A stretch of 39,909 nucleotides of DNA, taken from positions 1 through 39,909 of the IMG/VR virus record IMGVR_UViG_3300010430_000179, one strand, 5' to 3'. This document shows positions 1 through 39,909 of the stretch, piece by piece. The DNA is from a virus. The notes beneath the pieces were generated by a model. That model was given only the letters and a program-made list of their open reading frames with translations, had not been told where the DNA came from and did not search any database. Made by a program: the position numbers and the translations under genes. The first letter of the stretch is position 1, and each line of letters opens with the position of its first letter.

Positions 1-4
1 ACGA

Positions 5-38
5 GACCCCCATATGGGTCCCTTTAAATATTTTTTTT
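5..38 (+). terminator. Probable intrinsic terminator of the upstream gene
   Basis: Inverted repeat gaccc (5-9) / gggtc (16-20) with a six-base loop, followed within a few bases by a T-rich tract (31-38 are all T). The stem is short, so this is a moderate call. It would end the transcript of a gene lying to the left of the window. Confidence 0.45.
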
Positions 39-112
39 AATTTGTTATCTCAAGAAACAAAAAAAAGTTTTCCCAAACATTAACTCTTGTTTTCCCTTAA
101 ATTCGTTTAATT

Positions 113-150
<38 letters not shown>

Positions 151-459
151 GGGTAGCATTTGTTGACCTATTGGTAAGGTCATTTAAAAACACATTTTCA
201 TATCTAAGGGAGATGGATAAAAATACCGTTGGTTTATCAAGACCGGATGTTATTATAGCATTTCGGCTTCCTCTTGCTATTTCCCTGAAGAAATAGAAGT
301 CAGCATCCGTAACTGACCCATACAATCAATTCATGCGATAGCATATTGGCGGGTTTACCCCGCAGTCTTGTTTATTAGGACCGGTTAAAGTCCCCATTGG
401 CATTTATTTTTTCTCCATAAAGATTTAGGATAAAACCATATTTACGGATTAAGCGGAAT

Positions 460-467
460 GGTAAATA
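460..467 (+). promoter_or_regulatory. GGTAAATA motif, candidate late promoter element
   Basis: GGTAAATA lies 43 bases before the ATG at 511. Its TAAATA core matches the core of the T4 late promoter TATAAATA, read by gp55-type sigma factors. The same octamer recurs before the genes at 7109, 9177 and 9980. Promoter function is inferred. Confidence 0.4.
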
Positions 468-510
468 TAGTTGAGGACTATTATACCAAAAATTAGAAGG
501 AATTGTCAAA

Positions 511-1008
511 ATGCCTGAAACAAAACCAGGAATATATAATTTTAATTTTGAAAATCGATTTCGGGTCACGTTTTTCTCTGAGCGAGAAGACATCCGGCTC
601 CTTGGCGGCACATGTATAACTTTAAACCTGCCGAGCATCATTATGGGGACCACCCCGCAACCGACATCGATTCGAATAATTCATATTCCGGGCGACTCTT
701 TAGAATTTGAAGAAACCAATTTGCAATTTTTGGTTCAAGAGGGCCTGGAAAATTGGCAGACCTGCGTTGACTGGATATTTCGATTAAAAAATCCTGATAT
801 AATAGAGGCGGAACGGGAGGTCGTTGATATCGGGGTTGATATTTTAAATGCAAAATTCAAGACCATAATGGAAGTCACCTTACATGATTGTTTTCCATTT
901 ATTATATCGGATATCCCATTGAGTTCTCAAATAGATGATGTGGAACCGGCCAGAATGGATATTACCTTTAAAGTCAATAATTTTAAATACGAAAGAGTGT
1001 CAAATTAA
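511..1008 (+). CDS. Tail tube-fold protein (gp19/gp54-like)
   Basis: 165 residues, about the length of T4 tail tube protein gp19 (163). The pattern fits the tube fold: an N-terminal strand FRVTFF, a central PGDSLEFEETNLQFLVQE segment, then NWQTCVDWIFRL (the helix before the second sheet), and C-terminal strands ending FIISDIPLSS...MDITFKVNNFKYER. Family knowledge: gp19, gp48 and gp54 share this fold and stack to form the tube and its initiator. I cannot tell the main tube subunit from a minor paralogue; the codon use is not that of a very abundant protein, which leans toward a minor tube or initiator role. Start: ATG with GAAGGA about 10 bases upstream. Confidence 0.6.
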   Translation: MPETKPGIYNFNFENRFRVTFFSEREDIRLLGGTCITLNLPSIIMGTTPQPTSIRIIHIPGDSLEFEETNLQFLVQEGLENWQTCVDWIFRLKNPDIIEAEREVVDIGVDILNAKFKTIMEVTLHDCFPFIISDIPLSSQIDDVEPARMDITFKVNNFKYERVSN

Positions 1009-1031
1009 GGCTTTTGTGGTATAATGAGAGC

Positions 1032-1439
1032 ATGAAATATGATGATATTATAGAGAATTATTTGAAGGAGTCCGAAGATGACTTCAACCTGGATAAAGCT
1101 GACCTTGAGGCCAAATTGCGGCTAATACCAAACTTGCACAATAAATGGCTCAGGCACTTTTACCAACAGTCCCACAAATTAATGAAAAAAGAGGCAGAAC
1201 TCGCCAAGATATGGCGGGATAAATTGAATTATTATTTATTCGATTACGAATATGAGGTAAAGCATACTCAGGTCAAATTTTATATCGATTCAGATGAAGA
1301 GTATTCGAAAATATTTTATCAGGTAGAATGTCAGCGAAAAGTGGTTGAAATGATAGAGTCAATCCTGAAAAAGACCACTCAATTATCATTTGATATCAGC
1401 AATTTAATAAAATTTAAGGAATTGAAAGCAGGCCGATAA
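1032..1439 (+). CDS. uvsY: UvsY-like recombination mediator
   Basis: 135 residues, matching T4 UvsY (137). Shared pattern: an acidic N terminus MKYDDIIENYLKE, then NKWLRHFYQQSHKLMKKEAELA, a basic RDKLNYYLFDYEYE stretch, a YQVECQRKVVEMIESIL helix and an ending KFKELKAGR that resembles the T4 end DMRAFEAGK. UvsY loads UvsX recombinase onto gp32-coated single-stranded DNA in recombination-dependent replication. A TTG start at 1014 would add six residues, but the ATG at 1032 aligns with the T4 N terminus. The gene's stop overlaps the next start (TAATG). UvsW lies shortly downstream, as the two genes are also neighbours in T4. Confidence 0.82.
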   Translation: MKYDDIIENYLKESEDDFNLDKADLEAKLRLIPNLHNKWLRHFYQQSHKLMKKEAELAKIWRDKLNYYLFDYEYEVKHTQVKFYIDSDEEYSKIFYQVECQRKVVEMIESILKKTTQLSFDISNLIKFKELKAGR

Positions 1440-1822
1440 TGAGCAAATTTACGACTTCGTTAATCGTGAAGCACATTGATGGCCGGATTTGGGAGGTCGC
1501 CGAACCTTTTGAATATCACATAACGTATCCGGCAAAATTTGAATCCGATATTATTCAAGTCCCGAAAAAGTTTCGGATGGATTTTGCATCCATCCCCCGG
1601 TTATTTTGGTCGATACTCCCGCCGACCGGGTTATACGGCAAAGCGGCGGTTTTACATGACTGGCTTTATAGAACTCAAAATTTTACCAGAAAACGAGCAG
1701 ACCAGATTTTTCTTGAGGCAATGGAGGTTTTAAACGTTGCCAAATGGAAGCGGGTCGTCATTTATCGGGCGGTCCGGATATTTGGTTGGAATGCTTGGAG
1801 AAAAAGAGGGAAAAAATGTTAA
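1439..1822 (+). CDS. DUF1353 family protein
   Basis: 127 residues with the DUF1353 signature: VPKKFRMDFASIPRLFWSILPP (residues about 41-62), then GLYGKAAVLHDWLYR and a helical RADQIFLEAMEVLNV region, ending with an aromatic/basic IFGWNAWRKRGKK tail. The family is widespread in phages and prophages; its function is unknown. The conserved HDWLYR and DFASIPR motifs have led to suggestions of an enzymatic or structural virion role, which is not established. The start overlaps the uvsY stop (TAATG), so translation is probably coupled. Confidence 0.8.
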   Translation: MSKFTTSLIVKHIDGRIWEVAEPFEYHITYPAKFESDIIQVPKKFRMDFASIPRLFWSILPPTGLYGKAAVLHDWLYRTQNFTRKRADQIFLEAMEVLNVAKWKRVVIYRAVRIFGWNAWRKRGKKC

Positions 1823-1971
1823 AAAAGAAACCATTATGTCCAATATGCAAATGCATCTGCAAAGATGAGGATGACCGGCACAGGCATTTGGAAGAAAAAC
1901 ATAATAATATGGTCGGTCCGGACATCGAATTGATGGAGCAAACCGAAGGCAAAGAAGCTTTAAATGGCTAA
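1816..1971 (+). CDS. One-finger C2H2-type zinc protein
   Basis: 51 residues, MLKKKPLCPIC then a finger with spacing C-x2-C-x12-H-x4-H (CPIC ... HLEEKH). Two more cysteines sit inside the finger (CKCIC). Start ATG overlaps the end of the DUF1353 gene by seven bases and has GAGGG five bases upstream. It is followed by a second one-finger protein. Likely a metal-binding, possibly nucleic-acid-binding, small protein; target unknown. The spacing is directly visible and the short length explains why it is easily missed. Confidence 0.6.
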   Translation: MLKKKPLCPICKCICKDEDDRHRHLEEKHNNMVGPDIELMEQTEGKEALNG

Positions 1972-2134
1972 AGTGAAATTTATAGAATTGGTCCCGTGTC
2001 CGGTTTGCGGACGCTCTTTCCCGCGGGTTAAGCAATTGATTATTCATGTGAAAGGTCATAATAAATTAGACCCCGAATATGAAAAATCAATGGTGGCTGA
2101 AGAGGAGAAAGAAAAAGACTCATATTTTGGTTAA
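1964..2134 (+). CDS. Canonical C2H2 zinc finger small protein
   Basis: 56 residues with a textbook classical finger: CPVCGRSFPRVKQLIIHVKGH, i.e. C-x2-C-x3-F-x5-L-x2-H-x3-H, including the conserved Phe and Leu core positions. An acidic tail MVAEEEKEKD follows. The start overlaps the preceding zinc protein by eight bases. Classical fingers are mainly eukaryotic but single fingers occur in phages and in Ros/MucR proteins. A DNA- or protein-binding role is inferred only from the finger. Its neighbours uvsY and uvsW are DNA-metabolism genes. Confidence 0.65.
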   Translation: MAKVKFIELVPCPVCGRSFPRVKQLIIHVKGHNKLDPEYEKSMVAEEEKEKDSYFG

Positions 2135-2137
2135 TAT

Positions 2138-3613
2138 ATGAAAATTAAATATTATAATGAGGCCTTCGTCTTTCTGGATTGTGAATACGATGAAGCAACG
2201 GAGATAAGCGATGTTTTTGCGTTTTACTCCCCGAATCATCAATGGAGTCCGAAATATCAATCTGGAGTATGGGACGGAAAAATACATTTATTTGATATCA
2301 ATAACTGCTTGTTGCCGTTTGGCCTATTAAAAAAATTAATAGGTTATCTGAAAATGAGCGATTATGAATATGAAATCGAACCACGGCTCCTTGAAAAAGG
2401 CGGCGAAATATCTCGTAATGAAATAATTCAATTTTACCGGGAAGTTTTAAAGCTGCCGGAGAAATACGAAGACCGTGATTATCAAATTGATGCCGTCCGG
2501 TTTTTTATGTATCACCGAAAAATGATAGGAATATCGGCCACAGCATCCGGTAAATCTCTCATTTATTATATACTTTTCAATCTCCTGCGGCATTTATACG
2601 ATGATGTGAAATGTCTTTTATTGGTTCCCCGGACGTCTCTGGTCGAGCAAATGGCCTCAGACTTCCAGGAATATGCCCAAAATTTATGCGATTTTCGGAA
2701 ATATACTCACCGGATCTATTCCGGCCGCGAGAAATATACCGACAAAATGATAACGATTTCGACTTGGCAGTCGCTGAAAAATATGCCACCTGAGTATTTT
2801 CAAAAATTTAACTGCGTGGTGGTAGACGAAGTCCATGAGGCAACCGCAAAGGAACTCCCGCGGATTGTGCATCACTGCATAAATGCCGTTTATCGGGTCG
2901 GGATGACCGGCCACTTAAAAGATTGTAAGATTGCCAAAATGCAGCTCAATGGATTATTGGGGAATATCAAAACATTTTCCAAATCTGCAGAATTGATTGA
3001 AAGAGGATACTTATCTGATATCGGGATTAAGTGTATCGTCTTAAAATACGGGCCGGAGATTACCAAAAAGTTCATGGGCCGGCACCGGAAGGAATATGCG
3101 GACGAGAACGAAATAATCCGGGCAATCCCGTCACGAAAGAAGTTTCTGTGCCAGTTGGCGGCATCCCGGAGTGGAAATACGATGATATTATTTAAAATTC
3201 GTGACTATGGGCGGGATTTACATCGGCTTATCAAGCGGAATTTTAAAGATAAAAAGGTTTTCTATATTGACGGCACGGTGAAGGTAAAATATCGCGAGAA
3301 GGTTCGGGCCGTTGCGGAGAAATATAATGATGTAATCATAGTCGCCAGTTATGGGACGTTTTCGACTGGTATCAATATCAAAAATTTACATAATTTAATT
3401 TTCGGAGAATCAGTTTTGTCGAGTGTAAAAGTTATCCAGAGCATCGGGCGGCTTTTAAGAAAATACTTTAACAAAAATGCCAAATTATATGACGTTACAG
3501 ATGATTTGACATACCGGAGCAGGAGGAATTATGTTCTAAAGCATTTCCTGCGGCGGATAAAATATTACGACCAGGAGCAGTTCGAATATGAAGTGACAAA
3601 TAAAAAGATATAA
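2138..3613 (+). CDS. uvsW: UvsW-like SF2 DNA/RNA helicase
   Basis: 491 residues; T4 UvsW has about 500. The N-terminal domain has the UvsW pattern SPKYQSGVWDGKIHLFD...LLPFGLLKKL (residues 37-67). Helicase motifs follow in order: Q-like YQIDAV, Walker A SATASGKS (K139), TxxS-like ISTWQS, DEVHE (230-234), motif III GMTGHL, motif V VASYGTFSTGINIKNL, and motif VI QSIGRLLRK. UvsW unwinds R-loops, reverses stalled forks and moves Holliday junctions, switching replication from origin- to recombination-dependent mode. It works with UvsY and UvsX; UvsX is not in the window. Confidence 0.92.
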   Translation: MKIKYYNEAFVFLDCEYDEATEISDVFAFYSPNHQWSPKYQSGVWDGKIHLFDINNCLLPFGLLKKLIGYLKMSDYEYEIEPRLLEKGGEISRNEIIQFYREVLKLPEKYEDRDYQIDAVRFFMYHRKMIGISATASGKSLIYYILFNLLRHLYDDVKCLLLVPRTSLVEQMASDFQEYAQNLCDFRKYTHRIYSGREKYTDKMITISTWQSLKNMPPEYFQKFNCVVVDEVHEATAKELPRIVHHCINAVYRVGMTGHLKDCKIAKMQLNGLLGNIKTFSKSAELIERGYLSDIGIKCIVLKYGPEITKKFMGRHRKEYADENEIIRAIPSRKKFLCQLAASRSGNTMILFKIRDYGRDLHRLIKRNFKDKKVFYIDGTVKVKYREKVRAVAEKYNDVIIVASYGTFSTGINIKNLHNLIFGESVLSSVKVIQSIGRLLRKYFNKNAKLYDVTDDLTYRSRRNYVLKHFLRRIKYYDQEQFEYEVTNKKI

Positions 3614-3624
3614 AAAAGGCAGAA

Positions 3625-3909
3625 ATGGCCAGAGTTATCACTTTTAAGGTCGGTATCCCGATTAAATCGGTTCGATTAGACCCTGACGAAGTGAATGAAT
3701 CTATGAAAAAAGGACTCGAATGGTGGCAAGGCACCGGTCCTAAGGACATCTGCCCATTTATCTCCGTGCCCGGAAGATGCAGGGATTTATGTGGGAGACT
3801 TTTTCTTGATGCCGATAATGTATATAAGGAGTGTCCATTTAAGCAGACATATAGTGAGGTTGAATTGACGGCATTAGTGCAAAAGTTAATTGAAGAAATT
3901 AGTAAATAG
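3625..3909 (+). CDS. Small cysteine-rich protein
   Basis: 94 residues. Four cysteines lie in DICPFISVPGRCRDLCG and YKECPF (C-x8-C-x3-C-x14-C), a pattern that could bind zinc or an iron-sulphur cluster. An N-terminal strand RVITFKVGIPIKSVRL precedes them and a helical TALVQKLIEEISK tail follows. I do not recognise a specific family. ATG start with AAAGG upstream. It sits between uvsW and the gp4 nuclease and reads in the same direction. Confidence 0.6.
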   Translation: MARVITFKVGIPIKSVRLDPDEVNESMKKGLEWWQGTGPKDICPFISVPGRCRDLCGRLFLDADNVYKECPFKQTYSEVELTALVQKLIEEISK

Positions 3910-3937
3910 TTAATATATAGGAGTTTAATTTATTTGA

Positions 3938-4387
3938 ATGGTCTATAATCAGAAAACGTTAAAACAGGGATATTACAGACCAGTCCATCCAGAAAAATAC
4001 AAGGGGGACACCGAGAATATAATTTTTCGGTCCGGACTCGAACTAAAGTTTTATCGTTTCTTTGACCATAATCCGGCAATAATCCGGTGGAATTCGGAAC
4101 AGGTCGTGGTGCCTTATACTGCCGATGTGGACGGAAAAAATCACCGATATTTCGTTGATGCTTGGCTAAAAGTTAAAACGAAGGACGGCGGGATACAAGA
4201 ATATCTCGTTGAAATCAAACCATATGCATTCACTCTCGAACCTCCACAACAAAATCGGAAAACCCAGACCTATCAAAGGAAAGTTTTTGAATACATCAAA
4301 AATTTAAATAAATGGAAGGCGGCGGATAATTACGCCAAGCAAAAAGGGATGAAATTTATCATCCTCACCGAAAAGGATTTAAGATGA
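3938..4387 (+). CDS. 4: Head completion nuclease (gp4-like)
   Basis: 149 residues, the size of T4 gp4 (150). Characteristic features are SGLELKFYRFFDHNPAIIRWNSE (residues 32-54), FVDAWLKVK with Asp74, and LVEIKP with Glu92-x-Lys94, a PD-(D/E)xK-type nuclease core, then NKWKAADNYAKQKGMKFIILTEKDL. In T4, gp4 acts after DNA packaging to make heads competent for tail joining. An in-frame stop directly before the ATG fixes the start. The stop overlaps the next start (ATGA). Confidence 0.82.
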   Translation: MVYNQKTLKQGYYRPVHPEKYKGDTENIIFRSGLELKFYRFFDHNPAIIRWNSEQVVVPYTADVDGKNHRYFVDAWLKVKTKDGGIQEYLVEIKPYAFTLEPPQQNRKTQTYQRKVFEYIKNLNKWKAADNYAKQKGMKFIILTEKDLR

Positions 4388-4530
4388 AAACATTCAAGCA
4401 GATAATTGAGGCCGGAGATAAATCTTCATTTGAGTGCATGGAGTGCGGAGCAAAATTTAAGAAAAAGATACCAAAATCCGGCGAAGTCAAATGTCCTAAA
4501 TGCAAATCCACTGACCTGGAAGTCGATTAA
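4384..4530 (+). CDS. Capsid-tagged zinc ribbon protein
   Basis: 48 residues beginning MKTFKQIIEAGDKSS, followed by a four-cysteine ribbon CMEC...CPKC (C-x2-C-x15-C-x2-C). The first nine residues match the T4 capsid-targeting sequence MKTYQEFIAE, and I-I-E fits the [LI]-x-E cleavage rule of prohead protease gp21. Inference: a packaged internal protein delivering a 39-residue zinc ribbon. It overlaps the gp4 stop and is followed with no gap by another tagged gene. Shorter than 60 residues. Confidence 0.65.
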   Translation: MKTFKQIIEAGDKSSFECMECGAKFKKKIPKSGEVKCPKCKSTDLEVD

Positions 4531-4719
4531 ATGAAAACATTTGTCAAAATATTGAATGAGGTCGCCTTCGGCGGCAATATTGGCTTTGAAGAAATGGTCA
4601 AATTTTATCAAAAGGCCACTCCCGCTGAAATCGCCGAAATGGAGAAAGTTACCAAGGCGAACGACTGGGCCGGCTTTAAAAAGTTAATCAAGCGGGTATT
4701 AAAGGTCAAACTGGTTTAA
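4531..4719 (+). CDS. Capsid-tagged small protein
   Basis: 62 residues, MKTFVKILNEVAFGG..., starting on the base after the previous stop. The tag ends in L-N-E, a gp21-type cleavage site. The remaining about 52 residues are helical and basic at the end (KKLIKRVLKVKLV), with no recognised domain. Probable internal head protein by analogy with T4 IP proteins; body function unknown. Confidence 0.65.
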   Translation: MKTFVKILNEVAFGGNIGFEEMVKFYQKATPAEIAEMEKVTKANDWAGFKKLIKRVLKVKLV

Positions 4720-4723
4720 AAAA

Positions 4724-5395
4724 ATGGCATTTGGACAAAACGTATTCGAGCAAGATGAGAAGGGAGTGGCCGGTTCGTTTAAACGGTCCGGATTCGTCCG
4801 TGGGAAACGGAAGTTCCCTAAAGATATCCAGATGATGTTCGATAAGTTATATGAACCAAATGAGATAACCAAATTAAAACCGTCAAAAATTACACGGGCT
4901 CGATTTGGATTTCCATTAATGTTCAAATATTCACCGAAATGGTCAAGCATTCTGCCATATTATGATGTTTTACCGATGCCGATACTTTTGGCAAAATACT
5001 CTGACGGCTTTTTGGGATTAAATATACATTATCTGCCGTGGGCAAAGCGATTGCAGTTGGCGGATAGGATTGTAAGAGCATCCAAAAATAAAAAACGAAT
5101 CACTTATCGGCAAATTAAGCAGGCCTGGAAAAGCTTACGTTTACCAATGGGTTATTCATATTTGATAATCCGGCGTTATTTAGACAGCCATATTCAGTCG
5201 GATGTTGCGGTATTCACGTGGGAAACCTATCGGGCCGCGGCGGTAAATATTCCCGGTAAGTGGCGTAAAAAGTCTGAAAAGGCAGTATTTGCGGCAATGC
5301 AACAGAAATGGAAAGAACACGTTAAAAAGAGCAAAGCACAAAATAAAAACGCCAAGGTTACCAGAACGAAATCAACTAAAAGGAAGAGACGCTAA
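4724..5395 (+). CDS. Conserved phage virion protein (possible gp2-like)
   Basis: 223 residues. The middle has WSSILPYYDVLPMPILLAKY then SDGFLGLNIHYLPWAKRLQL (residues about 74-112), a pattern I associate with conserved proteins of large T4-like phages. The C terminus is very basic (KKSKAQNKNAKVTRTKSTKRKRR), suited to DNA binding. In T4, gene 2 (DNA end protector) is next to gene 4, and here this gene lies two small genes after gp4, so a gp2-like role is possible but not shown. The stop overlaps the portal start (TAATG). Confidence 0.5.
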   Translation: MAFGQNVFEQDEKGVAGSFKRSGFVRGKRKFPKDIQMMFDKLYEPNEITKLKPSKITRARFGFPLMFKYSPKWSSILPYYDVLPMPILLAKYSDGFLGLNIHYLPWAKRLQLADRIVRASKNKKRITYRQIKQAWKSLRLPMGYSYLIIRRYLDSHIQSDVAVFTWETYRAAAVNIPGKWRKKSEKAVFAAMQQKWKEHVKKSKAQNKNAKVTRTKSTKRKRR

Positions 5396-7056
5396 TGCCA
5401 GTTTTCGACAGATTTAGAAAATTATTTCCCAAAAGCGAAGACAAATTCCGGGATGAAACGGAAGTAAAAGATGACGTGGTCGTCCTTAAAAATACCGATG
5501 AACCGGAGGCTGATGCTTTTAGTATAAGCCAATTATCATGGGGTCTTGATTTTGAAATCCGGGCAAAGTCGATATATGACCTGATTACAATGTATCGCCG
5601 AGCGACCATTAACTTTGAGATTGAGGATGCCATTGACGAAATCGTCCATGAGGCCATTATTAAAGAGACCGATGATATTCTCGATATTGATTTGGATAAA
5701 GTTGATTTATCGGATTCAATCAAGAAAAAAATCAAAACTGAATTTGATGAAATTATGCGGCTCCTGAATTTTAATAATGAGGGAGAATATCTTTTCCGGC
5801 GTTGGTATACAGACGGCAGGTTATATTTCCAAGATGTCGTGGATAATGAGAAGGAAGGTATCAAAAAGGTGCAATTATTGTCGCCATTTGATATCATTCG
5901 CATCAAAATCGATGATAAACTCACAAAATTTGCCGCGGAAAAATCAATCGAATTAAAAGGTGAGTATGCCTATATTTATAAAATCAACCGGAGACGGTTG
6001 GACGGGTGCGCTTATTCTAAAAATTTGCACCAATATCAATATAATGATGATGACGAAAAAGGATATCTGATTTCGGATTCCATGATTACCTTCGTCCCGT
6101 CCGGTATAACCGATTATTCGGGCCGGGTATTTATCTCCCCGTTGCATAAATCCTTGAAACCTTTGAACCAGTTGCGGCTCTTGGAAGATTCTGCAGTAAT
6201 ATATCGCATCACTCGTGCACCGGAACGCCGGGTATTTTTTATCGATGTCGGCAAACTCCCCAAGAAAAAAGCGGATGCTTACGTGCAAAAACTTATCCGC
6301 GGGTTTAAATCCAAGGTTTATTATGATGCCAATACCGGCCAGTTATCGACCAAGAGAAACGTTTTGTCGATGATTCAAGACTATTATCTCCCGACCAACA
6401 GCGACCAGAAGGGGACAAAAATCGAGACCCTGGAAGGCGGACAGCAGTTGGGCGAGATTGACGATATCGTTTACTTCAAGAAAAAACTTTATAAATCCCT
6501 CAAAGTGCCAATTGAGCGGATTGATGATGAAGAGAATCCGAGCATCGAAATCGGCCGGTCCGGAGAGATGCCACGTAAGGAATTGAAATTTGTAAAATTT
6601 ATCAAGAACCTGCGATATCGATTCTCCTTTTTATTCATGGACTTACTCGAAAAGCAGTTGGTCTATAAAAGCATAATGAGTAAAAAAGACTGGGCTAAAA
6701 TCCGCAATGATATCAAATTTTTGTGGCAGGATGATAGCTATTATGCCGAGTTAAAAGAGACCGAAATCATGAAAGACCGGCTTGAAACTGCCGAGCAGAT
6801 TGAGCAGTTTATTGGAAAATACTTCAGTAATTTATATGTCCAGAAGGAAATTTTCCGCATGACGGACGATGATATAAAAGAGCAGCAAGACCAAATCAAA
6901 AAGGAAGAGGCCGCAGGCGAGATAGATGATACGCCAGAAGATGAATATGGTGACGGCTCGCCGGAACCGCCAGATGATAAGGACAAAAAAGCTGACGATT
7001 CTGCCGAAGAGGAACCACCGGCCAAAAAAGAAGAGGAACCGGCAGAAGAAAAATAA
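5395..7056 (+). CDS. 20: Portal vertex protein (gp20-like)
   Basis: 553 residues; T4 gp20 has 524. T4-type portal features: an N-terminal IDEIVHEAIIKETDD helix, FNNEGEYLFRRWYTDGRLYFQ, a QLLSPFDIIRI strand, PLNQLRLLEDSAVIYRITRAPERRVFFIDVG, and MIQDYYLPTNSDQKGTKIETL. The ring of twelve copies forms the vertex for DNA packaging and starts prohead assembly. The last about 45 residues are low-complexity acidic and proline-rich (DDTPEDEYGDGSPEPPDDKD), longer than in T4. It is followed by core, protease, scaffold and capsid genes in T4 order. Confidence 0.93.
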   Translation: MPVFDRFRKLFPKSEDKFRDETEVKDDVVVLKNTDEPEADAFSISQLSWGLDFEIRAKSIYDLITMYRRATINFEIEDAIDEIVHEAIIKETDDILDIDLDKVDLSDSIKKKIKTEFDEIMRLLNFNNEGEYLFRRWYTDGRLYFQDVVDNEKEGIKKVQLLSPFDIIRIKIDDKLTKFAAEKSIELKGEYAYIYKINRRRLDGCAYSKNLHQYQYNDDDEKGYLISDSMITFVPSGITDYSGRVFISPLHKSLKPLNQLRLLEDSAVIYRITRAPERRVFFIDVGKLPKKKADAYVQKLIRGFKSKVYYDANTGQLSTKRNVLSMIQDYYLPTNSDQKGTKIETLEGGQQLGEIDDIVYFKKKLYKSLKVPIERIDDEENPSIEIGRSGEMPRKELKFVKFIKNLRYRFSFLFMDLLEKQLVYKSIMSKKDWAKIRNDIKFLWQDDSYYAELKETEIMKDRLETAEQIEQFIGKYFSNLYVQKEIFRMTDDDIKEQQDQIKKEEAAGEIDDTPEDEYGDGSPEPPDDKDKKADDSAEEEPPAKKEEEPAEEK

Positions 7057-7062
7057 TAAAAT

Positions 7063-7089
7063 CGGTAAATAGTTATATTAACGTAAAAT
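7063..7089 (+). promoter_or_regulatory. Late-promoter-like CGGTAAATA plus TTAACGTAAAAT
   Basis: CGGTAAATA (7063-7071) and TTAACGTAAAAT (7078-7089) lie between the portal gene and the next core gene. Both elements recur before the capsid gene, and a variant pair precedes the scaffold gene. Candidate late promoter or processed 5' leader; function inferred from recurrence only. Confidence 0.45.
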
Positions 7090-7108
7090 TTAAGAGGAGA
7101 AAACCCTT

Positions 7109-7330
7109 ATGAAAGATTTAAATGCAATTTTTGAGGACACTCTGGAACTGGATGAGTTGGGCAATGATTTTAAATATAAATCCGGGACTGAACTCATCGT
7201 TGACCAAGAAGGCAAAGATATCACCGTGACCGTAACAGAGGTCGATAAAAAGGCCGGTAAAGTCAAGGTCAAATCTTCGGACGGCACCGATTTGGGATGG
7301 TATGAAGTCGGCAAAGTCAAACCTGCCTAA
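7109..7330 (+). CDS. Small prohead core-type protein
   Basis: 73 residues. The start MKDLNAIFEDTLELDEL resembles a loose capsid-targeting tag with an I-F-E cleavage motif. The rest is a compact strand-rich domain (KSGTELIVDQEGKDITVTVTEV...GWYEVGKVKPA). Its place directly after the portal corresponds to the small core genes 67/68 in T4, but the sequence is not recognisably gp67. GAGGAG ribosome binding site upstream. Confidence 0.6.
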   Translation: MKDLNAIFEDTLELDELGNDFKYKSGTELIVDQEGKDITVTVTEVDKKAGKVKVKSSDGTDLGWYEVGKVKPA

Positions 7331-7366
7331 TAATTATTGAAAAATCCAAAAGGAGACAAAAAGATA

Positions 7367-7945
7367 ATGGATAAACTTTTAAAGCATGCCGTTGACGATA
7401 ACGTGGTCGGATTTTCGAAACGTTTCAAGGCCAAAATGCAAGACCATTTTGACGCGGCCAAAACCGACATCACCAAGGCAGTTGCTGCTGATATGGCCGG
7501 GACGGAACCAATGGAAGAAGAGGATGACGACCTAAACGAATCAGACCCGATGCACGTTTTCGTATATGCATCCGGTAAAGGTATTAAATGGCGCACATCT
7601 ACCGGACGCACCGGTGGTGAACCTTCCGGTGACGTCAAAGATGAAAAGGCTCTTCGTGCCTATTTTCAAAAAGTCTTCGGCAAGAAGAAAGAATTCACGT
7701 TGGAAATCCGGGAATCTATAACCGAGTCAATTGCTTCAGCGATTAAAGATGCTGATTTGGGTCCCGATAACACAAAACGGGACGGAAAACTCATCACCCT
7801 GACCTGGAAAAAGGTTCAAGGCATTCAGGCCAAAGAACTCGCAGACCGGCTGAAAAAAGAGCTGAAACCTTATGCCGATAAAATCAAATTTATCGGGGCC
7901 GAGAAAAAAGGTGCCGGGGTCGAAGCGGAAATCGAATTAAAATAA
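7367..7945 (+). CDS. Prohead core protein (gp68-like position)
   Basis: 192 residues from the ATG at 7367, chosen because AAGGAG lies 11 bases upstream; a start at 7337 has no such site. The N-terminal DDNVVGFSKRFKAKMQDHFDAAKTDI helix resembles prohead core proteins. An acidic linker MEEEDDDLNES then carries L-N-E, a gp21-type cleavage site, and a C-terminal domain (HVFVYASGKGIKWRT ... LKPYADKIKFIGAEKKG) follows. Likely part of the scaffold core digested during maturation. Confidence 0.6.
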   Translation: MDKLLKHAVDDNVVGFSKRFKAKMQDHFDAAKTDITKAVAADMAGTEPMEEEDDDLNESDPMHVFVYASGKGIKWRTSTGRTGGEPSGDVKDEKALRAYFQKVFGKKKEFTLEIRESITESIASAIKDADLGPDNTKRDGKLITLTWKKVQGIQAKELADRLKKELKPYADKIKFIGAEKKGAGVEAEIELK

Positions 7946-7959
7946 AGGGGATTTAACGC

Positions 7960-8799
7960 ATGAAACTATTATGCGAATTGACCGATAATGTCCGCATCAC
8001 TGAGGATATTGTCGACCTTGGAGAAGGCAAAAAGCCGCGAAAAGATATGTATATCGAAGGCATCACTCTCCAGGGCGAAGTCAAAAACAAAAATAACCGT
8101 GTATATCCCAAGGCCATTCTTGGTGAGGCCATCAAAAAGCATATTGATGAATTTATGAAAGTCGGCCGGGCGGTTGGTGAATTAAATCATCCCGTTGAAA
8201 AATCCTCAGAAATCAATCCGGACCGCATATCGCACCGGTTTGTTGAGGTTAAAGAGGATGATAATAATTACATCACCAAAGCTCTGGTTTTGAATACAAC
8301 TCACGGGACGCAGGTCAAAAACCTGCTCAGCGGCGGAGTGAAGATGGGTATATCATCCCGTGGATTCGGCGATGTAAAAGAGTCGGGCGGCGCGAGAGTC
8401 GTTCAGTCCCTTTACCTTGTATCCCTTGGGGATATCGTAACAAATCCCTCTGCGCCGAATGCTTTCGTCAATGCAGTAATGGAAAACACCGAGTGGGTTT
8501 GGGAAAATGGCATCCTTGTCGGGAAGGATTTATCTGAGGACCTCGATGAATATAAGGATGCACTGGAAAAATCATCCCAAAAAGACCGAGATGAAGTGGC
8601 TATAAGCTTATTTAAAGAGTATTTATCCACCATCTCCGAAAAAATTGAAAAATCTGAAACTTATGGCCTTTCTGGTCCTGATAATGTTTTGATTGCAAAA
8701 GGCAACAAAAAAGATATGCATAAAATGAGAAAAGAAAAAGGTAAAGGTTTCGTGGTTTGGAATACGCCGGGCGGAAAAATCGGCGACAAAATGAAATAA
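7960..8799 (+). CDS. 21: Prohead core protease (gp21-like)
   Basis: 279 residues; T4 gp21 has 212. The protease core is clear: EGITLQGEVKNKNNRVYPKA (about 33-52), AVGELNHP with probable catalytic His77, NPDRISHRFVEV, and GGVKMGISSRGFG with the nucleophile at Ser132 or Ser133, then IVTNPSAPNAFV. The enzyme cuts scaffold, capsid and internal proteins after [LI]-x-E. Beyond residue about 230 there is a basic extension (KKDMHKMRKEKGKGFVVWNT) with no T4 counterpart I can place. GGGG-type ribosome site upstream. Sits between core and scaffold genes as in T4. Confidence 0.92.
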   Translation: MKLLCELTDNVRITEDIVDLGEGKKPRKDMYIEGITLQGEVKNKNNRVYPKAILGEAIKKHIDEFMKVGRAVGELNHPVEKSSEINPDRISHRFVEVKEDDNNYITKALVLNTTHGTQVKNLLSGGVKMGISSRGFGDVKESGGARVVQSLYLVSLGDIVTNPSAPNAFVNAVMENTEWVWENGILVGKDLSEDLDEYKDALEKSSQKDRDEVAISLFKEYLSTISEKIEKSETYGLSGPDNVLIAKGNKKDMHKMRKEKGKGFVVWNTPGGKIGDKMK

Positions 8800-8813
8800 C
8801 AAAGGAGCAAGAC

Positions 8814-9068
8814 ATGTCAGGTAAAAATATGACCCATGATTTTGATGACCTTTATAAAGACTTGAAGGAGCATCAAAAACTGGTCGCCGAAGGCGTTGAC
8901 GTTGATGCTGTAATCAAAGAACTCATTGATACCAGTTTCGGCGGTGATAATGAGTCTCAGATGAAAGCGGTGCAATTGTTAAAAGGTCTGGCGACTTCCG
9001 ATGACCCAAAATCAAACGCATTCATGAAAAAACTGGACACATTCACGTCCGGCATGAAAGCGGAATAA
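8814..9068 (+). CDS. Small protein between protease and scaffold
   Basis: 84 residues from the ATG at 8814, preceded by AAAGGAG; a longer frame running back into gp21 is unlikely. Mostly helical: DDLYKDLKEHQKLVAEGVDVDAVIKELIDTSF, then QMKAVQLLKGLATSDDPKSNAFMKKLDTF. No family recognised. The position suggests a minor core or scaffold component. Confidence 0.6.
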   Translation: MSGKNMTHDFDDLYKDLKEHQKLVAEGVDVDAVIKELIDTSFGGDNESQMKAVQLLKGLATSDDPKSNAFMKKLDTFTSGMKAE

Positions 9069-9106
9069 AGAATTAAAGAAAATCTGAAACGTTTACTGGT
9101 TTAAAA

Positions 9107-9115
9107 CGGTAAATA
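9107..9115 (+). promoter_or_regulatory. CGGTAAATA motif before scaffold gene
   Basis: TTAAAACGGTAAATA (9101-9115) closely repeats the sequence before the capsid gene (9915-9929). An ATAACGGAAATTT element (from 9149) follows, resembling TTAACGTAAAAT of the other leaders, then AAAGGAG and the scaffold ATG. Candidate late promoter. Confidence 0.45.
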
Positions 9116-9176
9116 TGTTTATAATACGAAAAATTCAATTTATTGATATAACGGAAATTTTAAAAGGAGAATAAAC

Positions 9177-9908
9177 ATGGACCTGAAGAAAATTTTGGAA
9201 AAATACTTCAAGGAACAGCTTTCCGAAGAGGCACTGACAGAAATCACCACCTTATTTGAGGCGGCGGTTAATGAAAAGGTCAAAGAGGCCATTGCCGAGA
9301 CGGAGACCACCCTGGAAGAATCCAATAAGGCCGAAATGGAGAAATTCAAAGGTGAGTTGGTCGACAAACTTTCCGAGTATACGAAAGTCGCCGTTGACGA
9401 ATTTATCGATGAAAATCGTCCGGCCATCGAATCCGATGTGAAAGTCAAAATTGCCGAAGGCATTGCACAGGGCATAACGAATGTTCTGAAAGAGCAATAT
9501 ATTAAGGTGCCGGAAGGCGAGACCGATGTTGTTGCCGATTTGGAAACCAAACTCCAAAAGCAGGAAGGCAAATTGAACGAGTCCATCAATTCGGATATCG
9601 ACAACAAAAAGCAGATTCTGGAATATGAGAAGGCATTGTCCTTCAAAAAACTGGTATCTGAGGCCGACCTGACCGATGTGGATGCCGAGAAAGTCCTGGA
9701 TTTACTGGACGGCATTGAGGCCGACTCCATTGAAACCTTTGAAGAGAAAACAAATATTATCATTGCAAAGGTGAAGGAAGACGGTAAAGCGGACGATGAT
9801 GATGGTGACGATTCGCATAACGACCTGAATGAAAGCATCAATGATGACGATGCCGATGACGGGGCCGGCGGCGGAGACGATTCAGAAATCGACCAATATT
9901 TGCCTTAA
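9177..9908 (+). CDS. 22: Prohead scaffold core protein (gp22-like)
   Basis: 243 residues (T4 gp22: 269). Almost wholly helical and highly charged, with glutamate/lysine-rich heptads, as expected of the major scaffold. It starts MDLKKILEKYFKEQLSEEALTE. Two LNES motifs (around residues 137 and 218) and other L-x-E sites fit digestion by gp21. The end is a strongly acidic tail (DDDDGDDS, DDDADDGAGGGDDSEIDQYLP). Codons look biased as in highly expressed genes. It lies between protease and capsid genes. Confidence 0.85.
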   Translation: MDLKKILEKYFKEQLSEEALTEITTLFEAAVNEKVKEAIAETETTLEESNKAEMEKFKGELVDKLSEYTKVAVDEFIDENRPAIESDVKVKIAEGIAQGITNVLKEQYIKVPEGETDVVADLETKLQKQEGKLNESINSDIDNKKQILEYEKALSFKKLVSEADLTDVDAEKVLDLLDGIEADSIETFEEKTNIIIAKVKEDGKADDDDGDDSHNDLNESINDDDADDGAGGGDDSEIDQYLP

Positions 9909-9920
9909 ACCTTGTTTAAA

Positions 9921-9959
9921 CGGTAAATAAACATAACAGAGATATTTTTAACGTAAAAT
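9921..9959 (+). promoter_or_regulatory. Late-promoter-like leader of capsid gene
   Basis: CGGTAAATA (9921-9929) and TTAACGTAAAAT (9948-9959) precede AAGGAG and the capsid ATG at 9980. It repeats the leader of the gene at 7109, but with 18 rather than 6 bases between the two elements. Candidate late promoter. Confidence 0.5.
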
Positions 9960-9979
9960 ACCATTAAGGAGAAAATCAA

Positions 9980-11368
9980 ATGGAAAAATTGTATGAGACT
10001 TTTACAGTTGAGCAGGAAGTTCTGGACAAGTGGTTGCCATTGCTTGAAGGTTCCGGCAAATGGGAGAATTTTGTATCCACATGTCCGAAACTGAACCCGA
10101 TGGATTTTGCCACGGTTGCTCAGTTGTTAGAAAATACCGAAGCACTGAAAGAAAAGACCACGACCACTCAGGGCGTTGGTGACTTTTCACCGATTCTTAT
10201 CCCGATGCTCCGGCGAGTTATGCCTTCCCTTATCGGAATGCAGATTTTCGGCACACAGCCAATGAGCGGACCGACCGGTCTGGTTTTTGCATTGCGCGCT
10301 GTTTTCCAGAATACCACGGATTTTCCGGTCAACCGGGCAAATTCAGTTCTGGTAACACTGGCCGATGCCTCAGCGTTTGGCGTTGCCACAGGCGGCGTTG
10401 GAACGGGCGGCGACATCACCCACGGCGGCACCTCAACAGGAACCGGCGTTGGTATCATTCGCCACAAAGAAAACAACAACCTTCTGGTCGAAGTCGTGTC
10501 TGGCACATTTGTTGCAGGCGCAGGCGAGCAGGTCGATAATGCCAATCCGTATTCGGCAGCCGCGACCACAGTGGCCAATGTCAGTGACAATGAGGCTCTT
10601 TACAAGCTCATTTTCAGCAATTACACCGGAAGCCATACCACGGCAGTCGGCGAAGAGCTGAGCACGGACATGAAGGAAGTCGGCTTCAACATCGAGACCG
10701 ATACCGTGACCGCCAAGACCCGGAAGTTGAAAGCCAAATGGACGCAGGAATTGGAGCAGGATTTGCAGGCCATTCATAACATGAATGCCGAGCGTCTTTT
10801 GACCTCCATTGCCTCCGATGAAATCGTCATTGAAATGAATCGGGAGTTCATCAACCTCATTGCCGCGACCGCAGGCACTTCGAGTGCTTACAATTATAAC
10901 ACGGTTGTCGCCGGTGACACTGGCCGATGGGAATTGGAGAAATACCAGAACCTGATGGCGCACATCGCTCGCCAGAAACGTGAACTGGCCGTGACCAACA
11001 GACGTGGTATGGCAAGTTTTATGATTGTCTCCCCGGCTGTTTTATCGGTAATTGAGGCCGCAGGCAAACTGAAGGCCGATGGGGTCGACCCGGTACAGAA
11101 TTCTTATGCCGGAAAAGCCTTGGGCATGGACTGTTATGTGGACATTTATGCCGAGTCCGATGACATCCAACTGGGTTACAAGGGGCCGAATGAAATTGAC
11201 GCAGGTATTTTTTACTGCCCATACATTCCGCTTCAGATTCAGAAGGGCTTTGGGGAAGAGGACGGGCAACCGAGAACCTTCTTCCATACCCGATATGGAA
11301 TCCTGGAAAACTTGTTCGGTGCCGAAAATTATTACCACACCATCCAAGTTTCTAACCTGCCTGTATAA
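9980..11368 (+). CDS. 23: Major capsid protein (gp23-like)
   Basis: 462 residues (T4 gp23: 521). T4-type signatures include MLRRVMPSLIGMQIFGTQPMSGPTG (about 76-100, compare T4 RRAIPNLIAFDICGVQPMNSPTG), FALRAVF, and near the end FFHTRYGILENLF. The N-terminal delta segment ends in LLE (49-51) or LKE (56-58) before KTTTTQGVGDFSP, the likely gp21 maturation site. Codon use is the most strongly biased of the window with many C-ending codons, as expected of the most abundant protein. A strong terminator follows. Confidence 0.95.
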   Translation: MEKLYETFTVEQEVLDKWLPLLEGSGKWENFVSTCPKLNPMDFATVAQLLENTEALKEKTTTTQGVGDFSPILIPMLRRVMPSLIGMQIFGTQPMSGPTGLVFALRAVFQNTTDFPVNRANSVLVTLADASAFGVATGGVGTGGDITHGGTSTGTGVGIIRHKENNNLLVEVVSGTFVAGAGEQVDNANPYSAAATTVANVSDNEALYKLIFSNYTGSHTTAVGEELSTDMKEVGFNIETDTVTAKTRKLKAKWTQELEQDLQAIHNMNAERLLTSIASDEIVIEMNREFINLIAATAGTSSAYNYNTVVAGDTGRWELEKYQNLMAHIARQKRELAVTNRRGMASFMIVSPAVLSVIEAAGKLKADGVDPVQNSYAGKALGMDCYVDIYAESDDIQLGYKGPNEIDAGIFYCPYIPLQIQKGFGEEDGQPRTFFHTRYGILENLFGAENYYHTIQVSNLPV

Positions 11369-11396
11369 TAGCAGACCGGTTATTTAATTATTTTGC

Positions 11397-11432
11397 AAAA
11401 TCGGGTCAGGCGCGACCTGACCCGATTTTTAT
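11397..11432 (+). terminator. Strong intrinsic terminator after capsid gene
   Basis: Perfect 14-bp stem aaaatcgggtcagg (11397-11410) / cctgacccgatttt with loop cgcga, followed by T-rich sequence. It ends the head operon. Confidence 0.92.
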
Positions 11433-11455
11433 TATAATGTTATGCCATCGGAATT

Positions 11456-11486
11456 CAAACAGGAGCACTTTATCTTTTGCCTGTTT
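11456..11486 (+). other. Hairpin in leader of tube-cap gene
   Basis: caaacagg (11456-11463) can pair with cctgttt (11480-11486) over a 16-base loop. It lies between the terminator and the ATG at 11522 and could shape the 5' leader of the baseplate operon. Weak evidence. Confidence 0.25.
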
Positions 11487-11521
11487 AAAACGTCCCACCG
11501 CTTCCCGCGGAGAGAGTTAGT

Positions 11522-12310
11522 ATGCCAGACTCACAACATGTCGATAAGGCCATTCCCCGGTTAATTTTTCCAACAGATTTAAGCCGAGTTGGAGAGGGCA
11601 CCAATACTCCGAATATACCTTATATCGAATTTACCGCATATCGATGGCACGTTGACCCTAATTCAAAGAAAAACGCATCAATTTTCGTTCGGAATACATC
11701 CCGCGGCACGGCGGTTTTACCTCTTGCGGAAACAATAGCAGATAACCAAACGATTAACTGGGAGACCGCCGAAGGCGTTGGTGCCAAAAATATATTTGAA
11801 TTCGGTTTAAAAAGAGGGATAGATTTCCTTCGTGGATTTTCAACGACAGTCGCACAATTTATCGAAGTCAAAAAAGCAAAAACAATAAATGACCTTCAGT
11901 CGTTGGCGTTTGGATTGACGGATTTTAGAACTTGGAACTTCACTTTCAAATTGATGCCAAAGGGACAACGAGACTCTCAGCGACTGGCCGAAATAATTCA
12001 ATATTTTAAGCAAAATTCAATCGCTGATTTTTATGGGACATATATCGATTATCCGTCATTTTTTGTTGTCAAAGTACACTTTCCGACTGGAGACTCAGGC
12101 ACATTATTCGAAAGATTACTCATTTTTAAAGCCTCAGTTATTACTCAAATCTCTGTAAATTATGCACCGGAAGGACATGCATTTTATCGGGACGGCGCAC
12201 CAAACCAAGTTATCATAGATTTAACCTTTAAAGAACTCGAGAGGGTTAGCAGGGTTGAATATAATTTGGGATTGACTGGGCCGACAATTACAGGGAGAGG
12301 TGGTCGATAA
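11522..12310 (+). CDS. 48: Baseplate tail-tube cap/junction protein (gp48-like)
   Basis: 262 residues. The pattern is typical of gp48/gp54 tube-initiation proteins: FRTWNFTFKLMPKGQRDSQRLAEIIQYFKQNS (about 139-170), DYPSFFVVKVHF, then ITQISVNYAPEGHAFYRDGAPNQVIIDLTFKELERV near the end. These proteins sit on the baseplate hub and nucleate tube assembly. T4 gp48 is longer (364); the C terminus here stops soon after the tube fold. GGAGAG ribosome site. First gene of the baseplate operon. Confidence 0.82.
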   Translation: MPDSQHVDKAIPRLIFPTDLSRVGEGTNTPNIPYIEFTAYRWHVDPNSKKNASIFVRNTSRGTAVLPLAETIADNQTINWETAEGVGAKNIFEFGLKRGIDFLRGFSTTVAQFIEVKKAKTINDLQSLAFGLTDFRTWNFTFKLMPKGQRDSQRLAEIIQYFKQNSIADFYGTYIDYPSFFVVKVHFPTGDSGTLFERLLIFKASVITQISVNYAPEGHAFYRDGAPNQVIIDLTFKELERVSRVEYNLGLTGPTITGRGGR

Positions 12311-12736
12311 ATGAAATATTTCAGACTTTTGCCTATAATTGACCACGGAGATTTTCAGGTAAGGAATATTTTCAATAAATATATCCTGGATGACCCGATA
12401 GACGAAAAATACTTATTCAATAGACTCTGGCAAGACCAAGACAGCCTTGAGGCAATGGCCTTTGATGAATATGGAGATGCTGAGCTTTATTGGGTATTGG
12501 TAATTATTAATAACATCCGAGATATGATTTGGGATTTGCCGGTGCCGGATGATGTTCTGCAGACCATTGCGAAACAAATGACCATCGATACCGAAGGCTT
12601 TTTGGATTTGGTCGTGTATGGCACAAATTATGACGCACTGCAAGCAGAAAATGATAATAAAAGGGCGATTAAAATATTAAAATCTGATTTTGTCAATGAA
12701 TTTTTATCTGATGCATTGAAAAATAAACCGGAATAA
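12311..12736 (+). CDS. 53: Baseplate wedge protein (gp53-like)
   Basis: 141 residues. The gp53 family pattern is visible: MKYFRLLPIIDHGDFQVRNIF at the N terminus, DSLEAMAFDEYGDAELYWVLVIINNI in the middle (compare the LysM-like wedge domain), then MIWDLPVPDDVLQTIAKQM. In T4 it binds gp6/gp25 in the inner baseplate and joins wedges together. It begins on the base after the previous stop, so coupled. Confidence 0.85.
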   Translation: MKYFRLLPIIDHGDFQVRNIFNKYILDDPIDEKYLFNRLWQDQDSLEAMAFDEYGDAELYWVLVIINNIRDMIWDLPVPDDVLQTIAKQMTIDTEGFLDLVVYGTNYDALQAENDNKRAIKILKSDFVNEFLSDALKNKPE

Positions 12737-12738
12737 TT

Positions 12739-13959
12739 ATGGCAATCATAAATGATGCAAACCCTGTATTTGAAACAATTAAGGTTCTGGCACTGGATTT
12801 AATTACGATATCCGGCGACAGAATTAGTTTAACTGAAATATTTATGGGGATAAACCTTTTCGAGTCAATTTTTGAACCATTTATGTCCGGCAAAGTATTC
12901 ATATCGGATACCTTCGATATGTATAAAAACACCCCTCTTATCGGTAACGAAAAAATCGAAATTACTTTCCAAGAGAGGGCAACGAATATTCAAAGAACGT
13001 ACACATTCCGGTTATATAAAATTAACAGGGATGATAGCGTGACGCGAGATTCGGCAAAATTCAGACTCTTGGAATGTTATTTTTACTCTGAGGAACGCCA
13101 GGCCGACCAATTACAACGTATCAGCCGAAAATTTTGGGATTTTCCTGATGCAATTGTTGAGCAGATTATCCGAAATTTTTATGGGTCATTAAAATCAATT
13201 GAAATTGATTTCGGAGCAGATTTGATTGAATATATTTCCAATTATCATAAGGGCTCGACTATAATAAATTTTTTGGTCAAGAATTCTGTATCTGATTTTA
13301 TCGGTGAGCGTGATTTTATGTTTTTTGAGTCGATGGCCGGATTTCATTTTGTGCCTCTTTCATTTTTGCTATCAAAACCGGCAGTTGAAAATTTGCATTA
13401 TTTGCCGAAACGGGAAATGACCTTCCGCGTTGATGATATGCAATTTTTCAAGCAGGATGCCTATTTCGATTTAAATCTTGATTCCAATGTCGGGCTTTTT
13501 GGTAAAACTTTATATAAAATGCAGGAGAATGACCGATATGGAGTGGTCACCACGGCGGCAAATTATGGAGATAATGCCGGAGCATTTTTAACACAGGGCC
13601 GCAGTTTATTGTTTGATGAGTCGTTATATAATGAAAATAATATGGTTATGGATTATCACCACAACCATGATGTGGCACAAGTTAGATCCGCTCATTTAAG
13701 CACTATTTTACACAATAATAAACTCATGGTCCGGACCATTGGTACTCTTGACCGGAAAGTTGGCGATATTTTAAATGTCACCTATCCAAACATGGATAAT
13801 TTACCGGAACCAAATCAAGCATTTGACGGGAGTTGGATAATATTATCAATTAAGCATACAATAACAAGGTCTTTCGAATATACTCAAAATATGCTATTGG
13901 CAAAAAATGCTCGAAATTTTGGCCAGACATCTGCTGATGACAATACCTGGAGACTGTAA
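12739..13959 (+). CDS. 27: Baseplate central hub protein (gp27-like)
   Basis: 406 residues (T4 gp27: 391). The N-terminal half has the hub tube-like domain: ISLTEIFMGINLFESIFEPFMSGKVFISDT (about 27-56) and IEITFQER...YTFRLYKI. The middle contains RDFMFFESMAGFHFVPLSFL, typical of hub proteins, and the end WIILSIKHTITRSFEYTQNMLLAKNA. Trimers form the hub platform that joins the spike (gp5) to the tube. Spike and PAAR genes follow two genes later. Confidence 0.83.
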   Translation: MAIINDANPVFETIKVLALDLITISGDRISLTEIFMGINLFESIFEPFMSGKVFISDTFDMYKNTPLIGNEKIEITFQERATNIQRTYTFRLYKINRDDSVTRDSAKFRLLECYFYSEERQADQLQRISRKFWDFPDAIVEQIIRNFYGSLKSIEIDFGADLIEYISNYHKGSTIINFLVKNSVSDFIGERDFMFFESMAGFHFVPLSFLLSKPAVENLHYLPKREMTFRVDDMQFFKQDAYFDLNLDSNVGLFGKTLYKMQENDRYGVVTTAANYGDNAGAFLTQGRSLLFDESLYNENNMVMDYHHNHDVAQVRSAHLSTILHNNKLMVRTIGTLDRKVGDILNVTYPNMDNLPEPNQAFDGSWIILSIKHTITRSFEYTQNMLLAKNARNFGQTSADDNTWRL

Positions 13960-14377
13960 AATTTTTGAAATATTACGTGAGGAGCAAAAAGAATTTAATT
14001 TGGCTGCTCTGATGCGGCGGATGGTGGTTGATGATAAATATCATGGCCATAAAATTGCATGGGTAATAACTGAAATATGGGACGAAGCATGGTCGCATGA
14101 GAAAAACGCTTATATCGGGGCCGGCGGAACGATAAATGAAATCGGCCATCGATATGAGAGAGCACTCGAATTTTTTCATATGGACCCGGTAGAAAGGCTT
14201 CAAAAATATGGGCCGATTATAATGCCGAGAGTAAGAAATGTGGATGTCCGTGGCCGAGTCCGAATGGGAAATGGTCGTCACAGATATTGTGTTATGCGGG
14301 ATTTGGGGGCCGAGCGGATACCGATATCAATGAATGATGATTCAATACAAAATGCTGAAAGGTTTGGATTTATATGA
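13937..14377 (+). CDS. Small ParB/Srx-fold domain protein in baseplate operon
   Basis: About 146 residues from the ATG at 13937, or 156 from the ATG at 13907; both overlap the hub gene and neither has a clear ribosome site, so the start is uncertain. The C-terminal MPRVRNVDVRGRVRMGNGRHRYCVMRDLGAERIPISMN has the ParB/sulfiredoxin-like G-x-G-R-H-R pattern. ParB-fold domains can bind nucleotides or act as nucleases; here the role is unknown. The stop overlaps the spike gene start (ATGA). Confidence 0.6.
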   Translation: MTIPGDCKIFEILREEQKEFNLAALMRRMVVDDKYHGHKIAWVITEIWDEAWSHEKNAYIGAGGTINEIGHRYERALEFFHMDPVERLQKYGPIIMPRVRNVDVRGRVRMGNGRHRYCVMRDLGAERIPISMNDDSIQNAERFGFI

Positions 14378-15303
14378 ATTTATTTTATGGAATTGTTGAG
14401 CAAGACTGGGACCCAGAAATGCTTGGCCGAGTCCAAGTGAGAATAGTTGGTAAGCATACCGCAAATCGCACTGACCCGACTCAGCCGGATTATATGCCTG
14501 TGGAAGATTTACCTTGGGCGCAGACCTTACAAAAAGGCACAACAATATCAAATGAATCTGGCATGTTTTCCGTCCCTAAAAATGGCACGTGCGTGATTGT
14601 ATCATTTATGGATGAAGAGGAGCAGTTCCCGATTATCCTTGGCTCAGTGCCAAAAATACCTGAGACTTTGCCGGATTTTGAGCAGGGATTTAGCGACCCG
14701 TTGGGCGTTAATCCCACCCCGGAATCATTGGGCGTCTCCCCGATATCCAATTATGCAACCGGAGTTCCGGTGCCAGAGGGAGTCGTAAATAAAGCCAATG
14801 ATGCGGAAATTGGAGTCGTTTGTGTCGATGATATTTGGAATGAACCGGTCACTCCATTTGCACCGATATATCCGAATAATTTAGTTTTACAGTCGAATAA
14901 GCAGGTTCTTGAACTGGATGGTACACCTCTTGCAGAGCGGATAAATTTTCAGCATATAATCGGCTCATTTATGGAGATGCATCCAGACGGGTCACGGGTC
15001 ACAAAATCAAAAGCCGATGACGTTTTGGTGGTCGAAGGAGACCGGAATATTTTGGTAAAAGGCGGGAGTCACGTCACTGTCAGAGGCGTTGCATCTGGCT
15101 ATAATTTGGAAGCGACCCGAGATATAAAAATGAAGTCGGTTTTGGGTGCAGTCGAAATGGAAGCGACCACGAACGTGGATATATCTGCACCAATATTAAT
15201 CAATGTCGATACGGACGGAATTTTAACGATATCTGCGGCCACGGCGATTATTGATATCGATGGAGTTTGCATCATATCGGCCAGTTTGATAACACTTAAT
15301 TAA
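14374..15303 (+). CDS. 5: Baseplate central spike protein (gp5/VgrG-like)
   Basis: 309 residues. An N-terminal OB-fold: FYGIVEQDWDPEMLGRVQVRIVGKH...DLPWAQTL and GTCVIVSFMDEEEQFPIILGSVPKIP (residues 4-97). The C-terminal end is a repetitive strand-rich spike (VEGDRNILVKGGSHVTVRGVA... DIKMKSVLGAVEMEATTNVDISAPILINVDT). Trimers puncture the outer membrane. The T4 lysozyme domain between these parts is missing. The PAAR tip gene follows immediately. Confidence 0.85.
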   Translation: MNLFYGIVEQDWDPEMLGRVQVRIVGKHTANRTDPTQPDYMPVEDLPWAQTLQKGTTISNESGMFSVPKNGTCVIVSFMDEEEQFPIILGSVPKIPETLPDFEQGFSDPLGVNPTPESLGVSPISNYATGVPVPEGVVNKANDAEIGVVCVDDIWNEPVTPFAPIYPNNLVLQSNKQVLELDGTPLAERINFQHIIGSFMEMHPDGSRVTKSKADDVLVVEGDRNILVKGGSHVTVRGVASGYNLEATRDIKMKSVLGAVEMEATTNVDISAPILINVDTDGILTISAATAIIDIDGVCIISASLITLN

Positions 15304-15304
15304 A

Positions 15305-15604
15305 ATGAGTTTACCAACCGCAAAAATGCTTGATAATGGCGTTGGAGTTGATGATTGTCATAGCACTCCAAAAAGCGGGACTGGGATTATAATCGAAGGC
15401 TCGACTGACGTTTTTACAAATGGGTTGCCAACAGCAAAAATGTTGAATACCGTTTTGTTCGGAGATGGGCATACTGGCATCATTATTCAGGGCTCATCAT
15501 CGGTTTTCACGAATGGTTTACCAACAGCCAGAATGCTGGACCAATTTGTCGGCTGTTTTACCGGCATTTTAATTGAGGGGTCGAGCAATGTTTTCACAGG
15601 ATAA
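15305..15604 (+). CDS. PAAR-repeat spike tip protein (gp5.4-like)
   Basis: 99 residues made of three similar units: SLPTAKMLDN, TGIIIEGSTDVFTNGLPTAK, TGIIIQGSSSVFTNGLPTAR, TGILIEGSSNVFTG. PAAR proteins form a sharpened metal-binding cone on the spike. Possible metal ligands are the DDCH, GDGH and VGC positions, one per unit. The size equals T4 gp5.4 (97). Starts two bases after the spike gene. Confidence 0.85.
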   Translation: MSLPTAKMLDNGVGVDDCHSTPKSGTGIIIEGSTDVFTNGLPTAKMLNTVLFGDGHTGIIIQGSSSVFTNGLPTARMLDQFVGCFTGILIEGSSNVFTG

Positions 15605-15613
15605 GGAGATATT

Positions 15614-16360
15614 ATGACTGTAGCTGACGACCTTAGAATTTTAGTCGATGAAGACTATCCAGAAATGGTGGCGAATTTAAATATTATTCTTGACAAACTG
15701 GATGAATCGCATACAGAAATTGTAAATGAGATAATTACCATAAATGATGGCGTATTGGATGCGGCGGAGGCCGCACATTTTGCGGCACTGGAAGCAAAAC
15801 GGGTTGCGAATAGTTGGCTTTATACCGAAACTTATGGGAATTATGGCACTCTCAATTTAACAGAATGGCAGATTTGGGAAGAAAATGGGAATATTATTAC
15901 GACTCCCCAGTTAGCTTATCTCGGACCGGATACTTTTTCCTGTACGCCGGGAGTCAATTTTGCGGCAGGTTTGCCAATTTTGGTTCAGCCTGGAAATATT
16001 GTCAGAGTGGTTTTGAGCACTGTTTGGTTTCCAAATCCACCTCCGGGACCGCCACCTCCGGTATCGACAACCGTTAATTTGGTTCCGGGTGGGCCGGCAC
16101 TTCCGGGCGGATTGACATCGGTTGAAAAATCATCGGTAATTTACTCTCCCACGGTTAATTGGGATAGTGACCCGACCATCGAACCGCACCAAGGTGCATT
16201 TGCAACCGGATATAATCAATTAACTCAGGAACCGGGCGTCAATGGCACTTATGGATTAATTCCAAAGCGAGACCAGATAGAGTTGGGTCAAGATATTCAA
16301 ACAATTAACCGTGATGCATACCAGAGTTTTATCGATGATTATGAACCATATGCGGCGTAA
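15614..16360 (+). CDS. Unknown baseplate-region protein with proline-rich linker
   Basis: 248 residues. A helical N-terminus (LRILVDEDYPEMVANLNIILDKLDESHTEIV to about residue 65) may form a coiled coil. A strand-rich part follows (about 70-140), then a proline-rich linker NPPPGPPPPVSTT at about 144-156, and a second strand/loop domain. No family recognised. Its place between the spike tip and the gp25 gene suggests a virion, perhaps fibre-like, component. AAGGAG upstream. Confidence 0.6.
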   Translation: MTVADDLRILVDEDYPEMVANLNIILDKLDESHTEIVNEIITINDGVLDAAEAAHFAALEAKRVANSWLYTETYGNYGTLNLTEWQIWEENGNIITTPQLAYLGPDTFSCTPGVNFAAGLPILVQPGNIVRVVLSTVWFPNPPPGPPPPVSTTVNLVPGGPALPGGLTSVEKSSVIYSPTVNWDSDPTIEPHQGAFATGYNQLTQEPGVNGTYGLIPKRDQIELGQDIQTINRDAYQSFIDDYEPYAA

Positions 16361-16383
16361 ATAGTATTATAAGGGTTTAAATT

Positions 16384-16767
16384 ATGCCAACATATTCAGA
16401 TATTCCTTTTGATTTAGATATCAACGAGTTCGGGGACCTCATTTTGCTTGAGGATACGGATTCCATCCGGCAATCCCTGCGGACTATTGTTTTGACGAAA
16501 ATTGGGACAAAAACCAAATTTCAAAATCCAATATTCGGTTCTGCCACGGCAGATTTGCTTTTTGAAAAATTAAATCCATTTACATTATCAAATCTCGAGC
16601 AAGAGGTCGAGTTTGCAATTGAAAACTGGGAACCACGAGTACAGATTGAGACCATAAATGTTGAGTCGGACGTGGGCCAGCATGAGATTAAAATCCAAAT
16701 CACTTATTCAATAATCAATTTACAAATCACGGACGAATTGACAATTAACCTGTCGGTTTTGTCATAA
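16384..16767 (+). CDS. 25: Baseplate wedge protein (gp25-like)
   Basis: 127 residues (T4 gp25: 132). The pattern is typical: SDIPFDLDINEFGDLILLEDTDSIRQSLRTIVLTKIGTK, then NPIFGSATADLLFEKLNP and VEFAIENWEPRVQIETINVES. gp25 is the most conserved wedge protein, shared with type VI secretion TssE; it sits at the inner baseplate, where sheath polymerisation starts. The gp6 gene follows, as expected for wedge partners. Confidence 0.92.
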   Translation: MPTYSDIPFDLDINEFGDLILLEDTDSIRQSLRTIVLTKIGTKTKFQNPIFGSATADLLFEKLNPFTLSNLEQEVEFAIENWEPRVQIETINVESDVGQHEIKIQITYSIINLQITDELTINLSVLS

Positions 16768-16776
16768 GGATGAAAA

Positions 16777-19029
16777 ATGCCTGATGTAAAAGAGTTTTTT
16801 AATATTGATTTTAACGATTTAAAGCAGCAATTTAAGGAGTTTATTGAGGGCCAGACAGAGTTCCAAGATTACAATTTTGAGGGCTCAGCATTGTCACAGT
16901 TACTCGATATAATCACTTTCGGTATACAATATCAGCAAATGTATCTGAATATGGCGACCAATGAGTTATTTTTGGATACGGCACAAATCGATACCAATGT
17001 CTTTAAACTTGCAAACACTTTAAATTACATCCCGAAACGTAAAGCGGCAGCTTATATCTGGACCGGAATTCAGCGAATTAATGATATGATAAACGGTGAG
17101 TTATGGTCCGGAGCAGGGGATATCGTCCAACCAGACCCGCCAGACGACTGGAATTTAGCGACCGGGGTTGTAAATGGCGTTTATACCGTTGAGGATGAAA
17201 GTGCAAATCCAAGCATCGCCGACTCCCATACAGGTGCGGCGGCGGTTTTACAAATTGAGCAGGATGATGCCGGGGCTAAATTAATCTCGCAGGGTTTTGC
17301 AACTCAAATCGGGAAAAATTATACATTCACCGTCCGATATAAAACAAACGGGACGCAGACGGCCAGAGTAATCATCGGAGTGGCCACGGATATTTCCGGC
17401 GAATTATTGGATACAACCGTTTCATCGGCAGTCGCCGGAGAATGGGAGCAATTATCGTTTAATTTTACCGCAACAAACGCCTTGACTTACTTCACGTTAG
17501 GCGCAGGAAGTGATGACATAGGGGAGAACGTGCAATTTGACGAATGTCGCCTCACGCGTAATTTGTCAATCACTTTAAACAAATATTCCAAGTTTGCAAT
17601 GGGCAGCTTATTCCTGACAAATTTTGAGGACATAATCATCAATGATAATGAAATTCACGTTGTTCGATTATATGAGGGAGAGGTTTTTCAGCAAGACTGG
17701 GTTTCAGACGGCACGACATTTCAGGAATACACATTGGATTATCGGGATGAAATCGATAACGAAGAGCTGAATGTTTTTGTCGATGCACCGGACGGCTTTG
17801 GCGGGTTTATTATATCCACGGACCCATGGATAAACGTCAATACTGAAACCTTTGAAATCAACGACCCTGGATTTTATATTCAGCATTTTGAAGATTTGAT
17901 AATCAAATTTGATGACGGGCAAAGATTCCAGATTCCATTGGTAAATGAGCGGGTCCGGATGATTTATGTCAAAACTCAGGGGGATGCGGTAAATGGAAAC
18001 GCGGCCGTAATAACCATCGACCCAACCGTCACTTTTTACGATGAATTGACGGTGACCCGACTTGGTGTTTTGGAAAATGGGGTTGCTGAAGAGTCGATGG
18101 ATGCCATTCGAGCGAATGCACCTCTATATTATACGACTCAAAACAGGGCCGTAACCCAGGATGACCACAATATTTTGGTCAAGAAATATTCGCAGTTTGA
18201 TACCTTTTTCGATGCCTTTTTATGGGGCGGTGAGTTGGAATACGTTGAGGAAGTTCCAGTTACACCTCCAACCATCCCGGCCTCATTTTACAAAAGGCTT
18301 GTCGAGTTCTGGCCAACAAAAGAATTCCCGTTTGTCGATGTTGGGCATGTTTATTGCACGGCATTAAAAGATGATTTTGCATATCTCGACCAGACGGAAA
18401 TCGATGACCTAATTAACTTTCTAAATATTACCAAGATTGTGGCGATATTCTACAGATTTCTGCAGCCGCAAATTGTGCATATTTTGCCCACGGTCAATAT
18501 CAAGCACGAGTCAGTTTTAAATCTTGACACCGTTGCAATAGCCGAGCAGATTGATACGTGGCTCAACGATAATTTAGAGGGATTTAACAAAGTCTTCCAT
18601 CTCTCCAACTTTATCAAGTTTGTCGATTCAATCGATGAAGTCATTGAAACTTCAATTACTTATTCAACTCACGTCACGGTCAAAGATTCGGGATATGTGG
18701 CCGTCAGGCTTTGGAATGAGGTCGTGCCGAGTTCGATTTCCGGTATGGTAAACGGCTTTTTATTGACGGATGACGGGGCCGGCGGATTATGGTGGAATGG
18801 AAACTTGGTCGGCTCGATATCTTATACCGGAGACCCACTGCTTGGGCAGACGGGCGGATATATGATTATCAATCAGGATGATTATGTATCATTCGGCCTG
18901 CCTGCGGACAGCACTTATGATTTAAATTTTGAATATGCCGATACCCGGACGGTTGAATTAAACAGGGAGACCTTTTTGTTATTTGACCCAACCATATTAA
19001 ACGCAGAGGTATATCAGGAGACTCAGTAA
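16777..19029 (+). CDS. 6: Baseplate wedge protein (gp6/J-like) with inserted lectin-like domain
   Basis: 750 residues (T4 gp6: 660). N-terminal DFNDLKQQFKEFIEGQ...YNFEGSALSQLLDIITFGIQYQQMYLNMATNELFLDTAQ and later AIRANAPLYYTTQNRAVTQDDHNILVKKY are hallmark gp6/baseplate J motifs. The inserted segment at about residues 108-262 (KNYTFTVRYKTNGTQTARVIIG, WEQLSFNFTATNALTYFTLGAG, VQFDECRLTR) looks like a carbohydrate-binding jelly roll and interrupts the usual LNYIPK...LSITLNKYSKF region. The C-terminal part (about 650-735) has a second atypical strand-rich stretch. gp6 forms the iris of the baseplate with gp7 and gp53. Confidence 0.88.
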   Translation: MPDVKEFFNIDFNDLKQQFKEFIEGQTEFQDYNFEGSALSQLLDIITFGIQYQQMYLNMATNELFLDTAQIDTNVFKLANTLNYIPKRKAAAYIWTGIQRINDMINGELWSGAGDIVQPDPPDDWNLATGVVNGVYTVEDESANPSIADSHTGAAAVLQIEQDDAGAKLISQGFATQIGKNYTFTVRYKTNGTQTARVIIGVATDISGELLDTTVSSAVAGEWEQLSFNFTATNALTYFTLGAGSDDIGENVQFDECRLTRNLSITLNKYSKFAMGSLFLTNFEDIIINDNEIHVVRLYEGEVFQQDWVSDGTTFQEYTLDYRDEIDNEELNVFVDAPDGFGGFIISTDPWINVNTETFEINDPGFYIQHFEDLIIKFDDGQRFQIPLVNERVRMIYVKTQGDAVNGNAAVITIDPTVTFYDELTVTRLGVLENGVAEESMDAIRANAPLYYTTQNRAVTQDDHNILVKKYSQFDTFFDAFLWGGELEYVEEVPVTPPTIPASFYKRLVEFWPTKEFPFVDVGHVYCTALKDDFAYLDQTEIDDLINFLNITKIVAIFYRFLQPQIVHILPTVNIKHESVLNLDTVAIAEQIDTWLNDNLEGFNKVFHLSNFIKFVDSIDEVIETSITYSTHVTVKDSGYVAVRLWNEVVPSSISGMVNGFLLTDDGAGGLWWNGNLVGSISYTGDPLLGQTGGYMIINQDDYVSFGLPADSTYDLNFEYADTRTVELNRETFLLFDPTILNAEVYQETQ

Positions 19030-20402
19030 TGCCGGTCTTGGTCAATCAATATAAGAAAATCCAATATCTCATTGATGCACTCGTCATACCATTTTTGAAA
19101 ACTCAGCATCCAAAGTGGCGGGAGCTGATTTTGGTTTACTTGAAATATCTGGATGAAAACCCATTATTTGCGGCGATAAATTTCACGGACAATACCAATG
19201 TCAATGAAATGTTTTCCGAGCTTTTGGATGATTTTTTAGATTTATATTTCAAAGACGTTGTCGACCTGGATAAATTTGGGTTAAATGACGACAATAAACG
19301 GCTATTTATCGCCTTATCGAAACTGGTTCATAATTTAAAGGCGACCGGGACATCATTTGGATTTTTCTTTAATTCTTTCACAAATTTTTCAATTCCCACG
19401 GATACTGGCGATATAAATATCAATGATTTGGTGGTTGAATTGATAGAGAAGCCGGAATGGTGGCTATTAAATAATGACCCGACCAGACCATTTACATATA
19501 TTTTTAAGGTAAACGAAACCGATTTAACAAATTTAAGGGAGCTTATTAGAGAAGTCCATCCGTCAGGATGGTTGCAATTATTTTTGTATGAAGTGCATTT
19601 TGAGGAGCATTTCAGAGGATATGATTGCCTTGAATTAACGACCAGATATGGCATATTTTATAACGGGAAATATAATTATGACGGGATTCAGATGATTGAC
19701 GGAGTCCCCGAAGCCCTTTTATATCAGGGCGAATATGTGGTCGAAGATTTTATTTGTGCGCCGGATGATGCAATTGGCTCATCTTCACCGAATTATTTCG
19801 CTCAGCAGGGCGACTTGGTGCACCAGATTGTATCGGATATCGAAAAACAAATCGTGATATCCTCTGCGCCGGACATTGAATTTGTAACTCAATCGGATAT
19901 CGAACTTCCGCCTCCGGCTGATAGTTATGATTTATCCAACCAAAATGCTCAGCAGGCAGTGAAGCAATTTGGATATGATTTTGTCGCACAATCTTTTGTT
20001 GGTAATGGCGAAAAGATTATTCAGGTTGATTTAGAATTGGATAAATTTGGCACTCCGCCGGGTAATACTGAAGTCTGGATAATGGCACATACTGGCGTAT
20101 TTGGCACTTCTTCAGAACCGACTGCTCCCATTTTAGCAAATTCTGACCTTTTAGTGGCCAATAATGTTATGGGAGTTGGTAATTGGACATCATTTGATTT
20201 TACCGGAGTGGACCAAATAACTTTGACATTGGGAGTGAATTATTGCTTGGTATTAAAATATCAAGCATCGAACTTAGACTGGTTGCTCTTAGGATATGAT
20301 AATGCCGGTTCTCATATCGGAAACTTTGCTCGTTTTGCATCCGGGGGATGGGAAACATGGGCGGCATGGGATGTCTGTTTTCAATTGTGGACTCAACCAT
20401 AA
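19029..20402 (+). CDS. Baseplate wedge protein (gp7-like) with C-terminal jelly-roll
   Basis: 457 residues. The N-terminal 240 residues resemble the gp7/tail protein I wedge family: KWRELILVYLKYLDENPLF, LYFKDVVDL, then KRLFIALSKLVHNLKATGTSFGFFFNSF (about 90-117). Residues about 301-457 form a separate jelly-roll-like module (YDFVAQSFVGNGEKIIQVDLELDKFGTPPGNTEVWI ... DWLLLGYDNAG) that could bind sugars or hold fibres. T4 gp7 is over 1,000 residues, so the match is partial. The stop-start TAATG overlap couples it to gp6. Confidence 0.6.
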   Translation: MPVLVNQYKKIQYLIDALVIPFLKTQHPKWRELILVYLKYLDENPLFAAINFTDNTNVNEMFSELLDDFLDLYFKDVVDLDKFGLNDDNKRLFIALSKLVHNLKATGTSFGFFFNSFTNFSIPTDTGDININDLVVELIEKPEWWLLNNDPTRPFTYIFKVNETDLTNLRELIREVHPSGWLQLFLYEVHFEEHFRGYDCLELTTRYGIFYNGKYNYDGIQMIDGVPEALLYQGEYVVEDFICAPDDAIGSSSPNYFAQQGDLVHQIVSDIEKQIVISSAPDIEFVTQSDIELPPPADSYDLSNQNAQQAVKQFGYDFVAQSFVGNGEKIIQVDLELDKFGTPPGNTEVWIMAHTGVFGTSSEPTAPILANSDLLVANNVMGVGNWTSFDFTGVDQITLTLGVNYCLVLKYQASNLDWLLLGYDNAGSHIGNFARFASGGWETWAAWDVCFQLWTQP

Positions 20403-20410
20403 ATTTTAAA

Positions 20411-20419
20411 AGGTAAATA
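20411..20419 (+). promoter_or_regulatory. AGGTAAATA motif before fibre cluster
   Basis: AGGTAAATAGTATAAT lies just before the ATG at 20425. It shares TAAATAGT with the motifs at 3902 and 16356. It is too close to the start to act as an ordinary promoter for this gene, so function is unclear. Confidence 0.25.
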
Positions 20420-20424
20420 GTATA

Positions 20425-20955
20425 ATGAAAGCATTAGATAAAATCCCGATGAGTCGGGGCAGATTAAGAATCAATGTTTATAGGATTATCGAAGGCCGGA
20501 AAATTCCTATCGACAGGTTTAACGACCACAATTTAATCGTTTCATCAGGTTATCAGTTAATTACCTTTTTATTGGCGGGTGAACCGGGCAATCACAAAAT
20601 CACAAAAATTGCAGTCGGAGAAGACGGCACTGCGCCGGATGCATCAGATACCGATTTAACAAACAAATTCACGAAGCCGATTGATTCTTACAATTTTCTT
20701 GCGGACAATATTGTCCAATTTAATATCTCAATCGATACCGGAGAGGCGAATGGATTGCAAATCGCTGAGTTCGGGCTATTTTCAGAGGATGAACAACTTT
20801 TTGCAAGAAAAATAAGGTTACCGGCCATCCCCAAAGATTCGGATATTATTATCGAAGGGGACTGGACGATTTGGGTGTTTGAATGCAAGATGAACGATTT
20901 TGCGGTATATCCGAATATTGTCCATATCACGAACTCGACCATAGAATTACCATAA
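20425..20955 (+). CDS. Putative fibre-attachment/tail protein
   Basis: 176 residues. The pattern LIVSSGYQLITFLLAG, KITKIAVGEDGTAPD, VQFNISIDTGEANGLQIAEFGLFSEDEQLFARKIRLPAIPKDSDIIIEGDWTIWVF is shared by phage tail proteins that lie next to fibre genes. I know no assigned function with certainty. Located between the baseplate wedge genes and the first fibre, it may be an adaptor. Confidence 0.55.
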   Translation: MKALDKIPMSRGRLRINVYRIIEGRKIPIDRFNDHNLIVSSGYQLITFLLAGEPGNHKITKIAVGEDGTAPDASDTDLTNKFTKPIDSYNFLADNIVQFNISIDTGEANGLQIAEFGLFSEDEQLFARKIRLPAIPKDSDIIIEGDWTIWVFECKMNDFAVYPNIVHITNSTIELP

Positions 20956-20968
20956 GGGGAAGAAAATA

Positions 20969-22609
20969 ATGGCGACAATTAATGAGTTTTCAATATGGGA
21001 ACCAAATATTTATGAATTGGAAACGACAGACCCAGTCATAGGTGGGCCGACCGGAATATCGAATTTATCTCGTCAGCAATTGACGAACCGGACGCGTAAA
21101 ATATTTGATGTCTTGGAAGAAAATGGGATTTTCATTACCGAGTCCAACCATATTTATGAAGGGCAAAATATTGACGTCACGGCGACTTTTGAGGGAACTG
21201 TGGCGGATGGAGACCTTGTATATTGGCATGAAGGGAATGCTGAATACACAAAAGCCATTGCAGACGGGACGGAAAAGGCCACATTTGTCGGAGTGGCGGA
21301 CGTCACCAAGGGCAAAGTAATCGCCGGAGGCTTTTTAGAGAATCCGGTTGTCACTGGAGTGCCGGCCCAGAACGATATTTTATTCCTCTCAAATACCGTT
21401 GCCGGTCAAATGACGACTTCATCCTCAAATACTCCGGTTGGAAAATGGCTGTGGAATAGCGTAATATCCCTTAATTCGGGCGTGGGCGGCGGAGGTGCGG
21501 GTCAATTTGACCATGAGCAGGACACTTACCGCATGCTTTTAAACGACTCGTGGTTTTTGAATGGCACATGGGATAACCTTTTTGACGTCTCGATTTTACT
21601 TGACCCTGGATATACAATGTCGCATGATTTCGGGGAGAATAAATTCGATTTTACTGCGGGGCAGCTTTTTGAAACAACCAATTTATATGACCCAACTTTA
21701 GCAATAACTGTCGATCGGGCCTTTCCAAGCATCGATATGGATGATTCTGGCGCGACGGTGATTGAGTTAACCGCCGATGGTGGAGCAAACTGGGAAGTGG
21801 CGACAAATAATGCGGTGCATGATTTTTCAAATACCGGCACGGATTTACGATTGCGGGTGACAGGCGGCGGAACTGGTTCGGTCCGGAGTTATGGGGTTTT
21901 ATATAATCCCGATGTCAATCTCTGGAATAATATGGCGGCGATTTTACATTCGGCCATCACGGATGATGAACCGCTGAAGCATTATGCAGAATCGGCCATC
22001 CGGCACTCAGTTATTGTCGATGATGAGGCCGCAAAACATCGTCTTATAAATGACGGCTCGACTTCGACCACAGTACTTTGGAGTGGCAGTTATATCAACT
22101 CATTAATAAACGGCATTCAATCAAGTGGAATTTATGTTGGCGACAATGTATTTAAAATGGGAACCAACCTTCACGGTGATGATACTTCCATTCTTTATGA
22201 TAATCTGATAACTCCAATTCCTTCCGGTGTCACCGGGTGGTCGGATTTTTACTTTTTTACCGATAAGCGGTTGTATTCAGACACTCCCAGATATATCATT
22301 TTTGAAGGGCGACTGAAATGTACAACGAATAATGAGAGAGTTGGATTAAGAATCAGAATCAGCGGCACAATATCATCTCTTGGTGGACCTTTTGGTAATG
22401 ATGGCGGGTCGCCGGGTTCGGTCAGAGTTAAGGGATTTGGCAGTAATCCAAATAATTTTCATGCTTTTCAAATCGGTTTGGATACCAATGCAGTCGGAAA
22501 TGGTTGGGAAGATATCGCGATTCAAGTATATAGAAGTCATTTTCTGGCAACAGGTCAAATTGACCGATTACAAGTTTATTGGAATTCAAGCTATGCAGTT
22601 ATAAATTAA
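20969..22609 (+). CDS. Tail fibre protein
   Basis: 546 residues. The N terminus NEFSIWEPNIYELETTDPVIGG and GISNLSRQQLTNRTRKIFDVLE is a common attachment signature of phage tail fibres. A strand-rich shaft follows with glycine and threonine repeats, including GTGSVRSYGVLYNP. The last about 130 residues (from LYSDTPRYIIFEGRLKC) look like a globular strand-rich tip domain. A likely receptor-binding fibre; AAGGGGAAG ribosome site. Confidence 0.75.
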   Translation: MATINEFSIWEPNIYELETTDPVIGGPTGISNLSRQQLTNRTRKIFDVLEENGIFITESNHIYEGQNIDVTATFEGTVADGDLVYWHEGNAEYTKAIADGTEKATFVGVADVTKGKVIAGGFLENPVVTGVPAQNDILFLSNTVAGQMTTSSSNTPVGKWLWNSVISLNSGVGGGGAGQFDHEQDTYRMLLNDSWFLNGTWDNLFDVSILLDPGYTMSHDFGENKFDFTAGQLFETTNLYDPTLAITVDRAFPSIDMDDSGATVIELTADGGANWEVATNNAVHDFSNTGTDLRLRVTGGGTGSVRSYGVLYNPDVNLWNNMAAILHSAITDDEPLKHYAESAIRHSVIVDDEAAKHRLINDGSTSTTVLWSGSYINSLINGIQSSGIYVGDNVFKMGTNLHGDDTSILYDNLITPIPSGVTGWSDFYFFTDKRLYSDTPRYIIFEGRLKCTTNNERVGLRIRISGTISSLGGPFGNDGGSPGSVRVKGFGSNPNNFHAFQIGLDTNAVGNGWEDIAIQVYRSHFLATGQIDRLQVYWNSSYAVIN

Positions 22610-22625
22610 AAAGGAGAAAAACGAG

Positions 22626-23213
22626 ATGACAACTTATTTTTATAGTTATGGCGTAACCGGGAGTGAGGATTTAAAGGAATATTTCGGGACCCCGCTTGAG
22701 GCTCAATTAGACCCTCTGGAAACCGAATTACAGGGTGAAGATATATTTTTGCTCCCCGCAAATGCCACGTTTATTGAACCGATGGAAGCCGGTGAGAATG
22801 AAATGCAGGTTTTTGACGAAGAGTCCGAGACTTGGAGCATCGTTGTCGACCATCGTGGGACAATCCACTATGATGAAGATGCCGTTTCCTATGAAATAAT
22901 GGAGCTTGATGAAAGCGTCCCCGGCACTCATACCACGGAAGCTCCTCCGGCAGACCTTAAACAGCCTCATTGGACTGGCTCAGAATGGGAAGAGGGCGGG
23001 TTAGTTTATCATGACAATGGGCCGATAACCACAAAGGCGCAGGTTGATGCCATAACATCGACTGAAATCGATGCACTGGGCGAGCAAAAAGCCAAGACCT
23101 TAAAAATCGTGGCCGGAGATGGTGCATGTCCCGAATGGGATACTTTCATCGCGGCCAGAGATGCTCTTGTTGCCGAAGGTGACCAATTCATCATCGATAA
23201 CGAACTCGAATAA
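22626..23213 (+). CDS. Tail fibre assembly chaperone-like protein (Tfa type)
   Basis: 195 residues. It contains HWTGSEWEEGG (about 118-128), followed by a helical C terminus LGEQKAKTLKIVAGDGACPEWDTFIAARDALVAEGDQFIIDNELE, the arrangement seen in Tfa/DUF4376-like fibre-assembly proteins. The position directly after a fibre gene supports this. The chaperone is thought to help trimerise fibre tips. N-terminal part unassigned. AAGGAG upstream. Confidence 0.55.
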   Translation: MTTYFYSYGVTGSEDLKEYFGTPLEAQLDPLETELQGEDIFLLPANATFIEPMEAGENEMQVFDEESETWSIVVDHRGTIHYDEDAVSYEIMELDESVPGTHTTEAPPADLKQPHWTGSEWEEGGLVYHDNGPITTKAQVDAITSTEIDALGEQKAKTLKIVAGDGACPEWDTFIAARDALVAEGDQFIIDNELE

Positions 23214-23223
23214 GGAGTAAACG

Positions 23224-23736
23224 ATGGGACATTTATCAATAAGTAATCTGCCCGTTGGTTTTGTATTCCCGATTATAAATAGTAATGTGGTTCCCACAGG
23301 TTCCTTGGAATGTAATGGCGCACTGATATCGAAAACCACTTATGCCAATTTATATTCTGGTGGACAATTATCAATCAATGGGTTATATGGTGAATCTGGC
23401 GGCAGTTTTTATTTGCCAGATTTACGTGGCCGAGCATTAAGAGGTTGGGACCACGGAGCAGGGAGAGATACTGGTGCCGGTTCTCGTAACACAGATGAAA
23501 TCGGCGGAGTAACCGGTGATAATGTCGGCTCACATCAGCACGATAAATTTGCTGAGCATAATCATGGTCCATCACAGGGACTCAGATCGGTTGGTGAACT
23601 TATTGGAGGGTCGAGTCCACGGCAAATGGCCGAATTTTCGGGATTAGGAAGTCCTGCTCCCAATACAGGCTTGTCCGGTAATGGTCCTGAAACGATAATG
23701 AAAAATACCAATGTTATGTGGTGCATTAAATATTAA
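23224..23736 (+). CDS. Tail collar-domain fibre protein, copy 1
   Basis: 170 residues, essentially a single phage tail-collar domain. Motifs: LPVGFVFPIINSNVVPTGSLECNGALISKTTYANLYSG, GGSFYLPDLRGRALRGWDHGAGRD, GDNVGSHQHDKFAEHNHG, and the ending NTNVMWCIKY. Related to T4 gp12-type collar fibres, where this region forms the receptor-binding tip; the HQHDK/HNHG histidines may bind metal. It has no N-terminal shaft, so it may be a tip-only partner of the neighbouring fibre. Confidence 0.82.
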   Translation: MGHLSISNLPVGFVFPIINSNVVPTGSLECNGALISKTTYANLYSGGQLSINGLYGESGGSFYLPDLRGRALRGWDHGAGRDTGAGSRNTDEIGGVTGDNVGSHQHDKFAEHNHGPSQGLRSVGELIGGSSPRQMAEFSGLGSPAPNTGLSGNGPETIMKNTNVMWCIKY

Positions 23737-23748
23737 GGAGCAAAGGAA

Positions 23749-24579
23749 ATGCCGAAAACTTTAGTTACATCAACCGGCCAAAATTTTATAGAGAAAAGCG
23801 ATTCGCCTTCTGATGGTCTTGGATTTTTCTCCCAAGTTCAGCATTACGAGAAACAATTGGGGATTAATGGTGCGTCCAGTAATACCATTTTTACTCTGAC
23901 AAAACCATATGTGGTCGGCTCAGATACCTTAATGGTTTTCGTCAATGGTCAAAAAGCGGAATTAGTTGTATCAGCAACGGCTGCTTTGGAATATGAAGAG
24001 TCGGATTTACTGCGGGTTACTTTTGGTGCATCTTTAGACGATGCCGATGTCATTGAATTCATTGTATTGGGTGTTTATGAAATACTCGATACGACCCAAC
24101 TTTTTATGCCACCGGGCTTTGTTTTTCCAGTCGTCCACTCAAATACACCTCCGGTTGGGACTTTGCACTGCGATGGTTCATATATATCGATGACCACTTA
24201 TGCGGCCTTATATACCGGATTTCCTTTATCATTGGGCGGACAATATGGCACATCGGGCGGCAATTTTCGCCTTCCTGATTATCGCGGCCGATTTTTGAGA
24301 GGATGGTCGGCAGGCACATCCAGAGACCCTGACCGAGCATCTCGTGTATCAAGTCCGGCAGGTTCACCGGCAGGCGATAACGTTGGTTCATATCAGGCCG
24401 ACCAATATCGGTCACATAATCATCCACCTTATCCAGGGTGGGCAAATTTTATGTCTTCGACAGGAAATTCTCATGGAGATGCCGGTGATAGTTATGGCGT
24501 TATTGGTGCCACTGGTTTTGCAGGTGGCAATGAAACCAGGCCGATAAATACATATGTAATGTGGTGCATTAAATATTAA
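23749..24579 (+). CDS. Tail collar-domain fibre protein, copy 2
   Basis: 276 residues. The N-terminal about 120 residues (PKTLVTSTGQNFIEKSDSP, NTIFTLTKPYVVGSDTLMVFVNGQKAEL) are a separate attachment domain. From about residue 121 it repeats the collar domain of the preceding gene: FMPPGFVFPVVHSNTPPVGTLHCDGSYISMTTYAALYTG, GGNFRLPDYRGRFLRGWSAG, GDNVGSYQADQYRSHNHP and the end NTYVMWCIKY. A tandem duplicate that gained a shaft domain. AAGGAG start site. Confidence 0.82.
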   Translation: MPKTLVTSTGQNFIEKSDSPSDGLGFFSQVQHYEKQLGINGASSNTIFTLTKPYVVGSDTLMVFVNGQKAELVVSATAALEYEESDLLRVTFGASLDDADVIEFIVLGVYEILDTTQLFMPPGFVFPVVHSNTPPVGTLHCDGSYISMTTYAALYTGFPLSLGGQYGTSGGNFRLPDYRGRFLRGWSAGTSRDPDRASRVSSPAGSPAGDNVGSYQADQYRSHNHPPYPGWANFMSSTGNSHGDAGDSYGVIGATGFAGGNETRPINTYVMWCIKY

Positions 24580-24589
24580 GGAGCAAAAA

Positions 24590-25057
24590 ATGACAACCGT
24601 TTTATATCGTATCAGCTCAGGGGAAGTAATTGGAATCTCTCCAAAAAATAAGTTATGGGAAGAGGTCAACCAGAATCAATTTGCCGTTTTGACCAATCCC
24701 ACTTTTCTCGATGGCGAGCAAAATCATAATCCAGATAATCCCAAACGGCGGGAGTATGGATATCAAAAAATTGCTGTGCCAGATTTCCAAGAAGTGCGAA
24801 ATGCCACAGAGACGGAAATTAAAATATTCGTCAATGCTGAAACGATTGATATCGATGTGATGGATAAGGTATTCGCACGGGTCTTTATGAACGACCATCC
24901 GAGATTCAAAAAATTGATGAAGGCAGTCGTTGTCATTTTGGTCGAAGAATTGAATCAAATTCGGACCGAAATGGGGCTGCAGAAACTCGACCCTTATGAA
25001 GTCAGAAAACAAATCAAAGGCAGAATTAAGTCAGACTTTGAATCTTTAGAAGAATAA
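24590..25057 (+). CDS. Conserved fibre-associated protein
   Basis: 155 residues. The pattern TTVLYRISSGEVIGISPKN, RREYGYQKIAVPDFQEVRNATETEIKIF, then HPRFKKLMKAVVVILVEELNQIRTE occurs in phage proteins next to fibre genes. Function unknown; the helical second half could bind a partner. Located between collar fibre copy 2 and the giant fibre operon. Confidence 0.6.
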   Translation: MTTVLYRISSGEVIGISPKNKLWEEVNQNQFAVLTNPTFLDGEQNHNPDNPKRREYGYQKIAVPDFQEVRNATETEIKIFVNAETIDIDVMDKVFARVFMNDHPRFKKLMKAVVVILVEELNQIRTEMGLQKLDPYEVRKQIKGRIKSDFESLEE

Positions 25058-25060
25058 AAA

Positions 25061-25480
25061 ATGAGCATTTTAAATCTCAGTTATCCTGTAAGGGAAATCA
25101 TGCTGTGCACGGTATCCGGCGCAGTGGTGGATACCGATAAGCGGAAATTCGTTGGCGACATCGTTGCGGTGCGTCAACCGGATATAGGCGCAGGTTTGCG
25201 CGAACTCAAACGATATCTTTGGTTAAGAGTTGAGGGGTTAGAAGAGAGTGACTGGGGATTATTAGAAGCAGAAACCGATTTTGAAAAAAGACGGTTTTGT
25301 ATACATCTCGAAAGATTAAAACAATTCAATAGCAATTTCGACCCACAGAAAGCAGCAGACCCGGATATAATTTATCAGCCATTTTTGCCGGTTGATGATG
25401 ACGGTCTCTTTGTTTTCGACTCAAATCCTATCAATGTTCTTGGTTTAATTTATGATAAGGAATTTGGGATTTACCTCTAA
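25061..25480 (+). CDS. Unknown protein upstream of giant fibre
   Basis: 139 residues. It contains VREIMLCTVSGAVVDTDKRKFVGDIVAVRQPDIGAG, a mixed strand/helix middle and a PFLPVDDDGLFVFDSNPINVLGLIYDKEFGIYL end. No family recognised. The stop overlaps the start of the giant fibre (TAATG), suggesting tight coupling, possibly an adaptor or chaperone for it. Confidence 0.55.
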   Translation: MSILNLSYPVREIMLCTVSGAVVDTDKRKFVGDIVAVRQPDIGAGLRELKRYLWLRVEGLEESDWGLLEAETDFEKRRFCIHLERLKQFNSNFDPQKAADPDIIYQPFLPVDDDGLFVFDSNPINVLGLIYDKEFGIYL

Positions 25481-28400
25481 TGGCAATTTCACAAATAAAT
25501 CAATCTGACTCGACTTTTCCAGAAGACGGGCTCACTGATACTTTAGTTCATACCGTTGGTTCAGGTACAGACCGGCTTTTAATCGTATTAGTCGGTTGGA
25601 ATTCCTCTGGTTCTCATAGGCCGGTCACTGGCGTTGTTTGGGACCCAACCGGGGCGAATGAAGCTTTATCTTTGGTCGAAGGGATAAATTCTGAGGATGA
25701 TGCGGCATGTGCAACCTATATTTTAGCTGCTCCAACAGTCGGTGCGAGCAAAGATATCGTGGTCACATGGGATTCGGCTCCTGCCGGCCCGAAATCAATA
25801 ATCGCTTTTACACTCACCGGCGTTGACCAATCTTCCCCTATTGCAGATATCGGCAGTGTTGCTGACCAGTCTGTCGATACTTTACAAACGACAATATCTA
25901 CTTTATCTGGTGATTATGTTGTATGTCATGCCAATCAGGAACTTGGCTCAACGAACAATTTTGACTGGACAAATTCTACCATTACCATCACGGAAGTCCA
26001 GGATGAAACGGAAGATTCTGGTTCACCGGAAAGTCATTTCGGCGGCGGATATGGTTCAGCATCTTCGACTTCGGTCACGGTTCAAGTTGATGCCAATGAT
26101 GCCGACCATATGACAATGCAGGCCGTTGCCATTGCTCCAACCGGAACAGGCGGCTGTCGAGTTAGTGGAGAAGGTTCTTGCAGGCGAACAGCCACAAATG
26201 AAAATGTTAGCACATTTGGTGCGGCAGGTCAAGGCCGAGATTATACCACTTTATCTGGATGGGAAACGGATACTGACATAAATCTGGTTTCGGCGGCTCA
26301 GTCGGAAGTTCTGGAACTTTATGACGACCAGGCCATATTTGATGATGGAATCGGCGTTGCAGGGGCAACCACAAACGCATCTTATTTCCGTATTATGCGT
26401 CCGGCTGATGGCGAAGGCCATGATGGGACTCCAAATAATGGTGTTCATATCCAAAGGGCTTCTGCGGATTCATCAACCATCGATGTCGATGAAGATTATT
26501 TCCAAGCTCAAGATTTAATTGTATCCCATAATCGTCCCGCATCATCCACTCAAACTTTATGTATACGGTCAGAAGATGCCGGTGATTTTAGGAAGTGGAT
26601 CGGTATAATTGTTGCATTCACCGATAACTCTCCCGGCACGGCCAGAGGAATATCACTTCGTGGTGATGTCGATATCGTTATAAATTCATTATGTAATGAC
26701 GTTGAAGGATATGCATTTGATTCACAGGCCGGTTCCGGCACAAAGAATTATTTCCTGAATTGCGTTGCGGCAAATGGTGGTGGCGATGGATTTAGAGTTT
26801 CAGGCGGCGTGACAAATGGCGTCATTGCAATTAACTGCATTGGATATGGTAATGCCGGAGAGGATTTCCAAGACCCGTCCGCTGAAACGGAATGGGATTT
26901 AACAAATTCATCCCATAATGCATCTGAAGATGCAACGGCGGCGGATTTTACAAGCGGCCGCGGGTCACAGACCTTTACCTTTGTCGATGCCGGAAATGAC
27001 GACTTTCATTTAAGTGAATCAGATGCCGGTGCGAGAAATTACGGAAAAGATTTATCCGAGCAAGACCCATTTTGCTTTAACGATGATATTGATGGGGATA
27101 TTTATGGTGCGGACAGCGGCTCTTGGGATATCGGTTTTGATGAACCGGACGTGGCCACTGACCGAGAATTTACCTCAACCGCAAATATCGTCCATAGCAC
27201 ATCTTCAGACGGGAATGCAACCAGAGAATTTGCCTCTGCGCCGACCATAACTCATTCAATCACTTCTGATGGCGACCAAGACCCGTGGGGACTGGCCGAT
27301 TCACTCAGCGTGGTTGTTGGTGCAAATCAGACCGGAGACGTTGAGGATACTTGGATTGATGATGAAGCAGCGGTTTGTTGGGATGAAGAGACCGGTTCTC
27401 CGGGTTTAGACGTCCGATTTACATTTGGCCTGATTCCGCCGAGCTTTGACGTGGACGGGGCAATTATGTCCGTTTATGTGGCACATTCCTATGATGGGAA
27501 TCCGGCACATCTCATCAAATTACAAGTATGGAATTATGATTTAGCGCAGTGGGATGATGTCACAAATAATTCCACTGATTTTCCAACCACTGCCGGAATT
27601 AGCTCAGTTGAAACTTTTATTTTAGGGGATGGTGATAACTGGCCGGTTGCAAATGGCGGACTGGATGAATATGTTTCGTCCGGCCGGGAACTGCAATTAA
27701 GATTTGACCACTTATCAAGTGGAAATATAAATCATGCTTTTTGCGTTGAATACCTAAAATTGGACGCCGGGCATTTTCACTCATCAACGAGTATTGTCCA
27801 CTCGATTACATCGGACGCCAATGCTCAGCGGGAATTCGCCTCTGCGCCGACCATAACCCATGTAATCAGCTCCGATGTCAATGCTCAGCGGGAATTTGCA
27901 TCGCAGGCTGATATTGTCTTCGATATTTCATCGGATATATTTAAATCCGCTTTATTTGTATCGCAGGCGGACATCGTATTTGATGCCACGGCGGACATAA
28001 ATGCAACCAGAGAATTCGCATCGCAGGCGGATATTGTCCACGATATCGTTTCGGATGCCAATACCGAGAGAGAATTTGCGGCTCAAGGCGGGATATGGAC
28101 GATAACCCATTCAATCAGCTCCGATATTCACGTTACGAGAGAATTTGCATCGCAGGCCGATATTGTTTTCGCAACCAATACTCCGGCCATTGCTGCCGAG
28201 CGAGAATTTGCATCTGCTCCGGCCATCGTATTTGATACCGAATCTGACGGCCAAGCTGACCGGATTTTTGCATCGCAGGCGGACATCGTATTTGATATCA
28301 ATGCCGATATCAATGCAACCAGAGAATTTGCATCCACGGCAGGCATAGTTTTTGCAACCAATACGCCAGAAATTTTTACCGAGCGACAATTCGCCTCTGC

Positions 28401-31155
28401 ACCGAGCATTGTTTTTGCCACTTCATCCGATATTTTTACCGAAAGGGAACTGGCATCCACGGCGGATATCGTTTTCTCGATGGATTCACTTGGGCGGCGG
28501 AATATTTGGTTGACATCGCAGGCCGATATTGTTTTTGCAATCAGCTCAGATATTCAGGTTGTTTCCGATTTTGACGTGACCGCCAATGTGGTCTTTGATA
28601 TAACTTCCGATATTTTTACGACACGGGAATTCACCACAACTGCGGATTTGGTATTTAGCCTGACTTCGGATATAGAAAAATCTGCTTTATTTGTATCACA
28701 GGCCGATGTGGTATTTGCAACCACCTCAGATGCCAATGCTCAGCGGGAATTCGCCTCTGCGCCGACCATTTCATGGGATGCTCAGTCGGGCGGCTTATCA
28801 ACTGAGAGAGAATTCGCATCGCAGGCGGACATCGTATTTGATGCCACTTCTGACATCGAAGCCGAGCGACAATTTACATCGCAGGCCGATATTGTATTTG
28901 ATACCGCATCTGATATTCAAACTGAGCGACAATTCGTATCCACGGCAGGCATAGTTTTTGCAAGCACGTCCCATATCCAGGCCGAAAGAGAATTCGCTTC
29001 GCAGGCGGACGTGGTCTTTGATACCGCTTCCGATATAAGCACAGCACGGGAATTCACATCGCAGGCCGATATAGTTTTCGATATTTCATCGGATATTTTA
29101 TACACTGCCGACTTTGATGTATCACCGAGCATCGTTTTTGCAACAAATAATCCGGACCCACAGGCGGAACGGGAATTTTCCGTCAATCCGAGCATCGTTT
29201 TTGCATTAACTTCCGATATCACGCACGAGCATAATTATTCGGCACAGGCCGATATTGTTTTTGCAACCGTTTCTGATATCAACCAGACGATGGATTTTGC
29301 ATCCACTGCGGCCATTGTTTTTGATATAACCTGCGGCCCGACTGCTTTAGACCACGGCCATTTCTTTCATGTGGAACCGGACATAGTATTTGCCACGAGT
29401 TCCGATATTAATCGGGAATATCAATTTGCATCGCAGGCGGATATTGTTTTTGATACCGTTTCTGACGGCAATCAAAGCATGATATTTGCGGTGCAGGCCG
29501 ATATTGTCCACGATATTGTTTCGGATGCCAATGCCGTGCGAGAATTTGAACCCGGCACTCATATTCAAACTGATATCACTTCCGATGTCAATGCTCAGCG
29601 GGAATTTGCATCGCAGGCGGATATTGTCTTTGATTTGGTATCGGATGTCAATGCCGAGCGACAATTTATTCTATTTCCGCCACCTGATATTGAATTTATA
29701 ACTCCAAAACCTGCGGGGCAGGCCGAGCGACAATTTGCATCGCAGGCGGATATTGTTTTCGCAACAGAATCGGATATTAAGCGGGGATATTTCTTTACAT
29801 CATCGCCGAGCATCAATTTTGTAACAAATAATCCGGCCATCTCCACTGAGCGACAATTTGCATCGCAGGCCGATATCGTATGGGACATAAACGATATTGA
29901 CCACAAATTGCAAAACACTTTCCTGATTCAGCCTTCGATTATTTGGGATATTACCGACCCAGTCATTGAAGTCGAGCGACATTTTAGCTCTCAGGCCGAT
30001 ATTGTCTTTGATATATCTGACCCCGAGATTGACCATGCACATCTGTTTTCCTGTAACCCAGGAATAGCTTTTACGATGCGGTCTTTGATGCGGACAAATA
30101 CAGAGTTTATTGTCCGGCCAGATATTTTCTTTGAAACCAATAATCCGGTTATTTCGACTGGTGGCACTCCGCGGCTTTTTGCATCGCAGGCCGATATTGT
30201 ATTTAATACCGAATCATTACTCATCGGGGCAACAAGGCTCTTTCAGTCGCAGGCGGATATCGTTTTCGACATCTCTGACCCCGAAATTAATAAAGAAAAC
30301 CGCTTTGAGGTGCAACCGGACATCGTATTTGATATTGAAACGGACATCCGGACCGTCCGGACATTTGCATCGCAGGCGGATATCGTATGGGATATCTCCG
30401 ACCCCGACCCCGCAACCGAGCGAGAATTCGCCACTGGGCCGGCAGTCGTATTTGATATCCAATCAGCCGGTGCCAATACTGAGCGAGAATTTGCATCACA
30501 ATCCGATATTGTTTTCGCAACCACTTCCGATGCCGAAGCCGAGCGCGAGTTTACGGTACAGGGAGACGTGGTTTTTGATACCACATCGCATATAACAACC
30601 GATAGAAATTTTGCTTCCCAAGCAGATATTGTTTTCGATACCGAGTCTCAGATTAATTTAGAGAGGCTTTTTACGGTGCAGAGCGATGTGGTATTTAATG
30701 CTCTGGCCGGTATAATCCGACAGGAACGGCAATTTGCCACTCAGTCGGATATCGTTTTCAGCACAGAATCGTTATTAAAACAAATATATAATTTTGCTTC
30801 AACCTCATTAATTGAGTGGGAAATTCCGGCCAGTCCGGTAAATATGTTCAAGACCAACTTATTTCAAAGCCATCCGCTTATTGTCTTTGAAATGATGGCT
30901 CAGATAAATACTGAGCGACTGTTTGCAAGCACGGTTACATCAAATAATTCCAATATTGGAATTTTATGGCGAACAACAAATCCGGACCTGAAATTAACTC
31001 GACTTCCGGTCCTTAGAAACTTCGCCTCAACGGTAAATATAATTGTAAACGTAAACAGCTTGAATATTTTGAATATGAGTTTAGACGACTTATTTCCATC
31101 AACGGCTAAGTCGCTAACTCCGAAGCAAACGACCACGTTGATAGGAATTAATTAA
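25480..31155 (+). CDS. Giant modular fibre with about 55 twenty-residue repeats
   Basis: 1,891 residues. Modules in order: residues about 1-218, a surface-protein-like beta domain (DRLLIVLVGWNSSG, ATYILAAPTVGASKDIVVTW); about 225-555, a right-handed beta-helix-like region (VDIVINSLCNDVEGYAF, GDGFRVSGGVTNGVIAINCIGYGNAG); about 562-600, two repeat units; about 600-765, an inserted beta domain; about 765-1865, over fifty tandem units of consensus REFASQADIVFDISSDI plus three residues. The end lacks an obvious collar or lectin domain. Family knowledge: such repeats usually make trimeric fibre shafts. The target and the exact site on the virion are unknown. Confidence 0.75.
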   Translation: MAISQINQSDSTFPEDGLTDTLVHTVGSGTDRLLIVLVGWNSSGSHRPVTGVVWDPTGANEALSLVEGINSEDDAACATYILAAPTVGASKDIVVTWDSAPAGPKSIIAFTLTGVDQSSPIADIGSVADQSVDTLQTTISTLSGDYVVCHANQELGSTNNFDWTNSTITITEVQDETEDSGSPESHFGGGYGSASSTSVTVQVDANDADHMTMQAVAIAPTGTGGCRVSGEGSCRRTATNENVSTFGAAGQGRDYTTLSGWETDTDINLVSAAQSEVLELYDDQAIFDDGIGVAGATTNASYFRIMRPADGEGHDGTPNNGVHIQRASADSSTIDVDEDYFQAQDLIVSHNRPASSTQTLCIRSEDAGDFRKWIGIIVAFTDNSPGTARGISLRGDVDIVINSLCNDVEGYAFDSQAGSGTKNYFLNCVAANGGGDGFRVSGGVTNGVIAINCIGYGNAGEDFQDPSAETEWDLTNSSHNASEDATAADFTSGRGSQTFTFVDAGNDDFHLSESDAGARNYGKDLSEQDPFCFNDDIDGDIYGADSGSWDIGFDEPDVATDREFTSTANIVHSTSSDGNATREFASAPTITHSITSDGDQDPWGLADSLSVVVGANQTGDVEDTWIDDEAAVCWDEETGSPGLDVRFTFGLIPPSFDVDGAIMSVYVAHSYDGNPAHLIKLQVWNYDLAQWDDVTNNSTDFPTTAGISSVETFILGDGDNWPVANGGLDEYVSSGRELQLRFDHLSSGNINHAFCVEYLKLDAGHFHSSTSIVHSITSDANAQREFASAPTITHVISSDVNAQREFASQADIVFDISSDIFKSALFVSQADIVFDATADINATREFASQADIVHDIVSDANTEREFAAQGGIWTITHSISSDIHVTREFASQADIVFATNTPAIAAEREFASAPAIVFDTESDGQADRIFASQADIVFDINADINATREFASTAGIVFATNTPEIFTERQFASAPSIVFATSSDIFTERELASTADIVFSMDSLGRRNIWLTSQADIVFAISSDIQVVSDFDVTANVVFDITSDIFTTREFTTTADLVFSLTSDIEKSALFVSQADVVFATTSDANAQREFASAPTISWDAQSGGLSTEREFASQADIVFDATSDIEAERQFTSQADIVFDTASDIQTERQFVSTAGIVFASTSHIQAEREFASQADVVFDTASDISTAREFTSQADIVFDISSDILYTADFDVSPSIVFATNNPDPQAEREFSVNPSIVFALTSDITHEHNYSAQADIVFATVSDINQTMDFASTAAIVFDITCGPTALDHGHFFHVEPDIVFATSSDINREYQFASQADIVFDTVSDGNQSMIFAVQADIVHDIVSDANAVREFEPGTHIQTDITSDVNAQREFASQADIVFDLVSDVNAERQFILFPPPDIEFITPKPAGQAERQFASQADIVFATESDIKRGYFFTSSPSINFVTNNPAISTERQFASQADIVWDINDIDHKLQNTFLIQPSIIWDITDPVIEVERHFSSQADIVFDISDPEIDHAHLFSCNPGIAFTMRSLMRTNTEFIVRPDIFFETNNPVISTGGTPRLFASQADIVFNTESLLIGATRLFQSQADIVFDISDPEINKENRFEVQPDIVFDIETDIRTVRTFASQADIVWDISDPDPATEREFATGPAVVFDIQSAGANTEREFASQSDIVFATTSDAEAEREFTVQGDVVFDTTSHITTDRNFASQADIVFDTESQINLERLFTVQSDVVFNALAGIIRQERQFATQSDIVFSTESLLKQIYNFASTSLIEWEIPASPVNMFKTNLFQSHPLIVFEMMAQINTERLFASTVTSNNSNIGILWRTTNPDLKLTRLPVLRNFASTVNIIVNVNSLNILNMSLDDLFPSTAKSLTPKQTTTLIGIN
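27157..31062 (+). repeat. About 60-bp tandem coding repeat array
   Basis: Imperfect tandem units averaging 60 bases (20 codons), interrupted once at about 27280-27770. The best-conserved codons spell FASQADIVF. Individual units differ by synonymous as well as amino-acid changes, and some are 21-24 codons long. Within the giant fibre gene. Confidence 0.85.
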
Positions 31156-31169
31156 AAAGGAGAAAAAAC

Positions 31170-31955
31170 ATGGGAAGCATTACAAATTTATTGGAAGATG
31201 CATTATTGGACCACGTTCTCGAGAATACTGCATATGTCCCGGCCGCGACATTATACATGTCCCTGCATACGGTAGATCCCGGTGAAACCGGCTCAGTTGC
31301 AAATGAGGTGTCCGGTAACGGATACGCCAGAACAGCCATCGCATTTTCTGCTGCCGCAACCAGACAGGTTATCCAAAACGGTCAGGTTACATTCCCACAG
31401 GTTATCACAGCACCTTGGGGAACCGTGACCCATTTTGGTATTCATACCGCTTCAACCGGTGCCGGAAATATGATAGGATACGGCACATTTGACAACTCGA
31501 TTATCACCGAAGTCGGTAATGTGCCTTTTGTCCCCGATTTGGAGACCGTCATTTCCATCAATACAGGCGGTGCGTCCAATTATCTGGCCTTGGCACTCTT
31601 GGATTTTGCCTTCAGGAATCAGGCCTTCACACAGCCGGACATTCACGTTGCAATGGCCACAGCCACCATCGGCGACTCCGATACAGGCTCGACCATCACG
31701 GAACCGGGCGGCAATTATGCCAGAGTCAACTTTCCGACATGGAATGCTGCTTCAGGCGGTCAGGCCGACAACGGCGCAGATATCACATTTCCGACCCCGT
31801 CAATTGACTGGGCAACCGTGACATATTCTGCTCTGCTTGATGCCGCGACCGTGGGCAACCTGTTAATTTACGCCACGGCAACACCGAATCAGGCACCGAA
31901 AACCGGCGACCCTGTGAAGATACCGTCAGGCGATTATATCGTAACAATGGATTAA
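31170..31955 (+). CDS. Abundant decoration/head-fibre-type protein, duplicated domain
   Basis: 261 residues built from two similar halves. Half one: NLLEDALLDHVLENTAYVPAATLYMSLHT ... NGYARTAIAFSAAA ... WGTVTHFGIHTASTGAGNMIGYG. Half two: YLALALLDFAFRNQAFTQPDIHVAMATA ... GNYARVNFPTWNAA ... WATVTYSALLDAATVGNLLIYA. This module is known from phage capsid-fibre or decoration-like structural proteins. Codons are biased like those of the capsid gene, so I infer high expression. Position after the giant fibre leaves a tail role open. Confidence 0.6.
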   Translation: MGSITNLLEDALLDHVLENTAYVPAATLYMSLHTVDPGETGSVANEVSGNGYARTAIAFSAAATRQVIQNGQVTFPQVITAPWGTVTHFGIHTASTGAGNMIGYGTFDNSIITEVGNVPFVPDLETVISINTGGASNYLALALLDFAFRNQAFTQPDIHVAMATATIGDSDTGSTITEPGGNYARVNFPTWNAASGGQADNGADITFPTPSIDWATVTYSALLDAATVGNLLIYATATPNQAPKTGDPVKIPSGDYIVTMD

Positions 31956-31989
31956 TACCTAACTTTTAACGGGAAGGTATCAATCCAAA

Positions 31990-32343
31990 ATGACGAGATT
32001 AACAGAAAATATCTATGTTGGGCGTGATAATATAAACACTTTGGAATTTCGGGTTAATGGGATTTTGACCCCGCTTAACCCGATTTCCAAGGTCGACTTG
32101 GTTATCCCTTGTCTTGATATCACGATATCCGATGAAGTTCCAACCGAATTTCCGCTTAAATGGATTCAAACTCCAGACGAGATAGGTGTATTTAAATTCC
32201 AAGTTGGGTATACTCTATCAAATCAGCCTTATGTCGAAAAACTTGTAAATGGAATCCATAAATCGGCGTTGTATATTTATGGTTCCGGCTCAGCGAACGG
32301 GAGACATTGGGCCACCTTTTGGTTGGACGTTGATATACTATGA
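31990..32343 (+). CDS. Small beta-rich virion-type protein
   Basis: 117 residues: TENIYVGRDNINTLEFRVNGILTPLNPISKVDLVIP, then GVFKFQVGYTLSNQPYV and HWATFWLDVDIL. It looks like a single Ig-like or jelly-roll beta domain. No specific family recognised. AACGGGAAGG precedes the start at a distance; it lies directly after the decoration-type gene. Confidence 0.55.
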   Translation: MTRLTENIYVGRDNINTLEFRVNGILTPLNPISKVDLVIPCLDITISDEVPTEFPLKWIQTPDEIGVFKFQVGYTLSNQPYVEKLVNGIHKSALYIYGSGSANGRHWATFWLDVDIL

Positions 32344-32356
32344 TAAAAGAGGTCAC

Positions 32357-32641
32357 ATGAAAACTTTTGTTCAAATATTGAAAGAGGCATCCGGCAAAGA
32401 TTCGGATTATGTTCAGCGTGGGTTAGAAGACCTTATTGATGATTTTAAACGGGTAAAAGAAGAAAAGCACATGGTCCCGATATTGCAATGGGTCAAAGAC
32501 CGGCTTAACCAATCTTTTCCCGATGGAGACGTGACCGATGCCGATATCACCGACCTTCTTTCTGAACCCGGCGCACGTTCTGCTTTGAAAAAATCCAAAA
32601 TGAGCAAATCGGAAGTCGCTGATATGGTTTTAAATTTTTAA
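32357..32641 (+). CDS. Capsid-tagged small protein
   Basis: 94 residues from the ATG at 32357; AGAGG upstream and the tag MKTFVQILKEASGKD support this start over a longer frame from 32249. L-K-E at 8-10 is a gp21-type cleavage site. The body is helical (VQRGLEDLIDDFKRVKEEKHMVPILQWVKDRL, then KSKMSKSEVADMVLNF). Probable packaged internal protein; body function unknown. Confidence 0.65.
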   Translation: MKTFVQILKEASGKDSDYVQRGLEDLIDDFKRVKEEKHMVPILQWVKDRLNQSFPDGDVTDADITDLLSEPGARSALKKSKMSKSEVADMVLNF

Positions 32642-32650
32642 GAGGTAAAA

Positions 32651-32896
32651 ATGAAAACTTTCATCGAAATTTTAAAAGAGGGTGCGAGCGAAGATACCGA
32701 CCTTGAGTTTGTCGCCGACCAGTTTGTAAACGTTGAAAATTCAACGGATAAAGAAATGATTGACCATTTGACGGCAGAGACCGGTCTCGATAAAAAGGTC
32801 ATTACAAAAATGGTCAAAAAAGAGCGAACAAATTTTATGAATAAACCATTGGCGTCCGTGGACTCACAGGTAAAAATACTCAGAAAATATTTATAA
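32651..32896 (+). CDS. Capsid-tagged small protein
   Basis: 81 residues starting MKTFIEILKEGASED, with the L-K-E cleavage motif at 8-10. The body (DLEFVADQFVNVENSTDKEMIDHLTAETGLDKKVITKMVKKERT) is helical. The gene directly follows another tagged gene with similar layout; the bodies do not obviously resemble each other. Probable internal head protein. Confidence 0.65.
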   Translation: MKTFIEILKEGASEDTDLEFVADQFVNVENSTDKEMIDHLTAETGLDKKVITKMVKKERTNFMNKPLASVDSQVKILRKYL

Positions 32897-32910
32897 GGGA
32901 GACTGAAATT

Positions 32911-33300
32911 ATGTTACAGGGACCATTTTCAAGCTATGTATCAGGCTTTTTTATCAAATGCCTGGAAAATTTGGCATCCGCCAAGATGTGGATGTTTTTG
33001 CTGCCGTTCATTGTATCCACGGCTTTCATGGGAGTGTTTTTGGGCTCTTCTCTATATTACGTTAAAACGAGTCTCCTTGCGGCAGGGATAACGCCAGAAC
33101 AAATGGATATGATTATCGGACGACTGGCGATTGTCGGCGATGTTTTTATCGCCTGGTGCACGTTTAACGTGTCACTGGCATCGGTTATCATCGCAGTGCG
33201 GGAGATTTTTAAAGTCAAAAAGATTCAGGCTCTGGCCGAAATACCAAAAACCGAAGACGGCAAACAGGCCGCAATTGAAATAAATTTGATTAAAACCTAA
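32911..33300 (+). CDS. Two-span membrane protein (possible holin)
   Basis: 129 residues. Two hydrophobic segments: about 27-50 (MWMFLLPFIVSTAFMGVFLG) and about 72-95 (AIVGDVFIAWCTFNVSLASV), followed by a charged cytoplasmic-looking tail. Size and topology suit a class II-type holin but I recognise no family. Near a candidate spanin at 34723 and a membrane-anchored coil protein at 33572. GGGAG ribosome site. Confidence 0.5.
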   Translation: MLQGPFSSYVSGFFIKCLENLASAKMWMFLLPFIVSTAFMGVFLGSSLYYVKTSLLAAGITPEQMDMIIGRLAIVGDVFIAWCTFNVSLASVIIAVREIFKVKKIQALAEIPKTEDGKQAAIEINLIKT

Positions 33301-33315
33301 AAGGAGCAAGCGAAC

Positions 33316-33555
33316 ATGCGGTATAAAGGGGAAGTCCTTGACGGACTAACATTAGAAGAAGGTGGGCCAGCCCAAATTTTAGTCCCGGCCATAATCGATA
33401 AATCGATAAAAAGCTTGGATAAAGAGAAAAAGGCACTGATTGGTGCCAAAATGGCTCCACCGGAAGTTAGAAAACTCTTAAAAGATGCGGCTTTGAAAAT
33501 CAATGATGCTCAAAAACTTCTCGATATGGCGAAACTGCACAAATCTTGGGGTTAA
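33316..33555 (+). CDS. MRYKGEVL-tagged small protein
   Basis: 79 residues, MRYKGEVLDGLTLEEGG then a helical body (KSIKSLDKEKKALIGAKMAPPEVRKLLKDAALKINDAQKLLDMAK). The first 12 residues are nearly identical to the N terminus of the protein at 34219, also at nucleotide level, while the bodies differ. L-E-E in the tag fits a gp21 cleavage rule. Possible second type of capsid-targeting tag; inferred. Confidence 0.6.
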   Translation: MRYKGEVLDGLTLEEGGPAQILVPAIIDKSIKSLDKEKKALIGAKMAPPEVRKLLKDAALKINDAQKLLDMAKLHKSWG

Positions 33556-33571
33556 ATAAAAGGAGACTGAA

Positions 33572-33910
33572 ATGCAATTATCACCGATGACAATTTTATT
33601 AGGTCTCGTGCCTGTAATCGGCATCGGGGCAGGTTTCTTTTTTCTCGGGCCACTGAAGAATATGTTCAAAAATTTCGGCAAAGAGAAAAAGCATAAAGAG
33701 GCTCAAATCGCCGGAGAGACCAAGATTAAAGAGCTGAGTGGCAAATCCTCAGAGGTGGTCGTGCGGGTTAAAAATTTGGAGAAAGCAGCAACCGATACAA
33801 AACAAAAAATTAAGGCCGAAGTTGAGGCTTCACAGGCGCGAGTGGATGCCATCGTTGCATCCGACCAGACCCTCACCGACTTGGCCACAGATTTCGATAA
33901 GGAGTGGTAA
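33572..33910 (+). CDS. Membrane-anchored coiled-coil protein (possible inner spanin)
   Basis: 112 residues. One hydrophobic segment at about 7-26 (TILLGLVPVIGIGAGFFFLG) followed by a charged alanine/lysine-rich coil (KEAQIAGETKIKEL ... DTKQKIKAEVEASQARVDAIVA). This layout is that of an inner-membrane spanin or other membrane-tethered coil. No sequence match claimed. GGAG start site. Confidence 0.45.
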   Translation: MQLSPMTILLGLVPVIGIGAGFFFLGPLKNMFKNFGKEKKHKEAQIAGETKIKELSGKSSEVVVRVKNLEKAATDTKQKIKAEVEASQARVDAIVASDQTLTDLATDFDKEW

Positions 33911-33912
33911 AA

Positions 33913-34206
33913 ATGGTCGATTATTTCAAAGACGTGCCCGGAATTGATGGTGATAAAAAATTCGGCTCAGTCGAAGAGCGTTTGGGTGAGTTGGGTAGAA
34001 CCAAAGAAGGCATGAAAGAAAAACGTGGGACTGCCAAAATCAAACGGGCGGCGGAGCAGATTGAAATGGCAATCAAACTTCTGGCCGATGCTCGAAAATT
34101 CCCGATTTATACCGATACCGGAATGAAGGCATCCAAGGAAGAAATCCAAATGTTAACTAAACTCAAAAAAGAACTCCAGGCCAGAGTCGAAAATTTAAAC
34201 GGATAA
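33913..34206 (+). CDS. MVDYFKDVPGID-tagged small protein
   Basis: 97 residues. The ATG at 33913 with GGAGTGG upstream is chosen over an earlier in-frame codon. The tag MVDYFKDVPGID is identical to those at 35252 (one change) and 35628. The body is helical and charged (VEERLGELGRTKEGMKEKRGTAKIKRAAEQIEMAIKLLADARK). L-G-E in the body is a possible gp21 site. Function unknown. Confidence 0.6.
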   Translation: MVDYFKDVPGIDGDKKFGSVEERLGELGRTKEGMKEKRGTAKIKRAAEQIEMAIKLLADARKFPIYTDTGMKASKEEIQMLTKLKKELQARVENLNG

Positions 34207-34218
34207 AGGAATAAAAAT

Positions 34219-34695
34219 ATGCGTTATAAAGGGGAAGTCCTTAAGGGATTAACAAAATTGGAAGAAGAAAAACTTCCGAAAGGTGCGGTCAAATTTAGCA
34301 AAGGAAAATTGGCCTATGTTGCACCAAAAACCGGCAATATGAAAGGCACCGTCACCGTATGGGAGTGGAAGGATAAAAGCAAATCATGGATTGAGTGGTG
34401 GACGATGACTCCGGACCAGTTCAAAGCCGAATTCGGCAATGTATTGAAAGAGGGAGTCGGGGCCGGCCCGATGTTTACCGATGGCTCATGGTCAGATGCA
34501 AAAGATAACCTCATGATACTTTTTGAAGAGGTTGAAGACCAACTTTACCAAGTCCGACAATCGGCACCAAATGACAGTGCCGAAGCAAAAGATGCTCAAA
34601 AAGCAGAAGCCACTTGGGATAAAATCCAGAGAGATTTTGTGAAAATTGAAAAAGCGGCAACTGCGTTTTTCAAAAAACATAAAGCCGTTTTATAG
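34219..34695 (+). CDS. MRYKGEVL-tagged protein
   Basis: 158 residues, beginning MRYKGEVLKGLTKLEEEK, like the protein at 33316. A strand-rich part follows (GTVTVWEWKDKSKSWIEWWTMTPDQFKAEF, about 40-75) and then a helical end (DNLMILFEEVEDQLYQVRQS ... KIEKAATAFFKKHK). L-E-E sits just after the tag. No family recognised. Confidence 0.6.
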   Translation: MRYKGEVLKGLTKLEEEKLPKGAVKFSKGKLAYVAPKTGNMKGTVTVWEWKDKSKSWIEWWTMTPDQFKAEFGNVLKEGVGAGPMFTDGSWSDAKDNLMILFEEVEDQLYQVRQSAPNDSAEAKDAQKAEATWDKIQRDFVKIEKAATAFFKKHKAVL

Positions 34696-34722
34696 AAAAA
34701 ATTGTTCAAAGGAGATTGACTT

Positions 34723-35238
34723 ATGCGTAAATTTATTATAACATTGGTTTGTATAATTGCGCTTTTATACGGATGCGCACCATCGGAGTATAAACCTTAT
34801 GTGCCACCGAAAGTAGAGTTTGAGAAAACGGAAAAATACATTCTCGACTTATCGGCGTTGCAAAAGCCGGATAAACCAAATTATGTGGCCTTGGATAAGG
34901 ACTTTCAGCCAGTCACGGCGGAGAATCCAGGGCAGGCGGCATACTTAGCCTTTACCCGCGATGAATTTAAAAAGATTATGGCTTTGTCGGCCTCATATAA
35001 TGCTCAGCGGGAACTTTTGACCGACCACGAAGATTTGGTCAACGTTTACATTGCGGAGATAAATGCTCTGAAGGAACTGGTCGCATTGCGGGAGCAAATC
35101 ATCCTGCAATATATCGAATTATATGCGATGTCCGAAAATGCTTATCGGCAGGAGCGATACGAGCATAAATGGGATAACGCTGAAAATAAAATTGTTCAGG
35201 TCTTAATGATGGCCGGAATTGTTTTACTAATGCTTTAA
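34723..35238 (+). CDS. Lipoprotein, candidate unimolecular spanin
   Basis: 171 residues. A signal peptide ends in a lipobox LLYGC (Cys18). The soluble part is long and helical (EDLVNVYIAEINALKELVALREQIILQYIEL). The C terminus is hydrophobic (IVQVLMMAGIVLLML), a likely membrane segment. Lipobox at one end and membrane segment at the other is the layout of u-spanins such as phage T1 gp11, which fuse inner and outer membranes in lysis. No endolysin was found here. The last segment is short (about 15 residues), so confidence is moderate. Confidence 0.5.
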   Translation: MRKFIITLVCIIALLYGCAPSEYKPYVPPKVEFEKTEKYILDLSALQKPDKPNYVALDKDFQPVTAENPGQAAYLAFTRDEFKKIMALSASYNAQRELLTDHEDLVNVYIAEINALKELVALREQIILQYIELYAMSENAYRQERYEHKWDNAENKIVQVLMMAGIVLLML

Positions 35239-35251
35239 AAGGAGACCGAAA

Positions 35252-35626
35252 ATGGTCGATTATTTCAAAGACGTGCCGGGGTTAGATGAAGCAAAATCAA
35301 AACTGTATGATATCCGAGCAGCAGGAGATGGTTATGCAGTTTCCGGACCGATGAAACCAGGGCAAAAATATCACGATGCACCTGATGTCAGAAGTCATGC
35401 AGATGATGGCCTTTTTGATAATTATGCACAGGCCGCGGCAGCAGTGAAAAAATTAGGCGGCGAAGATATAAAAGCCGTCACACAGAATTTAATCGGTGAT
35501 ATCAATAGTGCAATGGGCTCACTGGAAAGTCTGAAAAAGCATGTGAAAATGAATAATACCAAGGGCAAAAAAGAAACTTTTAAAACCCTGATGACATCCA
35601 TCGGGTTTATAAAAAAAGGAATATAA
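35252..35626 (+). CDS. MVDYFKDVPGLD-tagged protein
   Basis: 124 residues. Tag MVDYFKDVPGLDEAK, then GDGYAVSGPMKPGQKYHDAPDVRSHADDGLFDNYAQAAAAVKKLGG and a helical tail (NLIGDINSAMGSLESLKKHVKMNNTKGKKETFKTLM). L-D-E right after the tag fits the gp21 rule. The tag DNA matches the other two copies over more than 20 bases. Body unknown. Confidence 0.6.
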   Translation: MVDYFKDVPGLDEAKSKLYDIRAAGDGYAVSGPMKPGQKYHDAPDVRSHADDGLFDNYAQAAAAVKKLGGEDIKAVTQNLIGDINSAMGSLESLKKHVKMNNTKGKKETFKTLMTSIGFIKKGI

Positions 35627-35627
35627 A

Positions 35628-35972
35628 ATGGTCGATTATTTCAAAGACGTGCCCGGAATTGATGACGAAAGTCGTGCGGTAATGGAAGGCGCAAAACGCA
35701 TCGTTTTAAAATCACCGATTGTCGGGTCAGTAAATGGTAAAGATTCGGGCCAACCATATCGTGCCGTTATTTGGCAAAAAGCCGGGAAGTGGTTATTTGG
35801 CATCGAGCAGTCATTTCAAGGAAAAGGATTTACAAAACAAAGTCTTACCGGCTCTGGTTGGCATTTGGCCGACCTGCTCGACCACGGCGATTTCATTTAT
35901 ATTGATATGGGGCAAAAGTGGGGAGCAAGAGGTATCTCCGGTGCCACAAAAGAGGCCTTAAAACACATTTAA
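35628..35972 (+). CDS. MVDYFKDVPGID-tagged protein
   Basis: 114 residues. After MVDYFKDVPGIDDESR the body is a compact alpha/beta domain (PIVGSVNGKDSGQPYRAVIWQKAGKWLFGIEQ, then DHGDFIYIDMGQKWGARGI). The body is unrelated to those of the other MVDYFK proteins. No clear L-x-E site in the tag. Begins two bases after the preceding stop. Confidence 0.6.
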   Translation: MVDYFKDVPGIDDESRAVMEGAKRIVLKSPIVGSVNGKDSGQPYRAVIWQKAGKWLFGIEQSFQGKGFTKQSLTGSGWHLADLLDHGDFIYIDMGQKWGARGISGATKEALKHI

Positions 35973-35981
35973 GGAGTTTGT

Positions 35982-36713
35982 ATGGGAACGATTAAAGTCC
36001 CCGAATTAAAACAGTATATCTATCGCAAACTGGGACATCCGGTTATCAACGTTGAAGTCGATGAAATTCAATTGGAAGACTGCATCGATGAAGCTTTAAA
36101 AACCTATATTGAATCCCACTATGATGCCTGCGAGATAGGATATATTGAGGTCGAAGTTCAGGCCGGTGTCAATGAGTACACTTTACCCGAATCTGTACAG
36201 GATGTGATGGAAGTCCTGAATTACGAAGGGCAAAGCTCGTCAATTTTCCCGTGGGCGGATGAACCAATTTTATGGCGCAGACCGACCACCTTGTGCGAAC
36301 CGTGCGGCTATTATGACGTTGTATCGGTAGAGGTCGCACGTCAAAGACTGCAATTAATTGAAGACACTTTTAAAAAGTGGATTCTATTCGAATTTAATCA
36401 GCTGACCAAAAAATTAGTTTTTCCCGAAGCACCTGAATCTGCAGGGACCCGAATCCTAAAAGTGGCGCAGGCTTCAGTCGATACCAATGAAACCGGTTTG
36501 GTTACTGATTCCTTGTGGCTCAAAAATTATGCCGTTGCCTTGGCACGGATTCAGTGGGGAGTCAACTTAGGTAAATATTCAGGAGCACAGTTGCCCGGCG
36601 GCGTTGAAATAAATGCACAGGATATTGCGGCACAGGGCGAAGCCGAAAGGGAACGATTAATACTGGAATTGGAAGAAAAATATAGCCTTCCTCCGGACCC
36701 AGTTTTTGCATAA
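35982..36713 (+). CDS. Neck protein (gp13-like)
   Basis: 243 residues. Motifs: VPELKQYIYRKLGHPVINVEVDEIQLEDCIDEALKTYIESHYD (5-47), then YTLPESVQDVMEVL, and DSLWLKNYAVALARIQWGVNLGKYSGAQLPGGVEINAQDI near the end. I associate this with neck/structural proteins of T4-like cyanophages. The neck joins head and tail and blocks DNA leakage. Flanked by small tagged proteins. AAGGAG ribosome site. Confidence 0.65.
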   Translation: MGTIKVPELKQYIYRKLGHPVINVEVDEIQLEDCIDEALKTYIESHYDACEIGYIEVEVQAGVNEYTLPESVQDVMEVLNYEGQSSSIFPWADEPILWRRPTTLCEPCGYYDVVSVEVARQRLQLIEDTFKKWILFEFNQLTKKLVFPEAPESAGTRILKVAQASVDTNETGLVTDSLWLKNYAVALARIQWGVNLGKYSGAQLPGGVEINAQDIAAQGEAERERLILELEEKYSLPPDPVFA

Positions 36714-36722
36714 GGGATAAAA

Positions 36723-37232
36723 ATGAAATCCTTCAAAGATATATTAGAGGTTGAAAAGCCATTGGAAACAGTTTCTGCAAGTGGCCGTTTATATATTGGG
36801 GCAGAAGACGGCGGCATGATTTCCATCGGTGAATTAAGGCCAGGCTCAAAGCCAAATTTTAGACCGCTTTTAAAATTGGCAAAACAAAAGGGAGTCACCC
36901 TCAATAAAGTCGCCAGAGACCCTGCGGCGCGGACGGTTTCCAAAGAAGACTGGAAGATTTTAAAAGAGGCCAGAGGATTATTACCCGGCACGATTGTTGC
37001 AACGGGACCTCATTTGGGATTTTCTATCCGGCAGAGCAGTGATGGCATGTTTGAAATCCAATATGGCAGGAGTTATGGGTCACAATCCGGCTTAACCTTA
37101 GACCAACTCAAAAAGACGGTCAACGACTGGGTCAAAAAAGAAATCAAGAAAACCGAAAAGGTAATGGACGAGCTTAAATTTTTAAACCGTTTCATGGCGA
37201 AACGAATCGACAATAAGGTAAAGGACTTATGA
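36723..37232 (+). CDS. Capsid-tagged protein
   Basis: 169 residues. Starts MKSFKDILEVEKPLE; I-L-E fits gp21 cleavage. The body has a beta part (SGRLYIGAEDGGMISIGEL) and IVATGPHLGFSIRQSSDGMFEIQYGRSYGS, then helices to a basic end. No family recognised. The stop overlaps the next tagged gene (ATGA). Confidence 0.65.
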   Translation: MKSFKDILEVEKPLETVSASGRLYIGAEDGGMISIGELRPGSKPNFRPLLKLAKQKGVTLNKVARDPAARTVSKEDWKILKEARGLLPGTIVATGPHLGFSIRQSSDGMFEIQYGRSYGSQSGLTLDQLKKTVNDWVKKEIKKTEKVMDELKFLNRFMAKRIDNKVKDL

Positions 37233-37966
37233 AAAAATTCAATCAGATTTTAAATGAGGCCAAACTGGGGACGAGAAATAAAGCATGGGGCTTATTCGGT
37301 CAATTGGCAAACCGACAAATCAAAAAACCTGCGGTCACTTTCATGGCGCACGTTGAGGCTCTTGCAAAGGTTCTCAAGATTAAAGTGGAGGTCGCACGGG
37401 ATTTAATGGACTCCAAGGTGGGCCGGCACTATGCGGACTCCCTGCCGGATGCCGTTCTGCAGAATCCCACTCCCCTGAATTTAATCAAACACCCCTGGAT
37501 AAAACGGGAATATCAGGCCTTCAAAAAGGAATATGACCCCGTTGAATTCGCCAGAAGTTTGGGATTCAGTGAGTCGACACTTCAGGAAATTGAGGTGGCA
37601 TATACCGACCTGAAAACCAACAAACAAAAGCGGAAAAAATTCAAAGATGAAAAAGCATTGGCGAAATGGTTGGATAAAGCTGACGTTGTCGTCCATGCAT
37701 ATCTCAATGAGGCGGATAATTGGTTACTGGAAATGACTGACCATCGGCGGAATGCAGAAATAGAAAAGGCCAAAAAACGGATTAATGATTTCTGGGACCG
37801 GTCAAAAGGTGACCAAGCAAAATTCACGGCTCAGATTAATCTCCGGACCAAGAAAATGAAGAAAGTCGAAAAGGTCATGATTTGGGCGGATGCCTTGGAA
37901 GACCAGAATTTCCATAAGGAAGCGGAAGTTGCTTTCAAACGATTAAAGGAACTTGGAGTCAAATAA
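37229..37966 (+). CDS. Capsid-tagged protein, helical body
   Basis: 245 residues, the largest tagged protein. Tag MKKFNQILNEAKLGT with L-N-E cleavage motif. The body is helical and rich in lysine, with DADVVVHAYLNEADNWLLE-like region around residue 150 containing another L-N-E, and a K/E-rich second half. No domain recognised. The basic character would suit packaging with DNA. Confidence 0.6.
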   Translation: MKKFNQILNEAKLGTRNKAWGLFGQLANRQIKKPAVTFMAHVEALAKVLKIKVEVARDLMDSKVGRHYADSLPDAVLQNPTPLNLIKHPWIKREYQAFKKEYDPVEFARSLGFSESTLQEIEVAYTDLKTNKQKRKKFKDEKALAKWLDKADVVVHAYLNEADNWLLEMTDHRRNAEIEKAKKRINDFWDRSKGDQAKFTAQINLRTKKMKKVEKVMIWADALEDQNFHKEAEVAFKRLKELGVK

Positions 37967-37969
37967 GTT

Positions 37970-38140
37970 TTGCAGACATTTATTGAAATATTAGGTCGGC
38001 GGGATAAAATGTCAAAGGGAGCAGGCGATGCTGATAGAGATTTTCGCGACCCTTTGCCTAAATGTCCAGAATGTAAAATAAAAACTGTCAGTAAAGTCGG
38101 CAAATTATGTGTAGATTGTCGGAGAAAGGCGAAAAAGTAA
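37970..38140 (+). CDS. Zinc ribbon protein with degenerate capsid tag
   Basis: 56 residues from a TTG start with GGAG 11 bases upstream. The N terminus reads (M)QTFIEILGRRDKMS, like the MKTFxEIL tag but lacking the glutamate. Four cysteines in CPEC...CVDC (C-x2-C-x13-C-x2-C) form a ribbon. The alternative ATG at 38009 would remove the tag. It parallels the tagged zinc ribbon at 4384. Confidence 0.5.
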   Translation: MQTFIEILGRRDKMSKGAGDADRDFRDPLPKCPECKIKTVSKVGKLCVDCRRKAKK

Positions 38141-38141
38141 G

Positions 38142-38696
38142 TTGGTTGATTACCAAAAACTTATCCGCGATGAAATGTTATATCAGCGTGAGCGTTTATA
38201 TAAACGGTTGAAAAAGGCGGATAATGGCCGTTTAATCGTGGAATATTGGAAAGGCGCAGAGAAATTTTTAGGTGCAGTGCCTGGAATTGACTGGGAGAAG
38301 CAGGGCAACCGGATTTTAATAAAGGAAGAAAGCATCAAAATGAAAACTTTCAGACAGATTTTGGATGAAGAAAAATTACAGGAAGGCACATGGAATCTTC
38401 CATTTAAAGTGGCTCAGGCCAAAAAACTGGCGGCACTGATGAAAAAGCCGGTGCCAACTGGCCCAGCCGGGACAAAAATGCTCAGCGGTCTCATTGGAGA
38501 TGATGACCTTTTTGATGATATCGAAGGTGCATCCCCGCTTGATACTGCCGGAAAAGATGATGCTCGCGATTTAATCAGGGACTGGCTTGTCGATATATTA
38601 ATCGGCGTGAAAAAGGAACCGGATAGATTTGGTGAATTACCGGAACCTGCGGCATTAAAAATTCTGCAGAAAATACGACTGTCAAAACAATATTAA
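38142..38696 (+). CDS. Double-tagged protein with likely internal start
   Basis: 184 residues from a TTG start ((M)VDYQKLIRDE, a weak match to the MVDYFK tag, with AVPGID later). At residue 67 an internal ATG at 38340, with GGAAG 11 bases upstream, opens MKTFRQILDEEKLQEGT, a complete MKTF tag with L-D-E. Two products, full-length and a 118-residue tagged form, are possible. Body: KVAQAKKLAALMKKPVPTG ... DDDLFDDIEGASPLDTAGKDDARDLIRDWLVDILIG. Which start dominates cannot be told from sequence. Confidence 0.55.
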   Translation: MVDYQKLIRDEMLYQRERLYKRLKKADNGRLIVEYWKGAEKFLGAVPGIDWEKQGNRILIKEESIKMKTFRQILDEEKLQEGTWNLPFKVAQAKKLAALMKKPVPTGPAGTKMLSGLIGDDDLFDDIEGASPLDTAGKDDARDLIRDWLVDILIGVKKEPDRFGELPEPAALKILQKIRLSKQY

Positions 38697-38704
38697 GGAG
38701 CAGC

Positions 38705-38986
38705 ATGAAAAATTTCAAAGACATTTTAACAGAGAGGTCGATTTTAGATTTTGTTAAGCCAGGCAAAGAAATTGCTGTCGAAGTTGCCTTGCAAAATGAA
38801 GGTCACGATTTTTATGTGGATTTTGTTACCGCAACTCCCACGGGCGGAAAACATCGGGACGGGATGGAAATCTTGGCAGGCGACAGAAAACGGTTAGACT
38901 CGTTGACCCGAATGCTTAAAATGCTCAAAAAGACCCTGCCTCAAGGGACGTGGACTCTTGCGGTAAACGGAAACAAGTGGATGTAA
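38705..38986 (+). CDS. Capsid-tagged protein
   Basis: 93 residues, MKNFKDILTERSILD with L-T-E cleavage motif. The body begins DFVKPGKEIAVEVALQNEGHDFYVDFVTATP, a beta-rich part, then helix LDSLTRMLKMLKKTLPQG and TWTLAVNGNKWM. No family recognised. GGAG site. Confidence 0.65.
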   Translation: MKNFKDILTERSILDFVKPGKEIAVEVALQNEGHDFYVDFVTATPTGGKHRDGMEILAGDRKRLDSLTRMLKMLKKTLPQGTWTLAVNGNKWM

Positions 38987-38995
38987 GGAGCAAAA

Positions 38996-39514
38996 ATGAC
39001 CACCAGAAATTATCGAGAAATTTTGGAAGGCGGCAGTTTGGATGGCGGTCGCGATGAAGTCGAATTAATTGAGGCCAAGGAGAAATATACATGGGACAAT
39101 ATTAACACGGCTTTGACCATGATGAATATGAGTCCCAAACAAATCGCCAGAGTCGCATCTGCCTTGAAAAAGGTCGTCAAAGAAAACCTGACCGTGGATG
39201 CCTTAAATGAGGTGACAACTGCGGCAACCGGAGTCGGCGATTACAGTCCGCCGTTGGGGATGACCCGCCGAGACTCCGAGAAATTCAGCACGACCACGGC
39301 CATGAAAAAACAGTTTGACCAATGCACCATGCATATGGGCCGCAAAGATATGCTTCAGCATTGCCGGAAAATGGGCTTGTCCCTTGGTCATTTAAAGAAC
39401 GATGACGTCCGAAAAACTCTCAGCAATATGTCCGTTCGCAATAAGCGAAAATTTATGGGCGTGGCCAATGGCGAAGGCGGCGGCTCAACTTACGGAGCAG
39501 GGATGAAGGTATGA
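38996..39514 (+). CDS. Capsid-tagged protein with capsid cleavage-site segment
   Basis: 172 residues. Starts MTTRNYREILEGGS (I-L-E). Residues 69-92 read ALNEVTTAATGVGDYSPP and LGMTRR, closely matching the major capsid segment ALKEKTTTTQGVGDFSP...MLRR at its maturation site. The C-terminal part (KKQFDQCTMHMGRKDMLQHCRKMG ... NKRKFMGVANGEGGGSTYGAG) is unlike the capsid fold. Not a capsid pseudogene: frame intact. The stop overlaps the next start. Confidence 0.6.
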   Translation: MTTRNYREILEGGSLDGGRDEVELIEAKEKYTWDNINTALTMMNMSPKQIARVASALKKVVKENLTVDALNEVTTAATGVGDYSPPLGMTRRDSEKFSTTTAMKKQFDQCTMHMGRKDMLQHCRKMGLSLGHLKNDDVRKTLSNMSVRNKRKFMGVANGEGGGSTYGAGMKV

Positions 39515-39903
39515 AAAAATTCAAGCAAATCGTAAATGAATTCGGACTGATACCACGGCCATCACCTGAAGCGTGGGATAATGCTCATAAAAGGGCGGCT
39601 GCAGAATTTGAGGCAGACGTCCCGACTGCTAAAAAGGTCGCCAAGAATTTCAAGGCCAAATTGAAAATCCACAGGAATGAAATCCCGTCCGGTATGGCAC
39701 AAAGTTTCAGTTGGTTTGAAATACTTTTCAAGGGCGGTGCACGGCTCAGCATGGAACCGAAACAGATGCAACAATATTTCATGGATTTTAAACGGACAAA
39801 ACGGCAATTTTTCTCGAGTCGATATCCGACCTTTTTTAATAAGAAAAATTTTGTGGAGATAGTTGACGACATCAATGAATATTTAAAAAATCTCGAGAGA
39901 TAA
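39511..39903 (+). CDS. Capsid-tagged protein
   Basis: 130 residues, MKKFKQIVNEFGLIP; the tag ends V-N-E, close to but not exactly the [LI]-x-E rule. The body is helical and basic, with WFEILFKGGARLSMEPKQMQQYFMDFKR in the middle and FFNKKNFVEIVDDINEYL at the end. No family recognised. Confidence 0.6.
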   Translation: MKKFKQIVNEFGLIPRPSPEAWDNAHKRAAAEFEADVPTAKKVAKNFKAKLKIHRNEIPSGMAQSFSWFEILFKGGARLSMEPKQMQQYFMDFKRTKRQFFSSRYPTFFNKKNFVEIVDDINEYLKNLER

Positions 39904-39904
39904 A

Positions 39905-39909
39905 ATGAA
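39905..39909 (+). CDS. Start of another gene, cut by window edge
   Basis: ATGAA at the right edge, two bases after the previous stop, reads M-K and would fit another MKTF-type protein. Only five bases are visible. Confidence 0.25.

Follow-up and report, generated by a model that had tools for sequence, protein, structure and literature searches.

Why should several small and otherwise unrelated proteins of one phage begin with the same dozen residues? The question is raised by a T4-type myovirus represented by a 39.9 kb IMG/VR fragment (the complete record, hereafter 'the window'), in which a run of small genes at 32-40 kb surrounds a gene for a neck protein, and three genes of this run open with the peptide MVDYFKDVPG[IL]D, here named tag B. 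The textbook example of a signal by which proteins are packed into a phage head is the capsid targeting sequence (CTS) of phage T4, with the help of which internal proteins have been recognised and foreign ones loaded.

Three gene starts in the window

The preliminary description had reported a common 12-residue start and 26 identical bases for the genes at 33913, 35252 and 35628 (Table 1). Both observations are borne out, with Leu at residue 11 in one copy, and the copies at 33913 and 35628 turn out to be identical over 37 bases, plus three As upstream. If the three tags were encoded independently with the codon usage of the phage, the probability of identical codons would be ~7e-6. A search with the 26-mer allowing up to three mismatches matched these three gene starts and no other place in the window, and nothing in shuffled sequences; a plausible ribosome-binding site precedes each of the three.

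Behind the tag, the three proteins are unrelated, as had been stated: pairwise alignments of the bodies are no better than those of shuffles (z -0.1 to 1.3), and blastp between the proteins gives matches confined to the tag. Simple gene duplication, named in the preliminary description as the explanation that would overturn its own, was looked for and not seen, the bodies being without similarity. The claim that the bodies also differ in predicted structure holds insofar as a beta-rich model is obtained for 35628 and a helical one for 35252, with the tag unstructured in both, and it can be based on nothing but single-sequence models of a quality (pLDDT 48 and 51) insufficient for fold searching. 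Tag-B bodies have no convincing relative in Pfam or PHROGs, and the bodies of 35252, 35628 and G001 70353 (see below) no significant relative in known phages. The Leu-Asp-Glu noted behind one tag is indeed that of 35252. A supposed weak fourth version of the tag at 38142 (MVDYQKLIRD) did not survive, since it is the start of a different, conserved open reading frame whose orthologues begin without the tag, namely with MNQIVHDEID (L004) and MFVEPKDLIREEM (G001).

Table 1. Coordinates of tagged genes and head genes (window positions unless a relative is named)
Feature	Coordinates	Strand	Remarks
Tag A gene, MKTFVKILNE	4531..4719	+	head-gene region; conserved in G001, G005, G006
Portal	5395-7056
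gp21-type prohead protease (Peptidase_S77)	7960..8799	+	PF03420 E 6e-32; presumed propeptide remover
gp22-type scaffold protein	9177..9908	+	T4_CASP E 3e-39; candidate docking partner of tags
gp23-type T4-type capsid protein	at 9980		~33% identity to cyanophage gp23
Tag A gene, MKTFVQILKE	32357..32641	+	body orthologous to tag-B proteins in both relatives
Tag A gene, MKTFIEILKE	32651..32896	+
Tag D gene, MRYKGEVLDGLTLEE	33316..33555	+	two-copy tag with LxE site
Tag B gene, MVDYFKDVPGID (DNA 33913-33948), 97 aa	33913..34206	+	long form MVDYFKDVPGIDGDKKFGSVEERLGE, then unrelated basic body
Tag D gene, MRYKGEVLKGLTKLEE	34219..34695	+
Untagged lipoprotein-like gene, conserved	34723..35238	+	72-74% identity in two relatives; left slot border
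Tag B gene, MVDYFKDVPGLD (DNA 35252-35287), 124 aa	35252..35626	+	short form, LDE at residue 13; unrelated body
Tag B gene, MVDYFKDVPGID (DNA 35628-35663), 114 aa	35628..35972	+	unrelated body; slot directly 5' of neck gene
Neck / head-tail adaptor Ad2 protein	35982..36713	+	phrog_211 E 3e-30; right border of syntenic slot
Tag A gene, MKSFKDILE	36723..37232	+
Tag A gene, MKKFNQILNE	37229..37966	+	C-terminal 80 aa alone behind tag A in G001
Tag A, MKTFRQILDE	38340..38696	+	inside open reading frame opening at 38142
Tag A gene, MKNFKDILTE	38705..38986	+	body orthologous to tag-C protein (MKTTRTRGEMDKIIRE) in G002
Tag-A-like gene, MTTRNYREILE	38996..39514	+	stretch like N-terminal region of major capsid protein
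Tag A gene, MKKFKQIVNE	39511..39903	+
Tag C genes, G001	70604, 72743, 100236(-)
Tag C genes, G002	24526, 28124(-)

Relatives and the exchange of tags

When the whole collection was scanned for the strict F form of the tag, no match was found outside its own record. The F/W form, MVDY[FW]KDVPG[IL]D (11-12 residues), led to IMGVR_UViG_3300037245_004243 (129.5 kb; G001) and IMGVR_UViG_3300043172_001345 (30 kb; G002), both identified via the neck protein together with the tag, and additionally matched L019 and L020/L021. The match in L019 is out of frame and due to chance; that in L020/L021 (DYWKDVPGYD) lies within an acidic protein encoded by a distant phage, no relative was present in the phage collection, and this match was likewise treated as chance because we estimate that about two chance matches are to be expected. 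A relaxed form of the tag combined with a start codon retrieved G001 only, a genome collection scanned for the tag and for the neck protein contained neither, and searches with alignments of the neck protein, the lipoprotein and the shared body yielded no further close relative. The search for the tag DNA suggested in the preliminary description thus leads to three places in the window and to tag B in two relatives, G001 and G002, the only ones that carry it and both of which have the window's region.

The neck protein is 64-70% identical in the two relatives. Between the lipoprotein and neck genes, tags follow one another in the order B, B in the window, C, B, B in G001 and C, B in G002, and the gene directly 5' of the neck gene carries tag B in all three genomes, each time with a body unrelated to the other two. 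Hence, the tag stays in this slot while the body changes. Across the three genomes, the same peptide precedes five unrelated families of bodies. Its DNA is nearly identical within each genome (2 of 12 codons differ in G001), and comparison of the window with G001 reveals, among 12 codons, 3-5 synonymous differences and 1-3 non-synonymous ones, Phe being changed to Trp throughout. Since synonymous codons differ between genomes and the peptide stays, selection appears to act on the peptide, and the overall pattern fits a recent spread of tag B within each lineage combined with such selection.

Besides tag B, we distinguish three families of tags, A, C and D; the likeness of B, C and D to A is one of anatomy, not of sequence. 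Tag A, MK[TSNK][FY]xx[IL][LI]xE, coincides with the T4 CTS in the positions of demonstrated importance and obeys the CTS sequence rule M-K-x-[FY]-x-x-[IFL]-[IL]-x-E when compared with T4 IPII and IPIII; it starts 8 genes in the window, 10 in G001 and 10 in G002, where shuffles average at most 0.02 (0.004 for the window). Tag C, with the core T[RK]xxM[DE][KR]xI, occurs in the relatives, and [LI]xE terminates it in 5 of 5 cases. Tag D, MRYKGEVLxGLT with LEE right behind, stands before different bodies in two copies in the window, and was not seen in the relatives compared.

Tag B and the CTS-type tag A are exchanged on one orthologous body. The protein encoded at 32357 (MKTFVQILKE/ASGKDSDY..., the slash marking the junction) shares its body with G001 70353 (MVDYWKDVPGIADGVKKGHTMHE/AGLDSDY...) and G002 27885 (MDYWKDVPGIDDVLDGKKCKEIIE/AAGLD...), the Smith-Waterman z-scores being 38-46. 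In the alignments, the junctions fall at ILKE/ASGKDSDY, TMHE/AGLDSDY and IIE/AAGLDTTH, that is, the similarity of the bodies starts about where a T4-type propeptide would be cut; for G001 70353, the M of MHE is itself a possible start codon, and the one preferred by a simple gene caller. Gene 32357 lies ~3 kb from the slot, which in G002 is occupied by the orthologue; in G001, 70353 neighbours the slot. A second exchange, of tag A for tag C, relates the body of 38705 to that of G002 24526 (E 4e-9). Only these two exchanges were counted, loose matches to the tag A pattern inside open reading frames being discarded, and interchange of tag B with the CTS on one cargo is observed as one A/B exchange in two relatives. 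The tag swapping proposed in the preliminary description is supported from two sides: orthologous bodies bear different tags, and one slot combines a constant tag with a changing body.

Tag B compared with known packing signals

The anatomy of tag B has an exact precedent in T4, in which IPII and IPIII both begin with MKTYQEFIAE and the first 32 bases of ipII and ipIII are identical (ATGAAAACATATCAAGAATTTATTGCCGAAGC) before different bodies follow. Like the CTS of IPI, IPII, IPIII and Alt, tag B is a short N-terminal peptide on unrelated, mostly basic small proteins; the leader is the sole part common to the T4 internal proteins, of which Ip1-3 block host restriction enzymes (PMC12373910). Charge per residue amounts to +0.050 for tag A bodies (n=27) and to +0.05 to +0.10 for the four unique tag-B bodies, compared with -0.003 for untagged proteins (n=192). 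Both sets of tagged bodies thus exceed the untagged proteins in basicity, and their net positive charge agrees with that of T4 internal proteins, which are basic (PMC9026906). T4 IPI possesses a longer N-terminal stretch in front of its ITE site (MKTFKEFTSTTTPVSTITE), and tag B likewise has short and long forms. The tag-B phage also possesses, as T4 does, a prohead protease of the S77 type and a scaffold of the T4 type.

A strict [LI]xE motif follows tag B in 33913 (LGE26), 35252 (LDE13), G001 70018 (IDE13) and G002 27885 (IIE24), and the non-strict motifs VME20 and MHE23 are found in 35628 and G001 70353. Within residues 8-27, the strict motif is thus present in four of the six tag-B proteins versus a background of 31% (p=0.08, not significant); [LIVM]xE, a relaxation chosen after seeing the data, is present in all six (p=0.003). 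We regard cleavage of tag B as likely; as evidence for its site, these motifs are only suggestive.

In sequence, MVDY[FW]KDVPG[IL]D and MKTYQEFIAE are unrelated. Residues 4 and 7 of the T4 CTS serve targeting, and residues 8 and 10 processing (PMC9026906). Tyr 4 of tag B matches the aromatic residue, but Asp 7, Val 8 and Gly 10 follow, so that neither a hydrophobic residue at 7 nor Glu at 10 is present; moreover, a possible cut falls 13-26 residues from the start, and a T4-type CTS exists in the same phage. As tag B fails the CTS residue rule, we do not file it as a member of the CTS family, and yet it appears to work like a CTS. Two other systems invite comparison. In the giant Salmonella phage SPN3US, gp53 and gp54 are diverged head proteins with identical 15-residue N-termini, which were read as CTS-like (PMC5694885); in contrast to tag B, the bodies are still paralogues (34% identity), and both the phage group and the cleavage motif are different. 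In phage P1, head entry of DarB is directed by N-terminal residues (30 suffice), which act in this way on a reporter as well (PMC9024508); unlike tag B, this concerns one protein, and the Dar proteins are without a common consensus. A literature search brought up no case in which a tag unrelated to the CTS takes its place on the same body, and neither DYFKDVPG nor DYWKDVPG occurs in any of the texts searched.

Because tag B replaces a T4-type CTS on the same body, virion targeting is the role best supported by the sequences, and we consider it rather probable that this T4-type phage uses tag B as a second propeptide for head targeting, one made for scaffold docking, cleavage by the gp21-type protease and delivery of the body with the DNA. 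The N-terminal tag of each small accessory protein would dock on the scaffold core during prohead assembly, as the T4 CTS does, the gp21-type protease would cut behind an [LI]xE-like motif ending at residues 13 to 26, and the body thus released would remain in the head until delivered with the DNA; new cargo would be gained by recombination joining a body to an existing tag, which would make tags and bodies shuffle. What speaks against head targeting is Asp at residue 7 and Gly at residue 10, the strict cleavage motif in no more than four of six proteins, the number of relatives (two only) and the single A/B exchange. If the reading is true, recognition by the core is not limited to a single code, a second and unrelated signal being able to substitute for the CTS on the same protein; tag B would then be an independent loading tag, many injected phage proteins missed by a CTS search would be revealed, and the joining of a body to a 36-base tag would illustrate a route of cargo recruitment.

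More tentatively, it is possible that several unrelated head-targeting codes (A, B, C and D) operate in parallel, each with its own partner or site on the prohead core, that cargo is shuffled among them, and that the place, time or amount of packing and injection depends on the choice of tag. It is rather unlikely that tag B instead docks on another partner or site in the virion (portal, neck or tail) and that its proteins are virion parts, not cargo resembling T4 internal proteins. Such docking would account for the clustering of tag-B genes immediately 5' of the neck gene in 3 of 3 genomes, for the missing CTS residues at 7 and 10 and for clear strict cleavage sites in just four of six proteins; however, the neck gene is flanked by genes with CTS-type tags as well, and the occurrence of one body with a CTS-type tag in the window and with tag B in both relatives fits a single destination.

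That the common DNA is mainly a landing site for recombination, or a by-product of recent copying of gene starts, with a functionless peptide, appears improbable to us: the near-identity of tag DNA within each genome (26-37 bases) and the end of homology near the tag would be explained, but not why the identity begins at the start codon, why synonymous codons have changed between genomes and the peptide hardly, and why the slot has retained its tag over the large divergence to which the neck protein attests. Very improbable, and also at variance with the data, are ordinary duplicates with bodies diverged beyond recognition: identical starts and the tandem arrangement of 35252 and 35628 would be in accord with these, whereas a body with a known orthologue has switched tags, and uniform divergence cannot be the source of near-identical tag DNA next to bodies without similarity. 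We attach just as little probability to a translational or RNA-level control element in place of a protein signal, since, despite the location exactly at the 5' end of coding sequences, synonymous sites vary between genomes, one codon is absent in G002, and 32000-39909 contains no Rfam match.

Capsid-like stretches and mobile domains

A stretch resembling the major capsid protein is found in small proteins of the window (38996-39514), G001 (66705-67016(-)) and G002 (24292(-)), in the last of which a CTS-type tag immediately precedes it; ALNEVTTAATGVGDYSPPLG of the small protein aligns with LKEKTTTTQGVGDFSPILIP in the N-terminal region of the capsid protein (E 3e-5). Proteins of this type are possibly mimics of the capsid protein that are packed in the head. 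The last ~45 residues of the prohead protease appear to form a small mobile domain (window about 8650-8799, L004 5061-5249, G001 105746-105928), which recurs on its own as a CTS-tagged protein in G002 and as an untagged protein in G001. In the window, the 80-residue C-terminal domain of 37229-37966 is preceded by a tag-A region of 160 residues; in G001 (67881-68150(-)) it adjoins tag A itself, and in G002 (about 26500(-)) it follows an untagged region, apparently a case of domain shuffling behind tags.

Finally, the CTS-tagged protein at G001 64707-65159(-) weakly matches the PARP/ADP-ribosyltransferase family (PF00644, E 2e-4, short of the curated cut-off) and is reminiscent of the packaged T4 enzyme Alt, and a 1891-residue protein at 25480-31155 of the window consists largely of many 'FASQADIVFDxxSD'-like repeats. 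In a more distant, AT-rich relative (G004), MISFIEYLSE starts at 7417 and 7824 precede different bodies and form a CTS-like pair.
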